Source: Magnetospirillum gryphiswaldense MSR-1 v2 (GTDB lineage Bacteria; Pseudomonadota; Alphaproteobacteria; Rhodospirillales; Magnetospirillaceae). From it: a stretch of DNA of 64,000 bases. The first letter of the stretch is position 1. Every line of letters starts with the position of its first letter. Positions 1-64,000 of this stretch are shown here, in pieces. Where the stretch lies: positions 2,526,501-2,590,500 of the forward strand of contig NC_023065.1 of assembly GCF_000513295.1 (NCBI RefSeq). Direction: 5' to 3'. A program made the position numbers and the translations under genes. Below the pieces are notes generated by a model. That model was not told where the DNA came from and did not search any database. It saw only the letters and a list, made by a program, of their open reading frames with translations.

Positions 1-228
1 GCGTTCCGAGACGCAATCCACGCTCAGGATGCCGTCCCGGTTATTCCTCCCCGGAAAACGTCGCCGCAGGTTCCTTGCGATTACGCCCTCTATTGCGAGC
101 GCAACCTCATCGAGCGTTTTCTCCAGAAGATCAAACATTTCCGCCGGATCGCAACCCGCTACGACCAGACCCCCAGGGCGTTCTTGTCCATCCTCTGCCT
201 CGTCAGCGCATTCATCTGGACTAAATGA
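1..228 (+). pseudogene. IS5-family transposase, C-terminal fragment (runs off the left edge)
   Basis: An open frame runs from the first base to a TGA at 226-228. It encodes the typical C-terminal block of IS5-type DDE transposases: RNLIERFLQKIKHFRRIATR followed by YDQ and a FLSILCLVSAFIW tail. In this family the glutamate of the DDE triad lies in the (N/R)xIER segment, visible here near residue 38. The start lies outside the window, so I cannot tell whether the copy is complete. The decayed genes to the right suggest a remnant. Confidence 0.75.
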
Positions 229-254
229 ATGTCAACGCGACCTAGGGTGCGCAG

Positions 255-427
255 GAGCTCTTTCTCCATGTGGTGGTTGATCGCTTGATCGCGGGACAAA
301 GCCCGGTTCAGATCTATCGGGAATATCGTGGCATGACCCACGAGGCCCTGGCCCCAAAAGCGGGAGTCAGCATTGAAACCCTGACGACGCCGACGCCCTG
401 GAGATTGATGTCAAAAAGATGATATAA
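255..427 (+). pseudogene. Broken XRE-type HTH (antitoxin-like) gene
   Basis: One frame reads GQSPVQIYREYRGMTHEALA then PKAGVSIETL, the start of an XRE helix-turn-helix like that of HigA-type antitoxins. The usual C-terminal segment, ADALEIDVKKMI and a stop, follows in a different frame near 383-427. The helices between the two blocks are missing. This is most simply an antitoxin gene that has suffered an internal deletion with a frameshift. I see no intact toxin beside it. Confidence 0.55.
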
Positions 428-451
428 GCATACTTCGCAGTCCCCACTCCC

Positions 452-868
452 TCAGAGTCCAGGCGATTGCTTCCGAATCGGCGAAGCCGTCGGAGAGGCG
501 GCGATACGGGGCGTGGTGCCGGAACGCGGAGCAGAGGACGGTTTTCTCACTGCTTTCGGCCCCCAAAGAATCAAGGCGATCCCATCCTTCACCCGGATCA
601 GAATTCGGACGATTCCGCGCTCGGCCCCCGCCATGCGCTTGAAGACATGATAGGCGCGCCGCCGCCCGCTTCCCTGACCGACTTGGCTATAGGTCTTGAA
701 GCGCACGTTTCGAACCACCCGCTGACCGAAGCGGGTTCTCAGGAATGCCAGCAGCAGGCCGTTCTTGGCCAGCCAAGCGACGAGAATGACCATGGCGTGC
801 GCGAACACGCCCTTGATGAGAACCCCGAACAGAAACAGCAAGATTCCGGCAATGATCGCAGTTAGCAT
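452..868 (-). CDS. Small membrane protein of unknown function
   Basis: The 138-residue product begins with a strongly hydrophobic stretch (MLTAIIAGILLFLFGVLIKG), continues with a second apolar segment (about residues 24-42), and then a basic region rich in Arg. A final tail rich in Ser, Pro and Thr looks disordered. A weak Shine-Dalgarno (GGAAAG) precedes the ATG. I do not recognise the family. It lies between mobile-element debris and an antitoxin-like gene, so it may itself be a remnant. Confidence 0.4.
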   Translation of the reverse strand: MLTAIIAGILLFLFGVLIKGVFAHAMVILVAWLAKNGLLLAFLRTRFGQRVVRNVRFKTYSQVGQGSGRRRAYHVFKRMAGAERGIVRILIRVKDGIALILWGPKAVRKPSSAPRSGTTPRIAASPTASPIRKQSPGL

Positions 869-959
869 GGCCGCTTTCCAAACAGGTGAACCGCCCCCGA
901 TTCTCGGATGAAATCGGAGTGGTACGGACTATAATGGAGAGACTGCAAAACTTCACCCC

Positions 960-1235
960 CTATGGCTGCAAGCCTCGGGGGTCGCGGAAAATCCGCTCCT
1001 CATCGATTCGGCGTAGCGCCTCCTCGATCTGGCGGGCGACGTCCCCGCGAGAGGCAAGCTGCAGAATAGACTTGCCTCGAAAATGCGGCTGCGGCTCGGT
1101 CAGCCAAACCTGGGCCCTGGCCTCATCGCCGAACACCTGTTGGGCCAAAACGGTCAACCGCCGAATTCGGGCGGATAAGTGGTCGCCGACGACTGATGTG
1201 GGCTCGCTAGCCGAGGAATTGTCACCAGTCAGCAA
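960..1235 (-). CDS. DUF2384 (MbcA/ParS/Xre) antitoxin-like protein
   Basis: The 91-residue product carries the DUF2384 signature in order: VFGDEARAQVWL, a Pro-rich turn with FRGKSILQLAS, and a final VARQIEEALRRIDE helix. This domain forms the toxin-binding part of antitoxins that pair with RES-domain toxins. The N-terminal Xre-like DNA-binding domain of full-length members is reduced or absent. No RES toxin is visible on either side, so this is either an orphan antitoxin or the remains of a TA pair. Confidence 0.6.
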   Translation of the reverse strand: MLTGDNSSASEPTSVVGDHLSARIRRLTVLAQQVFGDEARAQVWLTEPQPHFRGKSILQLASRGDVARQIEEALRRIDEERIFRDPRGLQP

Positions 1236-1492
1236 GATGCGGATTTTATCAATGTTTCAGCCCCCTAATTGACCGGACAGGTCCTATCGCTTAGCTAGAG
1301 CGGTTTCACGCCGAGCGGAATCGGTAGAGGATTCCCCCTGAGGTCATTTTGTGATTCAACATCTTCGGTAACAACGCTCCCGAGGATGACCCGCGAGGGG
1401 ACAGCGGATGTCGTGCGCTAATGGACTTTTCAGTTGATGTGCGCGCGCTAAAGTGGATTATCCATTAGGACACATACTCTCGCGAGGGGAAA

Positions 1493-2383
1493 ATGGACGA
1501 TCTAGAGTGGGCGCGTTGGGGGGCGAAATACATTTACGATTTCAGGACCGCTAAGCACGAAGAATTTAATTATGCGATGGAAGATAACAAAGCGAAATCA
1601 GGTTATGCACCATTCAAAGGGCACGACGTTCCAAAGTCTATAATATCGATGTTCTATCACGATTCGATGGAGATATTTTCTGACTCAACTATTCCAGGAC
1701 AAAAATTTGGATCCCCTGCGGAGTTTGAGAGGGAAGTTATATCATATAAAAGCACGCTTGAGGGATGGCTTAGGGCGCTGAATCGCACTGCCGAAGAAGT
1801 GAAGGATTCTGACGCAGACATACCACACCCACTGTACGTCGTGCTTTCCTTGGTTGAGTCCATGAAAACAGCGATTGATTTTGTTCTTTCGAAGCGGGTG
1901 GCAATAACACCATCGACCTGCTGGTTTACACTCTCGCGTATTGCGCGTCGGCTCCACGAGTCAGTCCTATCGCTTAAGAAACACCCTCACGGCGGAACGA
2001 TACTTGCAATAAACGATGAATGGGATGCCCAGTACCTTTTTCGCGCTCTATTGGTTACTTCATTCGATGACATTCGCATTGAAGAATGGAATCCTTCGAC
2101 GGCCGGGTCATCGTCCAAGTGCGAATTCTTCCTTAAGGACGAGAAGACGCTTGTCGAAATAAAATATGTTCGAAAGCCGTCATGCCAAAAACGCATAAAA
2201 GATGAAATAGCGGTAGATATTCTCGATTACGGAAATAACGATAAGGTTGATAGGCTTTTTGTTTTTATTTACGACCCGGATATGAAGTTAGAGAATCCAG
2301 TTCAGGTTGAAAGAGACCTAAGTGGAAAGAGGGAAGGTCTTGGCGATGTCCGAGTAGTTATTGGACCGCCGCGCTTCCAATAG
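1493..2383 (+). CDS. Protein with C-terminal DpnII/MboI-like PD-(D/E)XK nuclease domain
   Basis: This is a 296-residue protein. Residues 1-170 are helical and unrecognised. Residues about 175-290 match the REase_DpnII-MboI pattern: NDEWDAQYLFRALL, DDIRIEEWNPSTAGSSSK, a KDEKTLVEIKYVR strand (E-x-K), FVFIYDP, and a final VRVVIGPP. Domains of this kind occur at the C-terminus of putative phage-defence effectors. The acidic residue normally at the Asp position before the ExK strand is Glu here (SSKCEFFL). GAGGGGAAA directly before the ATG is a good ribosome site. Base composition is clearly lower in GC than the neighbours, consistent with recent transfer. The target is unknown. Confidence 0.7.
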   Translation: MDDLEWARWGAKYIYDFRTAKHEEFNYAMEDNKAKSGYAPFKGHDVPKSIISMFYHDSMEIFSDSTIPGQKFGSPAEFEREVISYKSTLEGWLRALNRTAEEVKDSDADIPHPLYVVLSLVESMKTAIDFVLSKRVAITPSTCWFTLSRIARRLHESVLSLKKHPHGGTILAINDEWDAQYLFRALLVTSFDDIRIEEWNPSTAGSSSKCEFFLKDEKTLVEIKYVRKPSCQKRIKDEIAVDILDYGNNDKVDRLFVFIYDPDMKLENPVQVERDLSGKREGLGDVRVVIGPPRFQ

Positions 2384-2423
2384 TGAAATCTGGCCCCGCT
2401 GTTTTCCAGTCAGCGGGGCCAGA

Positions 2424-3194
2424 TTATCCCTCAACACCGTCATCGGAACCGAACTCCCCTTTGCGCTGCTCAATATCGGCGCGCGTTTGCCGCACGAGAA
2501 AATCAACGGTGCCAGCCTCGTCCATAGCCGCGAGGAAGGCCGATTTCATCGCCTCGAAATCTTCTGCTCCACGGACCGCCGTCTTTAGGGCGGTCAAGCC
2601 GTTGCTCAAGTGTGCGAGATACTCGTCCACCCTAAGCTCAAGCTCAAACAGCTTATCTGGCAGAGCATCCAATCCCGTCTTGCGCCACTTCTCGCGTCGC
2701 GCTTCCTCCCGCAGAATTCTGTCCGTGGCGAACTCAACCACCTTTGAGTCGCGAACCTCACCGGACCACAAGCGCGTCAGCTTCGGCTGCGCGCGCTCCA
2801 ATGCATTTTCCGCGACATGCTGTTTCAGCACTTTAAGCGCCCACTCTGGACACCTTCGGCTGCTCGGCTTCCCAGGGTCAATTAGCCAAGCCTGAAGCGA
2901 CCGCACTGATACATTCTTGCCAGTTGCGCGCGTGAGCACGCTCGCCGCTGTGGCGTAGTCGCTAGGGAAGTAGGTGCGCAAAATGCCATCCATCTCCCAG
3001 CGCACGAGTTCGTCCCGCACCGCGCCTCGGATTTCTTCCTTAATCGCCAATAATTGCTCGTCGGACAACCCTCCCTCCGGCAACCGAACGGGATCAATCT
3101 CGACATCGTCGGGGCACGATCCGCGCACCTTAAATGTGGCCGACAGGTCGTCATTGGACGCGGTGTGCGCAAAACGATCATATTTCCAGGCCAT
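2424..3194 (-). CDS. Hypothetical protein next to integrase
   Basis: A mostly charged, helical protein of about 256 residues. The ATG at 3194 is preferred over the one at 3206 because GAGGTG lies six bases before it. Around residues 95-130 a segment, VSVRSLQAWL then DPGKPSSRRCPEWALKVL, looks like a helix-turn-helix of the kind that selects a DNA or tail substrate, but I cannot place it in a family. Downstream of the integrase on the same strand, it may be co-transcribed with it or controlled by the palindrome at 3218-3243. Confidence 0.5.
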   Translation of the reverse strand: MAWKYDRFAHTASNDDLSATFKVRGSCPDDVEIDPVRLPEGGLSDEQLLAIKEEIRGAVRDELVRWEMDGILRTYFPSDYATAASVLTRATGKNVSVRSLQAWLIDPGKPSSRRCPEWALKVLKQHVAENALERAQPKLTRLWSGEVRDSKVVEFATDRILREEARREKWRKTGLDALPDKLFELELRVDEYLAHLSNGLTALKTAVRGAEDFEAMKSAFLAAMDEAGTVDFLVRQTRADIEQRKGEFGSDDGVEG

Positions 3195-3217
3195 CGGGCA
3201 CCTCATTCATTTCACCA

Positions 3218-3243
3218 CGCACAATGTGCGCGCACATTGTGCG
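3218..3243. promoter_or_regulatory. 26-bp perfect palindrome
   Basis: CGCACAATGTGCG is followed at once by its exact reverse complement. The palindrome sits between the stop of the integrase gene and the start of the 2424-3194 gene. It has no following T-run on either strand, so an operator for a dimeric regulator is more likely than a terminator. Confidence 0.6.
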
Positions 3244-3247
3244 CCAA

Positions 3248-4507
3248 TCAAGCTTGATTTGCCCAGATGTCCGCCGGAGTCCAACCGGCGTCGCCACAGT
3301 CAGTTTCAAAGACAGCGCCTTCCATGTCCTCACTCCCCTTCGGCAACATCCACCCATTGATGTAGTCCGTCACCTTCTGCTGCGCCCGCCGCAGGTGCTC
3401 GCCCGAGCCGACGTACACCGTCGTCACGTCGCCGCTGAGCGCATGGTTCATCAGCAGCTTGAGGTCGTAGACGCCGATCCCGGCTGCGTTGGCGCAGGTC
3501 GCGAAGGTGTGGCGGAGGGCGTGCATGATGAACGACATGCCCATCTTCTTGATGTCCAGCGGCGCCAGCTTTGGTTCGGTAATGTGACCGGCGCCCGACT
3601 GCGCCGGCCAGGCCCACGGGTTGTCGGCACCATAAAATATCATGTTTTGTTCTTTGCGGCGCTTGAGAATCTCCACCATGGACGAGGACAGTGGCAGGCT
3701 GAACGCGCGCTTCTTGCCACCCTTGGGCAGCGGGACAAACAGGGTCGCGCCCTCCAGGTCCACGTCTTCCCAGCGCATGGTCAGGGCGGCTTGGCGACGC
3801 ATCCCCGAGTACAGCAGGAACAGGTAGAAGTCCTGGCGGATCGGGCTGGGCAGCTTGCGGATGCCCCGGTACCACTCGGCCAGCTTCTCGGCGGGAATGG
3901 CGCAGTCGCGCTTTTCCTGGGGGAAGCGGTCCACGGCGATGGTCGGGTTCACCGGCGGCAGGTCTTCGAACTGCTTGAGGGCGCGGTTGTAGATACCGCG
4001 CAGGACGGCCATCGCGTTGTTGGCGACGTAGTGCCCATGGTCGCGGCCGATGCGCTGGTGACGGTCGTAGCAGTCCTTGCGGGTAATCTCGGCCAGCGGA
4101 CGGTCGAGCCAGTCGGACAGGTAATAGTCCAGGGCGTAGCGGTAGGTCTGCGTGGTGCGGGCCGCACGGACTTTCGTACCGTTGATGTAGAGGTCGGCGG
4201 CCTCACGCAGGGTCAGTTGTTTGGCGCGCGCCTGTTTCTTGACCTTGTTGGGGTCCACGCCCTCGCGCATGTCCTGGAGGATGGCCTGGGCCTTCTTGCG
4301 GGCCTGCTCGGTGGTGATGACGCCGTGGCGGCCGATGGTCACCAGCCGGGTGCGGCCGTTCGGGGTGCCCTCGGCGATGTAGGTCTTGGTGCCGGTGCCG
4401 ACCTTGACGCCAAATCCTTTGAGCTGGCTGTCCTTGTAGATGACTTGACCGGAAGGCGGGAAATCAATAGCATCCACAGTGGATTTAGTGATCCTGATAA
4501 CTGGCAT
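3248..4507 (-). CDS. int: Tyrosine recombinase / site-specific integrase
   Basis: Residues 1-95 form the N-terminal arm-binding domain of P4-like integrases (DUF4102 type), a core-binding domain follows, and the catalytic domain shows the expected residues: Arg in SGMRRQAALT, Lys in LPKGGKKR, H-x-x-R in MHALRHTF, His in LLMNHAL and the nucleophile Tyr in TTVYVGSG. The ATG at 4507 is preferred because MPVIRITKSTVDAI matches the usual N-terminus; an upstream ATG at 4564 adds unrelated residues. The gene reads away from a tRNA 3' fragment about 160 bp upstream, the usual place for attP. It lies outside the 18-bp repeats that bound the conjugative element, so it probably belongs to a second element extending left. 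Confidence 0.93.
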   Translation of the reverse strand: MPVIRITKSTVDAIDFPPSGQVIYKDSQLKGFGVKVGTGTKTYIAEGTPNGRTRLVTIGRHGVITTEQARKKAQAILQDMREGVDPNKVKKQARAKQLTLREAADLYINGTKVRAARTTQTYRYALDYYLSDWLDRPLAEITRKDCYDRHQRIGRDHGHYVANNAMAVLRGIYNRALKQFEDLPPVNPTIAVDRFPQEKRDCAIPAEKLAEWYRGIRKLPSPIRQDFYLFLLYSGMRRQAALTMRWEDVDLEGATLFVPLPKGGKKRAFSLPLSSSMVEILKRRKEQNMIFYGADNPWAWPAQSGAGHITEPKLAPLDIKKMGMSFIMHALRHTFATCANAAGIGVYDLKLLMNHALSGDVTTVYVGSGEHLRRAQQKVTDYINGWMLPKGSEDMEGAVFETDCGDAGWTPADIWANQA

Positions 4508-4663
4508 GGCGCAACCCCTGCAAAGTAGTGGCATAGCAGGGTTGGTGGCTACAACATGCCACACCAGCCCTACAAACTTACAGGGTTATTATGCCAGTTT
4601 GGCCGCAATGCGACCAGCACTACTACATCAATACTATACTCAGCTACAATGAATACTTTGCAA

Positions 4664-4708
4664 TTCCTAACCCGTAGGTCAGGGGTTCGAATCCCTTCCG
4701 GGACACCA
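4664..4708 (+). other. tRNA 3' fragment (probable tRNA-Arg CCT) = attachment site
   Basis: The sequence from an anticodon loop (TTCCTAA) through the variable region, a T-arm (AGGGG TTCGAAT CCCTT), the acceptor strand CCGGGAC, and ACCA is intact. There is no 5' half: no GTCCCGG lies upstream. This is the duplicated 3' part left when an element integrates into a tRNA gene, with strand exchange in the anticodon loop. The last 18 nt (4691-4708) are repeated at 51467-51484. The complete tRNA gene should lie left of the window. Confidence 0.85.
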
Positions 4709-4715
4709 CCTTCTT

Positions 4716-4728
4716 CACTCGCCGAATC
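4716..4728 (+). repeat. Left subterminal inverted repeat of the element
   Basis: CACTCGCCGAATC lies 7 bp inside the left attachment repeat. Its exact reverse complement lies at 51441-51453, 13 bp inside the right repeat. With one inserted base the match extends by three more bases (GTG). It probably binds the recombinase or excisionase. Confidence 0.7.
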
Positions 4729-4731
4729 CGT

Positions 4732-4749
4732 GGTTGTGATAACACAACC
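4732..4749. promoter_or_regulatory. Inverted repeat near the left end
   Basis: GGTTGTG and CACAACC flank ATAA, a perfect 7-bp inverted repeat. On the minus strand, a promoter-like pair TTGCGG-N17-TTATCA overlaps it and points out through the left end. In a circularised element that would be toward traK. The promoter call is weak. Confidence 0.4.
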
Positions 4750-4811
4750 GCGTGGTGTCCCGCAAGGATGCGCTTGCGATGGAGAGGCGTGGACTTCCAA
4801 TGACATAAAGC

Positions 4812-4843
4812 AAAAAGGCCGCTAACCCAGAGGATTAGCGACC
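4812..4843 (-). terminator. Leftward rho-independent terminator-like hairpin
   Basis: On the minus strand CGCTAA and TTAGCG form a stem with a 9-nt loop, extended past one mismatch by GG/CC pairs, then followed by TTTTTG. It would stop transcription leaving through the left end. No minus-strand gene lies close upstream of it, so it may insulate the end from read-through or act in the circular form. Confidence 0.6.
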
Positions 4844-4996
4844 TGCCGTCACCGGCTAAGAGAATTTGTTTGGCGACAACTTTCTTAGCCCAGGCAGGCC
4901 GCACTGTCAACGGAAAACCGTGAGGTTTCCGAACGGGTTAACTCGTCCCTTTTTCTACCGTCGTGATGTTGATCCACGTTCCTCCTTGGAGGGGCG

Positions 4997-6196
4997 ATGC
5001 ATAAATCCGAGTACATGCGGTCTCTGTATGAGGCCAGCTTTCACGCATCCCATGCGTTGGGCTCGCAGAGCCGGACGCTGGAAGCGGCCATTGTCGAGGC
5101 GCGCAAGAAGCATGCGCCGGCTCTGATCGGCGCCAGCCTGGAGCGCTACCGGCCTTCCCAGCAGGAGGACAGGCCGGTCGCGGTCGTTTGCACCAGGCGC
5201 CAGCGTGGGCCATCGCGCCGCATGGTCCAGCAGCGCCGTGCCGCGCATGCGCGGGCACGGTGGCCGTGGAAACTTCAAACCCAATGGCCATGGACCGATG
5301 CCGAGGTTTGTCTGATCGACGTGCTGTTGTTCCTGGGCGGCGCCAGCGGTGAATTCGACGTGTACCGGTCCGAGCTTGAGAACCGGGCCGGTGTCCGTCC
5401 ATCCACCCAGCGGGCGGCAGAGGCCAAGTTGCGTGATCTTGGCATGCTGGAAGTCGTCGAGAACCGGCGCGAGTACGACCGCAACGATGCCAACAGCTAC
5501 CAGCTCAAAGGGGTCTTGAAAGAAGCCGCCCGTATCTTGTGGGTGCGAAGGGGGGAGGGTACAAAACTTTGCGCACCCTTCGGGGGTGTAGAGAATCTAC
5601 AACCCCATACATCTCCTACATTGGCGCTGCCGACGTTGCTAAAGCGGACGCCTGGACGGCGCCCTCCCGTCACCCCCGAACCCAAGGCCAGGGCTGAACG
5701 CTTCGACCACATCGCCACGGGTGTGCCGACCTCCCCCCAATCAGGGGAGGTATGTAAGTTGCTCGGCAGGAACGAGCAGGCGAAGCCGGCAGCGGCAAAC
5801 GCGGCTGGCGATGGTGTCGCTGAAACCGTGGCGCTGGACCTGATCCGTTCATTCCTGCCCGAGGTGGCCCCGGCAGAGGCACCGCCCGATAACGTGGACG
5901 ATGCCTTGGCCCTGGCCGACCGGCTTCAGCGGACCTATGCCCCGACGCTGTGGCCGCATGTCTGGCGGGCGTGGCGGAAGCGCTGGGGGCTCACCGCCGC
6001 GCTGGCGGTGCTGGAAACCGGATTGATGCGTCGGGGCGGCCAGATCGAGACCAGCGGGGCGCAATACCTGTCGGGCATCCTGGGGCGGAACCGCCGCCAA
6101 GCGCCCGCACCCGAGGCGACCTTGCAGGCCATGCGGGCGTCCCGGCGGGCGCCGGGGCTGGCCCTGGGCCGGTCCGGGCGGGGGGCAAGGTCATGA
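4997..6196 (+). CDS. RepC-like replication initiator (putative)
   Basis: The 399-residue product has a winged-helix block at about 95-180 (WTDAEVCLIDVLLFLGGASG, then LRDLGMLEVVENRREYDR) that resembles plasmid initiators. A linker rich in Pro follows. The C-terminus, WPHVWRAWRKRWGLTAALAV to QYLSGILGR, resembles the RepC C-terminal domain, where the family has an Ile/Asn-Ser-x-GGYLR motif. GGAGGGG before the ATG is a strong ribosome site. It is first in a rightward run of small genes and overlaps the nuclease gene by ATGA. Autonomous replication of the excised element is an inference; the protein could be a different DNA-binding regulator. Confidence 0.55.
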   Translation: MHKSEYMRSLYEASFHASHALGSQSRTLEAAIVEARKKHAPALIGASLERYRPSQQEDRPVAVVCTRRQRGPSRRMVQQRRAAHARARWPWKLQTQWPWTDAEVCLIDVLLFLGGASGEFDVYRSELENRAGVRPSTQRAAEAKLRDLGMLEVVENRREYDRNDANSYQLKGVLKEAARILWVRRGEGTKLCAPFGGVENLQPHTSPTLALPTLLKRTPGRRPPVTPEPKARAERFDHIATGVPTSPQSGEVCKLLGRNEQAKPAAANAAGDGVAETVALDLIRSFLPEVAPAEAPPDNVDDALALADRLQRTYAPTLWPHVWRAWRKRWGLTAALAVLETGLMRRGGQIETSGAQYLSGILGRNRRQAPAPEATLQAMRASRRAPGLALGRSGRGARS

Positions 6197-6597
6197 AAAA
6201 TATGATCTCAATCACTATATTTTTCCGCATTGCTTTTGTTGTTGCCATCTCTTCTCCATGTTTTTCAATGGCTTCGTCGCCTGTGACTGATGGAAAAGTT
6301 TTGTTCGTGATCGATGGCGATACCTACCAGATCAGCCATGCCGGCGCCCCCGACGGCGAGCCGGTGCGGGCACGGCATTTCGACACCCCGGAAAAGGGCG
6401 ACCGGGCGCAGTGTCGGGCCGAACGGGAAAAGGCGCAGCAAGCCAGCACTTTTGCCCGTCGTCTTCTGCCCCGTGGGGCAGCAGTGGCATTGTCCGACTT
6501 GGGCCGGGATCGCTATGGGCGCCTGTTGGCCACCGTCACCTTGCCGGACGGCACCAACATTGCTGCCCAGCTGATCGGCGCCGGACTGGCCCTATGA
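6193..6597 (+). CDS. Secreted thermonuclease-family (SNase-like) protein
   Basis: The 134-residue product starts with a signal peptide (MKNMISITIFFRIAFVVAIS, cleavage probably after FSMA). The SNase fold follows: VIDGDTYQI, RARHFDTPEKG, and RDRYGRLLATV, ending IAAQLIGAGLAL. In the family these segments supply the Ca2+-binding Asp, the first catalytic Arg, and the second catalytic Arg. The ATG overlaps the upstream stop codon (ATGA), so translation is coupled. Nucleases of this type are common accessory genes on conjugative plasmids, but their role is not established. Confidence 0.85.
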   Translation: MKNMISITIFFRIAFVVAISSPCFSMASSPVTDGKVLFVIDGDTYQISHAGAPDGEPVRARHFDTPEKGDRAQCRAEREKAQQASTFARRLLPRGAAVALSDLGRDRYGRLLATVTLPDGTNIAAQLIGAGLAL

Positions 6598-6877
6598 GGG
6601 CGGGCGAAAGCAGGGGTGGTGCGCCCCTTTTGGGGCGCCATGACGATCAAGAAAGGGGCGTTCCGCCCCGCGCCGGCAATGGACAAGCGCCGGGCTGCGC
6701 CCGTCGTCGGGGGCCGGGATGCCCCGAAAATCCGCAAGCGGATCGCTGCGCGCCCTGCGGGTTTTGGGAGCTACCCCGCCCGGCCCCCGATCCATGCCTC
6801 TGCCCCCCTGATTCTACGACGAGGAAAAGGTGCGCCGCTCGACCCTCGATGCCGCCCTGATCCAGATGGAGGTAGCT
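6598..6877. other. Hairpin-rich stretch without a convincing gene
   Basis: Three compact inverted repeats lie close together: GCGCCCC-TTTT-GGGGCGC (6621-6638), GGGGCG-TTC-CGCCCC (6655-6669), and an ATCCGC/GCGGAT pair near 6730. A reading frame crosses the region but encodes only a basic, low-complexity peptide with no ribosome site. Placement after a Rep-like gene makes an origin or a termination region possible. I see no iterons here. Confidence 0.4.
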
Positions 6878-7144
6878 ATGAATATTCGTGTTGGGCAATA
6901 CCGTGAAGCCATCGACCACCTTTTCCACCTGATCACCGTCGATTATTGCGCCTGCGTCGGCCTTCGGGAGCGAACCACTTGGGCCGGTATTGCCCGCAAG
7001 GTTCTGGCTGAGGTCGAACAATTGGAATGCCTCAGGGCCAAAGCCGATGACCGCCGCCGCCATGCGCGATGCATTCTGGCCGCCAAGGCGCGCCTTTCCG
7101 ATTTCCCGGACAATATCGCCTTGATGCCGAATGGGGAGGGTTGA
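6878..7144 (+). CDS. Small helical protein, unknown function
   Basis: The 88-residue product is mostly helical with scattered Cys and Arg residues (YCACVGLRERTTW, then ARKVLAEVEQLECLRAKADD). The ATG at 6878 is chosen because GGAGG lies eight bases before it, while the upstream in-frame ATG at 6830 lacks a site. I do not recognise the family. It opens a tight run of small genes, each nearly touching the next, typical of the leading accessory region of a plasmid or ICE. Confidence 0.55.
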   Translation: MNIRVGQYREAIDHLFHLITVDYCACVGLRERTTWAGIARKVLAEVEQLECLRAKADDRRRHARCILAAKARLSDFPDNIALMPNGEG

Positions 7145-7148
7145 GACC

Positions 7149-7247
7149 ATGACCAGCCCCATCACCTCTTCCCGCCCCGTTCATGTGGAAATCGTCCTGA
7201 CCGACCGTGTGTTTGCCACCCTCCAGGGGCAGGAGGGCCGGCCATGA
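7149..7247 (+). CDS. Very short coupled reading frame (32 aa)
   Basis: An ATG four bases after the preceding stop opens a 32-residue frame. It ends in a TGA that overlaps the ATG of the next gene (ATGA). The exact joins on both sides suggest translational coupling, but the peptide has no recognisable features and the frame could be chance. Confidence 0.35.
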   Translation: MTSPITSSRPVHVEIVLTDRVFATLQGQEGRP

Positions 7248-7552
7248 GCATGAGCCAGATCGACACGATGACCCCCGGCGCCGCCCAGGCCATCACCTAT
7301 CACAACCAGGAAGCCGATTCCGCCCATCGGCAGGCCGTACAGGCTCTCGACACCTACACCCGGGCCATGCGGCAGCTGCAAACCGCCCTGGCCCGAGGCG
7401 ACGGCGAAGCCGCTGAAGTGGCCGAAGCCTGGGCCGATGCCGCCTGGAAAAATGTACAGGTGCTGTTGCAGCAGGGCTATCAGCACCGCAATTCCGCTGC
7501 CATCGCCGCCGGCATGGCCGCCGAGATCGAGAACGACAGGAGGAAGGCATGA
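7244..7552 (+). CDS. Small helical protein, unknown function
   Basis: The 102-residue product is Ala- and Gln-rich and predicted to be all helix, with a likely coiled coil around residues 22-75. No Cys, signal peptide or membrane segment is present. GGAGG lies just before the start. Its stop overlaps the next start (ATGA). Function is unknown; the operon context is the only clue. Confidence 0.55.
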   Translation: MSMSQIDTMTPGAAQAITYHNQEADSAHRQAVQALDTYTRAMRQLQTALARGDGEAAEVAEAWADAAWKNVQVLLQQGYQHRNSAAIAAGMAAEIENDRRKA

Positions 7553-8100
7553 TCGACGACGCCCCTGGGCCGGTCGCGAAGCCTGTTTCGCCATCCATGT
7601 ACACGGTTCCCAAATCAAGCCCGCCTGAGGCATCTGAGGCGCCCCCGGTGACCCAGGGCACCCGGAAGGAGGAAACAGCGCCCAAGTGCTGCCGCTGGTG
7701 CGGCGCGGTGATGCTCAATCCGCGTCGTAATCAGAAATGTTGCAGTGCCGTATGTCGGGAAGCCTATGAACGGCAAAAGCGCCAGCAGTCTCGACAGAAT
7801 GCGGCTGAAAAACCGAAGTGCAAATGCCTGTGGTGCGGTGGCGACTTCGACCAGGTGCGCAAGGCGCAGGAATTTTGCTGCCCGGAACACCAGCAGGCTT
7901 TCAACAACTTCTGGAAGGGCAAGGGGCCGGCGCTGGCCAAGGCCCTACACGCCTGGCGCGTCGGCAAGGAACCCGGAGGCTTGACCAAGGTGTGCCGGGA
8001 GTTTTCCGCTGCCAGAGAGGAACTTCAGGACAAGCAGGACAAGCAGGACAAGCAGGACAAGCAGGACAAGGCTAAAAGTTCTACGACGAGGAGGAAGTGA
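7549..8100 (+). CDS. Double Zn-finger-like protein with repetitive tail
   Basis: Two similar cysteine clusters are visible in the 183-residue product. The first is CCRWCGAVMLNPRRNQKCCS with a C-R-E-A-Y continuation; the second is CLWCGGDF with FCCPEHQQAF. Each has the CxxC...CC/CxxH pattern of a small zinc-binding module of the MYM/FCS type. The C-terminus is a run of QDK triplets encoded by a 9-bp tandem repeat, followed by a basic end. It may bind nucleic acid, but no function is established. GTGA overlap joins it to the next gene. Confidence 0.6.
   Translation: MIDDAPGPVAKPVSPSMYTVPKSSPPEASEAPPVTQGTRKEETAPKCCRWCGAVMLNPRRNQKCCSAVCREAYERQKRQQSRQNAAEKPKCKCLWCGGDFDQVRKAQEFCCPEHQQAFNNFWKGKGPALAKALHAWRVGKEPGGLTKVCREFSAAREELQDKQDKQDKQDKQDKAKSSTTRRK
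8026..8070 (+). repeat. In-frame 9-bp tandem repeat, five copies
   Basis: CAGGACAAG is repeated five times without a mismatch and encodes (QDK)5 near the end of the Zn-finger-like protein. Gain or loss of units would change the tail length by three residues without shifting the frame. Confidence 0.9.
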
Positions 8101-8102
8101 TT

Positions 8103-8468
8103 ATGAGCGTTATCACCAACAGCATCGCGGCATCTGTGCATCACACGGTGAATAAGCGTTGGTTTAAAATGCAGCTTCAGACTATCGAACGCATGCTTAT
8201 CAGCCAAGGGATCATGCTTGTAGAAGCTGATGGACCAAGCGATTTTGAAATACCGGAATACATCACGGAGATCGTTGCGCAGGAGTTCTGGAGAGAGCGA
8301 GAACTTCTTAATGCACCGCGAATAGATATTGCCTATCTGAATGAACGGGTGAATTTCGCGTCAAAAGAGGGAACGGCTGTCATTTACTTGAGAGAATATC
8401 TGAGTGCCTTAGCTGATGCCGGTATCTATCCGGTTGCCGCCCAAAATACGCATAATGTGGAAAGCTGA
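8103..8468 (+). CDS. Hypothetical protein
   Basis: A 121-residue, mostly helical protein with no recognised family. The ATG at 8103 is preferred over the GTG at 8097 because AGGAGGA lies at the right distance for it. Codon use is less GC-rich than in the flanking genes. There is no signal peptide or membrane segment. Confidence 0.5.
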   Translation: MSVITNSIAASVHHTVNKRWFKMQLQTIERMLISQGIMLVEADGPSDFEIPEYITEIVAQEFWRERELLNAPRIDIAYLNERVNFASKEGTAVIYLREYLSALADAGIYPVAAQNTHNVES

Positions 8469-8476
8469 AGGAGACA

Positions 8477-8641
8477 ATGCCGTTGGGACCGACACCCGAA
8501 AACGAAAAATTGTGGGCTCGCCACTATCTCGCGGAGGCCCGCTACTGGCGAGAACATGGGAACCGCGCCGAGGCCGCGTCTTGCCTTTCGATGGCTCGCG
8601 GATGCCTCGCCGTGGCCACCGCGCTGATGCGCCGTTCCTGA
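8477..8641 (+). CDS. Small protein, 54 aa
   Basis: The reading frame begins at an ATG preceded by AAGGAGA. The product is MPLGPTPENEKLWARHYLAE followed by an Ala-rich amphipathic helix and a short basic end. The ribosome site, the position between two spaced genes and the high-GC codon use support a real gene. Function is unknown. Confidence 0.5.
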   Translation: MPLGPTPENEKLWARHYLAEARYWREHGNRAEAASCLSMARGCLAVATALMRRS

Positions 8642-8654
8642 AGATTTAGGGGTA

Positions 8655-9209
8655 GTGACCGTGACCAAGCAGGCCGACGACAAGAACCGCCTTCAAGCCG
8701 TGCTGGATGAACTGGCCGACGCCGCCGGCTTTGTTGAACGGCCTCATCTGGTCATTGACCCAATCAGCGCCAGATGGTCGGGCACCACAGCGGCGGCAAA
8801 TGCGGACCTCAATGTGGTTCGTGTTTCCCCGGAGCTTGCTCAGGAGGACATCGCAACGGTGCGGTGTGTTCTCGCGCACGAGCTTGGTCACCTTTGGCAC
8901 CGTCACGGAAAGGGCGCGATAGCCTGGAGCTTCCTGTATGCCATCGGTGCCGGCATCGCCGGCATTGTCGGGTGGATGATGTGGGACCTCCGGACCGGCG
9001 CCGCCTTTTTTGGCATCGCCATGGTGGCACGATATTTCCGCCAGTCGATGCAGCGTGAAACCTACCGCGAGAATTGGACGAACGACCCGCGCGAACGCGA
9101 GGCCGATGCCTTTGCCGAACGGCTGGTTGGAAAAGAGGCGTTCGACGCCTACCGCTGTGGACATCGCCGCCTAAAGGGGATTACCAGCCCCGACTTAACG
9201 GCTTCCTGA
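8655..9209 (+). CDS. HELGH-motif membrane metalloprotease-like protein
   Basis: The 184-residue product contains LAHELGHLWH, the zinc motif of gluzincin-type proteases, at about residues 75-84. A membrane segment follows (AIAWSFLYAIGAGIAGIVGW), then a soluble part with REREADAFAERLVG, which supplies the Glu/Asp of the third ligand site. The layout resembles a short M48-type or ImmA/IrrE-like zincin. The start is a GTG at 8655. ImmA-type proteases on ICEs cleave repressors, but this one has membrane segments, so I infer no substrate. Confidence 0.6.
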   Translation: MTVTKQADDKNRLQAVLDELADAAGFVERPHLVIDPISARWSGTTAAANADLNVVRVSPELAQEDIATVRCVLAHELGHLWHRHGKGAIAWSFLYAIGAGIAGIVGWMMWDLRTGAAFFGIAMVARYFRQSMQRETYRENWTNDPREREADAFAERLVGKEAFDAYRCGHRRLKGITSPDLTAS

Positions 9210-9235
9210 AGCTGTACGCTACAACCGCCACCTTA

Positions 9236-9260
9236 AAAAGGAACCCCTAAGGTTCCTTTT
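9236..9260 (+). terminator. Terminator-like hairpin before mqsR
   Basis: AAAAGGAACC and GGTTCCTTTT form a perfect 10-bp stem around a 5-nt loop and run into further Ts. It would end transcription of the HELGH gene. The AACC...GGTT core also resembles the MqsA recognition palindrome, so it may be a second operator. Confidence 0.65.
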
Positions 9261-9263
9261 TTC

Positions 9264-9292
9264 TTGGCGTGGAACCTTTAAGGTGCTATTAT
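9264..9292 (+). promoter_or_regulatory. mqsRA promoter with MqsA-type operator
   Basis: TTGGCG and TATTAT are separated by exactly 17 bp, a good sigma-70 promoter. The palindrome ACCTTTAAGGT (9274-9284) lies in the spacer. It fits the known MqsA operator pattern AACCT-N(2-4)-AGGTT. Binding there would block polymerase, as expected for autoregulation by the antitoxin. Confidence 0.7.
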
Positions 9293-9299
9293 TCTTTCT

Positions 9300-9596
9300 A
9301 TGGAAAAGAAGCGCCCCACATACGCCCTCGACACCTTCAAGGCCGCCGCCAAGACCTTGAGTGTGACCGTTTCCGCCACCAAAGATGCGGGTGCGATGGG
9401 CTTTGATCGAGACGGCATCAGCGCCGTGATCAAGAACATGGAGGTCGGGCACTTCTACAAGTCGATGACCAGCTATAACAATAACCGGGAATGGCAGGAC
9501 GTTTATCACGTTCCCTATGGCGGGTTGGTTCTCTATGTGAAATTCGTGGCCGATGTGGTCACCGAATTTCGTCTGCTGTCTTTCAAGGAGAAATGA
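9300..9596 (+). CDS. mqsR: MqsR-family toxin
   Basis: The 98-residue product matches the MqsR family in length and landmarks: MEKKRPTYALDTFKA at the start, HFYKSMTSYNN and WQDVYHVPYGG in the middle, and LYVKF then LLSFKEK at the end. MqsR is a ribosome-independent mRNA interferase of the RelE fold that cuts at GCU/GCA. As in E. coli the toxin gene comes first and overlaps the start region of the antitoxin gene. Its own promoter and operator lie directly upstream, and the pair probably stabilises the element. Confidence 0.92.
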   Translation: MEKKRPTYALDTFKAAAKTLSVTVSATKDAGAMGFDRDGISAVIKNMEVGHFYKSMTSYNNNREWQDVYHVPYGGLVLYVKFVADVVTEFRLLSFKEK

Positions 9597-9598
9597 CC

Positions 9599-10003
9599 AT
9601 GGCGACGTGTCATGAATGCGGCGCGGAAATGGTTCGCGACATCCGGCCCATGGAGTTCACCTATAAGGGCCACACTCTGACCGTTCAGCAGCCGGGGTGG
9701 TATTGCGCTTGTGGTGAGGGCGTTCTGACCCCCGAGGACAGTGCCGTCACCCAGGCGGAGTATGTTGCTTTCCGCGATCAGGTGGATGGCATCTTGCCTC
9801 CCGCAGAGGTTCGGCGCATTCGTAAGCGCCTGGGCTTGCAGCAGAAACAGGCCGGTGTGGTTCTCGGCGGTGGCGCTTCGGCATTCGGTAAATATGAGCG
9901 CAAGGACGGCAAGCCGTCGCTGGCCATGTCCAACTTGCTGCGTCTTCTGGACAAGGACCCCAGCCGCTTGCAGGAGATCGCGCCGGAAGAGAAACGCGCC
10001 TGA
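9599..10003 (+). CDS. mqsA: MqsA-family antitoxin
   Basis: The N-terminal zinc domain shows CHECG and CACGEG, the two Cys pairs that bind Zn and neutralise MqsR. The C-terminal half is an XRE helix-turn-helix (RIRKRLGLQQKQAGVVLG, then AFGKYERKDGKPS) that binds the operator. The ATG at 9599 is preferred over an overlapping ATG at 9593 because AAGGAG has better spacing. Length (134 aa) is close to E. coli MqsA. Confidence 0.92.
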   Translation: MATCHECGAEMVRDIRPMEFTYKGHTLTVQQPGWYCACGEGVLTPEDSAVTQAEYVAFRDQVDGILPPAEVRRIRKRLGLQQKQAGVVLGGGASAFGKYERKDGKPSLAMSNLLRLLDKDPSRLQEIAPEEKRA

Positions 10004-10043
10004 CTGGTGGAGCGGAACAGGCGCCATCCGTTAGGTGACGCCC

Positions 10044-10078
10044 AGGGTTGGGGGCATCGTTCCTCAGCCCCCAACCCT
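10044..10078. terminator. Long hairpin between convergent genes
   Basis: AGGGTTGGGGGC and its exact reverse complement enclose an 11-nt loop. No strong T-run follows, but the position between the ends of mqsA (+) and the lipoprotein gene (-) suggests a two-way transcription barrier. A shorter GGCC-TTC-GGCC hairpin follows at about 10091. Confidence 0.5.
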
Positions 10079-10106
10079 GCCCGTCCAAGGCCTTCGGCCT
10101 GTTATT

Positions 10107-10364
10107 TCACCGGGAAACCACTTCCCGCGAAATAAGAACCATCCCATTGGCTTCAAAACACATATCCCGCAACTTACGGACCCGCTCGCGGCGAGCATAT
10201 TCCGTCGTCAGGCCTTCCTGAGAGGCCGCTTCCGCCTCGTATTCACATTTTTTCCCGATGGCACGCTCTTCTTCCTCGGTAGCCCCAGGCTTTGCCCAGA
10301 CGGAAACCACCTGAGCACAGCCAACCAAAAACAGGGCTCCAACCGCCAAGACTAAAAACCGCAT
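10107..10364 (-). CDS. Small lipoprotein
   Basis: The 85-residue product begins with a type II signal peptide, MRFLVLAVGALFLVGC, with a clear lipobox ending in Cys16. The mature part is short, charged and helical. It may be processed by Lsp and anchored in a membrane. Function is unknown. Small lipoproteins of conjugative elements sometimes act in surface or entry exclusion, but nothing here shows that. Confidence 0.6.
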   Translation of the reverse strand: MRFLVLAVGALFLVGCAQVVSVWAKPGATEEEERAIGKKCEYEAEAASQEGLTTEYARRERVRKLRDMCFEANGMVLISREVVSR

Positions 10365-10431
10365 TGCACTTTCCTCCGACTATCATCATCCGGGGGAACT
10401 GCTACCAATGATGGTGCCTTGTGTAAATATT

Positions 10432-12006
10432 TCATTCGCTGGATATGCTGCTCCAGAACTCCGCCCATCCCTCTTCCCGCAGCTTGATCACGACGGTTTC
10501 GCCCTGATGCTTGTCCGGGATCGGCGTCAACACGATCTCCGACAGCAGGCATTGAAACATCAGCCGTTGCGTCGGCACATCATTGCTCAGTTCCACCGAC
10601 TGGACCGCATTCATCAACCGCGCCCGGATCGCCGCCTCCACCGGCAACGGCGCCGGCAGATCGTGCGTTAATTCTGCCCGGATTTGCCCCAGCTCATCCT
10701 GAAGGCGCAGAATACGGTCTCTGGCATTTTCGTGATCAACGCCGTGTTCAACCGCGTCCAGCAGGCGAACTATTCTGGCCTGGATATCCTGTTCCTGATT
10801 TTCCAGTTCCGTCCGCCGCCTCGATTGATGGGCAAAAAACTCCGTCAGCCCCGGAGTGAAATCTGGTCCAGTTTCAATCCGGTGATAGAGGGTGCCGAAG
10901 GTCCGCGCCATCAGCACCGGTTCCTTCGTGCCCCGCGAGTTGGCACAGGACTTCGCATAGCGATGGGTCGAGCACAAATAGCGCGTCTCATTGGCCAGAG
11001 ACTTGGACCCGCCGCACCAACCGCATTTGACCCAGCCGGTCAAGGCGTGCTGGTTATAGACGGTCAGACCAACCGGCGTTTTGCGCTGGCGCGGCTGCTG
11101 TGGCTTTGGCTGATCAATCACCCGCACCGCCGCCCATTGCGCATCACTGATAATTCGCAGGTGCGGTACATCCACCTTGGTCCAGTCCGATTCCGGGTTA
11201 TGGATGAACTTCTTCTTATTGCTGACCGGGTCACGGACAACGTGGCTACGATTGAAGATCAATTTGCCGGTGTAAATTTCATTGCGCAGGATGCCCTCCT
11301 GCTTTTTCGCTCCGCCCATGATGGCGTTGCGTTTCCATAGCCCGCCGTTGGGAGCAGGAATGCCGTCCTTGTTCAGCCCTGCGATAATTTCAGGGATTTT
11401 CCGGCCCGCGATATATTCGTCATAGATGCGGCTGATCACCGGGGCGGCAGCTTCGTCGATTTCGCGCAGGCCGTTGATGTTCGCGCCTTTCTCATCGACC
11501 ACGCCACGGACCACCCGATAGCCATAGGCGCAGGAAGACGCTGCATAGCCTGCTGCGATTCGAGAGCGATGCCCCCGCTTGATCCTGGCTTTTAGGTCGC
11601 GCAGCACCAAAGCGTTCATTGTTCCTTTCAATCCAATATGCAGTTCGCTGATCCGGCCCTCATGAGCCGTCCAGATCATCACGTGGTGATAGTCCAGCGT
11701 TTCGTAAATTCCAGCAATGTCTTTCAGATTACGGGACAACCGATCCAGACCTTCAGCCACAACCACATCGACACGCCCGGCCTTGATTGCATTCATCAAC
11801 CGAATCAGACCTGGACGCTGAAGCGTGGAACCGGAAATGGCGGAGTCGGAAAAAACCAACACTGCCCTTGGATCAGCCCGTCCATGAAATTGATCATCGA
11901 CAAGCTGTCGGCAAAGCGCCACCTGATCCTCGATTGAGGATGGGTTCTGCAAATCGCTGGAATAGCGGGCGTAAATGGCAATGCGAAGGGGGCGGATCAT
12001 GGTCAT
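10432..12006 (-). CDS. Large serine recombinase
   Basis: This 524-residue protein has a resolvase-type catalytic domain (residues 1-150) with the nucleophile in YARYSSDLQ, then SDSAISGSTLQRPGL and EGLDRLSRNLKDI. A recombinase domain follows (GYRVVRG to RNEIYTGKLIF), then a zinc ribbon (VKCGWCGG...CSTHRYAKSCAN) and a coiled coil near 395-450. This is the layout of large serine integrases, which are directional and need a recombination directionality factor. It is the only complete site-specific recombinase inside the element apart from the IS91-associated one. It could be an internal cassette's integrase or the element's own. Confidence 0.9.
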   Translation of the reverse strand: MTMIRPLRIAIYARYSSDLQNPSSIEDQVALCRQLVDDQFHGRADPRAVLVFSDSAISGSTLQRPGLIRLMNAIKAGRVDVVVAEGLDRLSRNLKDIAGIYETLDYHHVMIWTAHEGRISELHIGLKGTMNALVLRDLKARIKRGHRSRIAAGYAASSCAYGYRVVRGVVDEKGANINGLREIDEAAAPVISRIYDEYIAGRKIPEIIAGLNKDGIPAPNGGLWKRNAIMGGAKKQEGILRNEIYTGKLIFNRSHVVRDPVSNKKKFIHNPESDWTKVDVPHLRIISDAQWAAVRVIDQPKPQQPRQRKTPVGLTVYNQHALTGWVKCGWCGGSKSLANETRYLCSTHRYAKSCANSRGTKEPVLMARTFGTLYHRIETGPDFTPGLTEFFAHQSRRRTELENQEQDIQARIVRLLDAVEHGVDHENARDRILRLQDELGQIRAELTHDLPAPLPVEAAIRARLMNAVQSVELSNDVPTQRLMFQCLLSEIVLTPIPDKHQGETVVIKLREEGWAEFWSSISSE

Positions 12007-12054
12007 GGCCCGCCCTTATGACTGCTGAAGGCCCCTCAGGCAACTAGGCCGTGC

Positions 12055-12114
12055 GTCTGTGCACCTTTGTCGAAGTTTGTCGATGTTTGTCAAAGTCTGT
12101 CGATCTTTGTCGGT
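12055..12114. repeat. Six 10-bp direct repeats in register
   Basis: Consensus GTTTGTCGAT. Units start at 12055 (degenerate), 12065, 12075, 12085, 12095 and 12105 with no spacer. The one-helical-turn period puts all copies on one DNA face. The array begins about 50 bp upstream of the serine recombinase start. Confidence 0.8.
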
Positions 12115-12143
12115 TTTTCACCTGTCGTGTTGTGGCAGGATAG

Positions 12144-12163
12144 GCGCGGTGATATCACCGCGC
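12144..12163. promoter_or_regulatory. 20-bp perfect palindrome
   Basis: GCGCGGTGATATCACCGCGC is its own reverse complement. It lies between the divergent recombinase and umuD genes, next to a CCGCCC/GGGCGG hairpin. A dimeric repressor site is the likeliest reading. Confidence 0.6.
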
Positions 12164-12311
12164 ACCGCCCTGTGGGGCGGCAAGGCTTATTCGCACCCTG
12201 CGGGTGCTCAACGTGGAAAATCCGAAACGGATAAAAACAGTCCACGACCTTCCGCCCTTCCCGTCGGTCTCATGCATGCCCTGTTGCCGAAGCTTGGCGA
12301 TTGGGGCTATT

Positions 12312-12326
12312 GTTCCCTCTATGTTC
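12312..12326 (+). promoter_or_regulatory. LexA box (alphaproteobacterial type)
   Basis: GTTC-CCTCTAT-GTTC matches the GTTC-N7-GTTC site known for alphaproteobacterial LexA. It lies directly at the 5' end of the umuD gene and overlaps the ATG I assign. SOS control of umuDC follows from this. Confidence 0.75.
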
Positions 12327-12791
12327 TCACGACGCGACAACGCCCCGTTACCGCCCGGCACTCGTCTGGCATCCTCCCGCGCCTTCGTTCCTGCTGATGG
12401 CGCGGCACCCATCTATTCGGCTTTGGTCCCGGCGGGGTTCCCCTCTCCGGCGGACGATCATTTGGAAGGCAAGCTCGACCTGCATGAGCTGATGGTGAAG
12501 CGCCCCGCCGCAACCTTCTTCTGCCGAGCCGATGGCGACTCAATGACCGGGGCGGGAATTCACAGCGGCGATCTGCTGGTGGTTGATCGCTCGGTCCAAC
12601 CGCAGGACGGCGACATCGTCGTCGCCACGCTGGACGGCGGCCTGACGGTCAAGACCCTGCGCAAGACCACCGAGGGATGGGAGCTCGCCCCCGCCAATCC
12701 GGATTATCCCAGCTTCCCCCTCAACCAGGAGGACGGGGTTCAGATTTGGGGCGTCGTCACCTTCGCCGTTTCGACCATAGCCCGACGCTGA
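12321..12791 (+). CDS. umuD: UmuD-like SOS mutagenesis protein
   Basis: From the ATG at 12321 the product has 156 residues. It shows the self-cleavage site Ala38-Gly39 (LVPAGFPSPADD), the catalytic Ser74 in DGDSMTGAGI and Lys111 in LTVKTLRK, all as in UmuD/LexA S24 peptidases. RecA-stimulated cleavage would give UmuD', a subunit of DNA polymerase V. The start is uncertain because the LexA box overlaps this ATG; in-frame ATGs at 12204 and 12276 are alternatives. It is followed after 6 bp by umuC. Confidence 0.9.
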   Translation: MFSRRDNAPLPPGTRLASSRAFVPADGAAPIYSALVPAGFPSPADDHLEGKLDLHELMVKRPAATFFCRADGDSMTGAGIHSGDLLVVDRSVQPQDGDIVVATLDGGLTVKTLRKTTEGWELAPANPDYPSFPLNQEDGVQIWGVVTFAVSTIARR

Positions 12792-12797
12792 CCCGCC

Positions 12798-14075
12798 ATG
12801 GCCATCTTCGCCTTGGTCGATTGCAACAATTTCTATGTATCCTGCGAGCGGGTGTTCAATCCGGCCCTTGAGGGCAAGCCCGTCGTCGTTCTATCCAACA
12901 ACGATGGCTGTGCGGTGGCGCGTTCCGCCGAAGCCAAGGCCATTGGTGTCCCAATGGGTGAGCCGGCGTTCAAGCTTCGGCATCTGGTCGAGCGGCACGG
13001 CCTGATCATGCAATCATCCAATTATGCCTTGTACGGCGACATGTCCGAGCGGGTGATGTCCGTGCTGGCCACCTTCGCCCCCGGCGCCGAAGTCTATTCC
13101 ATCGACGAGTGCTTCCTTGATCTCGACGGGTTATCGGTGCCCGACCTTACCCAATGGTGCCAGCATGTTCGGGCGACGGTCAAACGCTGGACCGGCATCC
13201 CCGTGTCGGTGGGGATCGGCGGCACCAAGACGCTGGCCAAGCTCGCCAACCGGCTGGCGAAGAAGTCGCCCAAGGCCAACGGGGTGCTTGACCTGGTCAG
13301 CCATCCCGCTTGGGTCGAGGTGGCGCTGAAGCGCACCCCGGTCGGTGAGGTTTGGGGCATCGGACGGCAATATGCCGGTCATTGTGGGGTTCACGGTATC
13401 CTTAGCGCCCATGACCTGACCCAGGCAGAGGACGGTTGGATCAGAAAGACGATGGGGGCGGTCGGCCTGCGAACAGTGATGGAGTTGCGCGGGGTGGCGG
13501 TCCACACCCTCGACACCGAACCGGCGGACAAACAGACAACCTGCTGCTCGCGTTCGTTCGCCGAAGCGGTCACGCTTTACGACCATGTGCATGACGCTGT
13601 GCTGACCTTCGCCAGCCGTGCCGCCGAAAAAATCCGGGCTGATGGTCTGGTCGCCGGGGCTCTCCAGGTGTTTGCCCAGACCGACCGCTTCCGCCGCGAT
13701 CAGCCCCAGTTCACGTTGAACGCAATGGTGCGGCTGTCGCCCGCGACAGATTCGACGCCGCGTCTGATCGCGGCGGCTATCTCTGGGCTGCACTCGGCGT
13801 GGCGCGACGGCTATGCCTATAAGAAGGCAGGGGTGATCCTGATCGATCTGGTCGATCCGGCCAACATTGCCCGCGACCTGTTCTCACCGCCGCCAGATAC
13901 AGGCGCCCGAGCCCAAGCGTTGATGAATGCGGTTGATGGTCTCAACAACCGGATGGGCAAGGGCGCCGTCGGCTATGGTTTGGTTGCCAAGGGGGCGCCA
14001 TGGCAAATGCGGTGCGGCAACCGCTCTCCGAGCTATACCAGCGACTGGATGGACCTGCCGGTGGCTAAGGCGTGA
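12798..14075 (+). CDS. umuC: UmuC, Y-family DNA polymerase V catalytic subunit
   Basis: The 425-residue length and sequence are typical. Visible are [16 protein letters not shown] with the first catalytic Asp, [12 protein letters not shown], and [13 protein letters not shown] with the SIDE motif supplying the Asp-Glu pair. The little-finger domain and C-terminus ([17 protein letters not shown]) are present. With UmuD' it carries out error-prone bypass of DNA lesions. Mobile umuDC-type operons on ICEs and plasmids (for example rumAB of R391) are established precedent. Confidence 0.95.
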
Positions 14076-14238
14076 GGCGGGGCAAATGGCCAAATGGGGC
14101 CGGAGAACGAACCCGCTGCGCGGGATGGATGTTCTATGTTGATGCGCCTGTCGGTCCCGGATAGTTGCGCCATGGTTGAGTGCGGCCCGGCATAGTCCGA
14201 GCATTTTGGCTCCTTCATTGGATTTGAGGAGCCGTCCC

Positions 14239-15147
14239 ATGACCACGCCCATTCCCTGCGCCCCGATCAGCCCATTGCGTCAGCGGTTGATCGAGGACAT
14301 GACCTTGCGCCGGTTTTCACGCGAGACGCAGCGCAACTATATCCGTGACGTCGGGCGCTTCGCCGCATTCCTGGGGCGCTCGCCCGACACGGCCACAGCG
14401 GAGGATGTTCGCCAGTTCCAGCTGGAGCAGCGTGAGTCCGGCGTGCCGGTGCCGACGATGAACAGCATCGTTTCGGCATTGCGGTTCTTCTTTACCCATA
14501 CGATCGACCGGCCTGATCTGGCGCGCAAGCTGATGCGGATATCCCATCCACGCCAGTTGCCAATGGTGCTGAGCCGGGAAGAGGTCGCCCGCCTGTTGAA
14601 TGCGACGACGTGCCTCAAGCACCAGGCGGCCTTGTCGGTCGCCTATGGCGCGGGTCTGCGCGTCGCCGAGGTGTCCGCGCTCAAAGTCCGTGATATCGAC
14701 AGCGAACGCATGCTGATACGGGTCGAACGCGGCAAAGGCGGCCGGTCTCGCAACGCGATGCTGTCGCCCGATCTGCTCACTCTGCTGCGCCAATGGTGGG
14801 CGTTCGGACGTCAGCAGGGCGTCATGCATCGCGATGGTTGGCTGTTCCCTGGACAGCACACGATGAAGCCGATCAGCACCCGGCAACTGCACCGTATTGT
14901 GGTCGAGGCGGCCCAGGCGGCGGAGATCGCCAAGCGGGTCGGACCGCACACGCTCCGCCACAGCTTTGCCACCCATCTGCTGGAAGACGGAGTCGACATC
15001 CGGGTCATTCAGGTCCTGCTCGGCCACAGCAAGCTGGAGAACACCGCCCTCTACACCAAGGTGGCGACGCGGACGGTGCGCACCGTGGTCAGCCCGCTCG
15101 ACAGGCTGGCGCTGTTCAAGGTCGAAGAGACCGAGCCCAACGGCTAA
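14239..15147 (+). CDS. XerC/D-like tyrosine recombinase of the IS91-like element
   Basis: The 302-residue product has a SAM-like core-binding domain (LRRFSRETQRNYIRDVGRF) and a catalytic domain with Arg in GAGLRVAEVSAL, Lys in GKGGRSR, H-x-x-R in GPHTLRHSFATHLL, His in LLGHSKL and the nucleophile in NTALYTKVATR. The ATG at 14239 is chosen over an upstream in-frame start because MTTPIPCAPISPLRQRL matches the domain start. Such genes precede the transposase in the ISPps1 type of IS91 elements. Their role in transposition is not settled. Confidence 0.88.
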   Translation: MTTPIPCAPISPLRQRLIEDMTLRRFSRETQRNYIRDVGRFAAFLGRSPDTATAEDVRQFQLEQRESGVPVPTMNSIVSALRFFFTHTIDRPDLARKLMRISHPRQLPMVLSREEVARLLNATTCLKHQAALSVAYGAGLRVAEVSALKVRDIDSERMLIRVERGKGGRSRNAMLSPDLLTLLRQWWAFGRQQGVMHRDGWLFPGQHTMKPISTRQLHRIVVEAAQAAEIAKRVGPHTLRHSFATHLLEDGVDIRVIQVLLGHSKLENTALYTKVATRTVRTVVSPLDRLALFKVEETEPNG

Positions 15148-15151
15148 GCGG

Positions 15152-16342
15152 TTGCGGGCCTCGCTCGAGGTCGCCGATATCTTCCGAGTTGCCGGACCGG
15201 CCTACCGGGCTGCCCATGCCGGCCATCTGAGCCTGCATCAGCTCAAGGTCATGTCGGCGATCGAGCATTGCCGTACCGCCGCGTTGGGTGGTCACGTCGA
15301 AGCCTGCGAGGAGTGCGGGCATTGGCGGATCGCCTATAACAGCTGTCGCAATCGACATTGCCCCAAGTGTCAGGGAGCCGCCGCGCGGACATGGTTGGCG
15401 GAACGGGAAGCCGATCTGCTCCCCGTGGGCTATTTCCATGTCGTCTTCACGCTGCCGGACGAGGTCGCCGGCATCGCCTTTCACAACAAGGCGATGCTTT
15501 ATGACCTGCTGTTCCGCGCCGCCTCGGAGACGATGTTGACGATCGCGGTGGATCCGAAGCATCTGGGCGCCCGAATCGGCATTACCGCCGTTCTCCACAC
15601 CTGGGGTTCGGCTCTGACGCATCATCCCCACGTGCACATGATCGTTCCCGGCGGCGGCATCGCGCCCGACGGGAGATGGGTGTCGTCCCGTCCGGCTTTC
15701 CTTCTTCCCGTCAGGGTGCTGGGCGCGCTGTTCCGTCGTCTATTTCTCACGCGTCTGATCGCGCTTCACGATTCCGGCCAACTCGCCTTCTTTGGCGCTA
15801 TCGCCCATCTGGCCGAGAGGCGAACATTCCTGCGGCATCTCTCTCCGGTCCGAAAGAAACGCTGGGTCGTCTATGCCAAGCCTCCCTTCGGCGGCCCCGA
15901 GGCCGTGCTCGCCTATCTGGCGCGCTACACCCACCGCGTCGCTATCTCGGATCGCCGCCTCATCGACTTCGACGAGAACGGCGTCACCTTCCGCTACAAG
16001 GACTACCGACGCGAGGGGGCTGACCGGCAACGCGTCATGACAGTTCCTGCCAGCGAGTTCATCCGCCGGTTCATGCTGCACATCCTGCCGCGCGGATTCC
16101 ATCGCATCCGTCATTACGGCCTGCTTGCCGCGTCCTGCCGAAAGGCAAGCCTCGAACGCATTCGCGCGCTTCTGGCCGTCGCCCCGCCGGCAGAAGCCGA
16201 TGTCCCGGATGAACCCGCCGATGCCTCGCGGCCATGTCCCTGCTGTGGCGGGCGCATGGTGGTCATCGAGCTTTTCGAACGGGGACACCAGCCTCGTGCG
16301 CCGCCCGTCGCGGCACTGCCGAACCGGGAGAGTTCGCCATGA
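15152..16342 (+). CDS. IS91-family (HUH) transposase
   Basis: The product has about 396 residues. It begins with a zinc-binding N-terminus (CEECGHWRIAYNSCRNRHCP), followed by the HUH motif HHPHVHMIVPGGG, in which two His coordinate the metal. The tyrosine motif is YLARYTHRVAI. The enzyme nicks one strand at the element end and joins it to its Tyr, as in rolling-circle transposition. No ATG is well placed; a TTG at 15152, five bases after the upstream stop, is the likely start. A C-terminal cysteine pair (CPCCGG) is present. Confidence 0.88.
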   Translation: MRASLEVADIFRVAGPAYRAAHAGHLSLHQLKVMSAIEHCRTAALGGHVEACEECGHWRIAYNSCRNRHCPKCQGAAARTWLAEREADLLPVGYFHVVFTLPDEVAGIAFHNKAMLYDLLFRAASETMLTIAVDPKHLGARIGITAVLHTWGSALTHHPHVHMIVPGGGIAPDGRWVSSRPAFLLPVRVLGALFRRLFLTRLIALHDSGQLAFFGAIAHLAERRTFLRHLSPVRKKRWVVYAKPPFGGPEAVLAYLARYTHRVAISDRRLIDFDENGVTFRYKDYRREGADRQRVMTVPASEFIRRFMLHILPRGFHRIRHYGLLAASCRKASLERIRALLAVAPPAEADVPDEPADASRPCPCCGGRMVVIELFERGHQPRAPPVAALPNRESSP

Positions 16343-16606
16343 TCCGGCATGGCCTGACCACTCCAGGCACCCGAGGCGCCACGCGTCGGATGACGATCCC
16401 GTATGCGCTTTTCTCCGAAACCCTCGACGCCACGCGGGTTCGCGGCCATCCTGGCCTTCCGGAAGGGGGCTCGACAGCCCAACCTGACGATCTCTCCGCG
16501 TCAAACCGGCCCCTTCCGACCAGCCGTTGCGCCGGCGCCAGGACCAGCCGGAAAACGAAATCCCCATAGGCCTGTCTTTGCATCCCGCGGGTTCGTTCCT
16601 CGGAGA

Positions 16607-17054
16607 CTTTCGTACGCCTCCCGGCGCCCGAAACTCTTCACGAAAGCGGTCAGGCCGCTTCAGGGTGGTAATCGCGTAGAATTGTCGGCCAGCTTCTGCC
16701 CCATCGACCGAGCCGCGCCTTATGGGCTAATCTACCTGAAGTGGCGCAGCTCTCAGGCGTCGCGTAGCTGCAGCCGACCAATACGGGGGTTCCAGGATGG
16801 CCACGTCTGTTCGACCTCGCTAGAATTCATGCAATTTACAGAACTGGGGCAATTCGCTGGAGGGACGGAGGCTGACAGCAAACCTTCTCTGTTTAAGAAT
16901 CAATGGGATATGATGTTGTCGGTGCCCAATCGCGGCGTCATTCCAGCGGATCCGACCGGTCTTGGCAGCCCGATCGGCTTCTCTGGCATTCGCCGTGTCG
17001 GCGGCATGAGGGCGCAGGGCGAATCGGATTGTAGTGAATACAAAATTGTCACTG
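16607..17054. other. About 450 bp without a recognisable gene
   Basis: Between the IS91-like end and the stop of the M50/HlyD gene I see only short frames without ribosome sites. Some codons on the minus strand (READRAAKTGRIRWNDAAIG) resemble insertion-sequence debris, but I cannot assign them. Confidence 0.4.
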
Positions 17055-19163
17055 CTACGCCCCCCATTCACGGATCAGCACGACCATGACCGACCTGGCC
17101 AGCCGGCCGATGAGGCTGGAGTTTTCGGCCTCGATGGAGATTGTCCCGATTTCCTCATGGGCGGGCGGCGGGCCTTCGAGGGCGATGGTCACCCGGGTGA
17201 TGGCGCCGTCGGGGATGACGGTCTGACCCGAGACCCGTGCGGGAATGTCGCCGCCATGGACGGAGGCCAGCGCCCCGTCGGGCAGGGTCTTGGCGGGTGA
17301 CGGATCGATCCGCTGTACGCGCCCGGGCCGGGACGCGCTTTCCATCGCGTGGGGGGAGAAGGTGGCGCCCGCGCCGCCCTGGATACGGGCAAGATCGTCC
17401 TCGGCCACATAGGCGACCGCGATCGGGGCGGAATTTTCCAGGACAAGCCCGAGCTTCTGGCGGGGTGAAAGCCAGTCGCCGGGCTGCATGTCCGGCAGGA
17501 TATCGAGGATTCGGCCCTCCATGGGGGCGAGAATAGCGAGGCGATTTGCTTCCGCTTCCAGGACGGCCAGCTCGGCCTGGGCCTTGCGCAGATCCTCTTG
17601 CACGATGCCGGCACGGTCGCGCAGCAAAGGATCGAGGGTGGCGGCTTCAAACTCGGCGGTCTTGCCGTCGATGCGGGCCTGGGCTACCGCCTTGCGCAAG
17701 GCGATGTCGGGGGCGGTGAAGCTCATCAGCACGTCGCCCGGCTTCACCGCCTGCCCATGGGAAACGTGGATTGCTTCCAGCCGGGCCGGAAAGGGCAAAT
17801 GGAGGGCGGCGGACCGGCTTCCCTTCATCACCGCTGGCGCGCTCACACTGCCCTGCCAGGGGATGAGGGCGAGCAGGATGAGGGCTCCAAGCGTCCCCAG
17901 CGTCCAGCGGATACGTGTTCCCGCCATGATGGTCGTCTTCACTTTCTCCCATTCCCGTACCTCGGCCCAGATGGGCCGGGCAACGAACCACCAGATTTCC
18001 ACCACGAACAGCATGATGCCCACGGCCTTGATGAAGAAGTGGTAGACCATGACGGCGATACCCAGGAACAGCACCAGGCGATAGATCCACACCGCCACGG
18101 CAAAGGCGATCAGCGCCCGGCGCCTGCCTGCGGGCAGAGGCTCCGGCGGCGGCGTGCCCAGTCCGAACAGCACGTTGCGCAGCCACCATCGTGCCATGGC
18201 GAAGGAACGCGGGTGCAGGTTCGGCATCTCCATCGCGTCCATGGCGATGAAATAGCCGTCGAAGCGCATGAAGGGACTGAGGTTGATGGCCAGCGACGAG
18301 ATCCAGGTCAGCGCCGCCAGCACGAAGGTCGCCTGTTTCCATGGCCCCTCGGGCAGGAAAGCCCAAGCCAGGGTTGCCCAGGCAGCGATGATGAGTTCGG
18401 CCAGGATACCCGCCGAGCCGACCTGAAGGCGCTTCTTGCGCTCGGGCAGCATCCAGGTGTCGTTGACGTCGGTGTAGAGCATGGGCCACAGCACCAGGAA
18501 GGCCACCCCCATGCTGGGCACGCGGCAGCCATGGTTCTTGGCGGTGTAGGCATGGGCAAGCTCGTGGATCACCTTCACCACCGTGAGCGCGATGCCATAG
18601 GACACCAGCCCCGATAGCGAGAAGGTGTCCACCAGGGTGGCGACGAACAGATCCCATTGCCGTCCCGCCAGTATCAGACCGATGGTCAGGGCCATCATGG
18701 TCGTCACCTGGAACCCGTGCGATCCCAGCCAGCGCACCAACGGCAGTGTCCGGTCGAGCCAGTGATCGGGCCGGACCAGGGGGATACGGAAGAACAGGTA
18801 ATGGTGCATCAGCCAGTGGAACCAGGACTGCTTCTCGGCTTCGGCCCGCGACACCAGCCTTTGCGTGTCTTGGGGACCTGCCGGTCGGGTCAATTGGTTG
18901 GCGACCAGAAACTCGGCCACGCCCTTTACGTCGTCGTCCGTGGGATGAAGCGTGGTTTCGGCCGATACCGCCTCGGCGATTTTGGCGGGCGTCTCGGCCC
19001 ACCAGCGGCTAAGGATCTCGAAGGCCGGCCAGGAAATGCGGAAAAAGCGGTTGCGGACCGGGTCGCGGATGGTCCAGGACGGCGAGCCGTCGGCTCCGGC
19101 GGGGCCGGGATGCAAGGACAGCTCGGTGCGTAGCGTCGGCAGAATACCCATCTCTGTTGTCAT
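17055..19163 (-). CDS. PqqD-like / M50 metalloprotease-like / HlyD fusion transporter protein
   Basis: Three parts can be read in the 702 residues. Residues about 10-95 look like a PqqD-type winged domain (WTIRDPVRNRFFRISWPAFE). Residues about 130-440 are polytopic membrane with VIHELAHAYTAKNHG (HExxH) and FMRFDGYFIAMD, which resembles the second M50 ligand motif. Residues about 440-702 are an HlyD/lipoyl adaptor with a coiled coil (FPARLEAIHVSHGQAVKPGD, LDILPDMQPGDWLS). Proteins of this layout, annotated as putative peptide zinc metalloproteases, sit with TolC and HlyD genes. No ABC ATPase is nearby. Function as an exporter core for the adjacent surface protein is inferred. Confidence 0.8.
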   Translation of the reverse strand: MTTEMGILPTLRTELSLHPGPAGADGSPSWTIRDPVRNRFFRISWPAFEILSRWWAETPAKIAEAVSAETTLHPTDDDVKGVAEFLVANQLTRPAGPQDTQRLVSRAEAEKQSWFHWLMHHYLFFRIPLVRPDHWLDRTLPLVRWLGSHGFQVTTMMALTIGLILAGRQWDLFVATLVDTFSLSGLVSYGIALTVVKVIHELAHAYTAKNHGCRVPSMGVAFLVLWPMLYTDVNDTWMLPERKKRLQVGSAGILAELIIAAWATLAWAFLPEGPWKQATFVLAALTWISSLAINLSPFMRFDGYFIAMDAMEMPNLHPRSFAMARWWLRNVLFGLGTPPPEPLPAGRRRALIAFAVAVWIYRLVLFLGIAVMVYHFFIKAVGIMLFVVEIWWFVARPIWAEVREWEKVKTTIMAGTRIRWTLGTLGALILLALIPWQGSVSAPAVMKGSRSAALHLPFPARLEAIHVSHGQAVKPGDVLMSFTAPDIALRKAVAQARIDGKTAEFEAATLDPLLRDRAGIVQEDLRKAQAELAVLEAEANRLAILAPMEGRILDILPDMQPGDWLSPRQKLGLVLENSAPIAVAYVAEDDLARIQGGAGATFSPHAMESASRPGRVQRIDPSPAKTLPDGALASVHGGDIPARVSGQTVIPDGAITRVTIALEGPPPAHEEIGTISIEAENSSLIGRLARSVMVVLIREWGA

Positions 19164-19189
19164 TCCCGCCCCCCCATGGAGACACGGAG

Positions 19190-19483
19190 ATGAGAAGGAT
19201 CTGGGCAGTCACCACCGCGTTTCTGGCCTTCACCTCCTCGGCCATGGCCGAATCCGATTGCGAATTGGCAAAAGCCGCCAAGGATATCGCCATCGAAGTC
19301 GAACGCTTCAGCACACCGGGCCAGCGTCGCGGCATCGAGGACGTGGCACGCCTGCTGGTTCCGTCCCCCTGCAAGACCAGCCCGGCTCCCCGCCTGGTTC
19401 TGGAGAACGTCGAGCTTGGACTGCTCGCGGAGGACTGGCGCCGAGGCACCGAGGAACTGGAGCAAAGGCGGCTCGACCGCTGA
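19190..19483 (+). CDS. Small secreted protein
   Basis: A 97-residue product with a clear Sec signal peptide (MRRIWAVTTAFLAFTSSAMA). Two Cys in the short mature part could form a disulfide. GGAGA precedes the ATG. It is divergent from the M50/HlyD gene and convergent with the adaptor gene, so it is the only rightward gene among the leftward export genes. No family is recognised; it may be periplasmic and accessory to export. Confidence 0.6.
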   Translation: MRRIWAVTTAFLAFTSSAMAESDCELAKAAKDIAIEVERFSTPGQRRGIEDVARLLVPSPCKTSPAPRLVLENVELGLLAEDWRRGTEELEQRRLDR

Positions 19484-19488
19484 CATCG

Positions 19489-20775
19489 CTACCATCCAAG
19501 CCATTGCCTGATCACGGCCAGCGGTCGACGGAACAGCCAATAGACCAGGGAGACCCGGTCGCCATCCAGGCGGGCAGTGCCCTTCAATCCGATGCGGGGG
19601 ATGGCGTCGTCATGGGCAATCTTCGCCCGTACCCGATGGGCCAACACCCCGTCGGGCTTCAAGGTCGCCTCGAAAGCCACATAGGACAGCGTGGCCACGA
19701 CGGGTGACAGCGGGGCGGTGTTGAGGAACAGGACCACTTTCCCGCCCGGCTCCAACGGGATCAAATCAGCGGGCGCCAGCCAGGCTTCCACCTCCACCTG
19801 ACGAGGATCGGCCACCGCTAGCACCTTTTCGCCCACGCTGACCGGGCGGCCTATCCATTCGCTGGGATCGTCCATCACCGCGAGACCGTCGCGGGGCGAC
19901 TTGACCTGGGCGCGGGTCATCAGGTCTTCGAGCTGGGCGCGTTCGGCCTGTTTCTCCTCCACCTTGGCCTTGAGGACCGCCCAGCCGGCCTTGGCCTTGG
20001 GGTCGAAGAAGGCCTGCTGGGTGGCTTGGTCCAGTTCAGCCTTGGCCGTATCCAGGACCTTGGCCGCCACCTCCAGCTTGCCGGCGATGGTGGTGCGGTC
20101 CAGTTCGAACAGAACGTCACCCGCCACGACACTCTGGTTGGGCTGGGCGCGGACCAATTCGATCACGCCTTCCAGGGGGGCGCGGATCACCGCCGGGTCC
20201 GAGGGGACGATCTCGGCTGAGGCCAGGACTGACAGGCGGACGGGAAAGATCAGGGCCAGGAGGATTCCCGCCGCCACTATCCGCTTCCAGCGTGGCAGGC
20301 TGGTCAGGCGGTGGCGCCACTGGGACAACGGCGCGGATTGGTGCTTGGCCGCCCAGGCGAAGGCGTAGGCATCGGTCAGCCGCTGGACGATCGCCGTGGT
20401 GCCTTCGTCCCAATCCTCGTCGCGGGCCAGAAGCAGCGTGCCCAGGCGCTTGCCGTCGGCATCCTTCAGCGGCAGGAACAATGGCTTGGGCGGCAGCCAA
20501 TCCGCCCATTCCTCGCGCTCGGCGGAAGAAATTTCCTTGCCGGCCTCATGGAGCTTGAACATCCGTTGCAAGAACAAGGTGAAGGGCGCGTTCTCCTCCA
20601 CCGAGGACACTCCCGAAACCGCCACCACCCCCTTGTCCGCCATATGCAGCGCCGCCTGATGGTATTCAGCCAGGGCGCGGGTGTCGTTGACCATGACGAA
20701 AGCGAGCTGGATGGTGGTGCGCGCATTCAGCGCTTGCTCCTCGATCCCCAGCAGGGTGACGAGCGCCTCGCTCAC
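19489..20775 (-). CDS. HlyD-family adaptor with cytoplasmic sensor-like N-terminus
   Basis: Residues about 1-150 look like a GAF-type cytosolic domain (ARTTIQLAFVMVNDTRALAE, GTLLLARDEDW). A membrane anchor lies at about 163-190 (WKRIVAAGILLALIFPVRLS). Then comes a lipoyl half-motif (APLEGVIELVRAQPNQSVVA), a coiled coil and a beta-barrel C-terminus. The family bridges the inner membrane to a TolC channel. A GAF-like domain at the cytoplasmic end is unusual. It overlaps the downstream part of the next adaptor gene by 4 bp. Confidence 0.8.
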   Translation of the reverse strand: MSEALVTLLGIEEQALNARTTIQLAFVMVNDTRALAEYHQAALHMADKGVVAVSGVSSVEENAPFTLFLQRMFKLHEAGKEISSAEREEWADWLPPKPLFLPLKDADGKRLGTLLLARDEDWDEGTTAIVQRLTDAYAFAWAAKHQSAPLSQWRHRLTSLPRWKRIVAAGILLALIFPVRLSVLASAEIVPSDPAVIRAPLEGVIELVRAQPNQSVVAGDVLFELDRTTIAGKLEVAAKVLDTAKAELDQATQQAFFDPKAKAGWAVLKAKVEEKQAERAQLEDLMTRAQVKSPRDGLAVMDDPSEWIGRPVSVGEKVLAVADPRQVEVEAWLAPADLIPLEPGGKVVLFLNTAPLSPVVATLSYVAFEATLKPDGVLAHRVRAKIAHDDAIPRIGLKGTARLDGDRVSLVYWLFRRPLAVIRQWLGW

Positions 20776-21506
20776 TGCGGGGCCATGCTGATTTTTCCCG
20801 TCATTCCCGCCATCAATTCGGGGAAGTCGCCCTTGATCTCGGCGGTGATCTTGACCGAATGGCTGACCGCATCGACCTTGGCGCCCATGCGGGCGATCCG
20901 GCCCGGATAAGTCTTCCTGGTCTCGTCCACCATGATCTGAAGAGAGGTGCCGGGCTTCAAGGTCGTCACCGCCGACGAGGGTACGATGAATTCGGCGTTC
21001 AGCACGGAATCATCCAGAATCTCCAGGATGGCCTGGCCCACCTGGACGTATTGATGGGCGCGGGCCTTCTGCTCCACCACCCTGCCCGCGAACGGCGCGG
21101 AAATACCGCATTTGGAAGCCACGGCACGGGCCGAGTTAAGCTTGGCCTGCGCCACCGCCGCGTCCCAGCCCGATTTTTCCGCCTCCAGCGTGCCGGTGGA
21201 GTTGAGCTCCAGCAGCCGCTTGTACACTGCCTTGGACTTCTCGGCGGCGGCAAAAACGGCACTGGCCTCATCCACCAGAGCCCGCTGGATGGTGCAATCG
21301 AAGGCCACCAGTTGCTGGCCTTCCTTAAAGCGCTCGCCTTCCTTGACGGTGATACGGTCGATCTTGGCGGGCAGCTCCGCCGACAGGGTGGTGTAATTCA
21401 CCGCGACCAGTTGCACGGGAATCACCGGCTCCTGCGCCTCGGCCCCGAAGGACAGAAGGCACAGGAGGGGCGCCACCCAGCGCTTGAGGGCAATGGGGCT
21501 AATCAC
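20772..21506 (-). CDS. Periplasmic membrane-fusion (HlyD/RND-adaptor-like) protein
   Basis: The 244-residue product has a signal peptide (residues 1-24, ending AEA), two lipoyl halves (LPAKIDRITVKEGERFKEGQ and ISAPFAGRVVEQKARAHQYV) around a helical hairpin, and a C-terminal barrel. It is short for the family and lacks a membrane anchor. With the 428- and 702-residue adaptors this makes three HlyD-type proteins in one cluster. It follows the TolC-like gene by one base. Confidence 0.85.
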   Translation of the reverse strand: MISPIALKRWVAPLLCLLSFGAEAQEPVIPVQLVAVNYTTLSAELPAKIDRITVKEGERFKEGQQLVAFDCTIQRALVDEASAVFAAAEKSKAVYKRLLELNSTGTLEAEKSGWDAAVAQAKLNSARAVASKCGISAPFAGRVVEQKARAHQYVQVGQAILEILDDSVLNAEFIVPSSAVTTLKPGTSLQIMVDETRKTYPGRIARMGAKVDAVSHSVKITAEIKGDFPELMAGMTGKISMAPQ

Positions 21507-21507
21507 G

Positions 21508-23139
21508 TCAGTGGCTATCGGCCTGCTCGGCCAGGGCGGCGATCTTGCGGCCCAGCCAGAATAACCCGTCGCGCACCACGTCCTCCCGCTCCGGCTCGGC
21601 AGCGGCGGCCTGTACCTCAGGCGCAGTCACCGGCGCCGGATCGGCCTTCACCGCCGGCGGCATGGAAAGGACGATGGCGCCGGACAAGCCGTCCAGCGAG
21701 TGCGAGGCCACCTTTTCCGGCACCGGATCGGCGCCGATGGTCGATTGCAGCTTGCCGTAAGAGGATTGCATCTGGGCGTAGGTCTGGAAGCGGCGGAGTT
21801 CGGCGGCGATGGCCGAGGTCTCGGTGCTGATGCGCTCGATTTCGTTGACGGTGCCGCCGCGGCTCTGGTTGCCGGCGGCATCGGCCAGGCGCTTCTCGAT
21901 GCCCCACAGCTTGTCGGCGCGCTCGAACTGCTTGGCGGCGCTGGCGAATTGGTGGGACACCACATGGACCTGGGCCAGAACCGCCATGCGCAGCGCGATG
22001 CGCTTGGCCTCGACCACCTTCTCGGCGCTGTCGGCATGGGCCATGCGGTCGGGCGCCGCCAGCAGGTTGATCAGGTTCCAGGTGACCTTGGTGCCCACAT
22101 CGTTCCAGCGGTTGTCCACCAGGAACGAATTGGAATCGTACTGGCGCGAGAACGACACGGTGATGCCGGGCAGAAGCTTCAGGATCTCCTTGTGGGTGTC
22201 GTCGAGGGCGATGCGGCTTTGGTAATCCTGTTCGCGCAGATCCGGGTTGTTGATCATGGCGGCCTGTTCCATGGCGCCGATGTCCATGGGCCATTCGGGC
22301 ACGCTCATGCCGCCATTGGCGGGCACATCCAGCTTGAAATCGCTGCCGGGCGCCACGTTGATCAGGGCGGCCAGTTCGGCCTTGGCCGAGGTCAGTTCCT
22401 GGTCGATGGCCTCCAGCTGGCGGATGCTTTCCAGCAGGGTCTTCTGGATGCGCAGGCTTTCGATGGGGTTCTTCAGGCGCTCGCCCTCGACCTTTTCCGA
22501 ATCCTTCAGCGCCTTCTCGGCCGAGGTGATGGTGTCGGTCACCTTGGCCTTCAAGGTTTGTGCGGCGGCGGCCCGCCAGAAGGTGAAGCGCACCTCCTGG
22601 ACCAGATTATTGATGGTCTTGCGTCGCCTCTCACTCGCGATCAGGGCGCGGTCGGCGTTCTGGTGCGCCGTGAAGTAGGACACGCCGAAATCCAGGATGT
22701 TCCAGGTCAGCCCCAGGTCACTGGTGACGGAGAAGCGATCCGCCGAATAGCTGGGGTTCGAGGTGCTGGTGGTCTGGGTATAAAGATCGCGCGACCGGGT
22801 GGCGTTGGGCTCGGATCGCTCGGTATAGCCGGCATTGGCGGTCAGCTTGGGCAGCAGGTCGAAGCGGTCCAGGCTGGTCTGCCCCAAGGCCAGCGCCTCT
22901 TCCATCATCTTGGCGCGCTTGTCCAGATTGTACTTCAGCACGCGGGCCACCGCATCGGCCAGGGTCAGCGGCTTGGCTATCACCTCCTGGCCTTCGAACA
23001 TGGCTGCGCGGTCGGCCTTGGCACGCGCGGAGAACTCATCGGCCGTGAACGGCGTTGGCGTCACGGCGCAGGCGCTCAGCAGGGCAGCGGTGGAAACAGC
23101 GGCCAGCAGGCGGGCCATGCGAGTGGTGACGACGGTCAT
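21508..23139 (-). CDS. TolC-family outer-membrane channel protein
   Basis: The 543-residue product starts with a lipoprotein-type signal (LAAVSTAALLSACAV). It shows the two TolC repeats: an N-terminal one with LTLADAVARVLKYNLDKRAK and VTSDLGLTWNILDFGVSYF, and a second with DYQSRIALDDTHKEILKLLP and VSFSRQYDSNSF. A Pro/Ala-rich tail follows. As an outer-membrane exit duct it fits the adjoining adaptors. The gene is probably co-transcribed with the surface-protein gene upstream and the adaptors downstream. Confidence 0.9.
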   Translation of the reverse strand: MTVVTTRMARLLAAVSTAALLSACAVTPTPFTADEFSARAKADRAAMFEGQEVIAKPLTLADAVARVLKYNLDKRAKMMEEALALGQTSLDRFDLLPKLTANAGYTERSEPNATRSRDLYTQTTSTSNPSYSADRFSVTSDLGLTWNILDFGVSYFTAHQNADRALIASERRRKTINNLVQEVRFTFWRAAAAQTLKAKVTDTITSAEKALKDSEKVEGERLKNPIESLRIQKTLLESIRQLEAIDQELTSAKAELAALINVAPGSDFKLDVPANGGMSVPEWPMDIGAMEQAAMINNPDLREQDYQSRIALDDTHKEILKLLPGITVSFSRQYDSNSFLVDNRWNDVGTKVTWNLINLLAAPDRMAHADSAEKVVEAKRIALRMAVLAQVHVVSHQFASAAKQFERADKLWGIEKRLADAAGNQSRGGTVNEIERISTETSAIAAELRRFQTYAQMQSSYGKLQSTIGADPVPEKVASHSLDGLSGAIVLSMPPAVKADPAPVTAPEVQAAAAEPEREDVVRDGLFWLGRKIAALAEQADSH

Positions 23140-23162
23140 AACGAAGTGATCCCCTTGAGTGC

Positions 23163-24017
23163 TTACGCAGTGCGGGCGACGGCGCGGGCCGCAGCCAGCA
23201 ATTGGGCCTGACGGGCGCCGGACAGACGGCTCGCCATGCGGAGTTCTTCCTGGAAGGTCGGCTTGCCGGCGAAGGTCTGGCCCCCAAAGGTCTGACTCGG
23301 GCCGAATTCCGACAGCTTGATGATCGGCGCGGTCGGGTCGGGCGCCAGTTCGCCCTGCTGGCCGGGCGCCTGCGGCACCTCGCCCTGCGGCGGCTGGTTC
23401 TCGGAGGCCGGCGGCGCGTTGTTCTGAATGACGCCGCCACCGCCGCGGACCCGAATCTCGAAGGTCGTGCCCACCTCGTTACCGGCATTGTCACGGGCAA
23501 CCACCACCACCGACAGGGCGCCGTTAAAGCCTTCTGGCGCTTCACCGACAAAAACCCCCTTGGCAGAATCGAAGGAAAGCCATGCCGGCAACGGGCGCCC
23601 ATCGGTCAACTTGGCGGCCAAGGTGATGTTGGCCTCAGCGCTGGTATGCCCAAAGGCATCGATCGGAATGGAGAAATTGACCATCCGGCTTTCCGGCAGA
23701 ACCGCAGGGATTCCCTTTTGCACGAAAAGCGCACCGTCTCGGACGGCGTTGACCGAGGGTGTTCCCACGGCCACTTGGAAACCGTTGCCGCCGGTCGTGC
23801 TCAGGTGCCGCATCGCCTGGAAATTGCCCTGAACCCCTTGAGCGAATTCACCCGCAGGTGCCCGCACGGCGGTGACGAGGGAAGCACCGGTATCGCCTGT
23901 CTGAGCAATCGGAGCCTGGATTTTCACCGAGACGGCCTCCCCCGTCCTTGGCGGGGGGGGCGGAGACGACGACGACGACGACGACATGACGCGGTGGAGG
24001 GCGGGATGTATCTCCAC
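23163..24017 (-). pseudogene. C-terminal part of the DUF4347 surface protein, in shifted frame
   Basis: This frame continues the DUF4347 gene but is offset by one base. It opens with a Ser run and a Pro run, then has a cadherin/Ig-like domain (FSIPIDAFGHTSAEANITL, LPAWLSFDSAKGVFVGEAPE, VVVARDNAGNEVGTTF), a Pro/Gln linker and a helical end (ELRMASRLSGARQAQLLAAA). Putative Ig domains of this type usually sit at the end of large exported proteins. It has no convincing start of its own. One extra C in the tract at 23953-23960, or -1 slippage there, would join it to the upstream part. Confidence 0.7.
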
Positions 24018-25804
24018 AGCTCTCTACCATTGGAGCCTTCAGAGGCCGAAAAATACAGGGTGCCGTTCACGTAGATCATATTGGTAGGGGAAGAGCCGGT
24101 TGCGCCGGGCCAGATATCCGCGACCCTGCTGGGCGCGTTGATCCCGTCGTATTTCCACAACTCTAGATCGCCGTTGCCTTCGCCGGCCGAAAAATACAGG
24201 GTGCCGTTCGCGTTGGTTATAAATTCTATGGTACCGGGACTTCCGGCGGGGCCGATATTCGCGACCATGCTGGGCGTGTTGGTCCCGTCGTATTTCCACA
24301 GCTCATTACCGTTGGTGCCGTCGCTGGCCGAAAAATACAAGGTGCCGTTCACGTCGGTCAGATATGACGGGCTAGAGCCGGTTGCGCCGGGGTTGATATC
24401 CGCGACCATGCTGGGTGCGTTGATCCCGTCGTATTTCCACAGCTCAGTACCGTTGGTGCCGTCATTGGCCGCAAAATACAGGGTGCCGTTCACGTTGATC
24501 ATATTGCCAGGGGAAGAGCTGTTTGCGCCGGCGCGGATATCCGCGACCCTGCTGGGCGCGTTGGTCCCGTCGTATTTCCACAGCTCATTACCGTTGGTGC
24601 CGTCGTTGGCCCTAAAATACAGGGTGCCGTTCACGTTGGTCAGATGTTCTGGGGTAGAGCTGTTTACGCCGGGGTTGATATCCGCGACCCGGCTGGGCGC
24701 GTTGATCCCGTCGTATTTCCACAGCTCTTGACCGTTGGTGCCGTCATTGGCCCCAAAATACAGGGTGCCGTTCACGTTGGTCATATATTCTGGGGTAGAG
24801 CTGCTTGCGCCGGGGTTGATATCCGCGACCATGCTGGGCGCGTTGGTCCCGTCGTATTTCCACAGCTCAGTACCGTTGGTGCCGTCATTGGCCCCAAAAT
24901 ACAGGGTGCCGTTCACGTTGGCCAAATTGTTTGGGCCAGAGCTGTTTGCGCCGGCGCGGATATCCGCGACCATGCTGGGCGCGTTGATCCTGTCGTATTT
25001 CCACAGCTCAATACCGTTGGTGCCGTCATTGGCCCTAAAATACAGGGTGCCGTTCACGTTGACCGGCATACCTACGTTGCTACTATTTACGCCAGGGTTG
25101 ATATCCGCGACCCTTTCGGGATTGGCAAGCAATCCGTCAAACCCCGCCAGTGCCGCCGCATGGAAATACTGGGACGCATCCACATCGCCGGCTTCCAGGT
25201 GCCAGTCGCCGCCGAACGCCGCATTGCCTGTGGAATCGGCGGACGCGGCAACCGAACGCCCCGTGATGTCGGACAGGTAAGCCAGCAGTGCATTTCCGAC
25301 ACTATCGCCCGCCACGCCGCAGGCCAGCAGGTCGATGCGCCCGCCCTCGGTGATTTGTGCCCCCAGCCCCCTCATGAAGGCTTGCAGCGCGTCGTCGCCG
25401 GCAAGTCCCGCCAGCGACACGCCGTATTGCGCCGTCAGCTCGAATGCGCCGTTTGCGCCGTGCGAGGCCAGGGCGATGGACGAAGCCTGCCGCCCGTCCA
25501 GCGCATGGGAAACACGGGCCAGGATGGCATCCAGGCTGTCGGCTTCGGCGTCATAGCGCACCACCAGCACATCATCCTTGGCCGCAAGCGCCAGATCGTC
25601 GCCATCGGCGACGCGCGAGGACAGCAGCAGAACGCGCGGATTGGCCGTCACCGCGACCGGCATGACGGCATCCGCCCCATCCGAATGCGCGTCCACCGCC
25701 TCGGCCATGGCCGCGCCGTCGAACATGATGCGCGGTTCAAGCGCCATCATCGGGGCAAAGACCCGACCCGTTGATTGACCGGATTTGTGCAAAACCTTGC
25801 CCAT
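23924..25804 (-). CDS. DUF4347 surface protein with ELWxxDGT repeats (frame ends early)
   Basis: From the ATG at 25804 the product begins with the LEPRIMFDGAA motif found near the N-terminus of DUF4347 proteins. The DUF4347 domain runs to about residue 220 (VLLLSSRVADGDDL, IALASHGANGAFELTAQYG, IDLLACGVAGDSVGNALLAY). Seven complete and one partial 47-residue repeats follow (NGTLYFxANDGTNGxELWKYD). The frame then leaves the coding sequence after RELWRYIPPS into a meaningless Arg-rich end, while the logical continuation lies in the neighbouring frame (23163-24017). No classical signal peptide is seen, so export through the TolC/HlyD cluster is inferred. Confidence 0.8.
   Translation of the reverse strand: MGKVLHKSGQSTGRVFAPMMALEPRIMFDGAAMAEAVDAHSDGADAVMPVAVTANPRVLLLSSRVADGDDLALAAKDDVLVVRYDAEADSLDAILARVSHALDGRQASSIALASHGANGAFELTAQYGVSLAGLAGDDALQAFMRGLGAQITEGGRIDLLACGVAGDSVGNALLAYLSDITGRSVAASADSTGNAAFGGDWHLEAGDVDASQYFHAAALAGFDGLLANPERVADINPGVNSSNVGMPVNVNGTLYFRANDGTNGIELWKYDRINAPSMVADIRAGANSSGPNNLANVNGTLYFGANDGTNGTELWKYDGTNAPSMVADINPGASSSTPEYMTNVNGTLYFGANDGTNGQELWKYDGINAPSRVADINPGVNSSTPEHLTNVNGTLYFRANDGTNGNELWKYDGTNAPSRVADIRAGANSSSPGNMINVNGTLYFAANDGTNGTELWKYDGINAPSMVADINPGATGSSPSYLTDVNGTLYFSASDGTNGNELWKYDGTNTPSMVANIGPAGSPGTIEFITNANGTLYFSAGEGNGDLELWKYDGINAPSRVADIWPGATGSSPTNMIYVNGTLYFSASEGSNGRELWRYIPPSTASCRRRRRRLRPPRQGRGRPSR
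23953..23960 (-). other. C8 homopolymer tract at the frame break
   Basis: Eight C in the coding strand, preceded by five or six CGT/TCG triplets. Adding one C restores one continuous frame from the DUF4347 domain to the Ig-like end. A -1 slip on CCC-CCC would do the same. Confidence 0.75.
24013..25065 (-). repeat. 141-bp tandem coding repeats
   Basis: About seven and a half 141-bp units encode the ELWxxDGT repeats (47 residues each). DNA identity between neighbours is high, so the copy number could change by recombination. The most constant core is NGTLYF...DGTNG.ELWKYDG.NAPS.VADI. Confidence 0.9.
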
Positions 25805-25908
25805 GCCGCTTCTCGCCCTCGACCCATCATCGCCGTTGGATATAGTATTGTTCGAAATAGGTGCCTGCAATGAAAAACAGTGTAAAAACATGATGTTAGC
25901 TGATGAGC

Positions 25909-25943
25909 CTGACCTTCCCTGACCGAAGCTGACATTGGCTGAC
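25909..25943. promoter_or_regulatory. Four CTGAC repeats at exact 10-bp spacing
   Basis: CTGAC occurs at 25909, 25919, 25929 and 25939, preceded by a CTGAT at 25900. It lies between the divergent DUF4347 and histidine-kinase genes. Phased direct repeats are the usual binding pattern of OmpR/PhoB-type regulators, and one is encoded two genes away. Confidence 0.65.
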
Positions 25944-25989
25944 ACGATTTCATTCAAAGGATGTTTTTTGAGGCAGATGGGATAATCAG

Positions 25990-27984
25990 ATGTTGTCTTG
26001 CCGCCGAAAGGCTCTGAGCGTGATTTTACAGGTCCTGGCCATCCTTGGGCTGCTGGCGGTACTTGTGGATTCTGCCCAGGCTTCCTCTCCCGTGGTGCTC
26101 GACGGTCGGGCCGGCGACGTGGACGGGCGCGGCCATATGGCGATCTTCCGCGATCCCGAGGGCACCCGGACATTGGACGAGATCATCGGGATTGACGCGG
26201 CGGGAAGGTTCAAGCCGATCCCCGGCAATGTGGGGCTTGGCTATACTCCGGACACCATCTGGCTGCGCATGGATCTGGTCCTGCCGGAAGGCGCCCCGGA
26301 GAGGTGGCTACTTGAAGTCATGCCGTCCTATCTCGACCACCTCGACCTTTACCTTCTGCCCCCCGACGGCGTGCGGCACGGGGCGACGGCCGGCGACAGG
26401 CTCCCGTTCTCGGCCCGAACGGAGGAATACCGGAACTTTCTTTTCCCGCTCCACATCCCGGCGGGAAAAAGCCGTCTCTATCTGAGGGTCAAGAGCACCA
26501 GCGCGATGACCGTGCTGCCCCGCTTCTGGCAGCCTTCCGCTTTCGAGCACGCCGTCAGCGGCGAGTCCGCCTTGCTCGGCCTCTATTACGGCGCCCTTCT
26601 GACGGTGACGCTCCTCAACCTGATCGGCTTCGCCATCAACCGCCAGAGCATTTACCTGACCTATTCGGGCTACGTGTCATTGATCGGCGTGCATTTTTTT
26701 GCCATCGACGGATTGCTGGCGCAATTCGCGCTGCCCGATCACCCGCTGATCGCCAACCAGATGCTGGGGGCCACGATGGGACTGGGGGCGATCTTCGGCT
26801 TTCGCTTCTATGCCCAGGTTCTTCGGCTGCCGGGCCGTTTCCCCTGGTCTGATCGGGTGATCTGGGGCATGGCCCTATTGGGCGGCGCCACGGCAATATC
26901 CGCGTTTACGCCTTACTACTCTGCCTTTGCGCCGCTGCTATTGCTCGCGATGATCGCGTCACTTCTTGTCTTTCTGAAACCCCTGATCTCCCTTTGGCGC
27001 AATCGGGATGCCGAAAGCCGGCTGATCGCGCTCGCCTATACATTTTACGCCGGGCTGCTTTTTACGACGCTGACGGCCGCCCTTGGCCTTACCGAGCCGA
27101 CGAAGCTGTCTCTCATAAGCTCGCTGTGCGGAAGCGTGATTCATTTCGCGATCCTGCATTCAAGCCTTTTCCTGCGCGCTCATCGCGCTCAGCGGGACAA
27201 ACTCGTCGCCGAAGCCGTTGCTGAAAGAGCGCGGCAGGAAGGAAGCATGGAAAGGGAAATGAGGATCGAGCGCGAGCGTCTGCTGGACATGATCGGCCAC
27301 GAAATTCTTACCCCGGTGGCTGTCATCGATGCGGCGAACCAGACGCTTCGGGTCCTTGATACCGATACGTCGCCCGATCGCGAAAAGCGCTATGACCGGA
27401 TCGGGGGTGCGGTCGAGCGGTTGAAGGCCATGCTGGATTTGGCCACTCATCGCCAGAACCTGGAGGCCGATTACAGCGAACCCGCCCGCCATCCGATCAA
27501 TATCGAAGGGCTGATGCAGGAAAGTGTCGAGCTTCTTGGTCCCGAGGGGGAAAAGCGGGTAGCGGTTCGCTCCGGCACCACACTTCCTTCGGTCCAGGCG
27601 GACGAGCGCATGCTCCGTTTCGCTCTCCTCAATCTGCTGGACAACGCGGTGAAGTATTCCCCCCGCAATTCGCCCATCGAAGTGGACGTTTCGCCTCGTT
27701 TCCATGACGGCCGAAGCGGCCTGTGCTGGTCGATCGTCAACGATGGGGCGGCAATTCCGCGCGACATCGAAACCACGATTTTCGACAAATATGTTCGCGG
27801 CAGCGAGGAAGCCGGCCAAGCCGGCATGGGATTGGGGCTTTACCTGACCCGGTACATCTTCGAACGACATGGGGGATGGGTGCAACTGGAGGAAAATACG
27901 AAGGGAAGAATCTGCTTCCTGGCTTGGCTACCGACCGATACGGAACAGGCCGGAGCGAAGCAGGAGGCCGGCCAATGCGAATAG
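25990..27984 (+). CDS. Sensor histidine kinase with 7TMR-DISM sensor
   Basis: The 664-residue protein has a signal peptide or first TM (about 1-31), a periplasmic 7TMR-DISMED2-like domain (about 35-180), seven TM helices (about 185-395), and a short coiled coil. HisKA follows with His437 in MIGHEILTPVAVI, then the ATPase with LLNLLDNAVKYSPRN (N box) and AGMGLGLYLTRY (G box). DISMED domains are thought to sense carbohydrates or other small ligands. The ligand is unknown. Its stop overlaps the regulator gene by 10 bp. It is divergent from the surface-protein gene. Confidence 0.92.
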   Translation: MLSCRRKALSVILQVLAILGLLAVLVDSAQASSPVVLDGRAGDVDGRGHMAIFRDPEGTRTLDEIIGIDAAGRFKPIPGNVGLGYTPDTIWLRMDLVLPEGAPERWLLEVMPSYLDHLDLYLLPPDGVRHGATAGDRLPFSARTEEYRNFLFPLHIPAGKSRLYLRVKSTSAMTVLPRFWQPSAFEHAVSGESALLGLYYGALLTVTLLNLIGFAINRQSIYLTYSGYVSLIGVHFFAIDGLLAQFALPDHPLIANQMLGATMGLGAIFGFRFYAQVLRLPGRFPWSDRVIWGMALLGGATAISAFTPYYSAFAPLLLLAMIASLLVFLKPLISLWRNRDAESRLIALAYTFYAGLLFTTLTAALGLTEPTKLSLISSLCGSVIHFAILHSSLFLRAHRAQRDKLVAEAVAERARQEGSMEREMRIERERLLDMIGHEILTPVAVIDAANQTLRVLDTDTSPDREKRYDRIGGAVERLKAMLDLATHRQNLEADYSEPARHPINIEGLMQESVELLGPEGEKRVAVRSGTTLPSVQADERMLRFALLNLLDNAVKYSPRNSPIEVDVSPRFHDGRSGLCWSIVNDGAAIPRDIETTIFDKYVRGSEEAGQAGMGLGLYLTRYIFERHGGWVQLEENTKGRICFLAWLPTDTEQAGAKQEAGQCE

Positions 27985-28664
27985 TGCTGGTCGAGGACAA
28001 TTCCGACTTCCGCGAAGAAGTGCAGTTCCATTTGCAGCGGGCCGGACACGAGGTTTTCATCGCCGCCGATGGCGCCGGCCTCGACCAGGTGCTGGCGGTG
28101 CATCACATCGAGATTGCCGTCCTTGACCTGGGGCTTCCCGGCGAGGACGGCCTGTCCATCACCCACCGCCTTCGCATGTCTCATCCCGAAATCCGGATCT
28201 TGATGCTCACCGCACGATCCAGCCAGCATCACCGGATCAGCGGATTGGAAAAAGGGGCCGATTCCTACCTGACCAAGCCGGTCGACATGCGGGAATTGTG
28301 TGCCGTCATCGAGAGCATCCGCAGGCGCATTTCGCCAGCCGTGGCCGACCATCGCGCGCCGGGCTGGACCCTGAGCCTGTCCACCATGACGATCATGACG
28401 CCCAAGGGTGAACGGATCACCTTGACCCCGACCGAAATGCTTCTGCTGCGCCCGCTTGCGGAAGCCGCGCCGGACATCGTCAGCCGACAGCAATTCGCCA
28501 AGGCGCTCGGGCATCGCGAGGAGGATTACGATTACCGGCGTCTTGAGGCCGTCATCAGTCGCTTGCGAAGAAAAATCGCGACGTCGGATGAGGAAAGCTC
28601 TGTGATCAAGCCGGCTCGTGGTAGAGGCTATATCTTCGCCGCGCCAATAACGGTGATCCCCTAG
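27975..28664 (+). CDS. OmpR/PhoB-family response regulator
   Basis: Receiver domain (1-120): acidic pair in VLVEDN, phospho-acceptor Asp in VAVLDLGLPGEDGLS (written IAVLDLGLPGEDG in the sequence), Thr in MLTARSS and Lys in YLTKPVD. The C-terminal winged helix (about 135-229) contains LTPTEMLLLRPLAEA and YDYRRLEAVISRLRRKI, then a PARGRGYIF wing. It is the partner of the overlapping kinase gene. The phased CTGAC repeats in front of the kinase are its likely target, controlling both the kinase operon and the divergent surface-protein/export operon. Confidence 0.93.
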   Translation: MRIVLVEDNSDFREEVQFHLQRAGHEVFIAADGAGLDQVLAVHHIEIAVLDLGLPGEDGLSITHRLRMSHPEIRILMLTARSSQHHRISGLEKGADSYLTKPVDMRELCAVIESIRRRISPAVADHRAPGWTLSLSTMTIMTPKGERITLTPTEMLLLRPLAEAAPDIVSRQQFAKALGHREEDYDYRRLEAVISRLRRKIATSDEESSVIKPARGRGYIFAAPITVIP

Positions 28665-28666
28665 TT

Positions 28667-30565
28667 ATGACGCCACGAATCGCCGCCGGTTCACTTCTGA
28701 TATGCTCGCTGGTGATTTCCGCCGCCAAGGCGGAAACGCCCGTACCCAGGCTGTTCGCCACTCCCAGCTTCGTCGAGACCCGCTTCATGCAACGGCATGC
28801 CGGCGAGGATGTGCCGCGTCCAATTCTGTTGCCGTCCATTCTGACGGCTACGCCATTCATCTCGCCAAGGCATCCCCCGCCGCCGGAAGTCATCCACCAG
28901 GGCGGGCCGGCGACGGGGATGATGGCGGGGCTTGAAAGCGCTGGAGACGTTGCTTTCTCGGGCATCGCCGCCCGGCAGGCCATTGATGACACCGTTCTTT
29001 GGGCTGGGCTTCGCGCCGACCGGGCCAATCCCTATCGCGACGGTACGGGGCAACGGGTGAATTATGGCTATGAACGCGTCAGTCCCCAAGCCGTGCTTAC
29101 CCATCCGCTGGGGCCTCGCACAGGTTTGACGGTTTTTGGCTTGCTCGACAATTTCGAGGAATCGCGAACGCCCCACAGCGCCACCGACGCCCCCCAGTTC
29201 CAGCACGGTCTGGGAACCATCCGGATCGACCACGCCCCGATGGGCTCTGTCTTTGACCGCCTTGAGATCGCGGCCAGCGTGGATAGCATCACCTACGCTG
29301 CGGACAACTTCACTCTACGCGCACCGGGCGCCCTGGGGCTTCGCTATGAAGGAGACTGGATCACCTGGCGCGGCCATGTGCGTGGCGAGTTCAAGGCCGC
29401 CGAGTGGAAGGGCGCCCTCATTCTCGATGCGAGCTTGCTGAAATACCTTACGGTGTTGGACACAAGCCGAGTTACCCAGGGCCGGAGTTCCTACCGGCTG
29501 CCTGACACGGAAATCGCCACGACCGCAATCGCCCTCGAAGGAACTCGCCCCGTCGGTCAGGCAGACAGACTGGCCGCCGGCCTTCGGCTCGACGTCGTCC
29601 ACAACTCCGTCGGCATGGCGCATGAGGTGCCCGCCGCATCGGGCGCCAGCGCGGCATCCTACAACCGAGCGGCCCAGGAGCTCTACGACACCTATTACGG
29701 CGCGGGTACTCGCAACGATCCGGTGGACATCAATCTCAGCGGCAAGCTGCGCTATACCCACGCCATCGCCGACGGGGATGTCTATGGCGAGGTCCGGCGA
29801 CTGGTCCGCACGCCCGACCCCGGAGAGCGATTTTTCGCCAGTTCGGGACCAACGGCCCTGATCCAGGTGGGCAATCCAGGTCTCGCCCCCGAGGCGCACC
29901 ATGCAATCGAGCTTGGCGGCGAACGCAGGGCCCAGGGGTGGAAAGGGTATTTGTCCCCCGCTGCCGTATCGGGGACCTGGCAAATCTCCGGGAAGCTGTG
30001 GCATGACCGAATCGCTGATTTCATCACCCCCGACCGCGCCAGGGGGCAGTCCGGCATCCTGAAATCCGACGGCGGCATCATCTATCGCAATGTTGACGTC
30101 GCCATGACCGGCGTGGCCGCCGAGGGACGGTGGAATGCGATGCCCGGTCTGGGCCTTCGCCTGCGCCTGGACTGGACCCACGGCGACAATCTGACGGATT
30201 CACGCCCGCTCTATCAGGTCGCTCCCCTACATGGTGAGGCCGCAATCGAACGGCGGCTCGCTTTCGCCGACCACCCGATCACTCTTGGGGCGGCGACGCG
30301 CTTCGCCGACGGCCAGCATCGGGTAGACGATTCGACCACGACCGGATCGGGCCAAGACACCGGCGGCCCAACCGGCGGATATGCCGTCTTCGACTTGTTT
30401 GCGCGCACCTCGGTCACCGAGCGCTTTCACCTGTCCATGGGAGTCACAAACCTTCTGGACAAGCGATACCAGCAGCACGTCAATCCGTTGCCTCAGGGCG
30501 TCACCACCCAGCCTATCGCGGCGCCCGGTCGGAGTCTTTTTCTCGCCGGAAGACTGGAATTCTGA
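28667..30565 (+). CDS. TonB-dependent-receptor-like outer-membrane barrel, plug reduced
   Basis: The 632-residue product has a signal peptide ending SAAKA. Barrel features follow: alternating strands, LIQVGNPGLAPEAHHAIELG (the usual NP.L.PE block), FHLSMGVTNLLDKRYQQHV, and a terminal Phe (AGRLEF) for BAM recognition. The plug domain is poorly represented: no clear TonB box and no PGV/NIRG-type plug motifs, only a short Pro-rich segment near 45-75. It resembles copper-receptor (OprC-like) barrels. It starts two bases after the regulator stop, so the three genes form one operon. Confidence 0.75.
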   Translation: MTPRIAAGSLLICSLVISAAKAETPVPRLFATPSFVETRFMQRHAGEDVPRPILLPSILTATPFISPRHPPPPEVIHQGGPATGMMAGLESAGDVAFSGIAARQAIDDTVLWAGLRADRANPYRDGTGQRVNYGYERVSPQAVLTHPLGPRTGLTVFGLLDNFEESRTPHSATDAPQFQHGLGTIRIDHAPMGSVFDRLEIAASVDSITYAADNFTLRAPGALGLRYEGDWITWRGHVRGEFKAAEWKGALILDASLLKYLTVLDTSRVTQGRSSYRLPDTEIATTAIALEGTRPVGQADRLAAGLRLDVVHNSVGMAHEVPAASGASAASYNRAAQELYDTYYGAGTRNDPVDINLSGKLRYTHAIADGDVYGEVRRLVRTPDPGERFFASSGPTALIQVGNPGLAPEAHHAIELGGERRAQGWKGYLSPAAVSGTWQISGKLWHDRIADFITPDRARGQSGILKSDGGIIYRNVDVAMTGVAAEGRWNAMPGLGLRLRLDWTHGDNLTDSRPLYQVAPLHGEAAIERRLAFADHPITLGAATRFADGQHRVDDSTTTGSGQDTGGPTGGYAVFDLFARTSVTERFHLSMGVTNLLDKRYQQHVNPLPQGVTTQPIAAPGRSLFLAGRLEF

Positions 30566-30579
30566 CACGTCGATACGGG

Positions 30580-30911
30580 CTACTTGCCGATGGGCGGCGC
30601 TTGCGCCAGCAGGTTCCGCGTCTGCTCAGGATCCGCCGAGCCGCCGAACTCGAAGTCGAAGGCGAACTTGCCGGCCAGCAAGGTGACGACGGAAATGATG
30701 CAGCCGCCGACGGCGGTGTTGCCGTCAACGTGGCCGAACACCATGAAGCCGATGCCGCCGACAATGCCAAGTCCGGCGATGACCAGCAGGACATTGCGCG
30801 GGTGTTGCTGCGCCCCGCCTTGATGAACTCGCTGTCGCGGGCGCGGGCGTCCTGACGGTCGGCCAGGGTGGCGGTCAGCGTGGTGAGCGCGCCGGCCAGA
30901 CGGGCCAACAA
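30580..30911 (-). pseudogene. Frameshifted small membrane protein gene
   Basis: The N-terminal part (MLARLAGALTTLTATLADRQ, DSEFIKAG) and a two-TM C-terminal part (NVLLVIAGLGIVGGIGFMVF, VVTLLAGKFAFDFEFGG) lie in different frames that meet near 30795. Each half looks protein-like and neither continues alone. Either a real frameshift or a sequencing error is present. It follows the relaxase gene at the far end of the conjugation operon. Confidence 0.55.
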
Positions 30912-30996
30912 CGACCAGCGCGCGCATCTTGAATGCTATGTCCGCTTTTCGGGAACTGTCGCCAACCAAGGAATGACCAGCTTGGGCGCAAAGCCG

Positions 30997-32769
30997 TCAT
31001 CGGATTGGGTCAACCTTATCCTTACCGGTGGTTTTCCGCCGGCCTGTCTTCGGCTGGTCGCCCAGGACGTCATCCAGCGACAGCGCGTCCTCCACGAATG
31101 CCCCCATGTCCCTGGCCAGCACCGGATTGACAGCGACCGGGCGTTTGCTCGCGAGATCGGCAACGATCTTGGCCTGGGCTTGGATGCCGTCGATCACCAC
31201 CAGCTCGCCGGCGGCCACAGCCGCCGCCTGATCGGCGTGAAGGTTGCGGGTCGGGCTCGCGATCACGATGCGGCTTTTGGGATGGTGCAGGCGGACATCC
31301 GCCGCCCGTGCCGGCAGATGGCCAGTTTTCGGCACCACGATCACCGGGGCGCCGGTATCCTTGTGCAGGACTGAGGCAGATAGGCAGTCCGCTGTGATGA
31401 TCACCGGCCCGCCATAGGCGGCTTTCTCGCGGGCGAGATCGCCGCCGGGATCGATCACGTGGGTGATGTTTTTATCCGTGTCGCCCAAATCGGCGGTGCG
31501 GCCCTGGCCATCCATGGCCCGCACCGCCCAGATATGCCCCTTGTCGTCGCGAAACGGGAAGATCACCCGCCCGTGCTCATCCGCTTTCAGATCCATGTCG
31601 CGCAGATCGCGTTTGAGCCAGGGCGTTTCCGGCGGCGTCCAGGCCGAGGCCGACAACCAGGTCTTCAAGGCCGGCGCCATGCTGCGCGGCGGCTGATAGG
31701 GCCGGCGCTGGAGGGTCGTGGCCTCATCCAGCATGTGGAACAGTTCTTTATAGGTCAGCACGATGGCCAGGGCCAAAGCATCCTTGTGGGCTTCGGCCAG
31801 CAGGTAATCCTTCCAGTTCCTGATATGCAGCACGCGGCCAAGGAAGCCCGGCTTCTTGGCCTGCGTATAGGCGCGCCAAAGCCGGTTCTGGCCAGGGTGG
31901 CGGGTCATCGGCTTGGGCTGATACGCCTTCTTCTTCGGCGGGGCATTGGCTTTGTTCCGTTCGGGTGGCGCCGCATATGGCCCCAGGCGGCTTTCCAGCT
32001 TGGCCAGCGAGCAGGAGCGGTCAAGCGTGCTGGCCTTCATCCGGCCCTTGCCGTCCACCTGCGCCACGACCAGGCCGGCGCCGCGCTTCTTCAGCTCGAT
32101 ACCATAGGGTGCCAGCCCTTCATGCACTTCGGCCCAGGTGCTGGCGCCGTCGATCACCTTGATGATCTCGGCTTTGTGTTCGACCACATGGCGCTCAAAG
32201 CTTTGCTGCCAGGTCTTGGCCTCATAGTCCCTGGCCTTGCGTGACACCGGGTTGCGTTCGGCGCCGGCATCGGTCATGCCCTTATCGACGGTCAGGCCGT
32301 ATTTCTGTTCCATCTCGCGGGCGATTTTGGCCAAGGTCTTGAAGTCTTGCCGGGGTGTGTGGCAGCGCCCGGTGACCGGGTGGATTTTGTTGAAGGCCAC
32401 ATGCATGTGGAAATTGTCGGTGTTGATGTGGGTGCCGGCGACACGCTGGTGGTCGCCGTAGCCCAGCGCCTGGGCGAAGCTGCGTTCGATATCCTGCAAC
32501 TGATCCTGGGTCAGTTGGTTTTCTTCACCGGGGTGGAAGGACACGACAAGGTGATAGGTCTTGTCGGCAATACCGGGCTTCAGCGTCCGTGTCGCCTCGA
32601 TCTCGATCAGGGCGGTGTCCAGGTCTTTCAGATCAGCGCCGGCGTCGCAATTGACGATCCAGAACTTGTCGAGCTTCTCGCCCTTCTCCTTGGCGGCGGC
32701 GATATAGCGGCCAAGGTTGGCATAGTCGTCGCGGATTTCAGGCTTACGGTCGATGCGCTTGGCGATCAT
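30997..32769 (-). CDS. traI: Conjugative relaxase (MOB-P type, TraI/VirD2-like)
   Basis: The true start is the ATG at 32769 (MIAKRIDRKPEIRDDYANLG), giving 590 residues. Tyr16 or Tyr22 is the likely nucleophile. The three-histidine metal site lies in HINTDNFHMHVAFNKIHP (His114, 121, 123), and motif II is near HLVVSFHPGE. After about residue 300 a Toprim/primase-like segment is recognisable (VIFPFRDDKGHIWAVRAMDG, GGPVIITADCLSASVLHKDT). The enzyme nicks oriT and carries the strand into the recipient. Its start overlaps the mobC stop by 4 bp. Confidence 0.92.
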   Translation of the reverse strand: MIAKRIDRKPEIRDDYANLGRYIAAAKEKGEKLDKFWIVNCDAGADLKDLDTALIEIEATRTLKPGIADKTYHLVVSFHPGEENQLTQDQLQDIERSFAQALGYGDHQRVAGTHINTDNFHMHVAFNKIHPVTGRCHTPRQDFKTLAKIAREMEQKYGLTVDKGMTDAGAERNPVSRKARDYEAKTWQQSFERHVVEHKAEIIKVIDGASTWAEVHEGLAPYGIELKKRGAGLVVAQVDGKGRMKASTLDRSCSLAKLESRLGPYAAPPERNKANAPPKKKAYQPKPMTRHPGQNRLWRAYTQAKKPGFLGRVLHIRNWKDYLLAEAHKDALALAIVLTYKELFHMLDEATTLQRRPYQPPRSMAPALKTWLSASAWTPPETPWLKRDLRDMDLKADEHGRVIFPFRDDKGHIWAVRAMDGQGRTADLGDTDKNITHVIDPGGDLAREKAAYGGPVIITADCLSASVLHKDTGAPVIVVPKTGHLPARAADVRLHHPKSRIVIASPTRNLHADQAAAVAAGELVVIDGIQAQAKIVADLASKRPVAVNPVLARDMGAFVEDALSLDDVLGDQPKTGRRKTTGKDKVDPIR

Positions 32770-33137
32770 CGGCCCGCTCTGGGGTGAATCTGGTGATGGA
32801 TTTCCTTCACCGTGGCTTTCAACTGGTCCTGGGTATCCTGGATTTGGACCATCAGCCCGTCGATCCGCGCCACCATGGCCGCTGGCCAAGTGCCGTCACT
32901 TTCATCCAGGGCCAGTTTCAGCAAATTGCCGAGGCGGGCCTGATCGGCGTTCACCTTCAACAGATCGCGGATGGATTGGGCGCCGGTGAAGGCCGAGGGA
33001 TCGGGCAGGGTTTGGCCCAGAGCAAAGCGGCGCAGCATTTCCGAAACCGATAGTTTGAACTGGCCGGCCTGGGCTTTGACCGTCGCCAATTCCTCGGGCG
33101 TGAATGAAACAAGCTGGCGGTGACGTTCGGTGGCCAT
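32766..33137 (-). CDS. mobC: MobC-like relaxosome accessory protein
   Basis: The 123-residue product starts with the ribbon-helix-helix pattern of the MobC/TraJ family ([39 protein letters not shown]), followed by helices with NADQARLGNLLKLALDES, close to the MobC core 'NxNQLA...N'. It should bind oriT and assist relaxase nicking. GGTC...ATGG spacing and a 4-bp overlap with the relaxase gene support the start at 33137. Confidence 0.88.
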   Translation of the reverse strand: MATERHRQLVSFTPEELATVKAQAGQFKLSVSEMLRRFALGQTLPDPSAFTGAQSIRDLLKVNADQARLGNLLKLALDESDGTWPAAMVARIDGLMVQIQDTQDQLKATVKEIHHQIHPRAGR

Positions 33138-33163
33138 GGTCTTTCCCGTCGTTGAAGATGAAG

Positions 33164-33195
33164 ACGGCCCGCGCCGGCGATGCCGGGCGGGCCGT
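33164..33195. other. Strong hairpin upstream of mobC (candidate oriT or terminator)
   Basis: ACGGCCCGC and GCGGGCCGT pair over 9 bp, and after a one-base bulge CCGGC/GCCGG adds 5 bp around a GAT loop. It fills the 71-bp gap between the ardC/primase gene and mobC. Relaxase/mobC genes usually adjoin oriT. I do not see the IncP-type nick core ATCCTG here. Confidence 0.4.
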
Positions 33196-33208
33196 TGCTG
33201 TCTTGAAA

Positions 33209-35539
33209 TCAGGCGATGCCGCGTTCCTGGCCCTGGGCTTTCGACAGGGCGCCCTCGATGGTTCGACGGACCCATCCGGCACCGCGTGACTGGTGCAGGT
33301 CGTTGAAGTCGGTCAGTTTCTGCGCCTTTTCTTCGGCGGTGAAGCTGGGGGCGACCATCTTGCCGCCGACCGCCTTGGCCGCTTCCTCGGCCTTGACCAT
33401 GCCGACATTGCCGTGGACGTTGGCATGGTCGTTGTCGCCAGCAATCAGGATCGGACGGTCGGGGAACTTGGCCCGCACCGCTTCGGCCACAGCCTTGAGG
33501 TTGGAGGAATCGAAGGCGGAAATCACCGGTCGGCCCGTTTCCTCGAAAATGGTGGCAGCGGTGGCATAACCTTCGGCGATGATGATGACGCCCTGTTTGA
33601 GTGGGAGCAGGGCATCCAGAGTGCCCTTGCCGGTCACCTCCAGGACGTGGAAGGTGCCCTCTTTGCGGCTGTCCCTGAGGAACAGCTTGTTCTCCGGGGT
33701 GACGGTCTGGATGTTCCACAGGCGTCCCGCCGCATCCCGGCACGGAATGATCATGTGGCCTTCGCCGTTCACCTTGACGCCGTGGCCTTTCACCCCCTTG
33801 GCGGCAAGGTAGGGGCTGTTTTCCGGGTTGGCTTCACCGGGGAGGTTCTGCCACACCCCATAGGCATTTTTCGCGGCCTTTTCGGCGGCGGCAAGGCGTT
33901 CAGCCTCGCGGGCGGCGCGGACATTCGCCGCCTCGGCCTGGATGTGCGCTCGTTCAGCGTCGGTCAGCGACACGCCGGCAGCCACCCATTTGGTTGTCCC
34001 GCCTGCCCGGTAATTGGTGATGTTGCCGGAGGGCCGGCCATCCAGGTAACCGATATAGGAACCACTCATTTGCTTGGCTTTGTCGCCCTCGACCGGGCAG
34101 CGGTGCCATTGGCCATCCATGACCGGATCGCCCTTGACGATCAGGCCGTGGGTTTTGAGGGCCTGGGCGAATTCCTCCACCGGCGACAGTTCCGGCGCCG
34201 GCGCCTTGGCCGCCGTCGCCCATTTGCTGAAAGCGGCGGGGTCGGTTCCCTCCGGGACATACCAGGACTTGGCGCCCCGGTCCCATTTGGCCCCGGCAGC
34301 CTTGGCCTCGTTCTTTTCGTCATAAGGGACGGCGATGTAGATTTTCGACATGGCCTTTTCCTGCGTTTCTTGGAAACGATCAGCTTGTGCAAAGGCTGCG
34401 CTTTCAGCGATTTCAGTCTGACGCGACAAATAATCGGAGATGGCTTGGTTCGTTAACCGGTCTTCCGCAGCCTGCTTCACGGCGAATTCCACAAATTCGG
34501 TCACACTTTTGGGGCTGATCCCGTACCTTTCAACCGCCGCCCTACGTTCCTCAGGTGTCCCGGCGGCTTCCAATTCCTTGATGTAAAGTCTCAGTTCCTT
34601 TGGAACTTCGACCGTCTGGGCTTGCGCCAGCACGGCCAAACCTTGACCGGCACCGCGCTCCAACTCAGGCCGCCGTTCCGGCTCCATCACCCAGGTCTTG
34701 ATGATCTCCGCATCGCGGGCGGCCCGGAAAATCTCGTTCTTGTCCTCACGCAGCACCTTGAGCCAGGATTCGACGTATGCCGCATGGTTCGACGGATCGA
34801 ACGAAATCCCCATGTCACGGGCCAGCATATAGCTGGCGATTTCGGCCTTCAGTTCCTCGCGGGCATAGACCTCGGAGCCGAACGGACCGAATTCGCGGTT
34901 CAATCGGCTGGGGTGGCCGGTGGCGTGGCCGAGTTCGTGCAGCGCCGTATCGTAATAGGAGGCGGCGTTGTGGAACATCGCCATGGGCGGCAGATGGATC
35001 TTGTCGGTGGAAGGGCGGTAAAAGGCTCGATCATGCTGATCGTGCAGCACCGGGATACCGGCGCCCTCAATGATGGCTTCCGCCCGTTTGATGGGATCAA
35101 AGGCCGGCGCCGGGGCCACATAGGGGGCCAAGCCGTCGATTTGTTCGGCGTTGAACACCTTGGCCAGGAAGACCTTGGGGCGGTCCAGCCTGACCGTCTC
35201 GTATTGCTGCTGCCCTTCGGCATCGAGGACGGCCTTGCCGTCGGCATCCTTCACCGCAGTGCGGTCGGTCCACTGCCAGTATTCGATAGTGGTGGACTTC
35301 TCGCCCTTGCGCACCTGGGCTTCCGCTTGACTTGCCTGACGATAGGTCATCCAGCGCGGGTCAGCTCGGCCCTGCATACCCAGCCACAGATCGTTGATGC
35401 CGCGATAGGGCTTGCCGGTAATCGGATTGAAGGGGCCGACGCCGAGGGCGCCGGCACGCCACGGCTTCAGCCAGGGCGCGGTACCGGCCTCGATGCGGGC
35501 GATGATCTCGGCGGCGATTTCGTCGCGATAATTGCTCAT
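33209..35539 (-). CDS. ArdC-type antirestriction / Toprim primase fusion (TraC-like)
   Basis: Four blocks in 776 residues. The ArdC ssDNA-binding domain spans about 1-135 (EIIARIEAGTAPWLKPWRAG). A zincin domain spans about 150-300 with His201-Glu-Leu-Gly-His205 in ALHELGHATGH. A DUF5710-like module is near 395-440 (IAVPYDEKNEAKAAGAKWDR). A C-terminal Toprim primase occupies about 560-760 (GVIIIAEGYATAATIFEETG, ILIAGDNDHAN). ArdC protects incoming ssDNA from host restriction, and plasmid primases start the complementary strand. Having both in one chain suits a protein sent ahead of the DNA. Confidence 0.88.
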   Translation of the reverse strand: MSNYRDEIAAEIIARIEAGTAPWLKPWRAGALGVGPFNPITGKPYRGINDLWLGMQGRADPRWMTYRQASQAEAQVRKGEKSTTIEYWQWTDRTAVKDADGKAVLDAEGQQQYETVRLDRPKVFLAKVFNAEQIDGLAPYVAPAPAFDPIKRAEAIIEGAGIPVLHDQHDRAFYRPSTDKIHLPPMAMFHNAASYYDTALHELGHATGHPSRLNREFGPFGSEVYAREELKAEIASYMLARDMGISFDPSNHAAYVESWLKVLREDKNEIFRAARDAEIIKTWVMEPERRPELERGAGQGLAVLAQAQTVEVPKELRLYIKELEAAGTPEERRAAVERYGISPKSVTEFVEFAVKQAAEDRLTNQAISDYLSRQTEIAESAAFAQADRFQETQEKAMSKIYIAVPYDEKNEAKAAGAKWDRGAKSWYVPEGTDPAAFSKWATAAKAPAPELSPVEEFAQALKTHGLIVKGDPVMDGQWHRCPVEGDKAKQMSGSYIGYLDGRPSGNITNYRAGGTTKWVAAGVSLTDAERAHIQAEAANVRAAREAERLAAAEKAAKNAYGVWQNLPGEANPENSPYLAAKGVKGHGVKVNGEGHMIIPCRDAAGRLWNIQTVTPENKLFLRDSRKEGTFHVLEVTGKGTLDALLPLKQGVIIIAEGYATAATIFEETGRPVISAFDSSNLKAVAEAVRAKFPDRPILIAGDNDHANVHGNVGMVKAEEAAKAVGGKMVAPSFTAEEKAQKLTDFNDLHQSRGAGWVRRTIEGALSKAQGQERGIA

Positions 35540-35721
35540 TCTTCGCCCCCTTCGGCCACATGGTCGAAGCGGCTTTCCAGGGCGTCGTCGGCATCGAGCG
35601 CGGTTTCCACGAAAGCGCCCATCATTTCGGCATCGTCGGGATCGACGGGCACCGGCTTGCCGGCGCTGGCCATGTCGGCAATCTGGCTGGCCACGGCCTG
35701 ATTAATTTCCTTGTCGTCCAT
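35536..35721 (-). CDS. Small acidic protein
   Basis: A 61-residue, Asp/Glu-rich product (MDDKEINQAVASQIADMASA, VPVDPDDAEMMGAFVETALD) joined to the ardC/primase gene by an ATGA overlap. The end of the relaxase (DMGAFVEDALSLDDVL) contains a similar segment, so the peptide may be a docking or regulatory module shared by the two transfer proteins. Family unknown. Confidence 0.6.
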   Translation of the reverse strand: MDDKEINQAVASQIADMASAGKPVPVDPDDAEMMGAFVETALDADDALESRFDHVAEGGEE

Positions 35722-35738
35722 GTCATGTCCTCCTGGGG

Positions 35739-36437
35739 TTAAGGCTTGTCTTCCAGCACCGGGGTGATGCCGCCGGCGCCATCCACTTCGATCTCGACGG
35801 AATGGCGGATTTCGCCGTCGCTATCCGCCCATTCGCGGGAACGCAGCGCGCCCTGAACCAGCATCAGCCGCCCCTTGGTCGCGGTCTTGGCCAGAACCTT
35901 GTCGATCAGCGACGGGGTGAAGGTGACGACGCGCAGCCAGTCGGTCTTGTTCTGCCACTGGCCGGCGCTGTCCTTGTAGGACCGATCCGCTGCCAAGCTG
36001 AACGACGCCACCTTGCCGCCGTCCTGGCCCGGCAAGGTTTTGATATCGGCATGGCCGCCGAGGCGGCCAGCCAGGTGCACCATGTTCATGGCCGGGCTGT
36101 CCGCCGTGATCGGGACGATGCCGCCAGTGGGATCGACCTCGATCTCGACGATGTTCATTTTCTTGCCGTCTTGTTCCCACGCCCGCGCTCGCAGCGCGCC
36201 GTGGATGAACATCATCCGGCCCTTGGTGGCTTCGCTGGCCAGCACGTTGTCGATCAGCCAGGGCAAATAGGTGACGATTCGGAACCACGAGGTTTCGGTC
36301 TGCCACTTGCCGGCGCGGTTCTTGAAGTTGTGATCGACGGCCAATGACAAGGTGGCCACCTTGCCGTTGGTCAGGGTCTTGATTTCGGCATCGGCGCCCA
36401 GGCGACCGGTGACCATGATTGTGTTCTGATTGAACAT
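35739..36437 (-). CDS. ssb: Single-stranded DNA-binding protein with two OB folds
   Basis: The first OB fold (about 1-110) reads IMVTGRLGADAEIKTLTNGK, then TSWFRIVTYLP and GRMMFIHGALRARAWEQDGK. The second (about 118-225) repeats the plan: MVHLAGRLGGHADIKTLPGQ, TDWLRVVTFTP, GRLMLVQGALRSREWADSDG. Chromosomal SSB has one OB fold and a DDDIPF-like acidic tip; here no acidic tip is present. A dimer would offer the four folds of a standard SSB tetramer. Confidence 0.88.
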   Translation of the reverse strand: MFNQNTIMVTGRLGADAEIKTLTNGKVATLSLAVDHNFKNRAGKWQTETSWFRIVTYLPWLIDNVLASEATKGRMMFIHGALRARAWEQDGKKMNIVEIEVDPTGGIVPITADSPAMNMVHLAGRLGGHADIKTLPGQDGGKVASFSLAADRSYKDSAGQWQNKTDWLRVVTFTPSLIDKVLAKTATKGRLMLVQGALRSREWADSDGEIRHSVEIEVDGAGGITPVLEDKP

Positions 36438-36446
36438 GTTTCCTCC

Positions 36447-38255
36447 TTACGATTGGCCGGCGGCGCGCAGCCGGGCGGTGATCGGTGACGGCATCGGTGG
36501 TTCGGCCTGGGGGACGCTTTCGTCATTGGCGGCCTCGACGGTGCCGACCGGGGCCATGCGCGAGCGCGCCAGCAGTGTCTTGTCGAAGAAATAAAGCGGC
36601 TGACGCCCCAGGATCGGCGGGGCGCCTGCCGAAAACACCAGCATGTCGCCGGCCTCGACGATCTTTTCGGGATCGCGCCTGGATTTGCGTGCCGCTTTCA
36701 GGCGCATGCATTCGTCCGGCGTCAGCAAGGGGCGCCCGACCTCAGACACATTATCGGTGACGTTGCCGCCGATGACCTGAAGCGCCCGCCGGCTGCGGCT
36801 GCGCTTGGTCTGAACGATGGTGGCCTTGCCGCACATATCCGACAGCGTTTTCGCCGTCGTCACGTCGTTGGGGGCATAGGCAATGCGGATATGGCAATTG
36901 CCCATGATGGAATTTTCTTTGCCGTAGGTGCCTTGAAGCTGAAGAAGGTCCTGGATGATCAGGAAGGCCTTCAGCCCATACCCAGCCATGAAGGCGAGCG
37001 AGCGTTCAAAGATTTCCAGTTTGCCGATGGAGGTGAACTCATCGAGCATCAGCAACAGGCGGTGTTTATGGGTGGCCCTGCCATCGGCGCCGACGTTCTG
37101 CATCAGCCGGCGCATGAACAAGTTGAGGATGATGCGCAGCAAGGGCCGCAGCCGATCAATGTCCGACGGCGGAATGATGATGTAGAGCGACAGCGGCACC
37201 TCGCTGTTCATCAACTCATCCAGGCGGAAATCCGAGCCGGAAATGTTCCGGGCAATCATCGGGTCGCGGTACAGCGACAGATCGACCTTGGACGACGATT
37301 GAACGCCGGAGCGTTCTTGCGCTGCGCGGTCGCGCATTTCCTGCGCCGCCGCCTGGATCAGCCGTGTCGCCGCTTCGGTCCCGGCCTCGACCGACACCAT
37401 GTCGGCCAGCAGGGAATCCAGGCCTTCGCCGACAGCGGTCAGCACGGCATCAATGTCGGGCAGGGAGGCGATGCGGTTTTCGTCGCGGCGGATTTTGTAA
37501 AGGGTGTAGAGGATGGCCCCGGTCAGCCACGCATAGCCCGATTTCTGCCAGAAATCGGCCAAGCCCTTGCCGTCCGGGTCAATGATCATGGTGGCGATGT
37601 TCTGGGCGTCCGCGACCTCGTGCCCGGTACCGATCCTGACCTCGGCCAACGGATTGTAATGGCAAGCCCCCTCTTCCGCCGTGGGATCGAACTTGAGGAT
37701 GCGTTGACCCTGGCTGGCCCGCCAGCCCGAGGTCAGCCGCCAGTTCTCGCCCTTGATATCCAACACCAGGACGGAAGACGGCCACGACAGCAAGGTCGGC
37801 AGCACCAGCCCGACACCTTTGCCGGAACGGGTGGGGGCAAAGGTCAAGATGTGTTCGGGGCCATCATGGCGCAGGGTCTTGGCGCCGCGCCATTTGGGCC
37901 AGCCGCCGACGACGACACCGGTCTTACGCAGCAACCCGGCTTCCTTGACGTCGGCCTTCCTGGCCCAGCGGGCCGAGCCGTGCAGGTTCTTTTCGTCGTA
38001 ACTGCCGTGCCGGGTTTGGCCGCCGATCCGCATGGCGATGGCCTGGATCAGCAGGATCAGGGCGATAGTGCCGGCGGTGGCGCCGAAGATGCCCCACTGG
38101 ATGAAGCCGGGGGGCTGGCCATAGGCTTGCAGGTACTTCCACACCCAGGCCCAGGAATCGCCCTGCGTGGCGTGAAATCCATAGATTTCCTGCCACGCAT
38201 AGAACAAGGCGGCAAAAGCGCCGGCAACGGCAAAGGGAATGGCCAGAACGATCAT
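36447..38255 (-). CDS. virD4: VirD4/TraG-type coupling protein (T4CP)
   Basis: The 602-residue ATPase has two N-terminal TM helices (about 1-65), Walker A in TFAPTRSGKGVGLVLPTLL, Walker B in LLLMLDEFTSIG, and the TraG segment QDLLQLQGTYGKENSIMGNC. It feeds the relaxase-DNA complex into the secretion channel. Its start overlaps the virB11 stop (ATGA), linking the channel operon with DNA processing genes. Confidence 0.95.
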   Translation of the reverse strand: MIVLAIPFAVAGAFAALFYAWQEIYGFHATQGDSWAWVWKYLQAYGQPPGFIQWGIFGATAGTIALILLIQAIAMRIGGQTRHGSYDEKNLHGSARWARKADVKEAGLLRKTGVVVGGWPKWRGAKTLRHDGPEHILTFAPTRSGKGVGLVLPTLLSWPSSVLVLDIKGENWRLTSGWRASQGQRILKFDPTAEEGACHYNPLAEVRIGTGHEVADAQNIATMIIDPDGKGLADFWQKSGYAWLTGAILYTLYKIRRDENRIASLPDIDAVLTAVGEGLDSLLADMVSVEAGTEAATRLIQAAAQEMRDRAAQERSGVQSSSKVDLSLYRDPMIARNISGSDFRLDELMNSEVPLSLYIIIPPSDIDRLRPLLRIILNLFMRRLMQNVGADGRATHKHRLLLMLDEFTSIGKLEIFERSLAFMAGYGLKAFLIIQDLLQLQGTYGKENSIMGNCHIRIAYAPNDVTTAKTLSDMCGKATIVQTKRSRSRRALQVIGGNVTDNVSEVGRPLLTPDECMRLKAARKSRRDPEKIVEAGDMLVFSAGAPPILGRQPLYFFDKTLLARSRMAPVGTVEAANDESVPQAEPPMPSPITARLRAAGQS

Positions 38256-39205
38256 GCGGCGTTCCTTTCGAGAAAGTGACCGTCCTTCATGACCCAGCGG
38301 TCATGGCACGGTTCATAGATGTCGGTGATGCGGCGCCAGCCATCGCTGCTGCGCTTGATCTGGACGATCACGTCCACCAGCTCGGCCAGGAATTCGGGCA
38401 CGCGGGGCATGCTTTGGCCCGACCAGGCGATGTTCTGGTCGAACTTGCGGTGCAGCACCTGATAGGGGCTGGCGGCATGGATGGTGCACATGAAGCCGGT
38501 GATGCCGGAATTGAGCGAGCCCAAGGCGGCAAAGGCGTTCTGCGTTGAAATCTCCCCGAAAATCACGTTATCGGGGGTGATGCGCATCTGGTGATCATAG
38601 AGTTGGCGCCAGTCGATCATGCCCGAGGCGGTCGAGGCCTCGCGGGCGGCCAGCAGGGCGACGCCATCCCAGAACCGGTCCATGTGCAGTTCCGGCGTAT
38701 CCTCAAGGGCGACGACGCGCCGATCCTCGGGCAGAAAATCCAGCAGCTTGTTGATGAAGGTGGTCTTGCCGGTGTTGGTGGCCCCCGAAATGATCATGTT
38801 CAATTCCGCCGCCATGGCGGATTTCAGGTATTCGACGATTTCAGGGCTTGCCCCCACCTGTTCCCAGGTGGGGGTGAAGGGATGTTTGCAGCGGATGGCC
38901 ATGGAGACGCCGTAGGGCGCCGACGATCCGACCAGACACTCGAAACGGTGGCGCACCTCGGGGATTATGCACGACAGCTTGGGCGAGGTGTCGGGGTCGA
39001 ACTTGACCCCGGTGAAGTTGGCCAAGCTGCGGCATATGTCCTCGATGCGGGCCAGGGTCAGTTCCGGCGCGGCCACGATGATCTTGCCGTGGCCGCGCCG
39101 GTCGATGATGACCTGCTTGGGCCGGGTCATGCGCATTTCGACGGTGGTCGGATCGTCGTAATACGCCGCCAGCGGACGCAGGATGATGGAGATCGCCGAC
39201 GACAT
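38252..39205 (-). CDS. virB11: VirB11-type secretion ATPase
   Basis: The start at 39205 (MSSAISIILRPLAAYYDDPT) gives 317 residues. Walker A is in SGATNTGKTTFINKLL; the Asp box is near RRVVALEDTPELH; Walker B/His box sequences (FGEISTQNAFAALGSLNSGI, GFMCTIHAASPYQVL) follow. It is a hexameric traffic ATPase at the cytoplasmic face of the T4SS. It begins 6 bp after the repeat-protein gene. Confidence 0.95.
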   Translation of the reverse strand: MSSAISIILRPLAAYYDDPTTVEMRMTRPKQVIIDRRGHGKIIVAAPELTLARIEDICRSLANFTGVKFDPDTSPKLSCIIPEVRHRFECLVGSSAPYGVSMAIRCKHPFTPTWEQVGASPEIVEYLKSAMAAELNMIISGATNTGKTTFINKLLDFLPEDRRVVALEDTPELHMDRFWDGVALLAAREASTASGMIDWRQLYDHQMRITPDNVIFGEISTQNAFAALGSLNSGITGFMCTIHAASPYQVLHRKFDQNIAWSGQSMPRVPEFLAELVDVIVQIKRSSDGWRRITDIYEPCHDRWVMKDGHFLERNAA

Positions 39206-39210
39206 GGCGA

Positions 39211-41304
39211 TTACCAGCCCAGCTCGGCACGCCACGAGGATACTGCGGATGATGTGGGGTAACTGGGGCAGGTGGGATTAGTTCCGGCTGGGTTACCCTT
39301 GCCGTCGTAATCGTGTCCGCAGTGGAATGTTTTTGTGGCGGTCTGACTGGAAACTGTCGTGCCATCATCGCGGACTGCTATACGGGTTGCGCGATAGCTT
39401 GCGTAAAGATCGTTTTGATCCCACGGGTCGTTTGCGGCCCACCATTCAGAGCCGGCCACCATTGGCCAGTCGCTGACATTGCTTCCGCCGCTATACGTGC
39501 AGGCCCAGGTCGGCCCAACCGGCGTGCCTGCGCCGACATCTTTTAGAAATTCGGTCTCATCGGGGCGGGTCCAACGCTCGAATCGGGTGGTATTGCTGTA
39601 GGCATTGCAGCCGTCATAGCTTTTCGAGCCGCTGGGTTTGTCGGTGGTGCCGTTGGGCTGGTAGACCATTTGCGCGGCACCGGGCAGCACCTGCGACGAA
39701 GCGATGGTGTAGGGCGATCCGTTGACGGTAATGGTCACCGTCATCAGCGGATAGGCCCATAATTGATCGTCGTGATGCTGATAGCCGGTGATGGTGACGC
39801 TATGCGGATAGCTCACCGCTGAAGTCTGGCAGGTGGTCACGTATTCCCGACTGCCGCCGGCCTTCAGGTAATAGAACCGCTCCTGGCCATACGAGATGTT
39901 GGCCGCCAGATCGTGGGTCCATTTCGACGGGTCCATGCAGCCGTCCGTGGTGGACAGGATCGCCGTGGTGGCGGTGTCGGGGGTGCATTCGGTGACGAAT
40001 TGCGGCACGCCATCGACGGTGATGCGGCGGCGTGATTGCAGAATCGCCGTCTTGGTCGTCATGTTGGTGATGGCCGGGCAGATGTTGTTGCCGCCGGCAT
40101 CGGCATAAACGACTTCCTGGACGAAGCTGCGTCCGGTATCGGTGCACGGTGCGCCTTGATAGGTGACGCCGCCGCGCAAATAGGTCCACATGGACAATTC
40201 ATAGGAGCGACCGCCGGCGAAATCATGGCGAAGCGGGCAATTGGCCGCGCTTTCGGTCATGGTCAGCGCCGCCGACTTGGTCGAGTTCTCGCAGCCTCGC
40301 GCCTGGACCGTGCTGTTGTTGCGGTTGATGTAGACGAAGGCCGCTTGTGGCACCGCCTTGCCGTCGGTGAAATCAAGGAAGATCGGGCATTGCGCCTCGT
40401 CCTCGGTGATGGTGTAGACGGTTTCCGTGTCCTGAACACATTCGCCGACCGGGTGATTCTCGCCGGCATCGTCGATGTAATAGAGGCTGTATTGCGGCCA
40501 AGCCTTCATGGTGGCCAGATCGACCACATCGACCGGGCACGACAGATAAGATTTCTTCAGGGGGTAGCTGGGAGCGCCGTCGGTGCATTCACCGTCATTG
40601 GTCAACGCCCCGTCGGTGAAGGTCTGGATTTTGTTCTGCTGGACGGCAGTACCTTGCACCATATCGATCCTGACCGGGCAGTTGTCGGTGCTGGTGCGGT
40701 ATTCGGTCACCGGCTCCTTTTCTTCATTGGCCGGCGCGGCGGTGACGGTCGGGGTTTTGTAGCCCGCCGCTTCGGAATTGTTGCCGCCACTGCCGGAAGC
40801 CGGGTTTTCCGACACGTCGTCCTTGATCTCGCGCTTTTCCTTGTCGTCCGCTTTCGGCGCGGCAAGGCGTTCCAGCGCCGCCACCAGGGCGGATTTGGAA
40901 CCGCTCACCTCCATGGTTTTTTCCGGGAAAAGCTGATTGGTGTCCTTGGCGTCGAATTGCGCCGTCAGACCTTCCGTCGAGATGGTTTCCTCCCGCTCGC
41001 CCTTGGCCACCGACATGACCAGGATTTGGCCGATGGATTGGTTTTCAACCGCGACCTTGCGGGCGAAGCCCTTGGCGGTGACGCCCGACAGCAGCGCCGG
41101 ATCTACCCCTTCGATTTGGCCGAGCGAGAACGAGGCCGGCACCGCCTGTTCGGGCAGGGCGACGGTACTCACCGGCCAGATCGGCACCGCCACCTTGTCG
41201 GCGGCCCCCGTTCCGGGGGTAGTCGTCGCCGGCGGGGTTTGGGCAAAACAGGGTGACGACAGGGATAATAGAGCGACCAGTGCCGCCGCGAATTTCATAC
41301 GCAT
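39211..41304 (-). CDS. Secreted cysteine-repeat protein inside the T4SS operon
   Basis: A 697-residue protein with a Sec signal peptide (MRMKFAAALVALLSLSSPCF-A). Residues about 50-130 are partly helical, then a charged linker. From about 205 to 500, six repeats of some 45-55 residues each begin with Cys (usually CP) and have a second Cys about 33 residues on. Typical openings are CPVRIDMVQGTAV, CPIFLDFTDGKAVPQ and CPLRHDFAGG. The last 190 residues are Trp/Tyr-rich with more Cys. No such gene lies between virB10 and virB11 in the reference systems (Ti, RP4, R388). A pilus-tip, adhesin or exclusion role is speculative. Confidence 0.8.
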   Translation of the reverse strand: MRMKFAAALVALLSLSSPCFAQTPPATTTPGTGAADKVAVPIWPVSTVALPEQAVPASFSLGQIEGVDPALLSGVTAKGFARKVAVENQSIGQILVMSVAKGEREETISTEGLTAQFDAKDTNQLFPEKTMEVSGSKSALVAALERLAAPKADDKEKREIKDDVSENPASGSGGNNSEAAGYKTPTVTAAPANEEKEPVTEYRTSTDNCPVRIDMVQGTAVQQNKIQTFTDGALTNDGECTDGAPSYPLKKSYLSCPVDVVDLATMKAWPQYSLYYIDDAGENHPVGECVQDTETVYTITEDEAQCPIFLDFTDGKAVPQAAFVYINRNNSTVQARGCENSTKSAALTMTESAANCPLRHDFAGGRSYELSMWTYLRGGVTYQGAPCTDTGRSFVQEVVYADAGGNNICPAITNMTTKTAILQSRRRITVDGVPQFVTECTPDTATTAILSTTDGCMDPSKWTHDLAANISYGQERFYYLKAGGSREYVTTCQTSAVSYPHSVTITGYQHHDDQLWAYPLMTVTITVNGSPYTIASSQVLPGAAQMVYQPNGTTDKPSGSKSYDGCNAYSNTTRFERWTRPDETEFLKDVGAGTPVGPTWACTYSGGSNVSDWPMVAGSEWWAANDPWDQNDLYASYRATRIAVRDDGTTVSSQTATKTFHCGHDYDGKGNPAGTNPTCPSYPTSSAVSSWRAELGW

Positions 41305-41306
41305 GG

Positions 41307-42410
41307 CTATAACTCCATTTCAGCGATGTACCAGTCGGTGTCGGGGCGGATGCACACCCGCTGGCCTTGGAAGGTTCTGAGGATGGGCAACAGGTTGATG
41401 GTCTGTTCCAGGGTGGCGGCGGTGATCTCGCCCAGGCGTTGCGACAGTTCGGCGCCGCCTTCGCTCAACGCCCCGCCGTTGCCGGAAAATGTCGAGGAAG
41501 AGCCCGTGGCTGAGGCAGTGCTGCTGGAACTGGTGGCGCTGGTGTTGGCGGTGGCCGCCCGGACCGCCGCCGACACGCCGGCAAGGATAAAGGCAGTGCC
41601 GTAGCGTTCGCCGAAACGATGATCGACGTCCCCGGACGCCCCAAGGTGGCCTTGGACGTCAATCACATTGGCTTTAAGCCCGAATATTTCCGCGCGAGAT
41701 TCCCCCAACAGAATCCGAGAGCAGCGGAAGGGCGAGCGGCTGGAACCGACTTTCTCCAGGCTCTTATAGCCGCACACCAGGCGCGAACCTTTGGGGACAA
41801 GAATGTTGCGACCGTGATAGCCGAAAGTGTCCCGTGATACTTGGATCACCACGGTGCCGCCGCTGCTTCCGTCCAACTGGGTGTTGGTGGCGGATTCCAA
41901 GGTTCCACAAACGTAGCGGTCGTTGGTAAGGACGCGAGAATTGTCCACCGGCTTGGTCGAGGTGCGCCCTTCTTCCTCGTATTCTGTCCCGCCAGCCCCT
42001 CGACCGGCACCCGAGCCCGAGGACATGCCCAAGGGCAACGGCATGCCGGCAGCAGTGCTGCCATCCGGCAACGACGCCAAGGTAACGGATGGTGGTGCCG
42101 GCCCAGCCGAGCGATGGAGATAACTGGCCCGCACCGCCAGTTCCAGCGGATCGGGAGCGGGCGGCGGCGCCGCCGCCGGGGCCGCTACCGGCGCCGGGAC
42201 CGGCACGTGCACTTCTCGGATGACTTCCTTCTGGATGATCACCGGCGGCATCACCGGCGGCGGCTTCGGTTCCTCCTTCGGCGCCGGCGGGCGATGCGTC
42301 CATGCCGCCGGATCATCCGCCGGCAACGGATCGGTCGGCGCCGCCGCCGGCTGGCAAGCGCCCGACAAGGTCAGGCCCAGGGCCAAGGCGAGATCGCAGA
42401 ACGCCGACAT
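41307..42410 (-). CDS. virB10: VirB10/TrbI-type T4SS core protein
   Basis: The C-terminal half has the VirB10 barrel: VCGTLESATNTQLDGSSGGT, DTFGYHGRNILVPKGSRLVC, ALIN-like GERYGTAFILAGVSAAVRAA, the antenna region and a final RVCIRPDTDWYI. The N-terminal half is Pro-rich. VirB10 normally starts with a cytoplasmic tail and one TM helix. Here the ATG at 42410 is followed by a short apolar stretch ending LTLSGACQ, more like a lipoprotein signal. The start overlaps the virB9 stop (TGATG). Confidence 0.9.
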   Translation of the reverse strand: MSAFCDLALALGLTLSGACQPAAAPTDPLPADDPAAWTHRPPAPKEEPKPPPVMPPVIIQKEVIREVHVPVPAPVAAPAAAPPPAPDPLELAVRASYLHRSAGPAPPSVTLASLPDGSTAAGMPLPLGMSSGSGAGRGAGGTEYEEEGRTSTKPVDNSRVLTNDRYVCGTLESATNTQLDGSSGGTVVIQVSRDTFGYHGRNILVPKGSRLVCGYKSLEKVGSSRSPFRCSRILLGESRAEIFGLKANVIDVQGHLGASGDVDHRFGERYGTAFILAGVSAAVRAATANTSATSSSSTASATGSSSTFSGNGGALSEGGAELSQRLGEITAATLEQTINLLPILRTFQGQRVCIRPDTDWYIAEMEL

Positions 42411-43438
42411 CAGGGCTTCGCCCCGGTGTACTGGATGCACAGGAAGCGCTTGCCGTTCTTCAATGTGATCAGCGGCGCTGTGCTTTCGATAACGAACACC
42501 GTACCTTCGACGTGCGTGTTCACTAATTCATCAATGCTGTCGAGGGTGACGTAACCCGACGCCAGCTCCATACCGTCCCACTTGGCGCCGTAGCGGATGT
42601 AGGTGAAGAAGTCGTCACGCCAGACGGTTTCCGGTTTCAGGCTGTCATCGCCCCACAGCTTGTAATCGCCCCAGCCGTGGAACTTGGCCGGGTCCACCGG
42701 CACGTGGCGGACGAAGTCCTTCTTGGGGACAGCACCTTGTTGCAGCGCCGGCGCCCCTGGCTTGGCCGGCTCCTTCTTTTCCGTGTCGTCAACCACCGGT
42801 GCCGGCGCCTCGATTGCCGCCGGCTTCTCCCGACCGACGATCTTCACGACAAGGTCGGGGACGTTCATGGAATTGACCGTTTCGGACCGGACATAGAGCG
42901 GATAGACCGCCCCCGATTTGGTGTAGACGTTGACGTTGGTGTCCTGGCCCCAACTGGCAGGCCGGATCGCCAGCTTGTTGGCGGCCTTGATCTTGACCGA
43001 GAAGCCGATTGCATCGCCCGGATCGGCGCTGGTGATCACCGCATCTTCGGGCAGGATCACCGTGGTGGTCATGAATTCGCGGGTGCGGACCTTGTAAACG
43101 CAGTCTTCGCACAGCCGCTGCACATAGACGCCGGCACGCGGTTCGGCATCGCTCCAAGCGTCCTGCACCTGACCGCCGGCGCCGGGGCGGTTCATTTCGG
43201 GAAACACGCCTTCGGCCTGGAATTCCGCCTGTTGCTTCATGTCCGGCGACATGGGCACCCGAGCAACGGGCGGTTGCTGTGCCGGGACGGTGGATTGCGG
43301 CGGGGCCGGGGCCGGCTGCGCCTTCGCCGGCGGCGTCGCCGGCACCGGCTGGCCCTTGCCGCCGAACGGGGTTTGCGCTTCCGCCGGCATCACGGCCAAG
43401 CCCAGCAGCGCTAGGGCGCCAACAGCGATAACAATCAT
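42410..43438 (-). CDS. virB9: VirB9/TrbG/CagX-type T4SS core protein
   Basis: The 342-residue product has a signal peptide (cleaved after PAEA) and a long Pro/Gln-rich spacer. The N-terminal VirB9 domain is visible from AGVYVQRLCEDCVYKVRTRE to KIKAANKLAIRPAS. The C-terminal domain (WGDDSLKPETVWRDDFFTYI, FVIESTAPLITLKNGKRFLC) binds VirB7. It is longer than the usual 270-300 residues because of the spacer. It overlaps virB8 by 4 bp. Confidence 0.93.
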   Translation of the reverse strand: MIVIAVGALALLGLAVMPAEAQTPFGGKGQPVPATPPAKAQPAPAPPQSTVPAQQPPVARVPMSPDMKQQAEFQAEGVFPEMNRPGAGGQVQDAWSDAEPRAGVYVQRLCEDCVYKVRTREFMTTTVILPEDAVITSADPGDAIGFSVKIKAANKLAIRPASWGQDTNVNVYTKSGAVYPLYVRSETVNSMNVPDLVVKIVGREKPAAIEAPAPVVDDTEKKEPAKPGAPALQQGAVPKKDFVRHVPVDPAKFHGWGDYKLWGDDSLKPETVWRDDFFTYIRYGAKWDGMELASGYVTLDSIDELVNTHVEGTVFVIESTAPLITLKNGKRFLCIQYTGAKP

Positions 43439-44196
43439 GAATTCCCCCTTTCCTTGAGCGAGACATCAAGGACGCGCAGCCCCAATGGATTTTCGAATTT
43501 TTCGCTTTCCCGCACCGTATGCGGGCGTGAGGTGACGGCCAGATAAGCCCGCAGCTTGCGGGTCTCGACCACCTTGCCGCCGCGTTCGTCGGTCTGGACG
43601 ATATCGACGGCGTAGCGCCCGATATTGTCGCGGAAGGAAATACGGTCAGCGCTTTCGACGACGACGGAACGGTTGAGCTTGGTGTCGAGCGCGGTGGTGA
43701 TTTCCTTCAGCCGCTCGTCGGTGAATTTCTTCCACCAGGTGGTGTCTGAATGCATGTTGGCTTCGCGCATGCGGTCGCCTTGCGACGCGGTGTCGATTTC
43801 CAGCAGGATGCGGACATAGCGCCGCACGAAGCTTTCCATCAGCAGATCGAACCCAGGCGTATCCTTGGTGATCGGCAGCACCCGGACCATGGTGGCGGGA
43901 TCGACCGGCACGGTCTTGCCGCCATGCTGTTCGATACGGACCAGACCGAGTTGGACTTCCTTCAACGGCACCAGGGTGGAGATCGCCGAGGCCTGGACGA
44001 TGACGACGCCGCCCAGGCCGACCACCACCATCACCGTCAAGCGCAGCATCCAGGCCAGCCGGCGGTGTGCCGCCTCGAAGGCATAGGGATCGGCGGCGCG
44101 CACGGCGCTGTGATCGACCGGATTGAATAAGGCCGGTCGCCGGCGCCGGCGGGCTTTGCCTTTGAACAGGCGTTTCAGCCAGGGCAAGCGGTGCAT
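43435..44196 (-). CDS. virB8: VirB8-type T4SS inner-membrane protein
   Basis: A short basic cytoplasmic N-terminus is followed by one TM helix (about 48-70, LRLTVMVVVGLGGVVIVQAS) and the periplasmic NTF2-like VirB8 domain (about 85-250: FVRRYVRILLEIDTASQGDR, RYAVDIVQTDERGGKVVETR, NPLGLRVLDVSLKE). The ATG at 44196 overlaps the virB7 stop (TGATG). Confidence 0.93.
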   Translation of the reverse strand: MHRLPWLKRLFKGKARRRRRPALFNPVDHSAVRAADPYAFEAAHRRLAWMLRLTVMVVVGLGGVVIVQASAISTLVPLKEVQLGLVRIEQHGGKTVPVDPATMVRVLPITKDTPGFDLLMESFVRRYVRILLEIDTASQGDRMREANMHSDTTWWKKFTDERLKEITTALDTKLNRSVVVESADRISFRDNIGRYAVDIVQTDERGGKVVETRKLRAYLAVTSRPHTVRESEKFENPLGLRVLDVSLKERGNS

Positions 44197-44360
44197 CACG
44201 ACACCCACTCGTAACCCGGGGCGTCATAGGGCACCGGCACGCAGACGCACGGGCTTTTCAGCATCTCGTCGGTGCCGCTGCCGTCCTTTTGGATTTCCCG
44301 GCTGCTGCTGCAAGCCGCCAAGGTGACGGCAAGGAAGAGGCTCAGATACAAAGCTTTCAT
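44196..44360 (-). CDS. virB7: VirB7-like lipoprotein (54 aa)
   Basis: A short gene between virB6 and virB8. It encodes a lipoprotein signal MKALYLSLFLAVTLAACSSS with a lipobox ending in Cys17, then about 37 mature residues with a C-V-C pair (KSPCVCVPVPY). Size, lipobox, position and exact overlap with virB8 fit VirB7, which stabilises VirB9 in the outer-membrane ring, in the Ti system through a disulfide. Confidence 0.85.
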   Translation of the reverse strand: MKALYLSLFLAVTLAACSSSREIQKDGSGTDEMLKSPCVCVPVPYDAPGYEWVS

Positions 44361-44398
44361 CACTTTCTCCTGTCGTGAAACAGCACACGGGCGGGCCG

Positions 44399-45553
44399 TC
44401 AGGCCCCGCCGCCGGGCTTGTTGAACTTGTCGGCAAAGCGGTTCTGGATTGGGTTCTGTTGGTTGATGGTTCGGAACTTTTCCGCCAGCATCTGGCCCGC
44501 CGCTTGCGGGTTGGAGGATGCCGCCTGCACCATGTCGAGGCTGGCGCCCAACGCACCGGCGGCCTTTCCTGCCATCTGTGCTCCCGGCAGGGCTTTCTTC
44601 ATGCCGAACATGGCACTGGCGGCAGCGCCGGCGGTCATGATGCCGGCGGCTGTGTTGGTCAGGGCGGTTTGAGCGATGGAATTGGCAATCGCCGTGCCCT
44701 CGGCCATTAGTGCCGTGCCAGCCCAGCCCAAAAACAAAATCACCAGGAATTTCGGATTGCTGATCGAGGCGAAATCGTTGAGTGCGTCACCCACCAGCTT
44801 GGTCGGTTCGAGCGTCAGCCCTTTTACGCCGTAGATGGTTAGTGCCAGGGCAGCGGTGCAAGCAAACAGCACCAGGATACTGGCCAGCAGGGTCTTGGCT
44901 CCGGCCTTGGCCATGTCGCGGCCCCAACCGAAGGCGAAGGCCATGAACAGGAAAGGGGCGAAGACGCCGACCATGGTGGCGCGGAATATGGCCACCACAA
45001 CTTGAGATGAGTAAGCCACTACCAGCAGGAAATAGGGCACCACCAGAACGACGGCGTAGATATAGTTCTGGATTTCGTACAGTGCGCCAGCTTTGGCGAT
45101 GGTTTCCGCTGCCTGGAAGACCTTGACCACCGCCAGTTCACCATTGGCCGCCAAGGCGACCAATCCTGTATGGCCAGTGCTGGCCTGCCCGTCGCCAGCG
45201 ATGGAAAAGACTGCCGCCGACGAGCCGCCCATGATTGCAAGTGCGGATGAATAGACATATGAAATCAATGCGTTGGCTTGACTGCCCAACAGCAGGCCGG
45301 TTATCGTAATAAAGACAAAATCCTGAATTATTTTCCATTTATCGGTGAGGCGCAGCGGCAATTTTATGGCCGACACGACGACCCAAAGTCCGGCCAGAGA
45401 GGCGAACAACATGAGCATCGGTTCGTACAGCGTAGTACTGAGGTCGTCGGTAAAAGACTGGGTCAGATTGACGTATTGCTGGAGTGGTTCGCAGGTCCAG
45501 CACGTGGTTTCCACATCGCTGCTAATCGCAGTCGGGACAGTACTATTGGCCAT
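44399..45553 (-). CDS. virB6: VirB6/TrbL-type T4SS inner-membrane protein
   Basis: The ATG at 45553 (MANSTVPTAIS) has GGAGA at suitable distance. The 384-residue product has a periplasmic N-terminus with a CWTCE pair, five or more TM helices, the conserved-looking block FRATMVGVFAPFLFMAFAFG, and a long Ala/Gln-rich cytoplasmic end typical of TrbL/VirB6. It is the polytopic channel component. Confidence 0.9.
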   Translation of the reverse strand: MANSTVPTAISSDVETTCWTCEPLQQYVNLTQSFTDDLSTTLYEPMLMLFASLAGLWVVVSAIKLPLRLTDKWKIIQDFVFITITGLLLGSQANALISYVYSSALAIMGGSSAAVFSIAGDGQASTGHTGLVALAANGELAVVKVFQAAETIAKAGALYEIQNYIYAVVLVVPYFLLVVAYSSQVVVAIFRATMVGVFAPFLFMAFAFGWGRDMAKAGAKTLLASILVLFACTAALALTIYGVKGLTLEPTKLVGDALNDFASISNPKFLVILFLGWAGTALMAEGTAIANSIAQTALTNTAAGIMTAGAAASAMFGMKKALPGAQMAGKAAGALGASLDMVQAASSNPQAAGQMLAEKFRTINQQNPIQNRFADKFNKPGGGA

Positions 45554-45566
45554 ATCACTGGTCTCC

Positions 45567-46100
45567 ATGAGTGCGCAGGCCGGCACCCTGGGAGGGGTTG
45601 CCCATGGCCGGCATCAGGATTTCTACGATTGGGAATTCGCCAAAAAGGTGTGGTTCGAGATGAACACCTGGGAGGCCGAAGAGAAGGAGTGGGCAAAATA
45701 TGCCGCTGACTTCGATCTCTGGATGCTTGAGTGGAAGAAAAATAATCAGACCGCCAAGAAGCTTCTTGCTAGTTACCCGCCGGAAAAGCGAAAGAATATT
45801 GAACGGGCCTATGACATTCAGATGGCCTGGGATACTTGGTACGATGGCCTTTATTGGCCATGGTTTAACAATTACAGAGGAATATCCCAGGTATCCCCGC
45901 GACTGGATAAGATAAAGGCGCTGAAGTCGTTTGATCAGCGGCGCGCCGAGGCGAATGCTCTCAACGCCTCTTCCGGTCCCTGTAACCCGCAAAAATTCCT
46001 GCACGAATGCGGTCCGTGGCCCGACTGGCGCTCGCCCGAGATGAAGGCCGAGGAACGTAAACTGGAAGAATTGCGGGCTGGTCGGTTGAAGGGTCACTGA
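45567..46100 (+). CDS. Opposite-strand gene between virB5 and virB6; entry-exclusion candidate
   Basis: The 178-residue reading from the ATG at 45567 is rich in Trp, Lys and Glu (AKKVWFEMNTWEAEEKEWAK, WDTWYDGLYWPWFNNYRG) and looks coding. Base composition is lower in GC than the flanking vir genes. A GTG at 45504 would add SLLIAVGTVLLAISLVSMSA, a signal-peptide-like segment, but would overlap the 5' end of virB6 on the other strand. No strong ribosome site marks either start. The position equals that of eex/trbK in IncN and IncP plasmids. Family unknown. Confidence 0.6.
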   Translation: MSAQAGTLGGVAHGRHQDFYDWEFAKKVWFEMNTWEAEEKEWAKYAADFDLWMLEWKKNNQTAKKLLASYPPEKRKNIERAYDIQMAWDTWYDGLYWPWFNNYRGISQVSPRLDKIKALKSFDQRRAEANALNASSGPCNPQKFLHECGPWPDWRSPEMKAEERKLEELRAGRLKGH

Positions 46101-46870
46101 TCGCCCTCCTCTTCCAGCTTCAGATCATCCAGCGGCAGGCCGGCCTTGATTTGGCCGGCGGCTTGCAGCTTCAGCATCTGCGCCAGAAGCTGGTTCTGGC
46201 TGGCCATGGCGCGGGCTTGCAGGATTTCCGTTTGCGCCTGGACGTGCAGGCGCTCTTGTACGGTTTGCGCCTGGCCTAAATTGGCTTGCAAATCGTCGGC
46301 AGCGTCGGACAGCTTCTCCGCTTGCTGAAGCTGCACATCGGCTTGGGCCAAGCTTCTGACCGAAGTGTCGGCCAGCAGGGCGCTGCGATGGGCGGCGGCG
46401 GCATGGCGAAGCGCCTTTTGCTCGTTGAACGGCAGGTTGGCCAGTTTGCCTTGATTGACGAACAGGGCGTCGCGGTACTTGCCCGAGGTCTCGCAGATCG
46501 AGGCAAGGTTCAAATCGGTGAACTTGATGCCCCAGCCCATGCCGTCGGGCATCAGACAGCGAATGTCGCTTTTGATTTGCGCCTGCATCTTCATGATGTT
46601 GGGGATCGGCAGGGTGATATTGGTGATCTCACCGATGGCGTCCGACACCTCGTTGACGAACTTGCTGATATCGTTGAGGAACATCACGGATTCTTTGAGC
46701 TCGGCCAGTTGCTGCAACTCAGCAGCCACCGAAGCCTTCATTTCCTTGATTTGTTCAATCGCCTTGCCGACCATGGTGCCGTCGAATACCGGCTGATCGG
46801 CTCGCGCCAACGGCACGGCGACGACCAGGGAAATGGCGACAATTCCGGCAATCAGATATTTGCGGGCCAT
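46094..46870 (-). CDS. virB5: VirB5/TrbJ-type T4SS protein
   Basis: The ATG at 46870 opens a signal peptide (MARKYLIAGIVAISLVVAVP, cleaved near ARA). The mature 230 residues are almost entirely helical with long heptad stretches (VQLQQAEKLSDAADDLQANL). Two Cys (RCLM, SICET) could pair. VirB5/TrbJ proteins are minor pilus components at the tip. The gene overlaps virB4 by 19 bp. Confidence 0.85.
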   Translation of the reverse strand: MARKYLIAGIVAISLVVAVPLARADQPVFDGTMVGKAIEQIKEMKASVAAELQQLAELKESVMFLNDISKFVNEVSDAIGEITNITLPIPNIMKMQAQIKSDIRCLMPDGMGWGIKFTDLNLASICETSGKYRDALFVNQGKLANLPFNEQKALRHAAAAHRSALLADTSVRSLAQADVQLQQAEKLSDAADDLQANLGQAQTVQERLHVQAQTEILQARAMASQNQLLAQMLKLQAAGQIKAGLPLDDLKLEEEGDQ

Positions 46871-49194
46871 TGGTCCCCCCACTGTTCCTGAATTTTGAGC
46901 AGATCGCGCACGGCGTCGGGGCCGGAGCGGTAGAAACGAAGCGGCTTGCCCAGCGGCGCCAGATTGACGTCGAGGATCACCGATTCCTCGAAACCGGTGG
47001 CTGCGTCGCGTTTGACCAGCAGCACCTTGCGGCCCTCGCTGGCGCCGAAGATGAAAGCCTCTTGCTCGTCGTTCAGATTGAAGGCGGCATAGGCCTTGCG
47101 GTTGCCCTGGGGATTGGGAAAGAAGAAGAACGACGCGGTGTTCTCGATCACCGCATCGGCGATGCCCGATTTGTGCAATGCGCCGGGGTCTTGGAAGGCC
47201 ATGCCGACGGCGCCGCCGAACTTGCGGTATTCGCGGTACATTTCCGCCGCCAGGGCGCAGAAGGCCGGGTTGAGCAGCAGCTTGGCCGCTTCGTCGATGA
47301 AGATGGCGAAACCACGGGTGCGACCGGATCTAGCCAGACGCTCGATGGCGCTGGCGATATGGGCGACGACGGGCGGACCAAGGGTGGGGTCTTCCAGTGC
47401 CTCGTTCATGTTGATGCCGGTCATGAATGACTGGCTCAGGACACTGGCAAGGCTGTCGCGGGGCGCGTTGAAGGTGTTGGCGTAAAGTCCCGCCCGCTCG
47501 CGCTGGTCGGTGACCCAGCGGCTGAACACCTTGCGGGCATTGCTTTGCGCCGGAAAGGTCAGGGGAAAGATTTTGTCGAAAGTCCGCGCCTCGATGGGCA
47601 GGGTGAAGGCGGTTTCGACCACATGGGACAGAATGTCCTCGATGCCGTCATCCTGGCCGGCATCGCCCAACATGGACCGCACTTGCAGCGCCAGGCGCTG
47701 GCGGTTCAGCCCCGTATCCTCGATATCGAGGGGATTGAGCGCCAGCTTGTCGAAGGGCTGATACTGGCCGCCCATGGCTTCGACGGTGAAACGAGCCCCT
47801 TCCTTGGAATCGAGCACGAAGGATCGCACCCGGTCGAATTTCGCCAAGCCGCCCAGCAGATGCATAATCAGGCTGGTCTTGCCGACACCCGCCGGGGCGA
47901 CGACAAGGAAATTGGCCAGGGCCTTTTCCTCGTTCTTGCAGTGAAACTGGAAGGCGTAATCCTGGCCGCCACCGGTGGTGAAGCTGCGCACCGGCGCCGG
48001 GCCGAAGGGCGATTCGGCCAGACCGACCGGGGCGCTTTCAAACGGCCAGATCGCCGCCACGTTCTCGCCCATCAGCTTGAGCGGGCGCACCAGCCTTTCC
48101 CGTTCCGGCATGCGGTTGAACCACATCACCGCCGCTTCTCTGGTCTGCACCGAATAGGTGACGCGGCGATTGCCGAGAATGCGGGCGATGGTCGCCGTCA
48201 GGGTTTCGATCTCTTCCGCCGTTCGCGCCCGCATGGTGATCGCCGCCTGGGTGTTCAGGCGCGAGGTCTTGCCCTGTTGCAGGATTTGGATGCAGGCCAG
48301 GGCTTCGGCCTTGGCCGCGTCCGCCGCCAACGGATTGTTGGCCGCCCGCTTCAACAGCATCACTTCGGTGTCGCGGTTGAGGGGCACGCAGACTTGCGAC
48401 ACTTCGATCTCGCCGGCGATGGCCATCAGCTCGTGCAGCAGGTGGCCGGACACCAAATCCGGCCAGTCGTGCACGGCCATAATCCGGTGCAGCCAGGGGT
48501 GCGGCAGGTGAATGGTGAATTGCCCGCTGGCCTTGTCGAAGATCGGTGAGGATGCTTGCAGATTGGCCGAGATGTTCGACGACACGGCGCGCAAATCGTC
48601 GCGCAGATCGCCGCAGACCAGGAAATTGAGGAAGCCGGTCAACGGGCAGTCGCCCAGCGGATCGAGCGGACGTTCCAGCCGTTCCGGTTGGTATTTGGCC
48701 AAGAGTGCCGCCACCTTCTCGTCGGCTTCTTCCAGCTTGGTCATGTCCTGGGCTTGCAAGGTCATGTACCGGCGCAAGGCCCAGGAATTGCGGTAGCGTT
48801 CGGCTTCGGCATCGCCGATCTCCTGCAACGCCGGCGACGGCCAGATGGCGCCCAGCAGGGTTTCCTTGCGGCGTTTGACGGCGAAATTGCGCATGACCAC
48901 GCCCCGCGAGGCGCAGGCGTGAATGAAATCGGTGCGGCCCTGATGCAGCGCGAATTGTTCCCCTTCCGGCTTGGTGTCATAGGCCATGCCGCCGATGCGG
49001 TAGGCGCGCATGAGCGTGCCGGCCTTGGTCCGCACGGTCATGCCGTCGGGATCGATGCGATCCAGTTCCAGTTCCTGGCCCAGCCAGTCGAAGGCGACCG
49101 AGCCGAAGGACAGCCGCCTGGCCGCCGGCACCATCAAGGTGCTGGCGGCCAGGGCGGCGCTTCCCATGCCGAGCGCGAGCGGCCACAGACTCAT
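46852..49194 (-). CDS. virB4: VirB4-type T4SS ATPase
   Basis: The 780-residue protein has an N-terminal TM-like stretch, the VirB4 N-domain, and a C-terminal ATPase with Walker A FLVVAPAGVGKTSLIMHLL and Walker B GFAIFIDEAAKLL. The end (YAAFNLNDEQEAFIFGA) matches the VirB4/TrbE family. It energises pilus assembly and substrate transfer. Overlaps virB3 by 4 bp. Confidence 0.95.
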   Translation of the reverse strand: MSLWPLALGMGSAALAASTLMVPAARRLSFGSVAFDWLGQELELDRIDPDGMTVRTKAGTLMRAYRIGGMAYDTKPEGEQFALHQGRTDFIHACASRGVVMRNFAVKRRKETLLGAIWPSPALQEIGDAEAERYRNSWALRRYMTLQAQDMTKLEEADEKVAALLAKYQPERLERPLDPLGDCPLTGFLNFLVCGDLRDDLRAVSSNISANLQASSPIFDKASGQFTIHLPHPWLHRIMAVHDWPDLVSGHLLHELMAIAGEIEVSQVCVPLNRDTEVMLLKRAANNPLAADAAKAEALACIQILQQGKTSRLNTQAAITMRARTAEEIETLTATIARILGNRRVTYSVQTREAAVMWFNRMPERERLVRPLKLMGENVAAIWPFESAPVGLAESPFGPAPVRSFTTGGGQDYAFQFHCKNEEKALANFLVVAPAGVGKTSLIMHLLGGLAKFDRVRSFVLDSKEGARFTVEAMGGQYQPFDKLALNPLDIEDTGLNRQRLALQVRSMLGDAGQDDGIEDILSHVVETAFTLPIEARTFDKIFPLTFPAQSNARKVFSRWVTDQRERAGLYANTFNAPRDSLASVLSQSFMTGINMNEALEDPTLGPPVVAHIASAIERLARSGRTRGFAIFIDEAAKLLLNPAFCALAAEMYREYRKFGGAVGMAFQDPGALHKSGIADAVIENTASFFFFPNPQGNRKAYAAFNLNDEQEAFIFGASEGRKVLLVKRDAATGFEESVILDVNLAPLGKPLRFYRSGPDAVRDLLKIQEQWGDQWPANI

Positions 49195-49517
49195 GAGCGG
49201 CCCCCGGTGTGGGAGCGTTGCTTGGGGAACGCTCCGGTGAGTAGCCCTCGGCGGGAAGAGAAGCCCCAGAATTTGAAGGTGCTGAGAACAGCGGATTCGA
49301 TGTGGCGGTCGGTCCGCCCCAGCCGATGGGTTTTGACCAGCCCGATCACCGTCACCAAAGCCGCCCCGATCAGGGCGATGGGGACGGCGCCGGCCAGGAC
49401 CAGGACCACATAGGCGACGGCGCCGCCGACCAGACTGAGGATGGTCAGAATGGGCGGCAGACCGAAGATGGTCATGGGATATTGGACATGGGTGAAGATG
49501 ACCGACCGCGCTTTCAT
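49191..49517 (-). CDS. virB3: VirB3-type T4SS protein
   Basis: A 108-residue product beginning MKARSVIFTHVQYPMTIFGL. The two close TM helices (about 17-60) and short basic end are typical of VirB3/TrbD. It lies between virB2 and virB4 with 5-bp and overlapping junctions. It probably helps pilin and VirB4 placement in the inner membrane. Confidence 0.88.
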   Translation of the reverse strand: MKARSVIFTHVQYPMTIFGLPPILTILSLVGGAVAYVVLVLAGAVPIALIGAALVTVIGLVKTHRLGRTDRHIESAVLSTFKFWGFSSRRGLLTGAFPKQRSHTGGRS

Positions 49518-49522
49518 GACGG

Positions 49523-49834
49523 TCAGCCCTGCTTCATCAGGTCGATCCACCAGATGATGGCGGCGGGGCCGATGCCGACCAGCAGGCCGCAGGCGAACAA
49601 GGTCACCAGCACCGGGCCTTCCAGCCGCTGTTTGACCGCCGACCAGATGGCGAAGCCGACGATGCACAGACCGATGACGCCGCCGGCGATGGCCACCAGG
49701 GATTTGGTCAGCGAGGTGACGCCTTCATTGAGCGGCTGCACCCAATCGGCGTCCGCCGCCAGTGCCGGCAGGGCGAAGGCCGCCGCCAGGGTGACGACGA
49801 AGGCGCCGAGGAACAGGATTTGCTTCTTGGTCAT
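49523..49834 (-). CDS. virB2: VirB2-type pilin
   Basis: The 103-residue precursor has a long signal peptide (MTKKQILFLGAFVVTLAAAF, cleavage after ALPALAA) and a mature pilin with two TM helices (LVAIAGGVIGLCIVGFAIWS; LVTLFACGLLVGIGPAAIIW). This is the classic VirB2/TrbC arrangement. Location directly before virB3 supports it. Confidence 0.92.
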   Translation of the reverse strand: MTKKQILFLGAFVVTLAAAFALPALAADADWVQPLNEGVTSLTKSLVAIAGGVIGLCIVGFAIWSAVKQRLEGPVLVTLFACGLLVGIGPAAIIWWIDLMKQG

Positions 49835-49845
49835 GATGGTGTCTT

Positions 49846-50319
49846 TCAACGGATGAACAGGGTGAGGGTTCCGGCAACCAGACCGGCGCCGAGCAGGGTG
49901 AGGACGGTGAGGACGATGTGAACGCGGCGGTGCCGGCGCAGTTCGGCGCGAAGCTGTTCCATGGTGGCGGCTTGGCGCTCGACCAGGGCGAAGGCGTTGT
50001 CGATGGACGCCTTCACCGTCTTGTCCTTGAGGCTGGCCAGAACGTTTTCCACCGCTTCGGCGCAGGCTTCGCCGGTGGCGCCGAGGAAGCCGCGGATGGC
50101 GCCGTCGTGACACCTCAGCATGGCCTCGTAATCGGCGATGAAGCCCTGATGCAGACTGACCAACATCAGGATCGGATCGTCGCTGGACACGGCAACGCCA
50201 TGCGCCCGCACCAGCATGGCGCGGGCCTCGTCCAGGCTCATGGCCCGCATCGCTGGCGGCGTGTCGCCGCCAGCTTGCAGAACTTCGCCCGTTTCAGGGT
50301 CGAAGACCGGCGTATCCAT
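49846..50319 (-). CDS. traM: TraM-like conjugal transfer protein
   Basis: The 157-residue product is mainly helical with one C-terminal TM helix (RVHIVLTVLTLLGAGLVAGT). It follows traK and traL as in the RP4 Tra1 leader operon, where TraM is needed for efficient transfer. Gene order and a TM end support the name; the sequence alone would not be decisive. Its start overlaps the traL stop. Confidence 0.7.
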   Translation of the reverse strand: MDTPVFDPETGEVLQAGGDTPPAMRAMSLDEARAMLVRAHGVAVSSDDPILMLVSLHQGFIADYEAMLRCHDGAIRGFLGATGEACAEAVENVLASLKDKTVKASIDNAFALVERQAATMEQLRAELRRHRRVHIVLTVLTLLGAGLVAGTLTLFIR

Positions 50320-51038
50320 CACAGGTTCGCCTTGGCCATGTTGGCGAACAGTGTCCGCTTCATCATCTTGAGGCGCTGACGCTCCATGATGGTGAAATCG
50401 GGGCTGGCCACCGCCTCATCGAAGGTCAGGCGCCGGGTCATGATCTTGTTCATGTCCAGGCCGAAGGTTTCCGGCTTGACCGCCGGAATGGTCACCAGGG
50501 CCTCGACCCGCCCCTTATGCTTGTCGTAGACCTTGCTGTCCTCGAAGCCCTTGCCGTTGTGGACCGCCTTGCCGAAATACTCGTTCAGCCAGACGACGAC
50601 CGGGGCGGCGGGGATGTTGCGGCACAGCGACGAAAAGCCTTCGATGGTGTCGGCCAGGGCTTGGCCACCGGTAATCACCGAGTGAAGGCGGATCGAATGC
50701 CCAGCTTCGGTCAGCAGACCGGCCACGTCGTTTTGCAGCAGGTAGCTGCACAACGGAACGAAGGTGCTGGCACCATTGTCGATGACCATGCGTTCGCCGC
50801 TGCCGGTCATGATCCGCTCGATCAGATGATCGAAGGTGCGCGGATTAATGTCATCGCCTTCCATGATATCGAGGGTTTCGACATCGAAGGCGCGATAGCC
50901 GCTGAAAGTGGCGTTGACCGGATCGGTGTCCAGGCACAAAGGCTTGAGGTCGGGCGTGCTGATGTATTGCGCCAGCAACGAGGCGATCAGCGATTTGCCG
51001 ACACCACCCTTGCCTTGAAGGATCATTTCAACCTGCAT
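50319..51038 (-). CDS. traL: TraL-like ParA/MinD-type ATPase
   Basis: The 239-residue product opens with a deviant Walker A, MILQGKGGVGKSLIASLLAQ, with the signature Lys of the MinD/ParA group. An Asp in CLDTDPVNATFSGYRA and a Gly-rich DNGASTFVPL follow. In IncP plasmids TraL lies between traK and traM as here. It may position the transfer machinery or DNA at the membrane. Confidence 0.85.
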   Translation of the reverse strand: MQVEMILQGKGGVGKSLIASLLAQYISTPDLKPLCLDTDPVNATFSGYRAFDVETLDIMEGDDINPRTFDHLIERIMTGSGERMVIDNGASTFVPLCSYLLQNDVAGLLTEAGHSIRLHSVITGGQALADTIEGFSSLCRNIPAAPVVVWLNEYFGKAVHNGKGFEDSKVYDKHKGRVEALVTIPAVKPETFGLDMNKIMTRRLTFDEAVASPDFTIMERQRLKMMKRTLFANMAKANL

Positions 51039-51053
51039 TTGTAAGTGCTCCCG

Positions 51054-51422
51054 TTACCATTGCTCGTCCAGATCGGCCCGAGCGTTGTGAGCGAACGTGG
51101 CAGTGGGGCCGGCTTCCACGGGGGAAGTCGGATACGCCACGTTCTGGCGGTTGACCGAAACGGTCACGGGGAGGGGAGAAGCAGCCAGGGCTACAAGGTC
51201 GCGACCTGTAGACGGGCTGGATGACGGTTGTTGATCTTTCAGGCGGGCATTGACCTGGGCATAGAAGTTCTTCTCGGTCACCGTAACGTGACCCAGTGTC
51301 TTCAGTTCCAGCCAGATTTGCCTTCGGGTTGTTTGTTCAAGCCGCTGTGAAATCAAAGGCCAAAGGGCTGCGACTTCACGTTTTGCTTGACCCCAGCGGA
51401 TCGCCGTCAAATACTCCCCCAA
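51054..51422 (-). CDS. traK: TraK-like oriT-binding protein
   Basis: The N-terminal 65 residues (IRWGQAKREVAALWPLISQR, then KTLGHVTVTEKNFYAQVNAR) match the TraK pattern of RP4-like leader operons, in which TraK wraps oriT DNA. The rest is a Pro/Ser linker. No ATG is available: TTG at 51422 or TTG at 51410 (after GGGGGAG) is the start. It is the first gene of the whole leftward transfer operon and begins only about 45 bp from the right attachment site. Confidence 0.7.
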   Translation of the reverse strand: MGEYLTAIRWGQAKREVAALWPLISQRLEQTTRRQIWLELKTLGHVTVTEKNFYAQVNARLKDQQPSSSPSTGRDLVALAASPLPVTVSVNRQNVAYPTSPVEAGPTATFAHNARADLDEQW

Positions 51423-51443
51423 TCGTGATCATTCGGTCACGAT
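51422..51443. promoter_or_regulatory. Inverted repeat in front of traK
   Basis: ATCGTGA and TCACGAT flank an 8-bp centre, a perfect 7-bp inverted repeat at the 5' edge of traK. It could be the operator of the transfer operon or a TraK/recombinase site. Confidence 0.5.
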
Positions 51444-51453
51444 TCGGCGAGTG
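51441..51453 (-). repeat. Right subterminal inverted repeat of the element
   Basis: GATTCGGCGAGTG is the exact reverse complement of 4716-4728. It partly overlaps the inverted repeat before traK. Confidence 0.7.
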
Positions 51454-51466
51454 GTCCTAAATAAGC

Positions 51467-51484
51467 ATCCCTTCCGGGACACCA
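51467..51484 (+). repeat. Right attachment site of the element
   Basis: ATCCCTTCCGGGACACCA is identical to 4691-4708, the tRNA 3' end. A short TCCTAA lies 8 bp upstream, but the rest of the tRNA arm present at the left end is absent here. Confidence 0.85.
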
Positions 51485-51546
51485 TTTCCCCATCCGTCGA
51501 ACACGTTTCCGGATCAAGACGGCGACGCACCTTGCCGCCAAAAGCG

Positions 51547-51579
51547 AAACCCCCGGAAAGCGATGCTTTCCGGGGGTTT
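51547..51579 (-). terminator. Terminator after tRNA-Lys
   Basis: A perfect 15-bp stem (AAACCCCCGGAAAGC with its complement) around a 3-nt loop, followed on the minus strand by CGCTTTTGG. It lies just downstream of the tRNA gene. Confidence 0.75.
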
Positions 51580-51584
51580 AAACT

Positions 51585-51660
<76 letters not shown>

Positions 51661-51848
51661 GCAATATGCCGGGGTGCACCCCCTGCGGAGGACGGCTTTA
51701 TAGTCGGATCGAAACCGGCTGGCAAGGGGAAAATTTCGACTTTTCCGCCAACCTCTTTTCGCCCCCACTCTTGGCCTTTGAGGAACGGCGGATTACAAAG
51801 ACCACAAGCCCGATCCGGGGAAACCAATTCAGAAGGGAACTGTCCGCC

Positions 51849-53207
51849 ATGACCGATTCCGTCAAGTTCTTCCTGCCGGAAGAAAAGATGCCCAAGGCCT
51901 GGTACAATCTGGCCGCCGACCTGCCGGTGCCGCTGCCGCCGCCGCTGCATCCGGCCACCGGCCAGCCGCTGGGCCCGGACGATCTGGCTCCCATCTTCCC
52001 GCAGGCGGTCATCGCCCAGGAAATGTCCACCGAACGCTGGATCGACATCCCCGCCCCGGTGCAGGACGTCTATCGCCTGTGGCGCCCGGCGCCGCTGATC
52101 CGCGCGCGGCGGTTGGAGCGCGCCCTGGGCACCCCGGCCCGCATCTATTTCAAGTATGAAGGCGTGTCGCCCGCCGGCAGCCACAAGCCCAACACCGCCG
52201 TGCCCCAAGCCTTCTATAACCAGCAGGAAGGGGTCAAGCGCCTGTCGACCGAGACCGGGGCGGGTCAGTGGGGCTCGTCGCTGGCCTTCGCCGGCTCGCT
52301 GTTCGGCCTGGAGGTCGAGGTCTTCATGGTCAAGATCTCGTACAATCAAAAGCCCTATCGCCGCGCCTTGATGGAAACCTATGGCGCCCGCTGCATCGCC
52401 AGCCCGTCGACGCTGACCGCCTCGGGCCGCGCCATCCTCGAGCGCGATCCCACTTCCAACGGCTCGCTCGGCATCGCCATTTCCGAGGCGGTGGAGGTGG
52501 CCGCCACCCGCGACGACACCAAATACGCCCTAGGCAGCGTGCTCAACCATGTCTGCCTGCACCAGACGGTGATCGGCGAGGAAGCCATGTTGCAGATGGA
52601 AATGGCCGGTGACAGCCCCGACGTCATTGTTGCCTGCACCGGCGGCGGCTCCAATTTCGCCGGTCTCGCCTTCCCCTATATCCGCGAGAACCTGAAGGGC
52701 GCCAAGACCCGTATCGTCGCCGTCGAGCCGGCCTCGTGCCCGACCCTGACCAAGGGCAAATACGCCTATGATTTCGGCGATACCGGCCATTTGACCCCGC
52801 TGGTCAAGATGCACACCTTGGGCTCCACCTTCATGCCGCCGGGCTCGCATTCGGGCGGGCTGCGCTATCACGGCATGGCCCCCATGGTCAGCCACGTCAA
52901 GGAATTGGGATTGTGCGAAGCCACCTCCTATGCCCAGACCGAATGCTTCCAGGCAGCGGTGACCTTCGCCCGCGCCGAGGGCATCATCCCCGCCCCCGAA
53001 TCGTCGCATGCGGTCAAGGGCGCCATCGTCGAGGCCCTGCGTTGCAAGGCCGAGGGCAAGGCGGAAGCCATCTTGTTCAATCTATCCGGCCACGGCCATT
53101 TCGACATGCAGGCCTATACCGACTATTTCGCCGGCAATCTGATGGACCAGCCCTATGACGAGCGGGAACTGGAAGCAGCGTTGTCCACCCTGCCCCAGGT
53201 CGGCTGA
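51849..53207 (+). CDS. trpB2: TrpB2-type tryptophan synthase beta-like protein
   Basis: The 452-residue PLP enzyme has the N-terminal extension of the TrpB2 class. The PLP lysine is in GVSPAGSHKPNTAVPQAF, and the phosphate-binding Gly-rich loop in IVACTGGGSNFAGLAF. TrpB2 makes tryptophan from indole and serine and often lacks a TrpA partner; none is present here. The ATG at 51849 (MTDSVKFFLPEEKMPKAWYN) follows the family start. Confidence 0.92.
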   Translation: MTDSVKFFLPEEKMPKAWYNLAADLPVPLPPPLHPATGQPLGPDDLAPIFPQAVIAQEMSTERWIDIPAPVQDVYRLWRPAPLIRARRLERALGTPARIYFKYEGVSPAGSHKPNTAVPQAFYNQQEGVKRLSTETGAGQWGSSLAFAGSLFGLEVEVFMVKISYNQKPYRRALMETYGARCIASPSTLTASGRAILERDPTSNGSLGIAISEAVEVAATRDDTKYALGSVLNHVCLHQTVIGEEAMLQMEMAGDSPDVIVACTGGGSNFAGLAFPYIRENLKGAKTRIVAVEPASCPTLTKGKYAYDFGDTGHLTPLVKMHTLGSTFMPPGSHSGGLRYHGMAPMVSHVKELGLCEATSYAQTECFQAAVTFARAEGIIPAPESSHAVKGAIVEALRCKAEGKAEAILFNLSGHGHFDMQAYTDYFAGNLMDQPYDERELEAALSTLPQVG

Positions 53208-53594
53208 TCAGCCCAGCCAGCGCGACAGCAGACCCTGCGGCTTTTGCCGCAGGGTCTCGCATTGGCCGACCACTTGACACAGCAAGGCGGCCACATGGTC
53301 GTCGGTCAGGGTGATGGCGGCGACGGGCGCGGGCAGATCCGTGTCCACCCGGGTATCCAGCATATCGAGCAGGCGGCTGTCCAGCCGGCGCGAGCGGGGC
53401 GGCCACGTGGGGGCGTTTTCCCAGCATCTCAGCATCACCCGCCCGGCCCCGTCCAGGGCGCGGTCGAGATCGCCATGGGCCTTCAGCGCGCACAGCGCCA
53501 GCCATGGCAATTTACGCATACATAATATGGTGAAGGCGCGCACGCTGCCGCTGGCGACGAAATCCATCACCTCATCGTCGGACAATGTCAGCAT
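53208..53594 (-). CDS. Hypothetical protein (128 aa)
   Basis: A small, Arg- and Leu-rich protein without signal peptide or known motif. It starts MLTLSDDEVMDFVASGSVRA and ends SRWLG. It is convergent with trpB2 (stop codons touch) and downstream of another unknown gene on the same strand, 16 bp apart, so they may be co-transcribed. Confidence 0.5.
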   Translation of the reverse strand: MLTLSDDEVMDFVASGSVRAFTILCMRKLPWLALCALKAHGDLDRALDGAGRVMLRCWENAPTWPPRSRRLDSRLLDMLDTRVDTDLPAPVAAITLTDDHVAALLCQVVGQCETLRQKPQGLLSRWLG

Positions 53595-53610
53595 GCGCGT
53601 CTCCTTGCGG

Positions 53611-54132
53611 TCAGGCCTTGATGTCGACCAAACCCTGCGACACCAATTGCGTCATGTAATCCTGGGTCTTACCCGAGCCGGCCCCTTGCGAGGCTTCCTT
53701 CAGCGATTCCAGCAGTAATTCCAGCGCGGTCTTTTCGCTGTCATCCTCGTCTTCCTCGCTGGTTTCCTCGACCTTGCCACCGCCACCAGCGGGCGGCGGG
53801 CCGCCGGCACCGGCGGGCGGCGGACCGGATGGGCGTCCGGCGGCCATCTTGGCCTCGAAGGCATCCAGGGCGGCGCCCACCTGACTGGCCTCGTCGGCGG
53901 TCAGGGTGCCACTTTCCACATCGGCGGCCAGTTTCTGATCCAATGCCGCCCGCACGGTGGACGGATCGGTGCGGCCACCGCCGGCGGCCATGGTTGATTG
54001 GGCGACACTTTCCAGCGTTGAACCGATGGATTGGGCTTTTTCGGCACTGACGCCCTTGGCTTCTAGTTGCGACGCCAGGGCGTCTTGCAGGGCTTGCGGG
54101 CGCGGGCCGTTGGTGACGGATGAAAGGCTCAT
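53611..54132 (-). CDS. Hypothetical Ala/Gly-rich protein
   Basis: The 173-residue product has helices (ALASQLEAKGVSAEKAQSIG, GTLTADEASQVGAALDAFEA), a Pro/Gly linker, an acidic stretch (EETSEEDEDDSEK), and a helical end. The style resembles the EF-hand protein encoded upstream, with a similar Pro/Gly linker and an end with ALELLLESL, but lacks EF loops. The two probably share a function around calcium or secretion, which I infer from composition only. Confidence 0.5.
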   Translation of the reverse strand: MSLSSVTNGPRPQALQDALASQLEAKGVSAEKAQSIGSTLESVAQSTMAAGGGRTDPSTVRAALDQKLAADVESGTLTADEASQVGAALDAFEAKMAAGRPSGPPPAGAGGPPPAGGGGKVEETSEEDEDDSEKTALELLLESLKEASQGAGSGKTQDYMTQLVSQGLVDIKA

Positions 54133-54256
54133 CTGCGTTTTCCCTTGTTCTCGAGACGGTCGGGTGGTTTCTCCACCGTCCGATTACACGGGGCATGGGG
54201 GGCGGACCCTGCGCGGTGAAATCAATATTTTCACCGCGCCGATCCAACCCCTTTCA

Positions 54257-55195
54257 TCAGGCGCTCAGCGACAGGGCGGACACCGTGCTGTTGGAGTAAA
54301 GCGACGATCCGCTTTGCTGCGACTTGGTATAGGCCTCGATGGCCGAGATCAGTTGCTGCAAGGCGGAATTGCCGGTCTCGCCACTGGTGGCGGAGGTTCC
54401 CTGTTCCAGGACGGCCAGCAGCTTTTCCACCAATTCCTGATCGTCCGACGACATCCCGGCCATATCCGATTCGGATGGCGGCGGCGGTGGTCCCTGCATG
54501 CCGGCGGCGAACTGATCGGCGGTGATGGATTCAGCATCTTCACCGGCCAGACTTTCAAACAAGGCACTGGCCTGTTCCTCGCTGACGTCGTCGGGACGAC
54601 CGGCCAGGAACTCTTCACGCGTGACCACGCCATCTTGATTGGTGTCCAGCGCGTCGAACACCTCGTCCGACTGGCCGCCGCCCTGCCCACCCCCACCACC
54701 GGGCGGCGGCGGCGGCTTTTGCATGGCGGCGACAAAGCTTTGCTGGTCGATGCTGTCGGTATTTTCACCGGCGATCTTGTCGAAGAAGGCACTGGCCTGT
54801 TCCTCGCTGACCTCGTCGGGCCGACCGGAAACGAATTCATCGCGCGAGACCGAGCCGTCGCCGTCGGTATCAAGCTTGGCGAACAATTCCGACGCATCCG
54901 GGCGGTCGCCGCCGCCTCCCATATTACCGGCCTGGGCCTGGATCATGCCCGCCTGCATGCTGGCGGCCATCTGCTGGAACGCCGTGGCCAGGTCGCTTTG
55001 ACTAAGGGCGCCGCTGCCTTCACTGTCCAATTTATCGAACAGCGATCCGGCCTTGTCGGCGCTGACATCGTCGGGCGCGCCGTCGATGAATTCATCCCGC
55101 GTCACCGCGCCATCGGCATTTACGTCGATGCGGGTGAACATCTTTTCAAACTGGGCCGAGCTGAATGAGCCGAGCCCGCCGATACCACTCGTCAT
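54257..55195 (-). CDS. EF-hand (calcium-binding) repeat protein
   Basis: From the ATG at 55195 the protein has 312 residues with at least three canonical EF loops: DVNADGAVTRDEF, DTDGDGSVSRDEF and DTNQDGVVTREEF. Degenerate loops include DSEGSGALSQSDL. Pro/Gly linkers separate the EF pairs. There is no Sec signal peptide. It is divergent from an ECF sigma operon, which suggests control by that sigma factor. Confidence 0.85.
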   Translation of the reverse strand: MTSGIGGLGSFSSAQFEKMFTRIDVNADGAVTRDEFIDGAPDDVSADKAGSLFDKLDSEGSGALSQSDLATAFQQMAASMQAGMIQAQAGNMGGGGDRPDASELFAKLDTDGDGSVSRDEFVSGRPDEVSEEQASAFFDKIAGENTDSIDQQSFVAAMQKPPPPPGGGGGQGGGQSDEVFDALDTNQDGVVTREEFLAGRPDDVSEEQASALFESLAGEDAESITADQFAAGMQGPPPPPSESDMAGMSSDDQELVEKLLAVLEQGTSATSGETGNSALQQLISAIEAYTKSQQSGSSLYSNSTVSALSLSA

Positions 55196-55579
55196 GGTTT
55201 TTCTCCATCGCAAGGGTAAGCCGGCAATCCGGCTCACAATTGCTTTCACGAGTGGCAAATAAAAACCATGCGCATTTTTTGAGAAAAAATTTTTTATACT
55301 GATAAAATGAAAACAAAAATAGCGGAAGCACCACAAATATGGTGTCCGTTGTTTTATTTATTGCAGAACCGTACTTTATTGGTACAAAGTTCCCCTGAGC
55401 ACGCTGACCTTTGCAAGGACAGGGCCAATTCGGGTCCGGCGCAAACCCTGGCAAAATCGCAGCGACAGAAGCCCTCCTCCCCAGAAGCGGGAAAACAATG
55501 CCGGCCCCGCCGGCAATTTTTGCCGAAGCGGGCGGCAGCTTTTGCCGCTCTTTGGGGTGGAGTGCGTGATGGTGCGGGC
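55196..55579. promoter_or_regulatory. AT-rich divergent promoter region
   Basis: A stretch of 384 bp between the EF-hand and sigma genes, far richer in A+T than its surroundings around 55270-55385. A possible rightward promoter is TTGCAG (55361)-N16-TACAAA (55383). Poly-A/T runs could bend DNA. No other gene is seen. Confidence 0.5.
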
Positions 55580-56155
55580 ATGGGCATGACCCCCAGCCAC
55601 AGCGATGACGACCTGCTGGAACAAACCGCCAGCGGCGACCGCAGAGCCTTTCAGGCGCTGATGGATCGCCACGCCCGCGCCATGCTGGCCCTGGCCCAGC
55701 GGGTCAGCGGCAACCCGGACGACGCCGAGGAATTGGTTCAAGACGCCTTCCTGAAGGTGTGGACCATGGCGCCCAAATGGCGCCGCGATGGCGGCGCCCA
55801 GTTTTCCACCTGGCTTTACCGGGTGGTGCTCAACGGCTGCCTGGATCGCCGCCGCCGCCCGGCCTGGACCGGGCTGGACGACATGGAGGAACTGGCCGAC
55901 ACCAGCCCTGGCGCCGCCCAGCAGGCCAGCCGGCGCCAGACCCGCGACCTGATCCTGGCGGCGATGACGGCCATCCCCGAACGCCAGCGTGCAGCCCTGT
56001 TCCTGCATTATTTTTCCGAAATCAGTGCGCCCCAGGCGGCCCAGGTGCTGGAGGTCAGCGTCGCCGCCATGGAAGCCCTCTTGATACGGGGCAAGCGTGC
56101 GCTTAAGAATGAACTGATGCGCCGCGGCGTCACCACTATGGGAGACATGCTGTGA
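55580..56155 (+). CDS. ECF-type RNA polymerase sigma factor
   Basis: The 191-residue product has region 2 (AFQALMDRHARAMLALAQRV, DDAEELVQDAFLKVWTMAP, FSTWLYRVVLNGCLDRRRR) and region 4 (IPERQRAALFLHYFSEISAP, SVAAMEALLIRGKRALKNEL). The next gene overlaps its stop and encodes a one-TM protein, the layout of sigma/anti-sigma pairs such as CnrH-CnrY. Confidence 0.92.
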   Translation: MGMTPSHSDDDLLEQTASGDRRAFQALMDRHARAMLALAQRVSGNPDDAEELVQDAFLKVWTMAPKWRRDGGAQFSTWLYRVVLNGCLDRRRRPAWTGLDDMEELADTSPGAAQQASRRQTRDLILAAMTAIPERQRAALFLHYFSEISAPQAAQVLEVSVAAMEALLIRGKRALKNELMRRGVTTMGDML

Positions 56156-56475
56156 CCCCGGATGGGCTTGACGACCTGATTCGGACCAATTTCCCCGCCC
56201 GTGACGTTGGCCCGGCCCAGGTCCAGCGGGTGATGGATGCCGTCATGGCCCGGCTGGACCAGCCGCAACCGATTACCTTCTGGCGCCGCCTGCTCGACCT
56301 GTTGTCGGAATTCACCCCACCGCCGCCCGTACTGCTGCGGCAAAGCGCGGTGCCGGTGGGTCTCGCCCTGGTGCTTGGCCTCTATGTCGGCCAATACCTG
56401 CACCAGCCGACGCAAAGCCCGGCCCTGTCGGCCCTGCTGCCCTCGTCTTCATCGCTGTTGCTGGCGGGGTATTGA
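56152..56475 (+). CDS. Putative anti-sigma factor (CnrY-like)
   Basis: A 107-residue product with a cytoplasmic N-terminal helix pair (about 1-50), a single TM segment near 67-83 (VPVGLALVLGLYVGQYL), and a short periplasmic end. Position directly after the ECF gene with a 4-bp overlap supports an anti-sigma role. The sequence itself is too short and divergent for certainty. Confidence 0.6.
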   Translation: MTPDGLDDLIRTNFPARDVGPAQVQRVMDAVMARLDQPQPITFWRRLLDLLSEFTPPPPVLLRQSAVPVGLALVLGLYVGQYLHQPTQSPALSALLPSSSSLLLAGY

Positions 56476-56921
56476 TGACGCGGCATCCCTGGTTTCGCTT
56501 CGTCTTGCCGGCGTCGCTGGCGCTCAACGCCTTCCTGGTCGGCATGGCCGTCACCTTGTGGCTGCGCCCTGCCCTGCCGCCACCGCCGCCGCGACCGGAC
56601 GCCATCATCGCCGAAATGGCCGCCATGCTGCCCGCCGCCGATGCCGACATCCTGCGCGCCAGCTTCGCCGCCCGCGCGCCGCGCCTGGGTGATCGCCCGC
56701 ACAATCGCGCCGAAACCTTCGAACGCATCCGCAACGCATTGCGGGCCGAATCGTTCGACGCCCAGGCGCTGGCGACCATCTTCGCCGAGGGCCGGCAAAA
56801 CCGCGACCGCATCGACGATTCCATCGAAACGGCGTTGATCGACGCTGCTGGCAAGATGTCGACGGAAGGCCGACGCAAGCTGGCCGATTGGCGCCCGCCG
56901 TTTCCGCCGCCGCCTCGCTGA
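56472..56921 (+). CDS. CnrX/Spy-like periplasmic metal-sensor protein
   Basis: The 149-residue protein has an N-terminal TM anchor (FVLPASLALNAFLVGMAVTL) and a helical periplasmic domain (RAETFERIRNALRAESFDAQ, LATIFAEGRQNRDRIDDSIE) of the heavy-metal-resistance/Spy type. In CnrYXH the CnrX sensor binds metal and releases the sigma factor from CnrY. The order sigma, anti-sigma, sensor fits, though the ligand is unknown. It overlaps the anti-sigma gene by 4 bp. Confidence 0.65.
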   Translation: MMTRHPWFRFVLPASLALNAFLVGMAVTLWLRPALPPPPPRPDAIIAEMAAMLPAADADILRASFAARAPRLGDRPHNRAETFERIRNALRAESFDAQALATIFAEGRQNRDRIDDSIETALIDAAGKMSTEGRRKLADWRPPFPPPPR

Positions 56922-56924
56922 GGA

Positions 56925-57353
56925 TTAATCAGGAATCCAGGTCAAGGTGGCGCCGCCTTCGCACAATTCGCTGAGCTTGGCCGCCGACAGCCGCTGCGGC
57001 AACACGCCGTTGACGATCACCGTCCCCAGCTTGGCCAGCCGCCACCCGGCCTTGACGCATTGACTGGCGGGAACGTCGGAGGCGACGACATTGATGCGCC
57101 CGCTGCCCTGCACCGCGCGCAATTGACCGCCCAAAGCATGAAACGCGGGAACGTTGCCGCCCGCCGCCGCCGCCTGCATCTGCGCCAACAGCATGTCGGA
57201 GGGGTCGATGTCGGCCTCGCCGCGCCCCAACAGCAGCCACAGGGCAACGCCGCCGCCCAGGAGCATGGCCGCCAAGCCGGCCCCCAGCCAAACCGGATGG
57301 GATTTGTGCGGCGGATGAAAGTTCGTCGAATGCTGCATCGTCTTGGTCGCCAT
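56925..57353 (-). CDS. Hypothetical single-TM protein
   Basis: From the ATG at 57353 the product has 142 residues. A short cytoplasmic part, one TM helix (LGAGLAAMLLGGGVALWLLL) and an exported domain with two Cys (SQCVKAG, LSELCEGG) are seen. No family is recognised. It is convergent with the sensor gene and divergent from mutL. Confidence 0.5.
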   Translation of the reverse strand: MATKTMQHSTNFHPPHKSHPVWLGAGLAAMLLGGGVALWLLLGRGEADIDPSDMLLAQMQAAAAGGNVPAFHALGGQLRAVQGSGRINVVASDVPASQCVKAGWRLAKLGTVIVNGVLPQRLSAAKLSELCEGGATLTWIPD

Positions 57354-57445
57354 GGGAGCCTCGCAAGCCCGATCCCTTGTGCGTATCATAGGAGAGATGT
57401 GGTGAAGATATGGTGAAGTCAACCCGGGCGCGGTAATATCGGGCC

Positions 57446-59257
57446 ATGCCTATCCGTTTGCTCCCCCCCACCCTGGTCAACCAGATCGCCGCCGGCGAAG
57501 TGGTTGAACGCCCCGCCTCGGCCATCAAGGAATTGGTGGAAAACGCCCTCGATGCCGGGGCCAGCCGCATCGACGTGGTGGTGACCGAGGGCGGTCAGGC
57601 GCTGATCAGCGTCACCGATGACGGCGGCGGCATGGCGCCCGATCAATTGGAACTGGCGGTGGAACGTCACGCCACCTCCAAACTGCCCGATGACGATCTG
57701 GTCCATATCCGCCATCTGGGCTTTCGCGGCGAGGCGCTGCCCTCCATCGGCTCGGTCGCGCGCCTGACCATCACCTCACGCCCGCACGGCGCCGACAGCG
57801 CCTGGGCCTTGACGGTGGAAGGCGGGGCCAAGGGCCAACCGGTGCCCGCCGCCCACCCGTCCGGCACCCGGGTCGAGGTGCGCGACCTGTTCTTCGCCAC
57901 CCCGGCGCGGCTGAAATTCCTGAAGGCGCCGCGCACCGAACTGACCCATGCGGTCGACGTGCTGGAACGTTTGGCCATGGCCCATCCGCAGGTGGGCTTC
58001 TCGCTGTCCGACGGCACTCGCCCGGTGCTCAAGCTCGCCGGCCAAAAGGGCGAGAGGGCCGAGGCGCTGCTGGCCCGCCTGGGCGCCATCATCGGTCGCG
58101 ATTTCCAAGACAACGCCGTGCCGCTGGATGCCGAGCGCGACGGCGTGCGCCTGACCGGCTGGGCCGGCCTGCCCACCTTCAACAAGGGCACCAGCGCCTA
58201 TCAGTATCTGTTCGTCAATGGCCGCCCGGTCAAGGACCGGCTGGTCATCGGCGCCGTCAGGGGGGCCTATCAGGACGTCTTGTCCCATGACCGCCACCCG
58301 GTGGTGGCGCTGTTCGTCGAGGTGCCGGCGGATGCGGTGGACGTCAACGTCCATCCGGCCAAGTCGGAAGTGCGTTTCCGCGAGGCCGGGTTGGTGCGCG
58401 GCCTGATCGTCTCCGCCATTCGCCATGCCTTGGCCGCCGCCGGTCACCGCACCGCCAGCACGGTCAGCGATGCCGCCCTGGGCGCCTTGGGGGCGGCGGC
58501 CAGCCGCCCAGGGTTCAATTACCAATGGCAGCCCCGCCCCAGCCAGGGGCAGATCTGGCAGGCGGCATCGGCCCAGGCGCCGCGTCAGGACTGGGGCTTG
58601 GCCGAAGCCCTGCCCGGCCTGCATCTGCCGCCACAAGCGCCGGCGGCCGAAGACAACGCCCCCCTGGACAATGTGGATTTCCCGCTGGGGGCGGCACGGG
58701 CGCAAGTGCACGACACCTATATCATCGCCGAGACCCGCACCGGCATGGTGGTGGTGGACCAGCATGCCGCCCATGAACGCCTGGTGCTGGAACGCATGCG
58801 CGCCGCCCAGGCCGAAGGCACCATAAAAACCCAGGCGCTGCTGTTGCCGGAAGTGGTGGAACTGGGCGAGGCCGGCGCCGCCCGCGTGGCCGAGGCCGCC
58901 CCCGTACTGGCCGAATTGGGCTTGGTGGTGGAAGCCTTCGGCCCCGGCGCCGTGGTGGTGCGCGAAACCCCGGCGCTGTTGGGCGAATGCGACGCCCAAG
59001 CGCTGGTGCGCGATCTGGCCGACGATCTGGCCGAATGGGGCGAGGCCCTGAAGTTGCGGGAAAAGTTGGGGGATGTGTGCGCGACCATGGCCTGTCACGG
59101 CTCGGTGCGGGCGGGACGACGGCTGTCGGTGACCGAGATGAATGCGCTGTTGCGCCAGATGGAGGCCACACCGCTGTCCGGCCAGTGCAACCATGGCCGC
59201 CCCACCCATGTCACCTTGGGGCTGGCCGATATCGAAAAGCTGTTCGGGCGGCGTTAG
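57446..59257 (+). CDS. mutL: DNA mismatch repair protein MutL
   Basis: The 603-residue protein shows the GHKL ATPase motifs [20 protein letters not shown] and [13 protein letters not shown], then the transducer domain. The C-terminal part has [12 protein letters not shown], the endonuclease metal motif found in organisms without MutH, and a CNHGRPTHV end. MutL couples MutS recognition to strand nicking. The ATG at 57446 gives the standard [20 protein letters not shown]. Confidence 0.97.
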
Positions 59258-59299
59258 CCTACCGTGAAAAAGTCTGCAGGCTTTGCCTCGGGTACCGCG

Positions 59300-59752
59300 T
59301 CAGCCCTGGCTGTCGTCGCGGGCCGGGGTTTCGCCCAGCTTGGCGTTCCACTGTTGCGCCGCCTTTTCCAACTGGTTCAGCACCTCGGTCTCGTGCTTGA
59401 GCAGCTTGCGCGACGATTTCAACGCCTTGTAGTACAGCCCGGCCTGAACCTCGTCGCGGATTTCCTGACCGATCTCCACCGCTGACGGGCACGCCTCCAG
59501 ATATTCCACCAGATAGTGAGCGAACAAGTTCAGGTAATGGTCGCGCTTGTCGGGGAAAATATAGGCGCATTGCAGGCAGAAATAGACCCGCGCCGCCGGC
59601 GTCGCCGTGTCTTCGTTGGTCAGGATTTCCTTTTGCCGCAAGATATTGGATTCGTTGTGAATCCTAAGCTTGGTGTTGGCCCCGGCATTTTCGATGACGG
59701 CGCCATTGATGATGACTTTTTCACCGGGCTTGAGATCGATCAGCAAGGGCAA
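59300..59752 (-). CDS. flbT: FlbT, flagellin translation regulator
   Basis: The 150-residue product begins MPLLIDLKPGEKVIINGAVI with the family's KPGEKV-NGAV core, then ILRQKEILTNEDTATPAARV and YFCLQCAYIFPDKRDHY. FlbT regulates flagellin mRNA translation and is typical of alphaproteobacteria. It is not in a flagellar gene cluster here. Confidence 0.92.
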   Translation of the reverse strand: MPLLIDLKPGEKVIINGAVIENAGANTKLRIHNESNILRQKEILTNEDTATPAARVYFCLQCAYIFPDKRDHYLNLFAHYLVEYLEACPSAVEIGQEIRDEVQAGLYYKALKSSRKLLKHETEVLNQLEKAAQQWNAKLGETPARDDSQG

Positions 59753-59851
59753 GGGAACTCTCCTGAAACGCGGATTGTGGTCACAGAATTATACCCTTGC
59801 ACCGCCCGGCGCAATGGCGCGCATGCGCCGCCGGCGCAATGGCGGCAACGC

Positions 59852-60454
59852 TCACCAGCCGCCGGTTTCCAGCCAGCGGCGCACCATGGGCAGGCGGTCC
59901 GAGCCCCAGAACGGCTCGTCGTCGATGATGAAGAAGGGCGAGCCGAACACGCCGCGCCCGATGGCCGCCTCGGTCTCGTCGCGGCATTTGGCCTTCCAGG
60001 CCGGGTCGTCCATGGCGGCCAGGGCCGCCGCCCGATCATGGCCGCATTCGTCGGCGATGGCCGCGACCACCGCCTTGTCGCCGATATTGCGACCATGGGC
60101 GAAATAAGCGGCGAAAATGGCGCGGGCAAAGGCCTTGGCCGCAACTCCATCCGACGCATCCTGCCACCAGAACACCCGCGCGGCGGCGACGCTGGCCACC
60201 GGGAAGGGATCGGGAAAGGCGTAGGGGATACCGGTCAGCCGTGCCAACCGATCCCAGTCGTGCCGGCTATAGGCGCCCTTCAGCGGCTGCTCGATCAACA
60301 ATTGATTGCCCGAGGCCTTGAACGCCGGCCCCAACAAAATGGGCACCCAGCGGCAGGGCCGACCGGCCCGCGCCGCCTCGGCCTCGATGGCATCGGCGGC
60401 GAAATAGCCGTAGGGCGAGGAAAAGTCGAAGTAGAAGTCGATGGCGTTGGTCAT
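59852..60454 (-). CDS. 2-hydroxychromene-2-carboxylate isomerase-like (DsbA-fold) protein
   Basis: The 200-residue product has the GST-kappa/DsbA-fold pattern: IDFYFDFSSPYGYFAADAIE, where Ser replaces the redox Cys, then GVFGSPFFIIDDEPFWGSDR near the end with the cis-Pro. The reference enzyme isomerises an intermediate of naphthalene breakdown; with no pathway genes nearby, the substrate here is unknown. The start at 60454 follows AGGGG. Confidence 0.85.
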   Translation of the reverse strand: MTNAIDFYFDFSSPYGYFAADAIEAEAARAGRPCRWVPILLGPAFKASGNQLLIEQPLKGAYSRHDWDRLARLTGIPYAFPDPFPVASVAAARVFWWQDASDGVAAKAFARAIFAAYFAHGRNIGDKAVVAAIADECGHDRAAALAAMDDPAWKAKCRDETEAAIGRGVFGSPFFIIDDEPFWGSDRLPMVRRWLETGGW

Positions 60455-60463
60455 CTCCATCCC

Positions 60464-61132
60464 CTACCAAGCCACTTCGGTGCCGTCAAAATGGAAAAAC
60501 TTACCACTGTCGGCAAGCTTGGCTTTATCCAGCACCGCCCGCATGCCGGCCACCGCTTCCGGCGGCTCCAACGGCGCGTTGGCGCCGCCCATGTCGGTGC
60601 GGACCCAGCCGGGCGACAGCGCCAGCACGGTGATCCCCTTGTCCTTCAGGTCCAGGGACAGGCTTTTGATCACCATGTTGAGCGCCGCCTTCGACGCCCG
60701 ATAGGCATAGAAGCCGCCCGAGCTGTTTTCCGCCACCGAACCCATCTTCGAGGAAATGGCGGCGATGATGCCCCCGGCCGGTACCTGATCGGCGAACAAT
60801 TCGGCCATCTGCAACGGCGCCAGGGCGTTGACCCGCATGACCTTCAGGAAACCATCGGCATCGACACTGCCGAAGGACTGATCCTGGCCGTAAATGCCGG
60901 CATTGTTCAAGACAACGTCCAGTTGAATGCCGGCCAAGGTCTGCTTCAATCGGCGCATGGTGCCGATGTCGGCCATATCGGCCACATAGACCTCGCCGCC
61001 GGCCTCGGACGTCGCCCGCCCCGATAACGGGTCGCGTACGGTGGCCAACACCCGCCAACCAGCGGCGGCGTATTGGCGGACGAATTCCAAACCCAACCCA
61101 CGGTTGGCACCAGTGATCAATATGGTCGGCAT
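60464..61132 (-). CDS. Short-chain dehydrogenase/reductase
   Basis: From the ATG at 61132 the product has 222 residues. It shows the Rossmann motif ILITGANRGLGLEFV, LNNAGIYG (NNAG), a Ser in ISSKMGS and the Tyr-x-x-x-Lys pair in YAYRASKAAL. NADP(H) use is likely from the Arg after the Gly-rich loop. Ten bp separate it from the isomerase gene downstream, so they may be co-transcribed. Confidence 0.92.
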   Translation of the reverse strand: MPTILITGANRGLGLEFVRQYAAAGWRVLATVRDPLSGRATSEAGGEVYVADMADIGTMRRLKQTLAGIQLDVVLNNAGIYGQDQSFGSVDADGFLKVMRVNALAPLQMAELFADQVPAGGIIAAISSKMGSVAENSSGGFYAYRASKAALNMVIKSLSLDLKDKGITVLALSPGWVRTDMGGANAPLEPPEAVAGMRAVLDKAKLADSGKFFHFDGTEVAW

Positions 61133-61249
61133 CGCATCCTCCGTTTCGGTGAAAGCGATGGTAACCCTGTGCATACGCGATGACAAACCCCAGACGACAC
61201 GTTATGGTCGTTTCGGGATGCGCCCGACTAAAGTGGGGGATCAAAGGGC

Positions 61250-62011
61250 ATGCTTCTTGAAAATGGCCAGGACGCCACCGCGTTCAGCGATTATCGCGCC
61301 GGCTTCCCCGACTCTCTGGCCCACCGCCTGCGCGATTTCGGCTTCGCCGCGCCGGACACGCGCATTCTTGACCTGTGTTGCGGCCATGCCGATCTGTCGC
61401 GCATGTTCGCCGCCGCCGGCGCGACCGTCACCGCTTTGGACCTGTCGGCCAAGGCGCTGGAGCGGGCGCGGGCCAATTGTGCCGGTCTGATGGTTGATTT
61501 CGTCGAAGCCCGGGCGGAAGACAGCGGCTTGGCCGCGCAATCCTTCGACGGCGCCATCGCCGGCCAATGCTGGCATTGGCTGGACCGCCGCGCCGCCGCC
61601 GCCGAGATGGCCCGCCTGATCAAGCCCGGCGGCCTGTTGGCGATCTGCCATTTCGACTGGCTGCCTTTGCCCGGCAATGTGGTCGCCGCCACCGAAGAGA
61701 TGATCCGCAAATGGAATCCGGTTTGGCCCATGGGCGGCGGCACCGGCATTTATCCGCAATGGCTGGGCGACATGGCCGTCGCCGGTTTCCATGATCTGGA
61801 AACCTTTTCCTATGACGTGGCGGCACCGCACAACCGTCAGGAATGGCGGGCGCGCCTGCGCGGCACCGTCGGCATCGCCGGGCGGCTGTCGCCGCAACTG
61901 ATCCAGGATTTCGACCAGGATTTGGGTCGCATGCTCGACACCCGCTTCCCCGGCGAGCCACTGATGGTGCCTCACCGGGTCTGGGTCGCCTTAGGCCGCC
62001 GCAAGGGTTAG
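61250..62011 (+). CDS. SAM-dependent methyltransferase (class I)
   Basis: The 253-residue product has motif I in TRILDLCCGHADLSRMFAAA, the acidic residue after strand 2 in VTALDLSAKAL, and motif IV/post in FDGAIAGQCWHWLD, ending LIKPGGLLAICHFDW. The family is UbiE/methyltransferase-11. The substrate is unknown. Confidence 0.9.
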   Translation: MLLENGQDATAFSDYRAGFPDSLAHRLRDFGFAAPDTRILDLCCGHADLSRMFAAAGATVTALDLSAKALERARANCAGLMVDFVEARAEDSGLAAQSFDGAIAGQCWHWLDRRAAAAEMARLIKPGGLLAICHFDWLPLPGNVVAATEEMIRKWNPVWPMGGGTGIYPQWLGDMAVAGFHDLETFSYDVAAPHNRQEWRARLRGTVGIAGRLSPQLIQDFDQDLGRMLDTRFPGEPLMVPHRVWVALGRRKG

Positions 62012-62036
62012 CCCGGCACGGGCCGCCTCGGGCAAG

Positions 62037-62411
62037 CTACGCCTTGAGCGCGGTCACTTCGATTTCCACCTTCATGCGCGGATCGACCAGACCGCAGACG
62101 ATGGTGGTATTGGCCGGCTTGGTCGCCTTGAAATACTTGCCCAACACCGGACCGACGGTCTGAAAATAGGACGCGTCGGTGACATAGACGACGACGCGGA
62201 CGACGTCGGCCATGGTGCTGCCGGCCTTATCCAGGGCGGCGGCGATGGTCTGCAGCGCCTGGTCGGCCTGCTCGACTTCGCTGTCGGCGATCTGGCCGTC
62301 CTTGAAGCCGGAGGTGCCGGAAACGAACACCCACGGGGCCTGAACCACGGCGCGGGAATAGCCGGCCACTTCCTCGAACGGAGAGCCGGAAGAAATCAAG
62401 GTACGGGTCAT
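62037..62411 (-). CDS. RidA/YjgF/YER057c/UK114 family protein
   Basis: The 124-residue product has SGSPFEEVAGYSRAVVQAPW, VFVSGTSGFKDGQI, ALQTIAAALDKAGSTMADVV, and a C-terminal KVEIEVTAL. The Arg in the substrate pocket (GLVDPRMKVEIE) is present. RidA proteins remove reactive enamine/imine intermediates. The ATG at 62411 matches the family start. Confidence 0.92.
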   Translation of the reverse strand: MTRTLISSGSPFEEVAGYSRAVVQAPWVFVSGTSGFKDGQIADSEVEQADQALQTIAAALDKAGSTMADVVRVVVYVTDASYFQTVGPVLGKYFKATKPANTTIVCGLVDPRMKVEIEVTALKA

Positions 62412-62482
62412 GGCATGTCCTTTGCGCAACTTGGGGCAATACGGCGCTTGGTTCTAAACCAATTTCAGGCTGGCGCAAGACT

Positions 62483-62827
62483 TCAAGCGCGGAACAACGG
62501 CTCGAGAAACGGGGCCGAACCGTCGGCGCTGTCCACGTCCAGCACCCACAGATCGCCATCGATGGCCCGCGCCCGCGCCACATAGGCCTCGGCCCGCTCC
62601 TCGTCCACCGGCTGCGGCCCGGTGGCGCACAGCCAGCCCAACCGCCCCTCGGCGTCGCGCACCTGACCATAGACCCGGCATTGCCGCCCGCCCATGTAGA
62701 CCCGCACCAGGATGGTGCCGGAATCCTCGTCGCCTTTATGCGCCACCACCGCCGGCAGCGCCTGCAAACTGCAACGCCGAATGGCGGCGTGGATGAACAG
62801 CTTGGCTTTCAGTTTCGGTTCACTCAC
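62483..62827 (-). CDS. DUF1491 family protein
   Basis: The 114-residue product starts at a GTG (62827) that overlaps the K+ channel stop. It contains LFIHAAIRRCSLQALPAVVA, KGDEDSGTILVRVY and a WLCATGPQPVDEERAEAYV end, the pattern of alphaproteobacterial DUF1491 proteins. Function is unknown. Confidence 0.85.
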   Translation of the reverse strand: MSEPKLKAKLFIHAAIRRCSLQALPAVVAHKGDEDSGTILVRVYMGGRQCRVYGQVRDAEGRLGWLCATGPQPVDEERAEAYVARARAIDGDLWVLDVDSADGSAPFLEPLFRA

Positions 62828-63960
62828 GACGTCTGCTCTTCCCCTTGCGACAGGCGCGCTTGCGCGGTGGCGCGGATGGTGGCCAGTATCTCCGGCGACT
62901 TGTCGGTGAATTGCTGGAAGTCGCGGGCATCCAATACCAGCACCTGACAGCGGGTCAAGGCGGATACGGTGGCGGTACGCTGGCAATGTTGCAAAAGTGC
63001 GATCTCGCCGAAGAAATCGCCCGCCTTCAACACAAAGGTGCCGGCGGGACCGCTGACCTGCACCTGACCGGAAATCAGGAAATACATGCAATCGGCATCG
63101 TCGCCCTCCCGCATCAGCACCTCGCCGCTGATGATGCGCTGCATTTTCAGCAAGGCGGCCAATTGGGCGATCTGCGCCGCCTGCAATTTGGCGAAAAACG
63201 GCACCTTGGCCACCAGATGCCAGGTGTTGACGAAATTGCGCCGCCGCATTTCCTCGGTGAAACCCGACGCCAGGATCGACGCCGGCAACGCGAACATGCC
63301 CAGGCCCAACACACCGACAAAAGCGCCCAGCACCTTGCCCAAGGCACTGAGCGGAACCACGTCGCCATAGCCCAAGGTGGCCAGGGTGACCACACTCCAC
63401 CACATGGCATGGGGGATGCTGATCATGCCGGGATTGAGGTGCCGCTCGACGAAATACAGCACCGTCGAGGTGAACAGAACCAAAAGCGCCATGATGAACA
63501 TGGCCGACAGCAGGGGCCGCCATTCCGACAGCAACACCGCCCCCAGGGTTTCCAGGGCGGGGGAATAACGGGCCAGCTTGAGAAAGGCCAGGATGCCGAA
63601 GGCGGTGTCGACGTCGTGCGGCCAGCCCAGCAGATCGCTGAGAGCGACGGGGGCGAAGGCGATCAGGTCGAACAGGCCGAACGGGCTGAACACATAGCCC
63701 ACCACCGCCTGCCAACGCTCAGGCGACAGCCACGCCGCCGCCAGCCGCACGAAAAAATCAACCGCCACCACGGTCAGGAACAGGCGGTCGGCAAGGATGA
63801 CCACCGGCTCCCAGGCGCCAAAGATGCCCGGCACCGTATCGAGCACGGTTTCGCCGGTGAAGGCGACCACCGCCAGCATGATGAACCAGCGATAGAATTT
63901 CGCCCGGCGCGGCGCCAGGGGATCGCGGCTCAATAATGTCTCAAGCCATTGTGCCACCAT
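62824..63960 (-). CDS. Cyclic-nucleotide-binding K+ channel (6-TM)
   Basis: The 378-residue protein has six predicted TM segments, the selectivity filter TLATLGYGDVVPLS, and a C-terminal cyclic-nucleotide-binding domain with the phosphate cassette FGEIALLQHCQRTATVSAL. It resembles the MlotiK1/MmaK channels, the latter described from Magnetospirillum. It probably admits K+ in response to cAMP. A C-linker is short, as in those bacterial channels. Confidence 0.92.
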   Translation of the reverse strand: MVAQWLETLLSRDPLAPRRAKFYRWFIMLAVVAFTGETVLDTVPGIFGAWEPVVILADRLFLTVVAVDFFVRLAAAWLSPERWQAVVGYVFSPFGLFDLIAFAPVALSDLLGWPHDVDTAFGILAFLKLARYSPALETLGAVLLSEWRPLLSAMFIMALLVLFTSTVLYFVERHLNPGMISIPHAMWWSVVTLATLGYGDVVPLSALGKVLGAFVGVLGLGMFALPASILASGFTEEMRRRNFVNTWHLVAKVPFFAKLQAAQIAQLAALLKMQRIISGEVLMREGDDADCMYFLISGQVQVSGPAGTFVLKAGDFFGEIALLQHCQRTATVSALTRCQVLVLDARDFQQFTDKSPEILATIRATAQARLSQGEEQTS

Positions 63961-64000
63961 CGTGTCCTCGCCGCACCGTCATGGCCCGGATGTACACCCG

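Follow-up and report, generated by a model that had tools for sequence, protein, structure and literature searches.

How might a bacterium carry a giant surface protein across two membranes when the genes beside it include type I-like parts and no ABC exporter? The question is raised by a gene cluster of Magnetospirillum gryphiswaldense MSR-1 located at positions 17055-25804 of the window, i.e., of the whole 64,000-nucleotide stretch analysed here. On the minus strand, it encodes a surface-type protein, a TolC, a small HlyD, a GAF-like/HlyD adaptor and an M50/HlyD fusion. ORF reading and a Pfam/NCBIfam profile search place every part of the originally predicted cluster on that strand, at the positions in Table 1, and the profiles find three HlyD domains in it. 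Conjugative-type element genes surround the cluster, and genes for a 7TMR-DISM kinase and a response regulator adjoin the substrate gene in divergent orientation.

Table 1. Features of the export cluster (window positions)
Feature	Position	Strand	Basis or location
M50/HlyD fusion, 702 aa: winged-helix-like N-terminal domain, M50 membrane domain, HlyD periplasmic adaptor	17055..19163	-	Pfam, AF2, alignment
Fusion, HlyD adaptor domain (aa 437-682)	17118..17855	-	Pfam, AF2 model, fold search
Fusion, HELAH zinc-protease motif (aa 200-204)	18552..18566	-	40-row alignment
Fusion, N-terminal domain (aa 1-95), PqqD/RRE-like by topology only	18879..19163	-	AF2 model
Small ORF, signal-peptide-like start (by eye)	19190..19483	+	between GAF-HlyD and fusion genes
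Second adaptor: N-terminal GAF-like domain (~160 aa), hydrophobic helix (aa 166-184), HlyD domain	19489..20775	-	Pfam, homologues
Small HlyD, RND-type periplasmic adaptor	20772..21506	-	TIGR01730
TolC-like outer membrane factor (OEP), lipobox-like N-terminus (by eye)	21508..23139	-	Pfam OEP, E 1e-26
Substrate gene, C-terminal part in a different frame: He_PIG/cadherin-like domain, conserved tail	23163..24017	-	Pfam, alignment
Substrate, C-terminal tail (GKPTFQEELR...), candidate secretion signal	23166..23270	-	alignment, pattern
Substrate gene, N-terminal part: LEPR motif, DUF4347, eight ELWxxDGT repeats	23924..25804	-	ORF, Pfam, NCBIfam
TCG-repeat and C-run stretch, frame change between the substrate-gene halves	23945..24015	-	sequence, second copy
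DUF4347 domain, conserved His (SHG) and Cys (LACG here, usually YGC)	25127..25633	-	Pfam, alignment
ALEPRIMFDGA, candidate N-terminal recognition or leader motif	25712..25744	-	motif search, alignment

The fusion matches Pfam Peptidase_M50 (E 1.3e-9; PF02163 score 38.1 bits, above the cut-off of 27.2) and HlyD_3 (E 1.8e-9), so the M50-like protein with an intact HELAH and an attached HlyD stands as originally described. Both M50 hallmarks, an HExxH motif and a distal Asp ligand, lie within its membrane domain, and H200, E201, H204 and D302 are invariant in all 40 rows of an alignment that combines 36 of 80 survey fusions, three paralogues from the same genome and the window protein. The AF2 model (mean pLDDT 87.8) predicts a helical hairpin at residues 485-540 of the HlyD domain. 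In a Foldseek search with the whole model, the best 50 of 411 matches were all adaptor folds, which leaves the M50 and N-terminal parts without a fold match among those 50. Among curated families, the membrane part comes closest to NF041824, the daptide intramembrane metalloprotease (E 7.7e-48), and to YydH/LiaK NF058609 (E 1.8e-10). NF041824 is the best NCBIfam match at 163.5 bits, which is below its equivalog cut-off of 300.

The N-terminal domain had been called PqqD-like, and that label survives as a predicted topology and fails by sequence. The predicted order of elements (strands 16-20, 29-34 and 39-43, then helices 45-52, 59-69 and 76-88) fits that of PqqD/RRE domains, which have three strands followed by three helices. 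Three approaches to a PqqD likeness by sequence all failed. Profile searches of the fusion gave no PF05402 (PqqD) match, and hhalign against one PqqD-like protein of the same genome returned a probability of 1.5%. A separate PDB search with a profile of the domain found weak matches only (best E 0.076).

The remaining machine parts differ in how well known models describe them. The small HlyD scores 114.5 bits with TIGR01730, above the cut-off of 94.9, and the TolC-like protein reaches only 13.6 bits with the type I TolC model TIGR01844 (cut-off 225). The second adaptor is an HlyD protein as claimed, and its GAF-like end is weak: the window protein and two of four homologues have no Pfam GAF match, and the other two homologues score below cut-off (L128, PF01590, 21.2 vs 22.4 bits; L112, PF13185, 16.1 vs 28.6 bits). 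Next to this gene, we dropped a 126-aa minus-strand ORF (19160-19540) as a gene, preferring the plus-strand ORF with a signal-peptide-like start, which is possibly an accessory gene or a chance ORF.

The predicted DUF4347/LEPRIMFDGA protein is also present, with one correction: its gene is split, the DUF4347 ORF ending at 23924 and the C-terminal part lying in another frame. A second copy of the gene in the genome has the same two-frame arrangement. DUF4347 (PF14252) is matched well above its gathering threshold (E 5e-31, 108.1 vs 24.6 bits). The LEPR-XLL model NF012209, with a cut-off of 17 bits, scores 19.5 in the genome search and 13.7 when hmmscan is run with the window ORF. In a 19-row DUF4347 alignment the His is kept in 18 rows and the Cys in all 19; this alignment omits degenerate or partial copies such as those of L066, L074, L103, L111 and the short L056 gene. 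In L103 and L111 the first of two tandem copies has neither residue, and L066 has no His. The solved DUF4347 chain 9qpe_G (E 0.0041) retains both, and from this His/Cys pattern the domain may be caspase-like.

Both ends of the substrate are conserved across its family, whose giant members have about 1,000 to 3,000 residues and more. The N-terminal motif, in its family form LE[PQ]RxMFDGA, occurs in 17 of 21 substrate ORFs that start inside their locus. The C-terminal tail was aligned over 28 survey rows, one paralogue from the same genome and the window protein. Its family pattern, G[RK]xxLSEQLR, is found in 66 of 73 substrates (56 survey C-terminal ORFs, seven giant ORFs chosen by eye and ten from this genome) vs 3.0 expected in shuffles, so it is not due to chance, and the C-terminal core is found by pattern in 51 of the 56 ORFs. 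The window substrate's own tail fails to match the pattern. At L056, a gene of just 76 residues next to a TolC codes for nothing but the N-terminal motif and the tail.

The cluster is real and widespread, recurring in many bacteria. MSR-1 itself holds eight loci, five with intact machine genes and three partial, and in seven of the eight the substrate has a TolC and a small HlyD of its own; at the eighth, the decayed locus D, only the TolC is present. A co-occurrence survey of 80 fusion-homologue loci from GTDB genomes gave the linkage that the original prediction implied, i.e., fusion, TolC and LEPR-motif protein together without an ABC gene, with the GAF-HlyD/M50-HlyD pair in 75 of the 80. 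Where both genes of this pair and at least 3.5 kb of upstream DNA are present (51 loci), a giant substrate gene was matched by profile in 41, rising to 49 once the remainder were read by eye. Homologous sets occur in alpha-, beta- and gammaproteobacteria. Two records, L077 (titled Akkermansia) and L065 (Stygiobacter), are probably misbinned because their fusions nest among those of Limnohabitans and Magnetospirillum; both were retained in the counts. The most frequent extra neighbour family (12 loci) is sensor-like by eye and lies at variable distance on either strand, and a protein of ~118 aa is found downstream of the fusion in seven loci. Among clustered ORFs of at least 80 aa, a size limit below which shorter precursors would fall, no other neighbour family reaches five loci.

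Fusion and substrate also keep company at the level of whole genomes. Among 120 sampled Pseudomonadota genomes, DUF4347 is present in 37 of 42 with the fusion (the window's own genome included) vs 5 of 78 without it, or 22/26 vs 5/51 when counted by genus; at the thresholds used, DUF4347 went unmatched in the other five genomes that bear the fusion. The C-terminal module is matched in 28 genomes, of which 25 have the fusion, and it is unmatched in 17 of the 42 fusion-bearing genomes at the thresholds used. Among the matches listed, all 13 genomes whose module match reaches the tail bear the fusion, and the remaining 12 of the 25 show the He_PIG core at most.

Is an ABC exporter nevertheless involved? 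We searched the window with a profile built from the genome's own ABC exporters (8 of its 12 ABC loci, in each of which one ORF carries both motifs) and found none among ORFs of at least 90 aa, in agreement with the original prediction; elsewhere in the genome, PF00664 has 13 matches. Twelve of the 80 survey loci contain ABC-like ORFs, 17 in total, and each of these lies downstream of the fusion. In the five sets of this genome and in the 80 survey loci, no such ORF falls within the operon as far as contigs reach. In eight further loci, five of which have a fusion of a second subfamily (one of these five is a contig of 3 kb), neither the profile nor a search for Walker A together with a signature motif turned up an ABC gene. 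Nor did the operon yield a dedicated ATPase. At the level of the locus (80 + 8 loci), though not of the genome, we therefore reject the idea that the operon conceals an ABC gene.

We put the probability at about 0.55 that the cluster is a dedicated export and maturation machine, which would take the neighbouring giant surface proteins of the LE[PQ]RxMFDGA type through both membranes. The observations behind this reading are gene linkage, invariant protease residues, two conserved termini and no linked ABC gene; secretion, cleavage, passage to TolC and the order of steps are what we infer from them. The substrate would first be bound by its termini, namely the leader-like LE[PQ]RxMFDGA motif and the tail of the G[RK]xxLSEQLR type, with the fusion's cytoplasmic N-terminal domain, the second adaptor's GAF-like domain or both doing the binding. 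At the inner membrane, the M50 site would then trim the bound end or release it. A periplasmic tunnel, built from the three HlyD-type adaptors and docked onto the cluster's own TolC, would deliver the giant protein to the cell surface. There it may be processed further by DUF4347, whose His/Cys pair suggests a caspase-like domain. A stronger version, which we consider less likely than not, is a widespread and so far undescribed one-step secretion class for giant surface proteins in which M50/HlyD replaces the ABC exporter and reads a bipartite signal made up of that motif and that tail, and in which there is no dedicated ATPase. We know of no M50 protease that drives translocation.

The best-surviving alternative, a serious one that we still think rather unlikely, is that of a disguised type I system. 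The inner-membrane step and ATP would then come from an ABC exporter that is not linked to the cluster, and the fusion and GAF-HlyD would serve as an adaptor, as a protease for maturation or as a device that retains the protein at the surface. The other parts (HlyD, TolC and C-terminal tail) are type I-like, and a giant ORF at L144, which has a second-subfamily fusion, carries RTX-like glycine repeats by eye. A distant ABC partner found consistently would have counted against the original prediction, and the evidence is divided. An HlyB-like ABC gene is present in 41 of 41 relatives searched at E 1e-10, and LssB-type TIGR03375 is enriched with the fusion (22/42 vs 16/78 genomes without it). 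Against this, canonical LssB is missing from 20 of those 42 genomes and is above cut-off in none of 18 fusion-bearing genomes in another sample, 13 of which also have no TIGR01846 (HlyB), present in the other five (both samples include the window's own genome). Among the ABC models compared, no single lineage was seen to track the fusion, and none of the operons covered (five sets of this genome, 80 + 8 loci) has an ABC-like ORF within it.

Since M50 proteases often function in regulated proteolysis, the fusion and GAF-HlyD could instead monitor the condition of the surface protein and relay it through regulated intramembrane proteolysis, with export occurring elsewhere. The GAF-like domain, the divergent kinase and regulator genes and the sensor-like neighbour family fit this account. 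We consider it improbable, given the adaptor fold with its helical hairpin, the TolC within the operon, and the inconstant strand and distance of that neighbour family. Lower still is our estimate for a RiPP-like role, in which the exported cargo is a small peptide or another small molecule and the giant gene is just a frequent neighbour. The daptide metalloprotease match, the RRE-like topology, the L056 gene and the ~118-aa protein point that way; the giant gene is almost constant, however, with both termini conserved, and no other neighbour family reaches five loci within the size limit given above. Finally, decay or assembly distortion, leaving the locus without present function in MSR-1, is hardly credible: the split gene, the older Illumina/454 assembly (4.37 Mb vs 4.16 Mb by SMRT) and a pN/pS of 0.68 between the two copies for the whole N-terminal part favour it, but pN/pS is lower for the C-terminal part (0.46), DUF4347 (0.31) and TolC (0.14) (few changes), and homologous sets span three proteobacterial classes.

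Among known systems, the proposed export machine is close to type I secretion (HlyB/HlyD/TolC, or LapB-type for giant adhesins), with which it shares HlyD adaptors, a TolC-like factor and an operon containing a giant repeat protein with a conserved C-terminal tail. It differs in that no ABC exporter was found in the operon, its polytopic inner-membrane part being an M50 fused to HlyD, and it adds the conserved N-terminal motif and a second, GAF-like adaptor. PCAT (C39) ABC exporters, compared here partly on the basis of PMC8277102, resemble it in coupling protease to exporter and in an N-terminal leader-like motif, whereas the cluster has an M50-type metalloprotease, no ATPase that we found, and giant rather than small cargo. 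The M50/S2P peptidases of RiPP clusters (NF041824, NF058609) are the membrane part's nearest curated kin, but the fusion scores under the curated cut-offs, bears HlyD and is linked to giant proteins and TolC. The adaptor fold of its C-terminus is common to tripartite efflux adaptors (MacA, EmrA, MexA), but no RND or MFS pump family recurs among the clustered neighbours of survey loci. The substrate is a DUF4347 (PF14252) member with the LEPR motif of LEPR-XLL (NF012209) proteins, and no link between such proteins and such a machine was found in the literature searched.

The fusion occurs in 42 of 120 sampled Pseudomonadota genomes, yet the literature searched contained no description of the cluster and no text pairing peptidase M50 with HlyD. 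Titles and abstract openings of papers naming DUF4347 include type VI effectors among their topics and nothing on the cluster. If confirmed, the machine would provide an exit route for many giant surface proteins and define a two-ended secretion signal that is open to testing. MSR-1 is a tractable laboratory strain, in which this can be addressed directly. The machine would also pose the question of how, with no ATPase linked to it, proteins of ~1,000 to 3,000+ residues get through the inner membrane.

The export cluster lies on the minus strand in the order substrate gene (in two frames), TolC, small HlyD, GAF-like HlyD adaptor and M50/HlyD fusion. The fusion (702 residues) has an M50 match and an HlyD part, and the intact HELAH motif claimed for it in the original prediction was confirmed at residues 200-204. 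H200, E201, H204 and D302 are invariant in all 40 aligned rows, so the protease looks active, as judged from its sequence. An AlphaFold2 model (40 rows; mean pLDDT 87.8, pTM 0.67) contains, from N to C terminus, a small strand/helix domain, a membrane part of several helices, among them the HELAH helix at residues 183-210, and an adaptor with a helical hairpin. EmrA, MacA and MexA are among the 50 of 411 Foldseek matches listed for the adaptor part, and in a PDB sequence search the fusion profile weakly matched two M50 structures (E 0.011 and 0.055). PqqD/RRE domains are peptide-binding. The PqqD-like assignment of the N-terminal domain found no sequence match; the predicted strand/helix order is that of PqqD/RRE domains.

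Features of the cluster, its surroundings and split substrates elsewhere (window coordinates unless a locus, L, is named)
Feature	Position	Details
Recombinase and polymerase genes	10432-14075	serine recombinase, S24 peptidase (UmuD-like), Y-family polymerase; on element
IS91-type insertion	13814-17031	tyrosine recombinase, Y2 transposase; adjoins end of fusion gene
M50/HlyD fusion	17055-19163 (-)	
GAF-like HlyD adaptor	19489-20775	
Small HlyD	20772-21506	
TolC	21508-23139	
Substrate, C-part	23163-24017	He_PIG and tail
Substrate, N-part	23924-25804	DUF4347 and ELWxxDGT repeats
Frame change of substrate gene	23945-24015	TCG-repeat and C-run stretch
Sensor and receptor genes	25990-30565	7TMR-DISM histidine kinase, response regulator, TonB-dependent receptor; divergent from substrate gene
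Conjugative element genes	30997-44208	relaxase, ArdC-like anti-restriction protein, TraG-like coupling protein, VirB11-, VirB10-, VirB8-like
Split substrate ORFs, L016	around 10224-10378	N-terminal ORF and C-terminal-module ORF
Split substrate ORFs, L121	7570-7573	4-base overlap

From a GTDB scan we surveyed the best 80 of 563 confirmed fusion loci, nearly all titled alpha-, beta- or gammaproteobacteria or Magnetococcales. The GAF-like HlyD gene is present in 75 of the 80; among the five loci without it, the contig ends near the fusion in L067, L094, L098 and L103, and not in L111. Fifty-one of these best 80 loci have both genes together with 3.5 kb or more of upstream DNA. The predicted linkage of fusion, TolC and LEPR-motif protein is supported: the substrate profile matched in 41/51, and TolC was seen in 31/51. 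In beta- and gammaproteobacterial loci, TolC, where seen, is mostly before the giant gene, close to the edge of the stretch examined. L109 and L121, with no profile match, have shorter C-terminal ORFs that do match on reading, while in L110, L114, L115, L126, L128 and L129 an ORF of >1,600 residues unmatched by the profile precedes the system. On reading, no acceptable substrate ORF was found in L070 and L131; the rest of the 51 have one by profile or eye. Two other families recur near the fusion in the best 80 loci: a membrane-sensor-like protein (12 loci, likeness by eye) and a small protein (about 118 aa; 7 loci, mostly right after the fusion) whose start resembles a signal peptide.

Substrates are alike at both termini and little alike between. 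The N-terminus is a basic stretch leading into LE[PQ]RxMFDGA, which occurs in 17/21 substrate ORFs from the best 80 loci (>700 aa, start within the locus). Among the misses, L116 has the variant LEQRFVFDGA, in L111 the motif is found at residue 364, and for L059 and L101 the reading starts within the gene. After the motif, many alphaproteobacterial substrates continue with DUF4347, in which a Cys is invariant in 19/19 alignment rows and a His in 18/19. Ten beta- and gammaproteobacterial substrates (L077, L080, L082, L087, L093, L095, L099, L116, L118 and L121) have a different domain in place of DUF4347; an EExGHxxD...GDEGxxFA-like pattern occurs in nine, the L118 stretch being too short to show it, and no Pfam or NCBIfam model scored above cut-off in the four of the ten scanned. 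At the C-terminus, a domain resembling He_PIG/dystroglycan, with alpha-dystroglycan as its best PDB match (E 1.8e-8), precedes a tail. The tail pattern was found in 66/73 substrates in its loose form (3.0 in shuffles) and 47/73 in its strict form (0.02 in shuffles); it was derived from the same 73 substrates, and these counts therefore show spread and are not an independent test. Seven substrates miss the loose form, the window's own and its copy included, whose tails are one place off the pattern. In L056, a 76-residue gene just before TolC (205-612) consists of the N-terminal motif and tail only; it is either a substrate that is naturally minimal or a remnant left by deletion.

We then consider 120 Pseudomonadota genomes (G numbers) of at least 95% completeness, the window's genome included. 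The fusion (E 1e-60) and DUF4347 (E 1e-8) each occur in 42, together in 37 (Fisher p 4e-20 by genomes and 8e-11 by genera, both inflated by shared descent). The fusion is without DUF4347 in G050, G059, G097, G109 and G122, and DUF4347 without the fusion in G090, G111, G130, G149 and G151. The C-terminal module (E 1e-12) occurs in 28/120, of which 25 are fusion-bearing. In 13 genomes, each with the fusion, at least one listed match extends into the tail; in G075, G145 and G154, which have no fusion, matches cover the He_PIG core only, as they do, among the matches listed, in several fusion-bearing genomes.

The absence of an ABC gene from the operon was upheld: the 17 ABC-like ORFs, in 12 of the best 80 loci, are all downstream of the fusion, 0.5 to 7.8 kb away. 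Nor was an ABC seen in the loci of a more distantly related fusion subfamily (G050, G059, G054, G121 and a 3 kb contig of G109). Its four longer loci have a giant ORF, a GAF-HlyD-like gene, fusion and HlyD, and the TolC profile used gave no match to the ORF at the position of TolC. For a consistent distant ABC partner, the two canonical type I ABC models, LssB and HlyB, were surveyed. LssB-type ABC above cut-off is commoner with the fusion (22/42 vs 16/78 without, p 5e-4), which counts against the ABC-less reading, but it is missing from 20/42 fusion-bearing genomes, the window's among them. In a sample of 41 relatives, LssB passed cut-off in 0/18 fusion-bearing genomes and 2/23 others, and HlyB in 5/18 and 4/23.

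Conjugative-type element genes surround the cluster, which looks like cargo of a conjugative element. Window 17032-34340 has a second copy at 2018753-2036061 (144 mismatches over 17,309 bases, no gaps); a second stretch related to the element lies at 1.99-2.05 Mb. Mismatches are confined to 21.5-26 kb (TolC, substrate) and to the conjugation genes beyond 32.5 kb, with none in the fusion, GAF-like HlyD or small HlyD. The IS91-type insertion is in the window copy only. The stretch at about 26-32.5 kb, spanning the kinase, regulator and receptor genes, is identical in both copies; the kinase and response regulator possibly regulate the cluster. The window's assembly has 4,365,796 bases, as does the MSR-1 genome built from Illumina and 454 reads (PMC3953193). 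An SMRT reassembly gave 4,155,740 bp, with transposase density named as a possible reason for earlier assembly trouble (PMC5920173). Given this assembly history, the duplication should be taken with caution. Multiple deletions in M. gryphiswaldense are reported in PMC7860042.

Beyond the window and its copy, the genome has three sets with intact machine genes at 2.73, 0.73 and 3.33 Mb (fusions 52 to 60% identical), a set at 4.10 Mb that has decayed and, at 0.305 and 0.618 Mb, two partial sets without fusion. All nine DUF4347 matches of the genome belong to these loci, the window and its copy included. The C-terminal module directly precedes TolC in every set except that at 2.73 Mb, where two substrates lie between small HlyD and GAF-like HlyD. 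Both the window set and its copy have the DUF4347/repeat half and the He_PIG/tail half in different frames, and similar splits occur at 3.33 Mb, L065 and L121. Between copies, pN/pS values, each from few changes, are 0.31 (DUF4347), 0.46 (C-terminal part) and 0.68 (entire N-terminal part). The split may be sequencing error, slippage or real separation.

The literature searched, with subscription papers and preprints outside its scope, yielded no description of a fusion/LEPR-protein export system. In the accessible part of a review from 2021 on tripartite and type I systems (PMC8277102), C39 and C80 peptidases are mentioned, 'M50' occurs once, and a word search had no match for metalloprotease or GAF domain.

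On the simplest reading, the cluster would hold one end of the substrate, cut that end back at the inner membrane and send the protein outward. The fusion's N-terminal domain would hold the end, the intact M50 site would trim it, and the substrate would then pass via the HlyD rings and TolC, which together would form a trans-envelope tunnel. The main gap in this reading is the absence of an energy source for export, which may or may not be independent of an ABC exporter. Substrate cleavage by the M50 part is plausible, and the cluster is likely an export and maturation machine.
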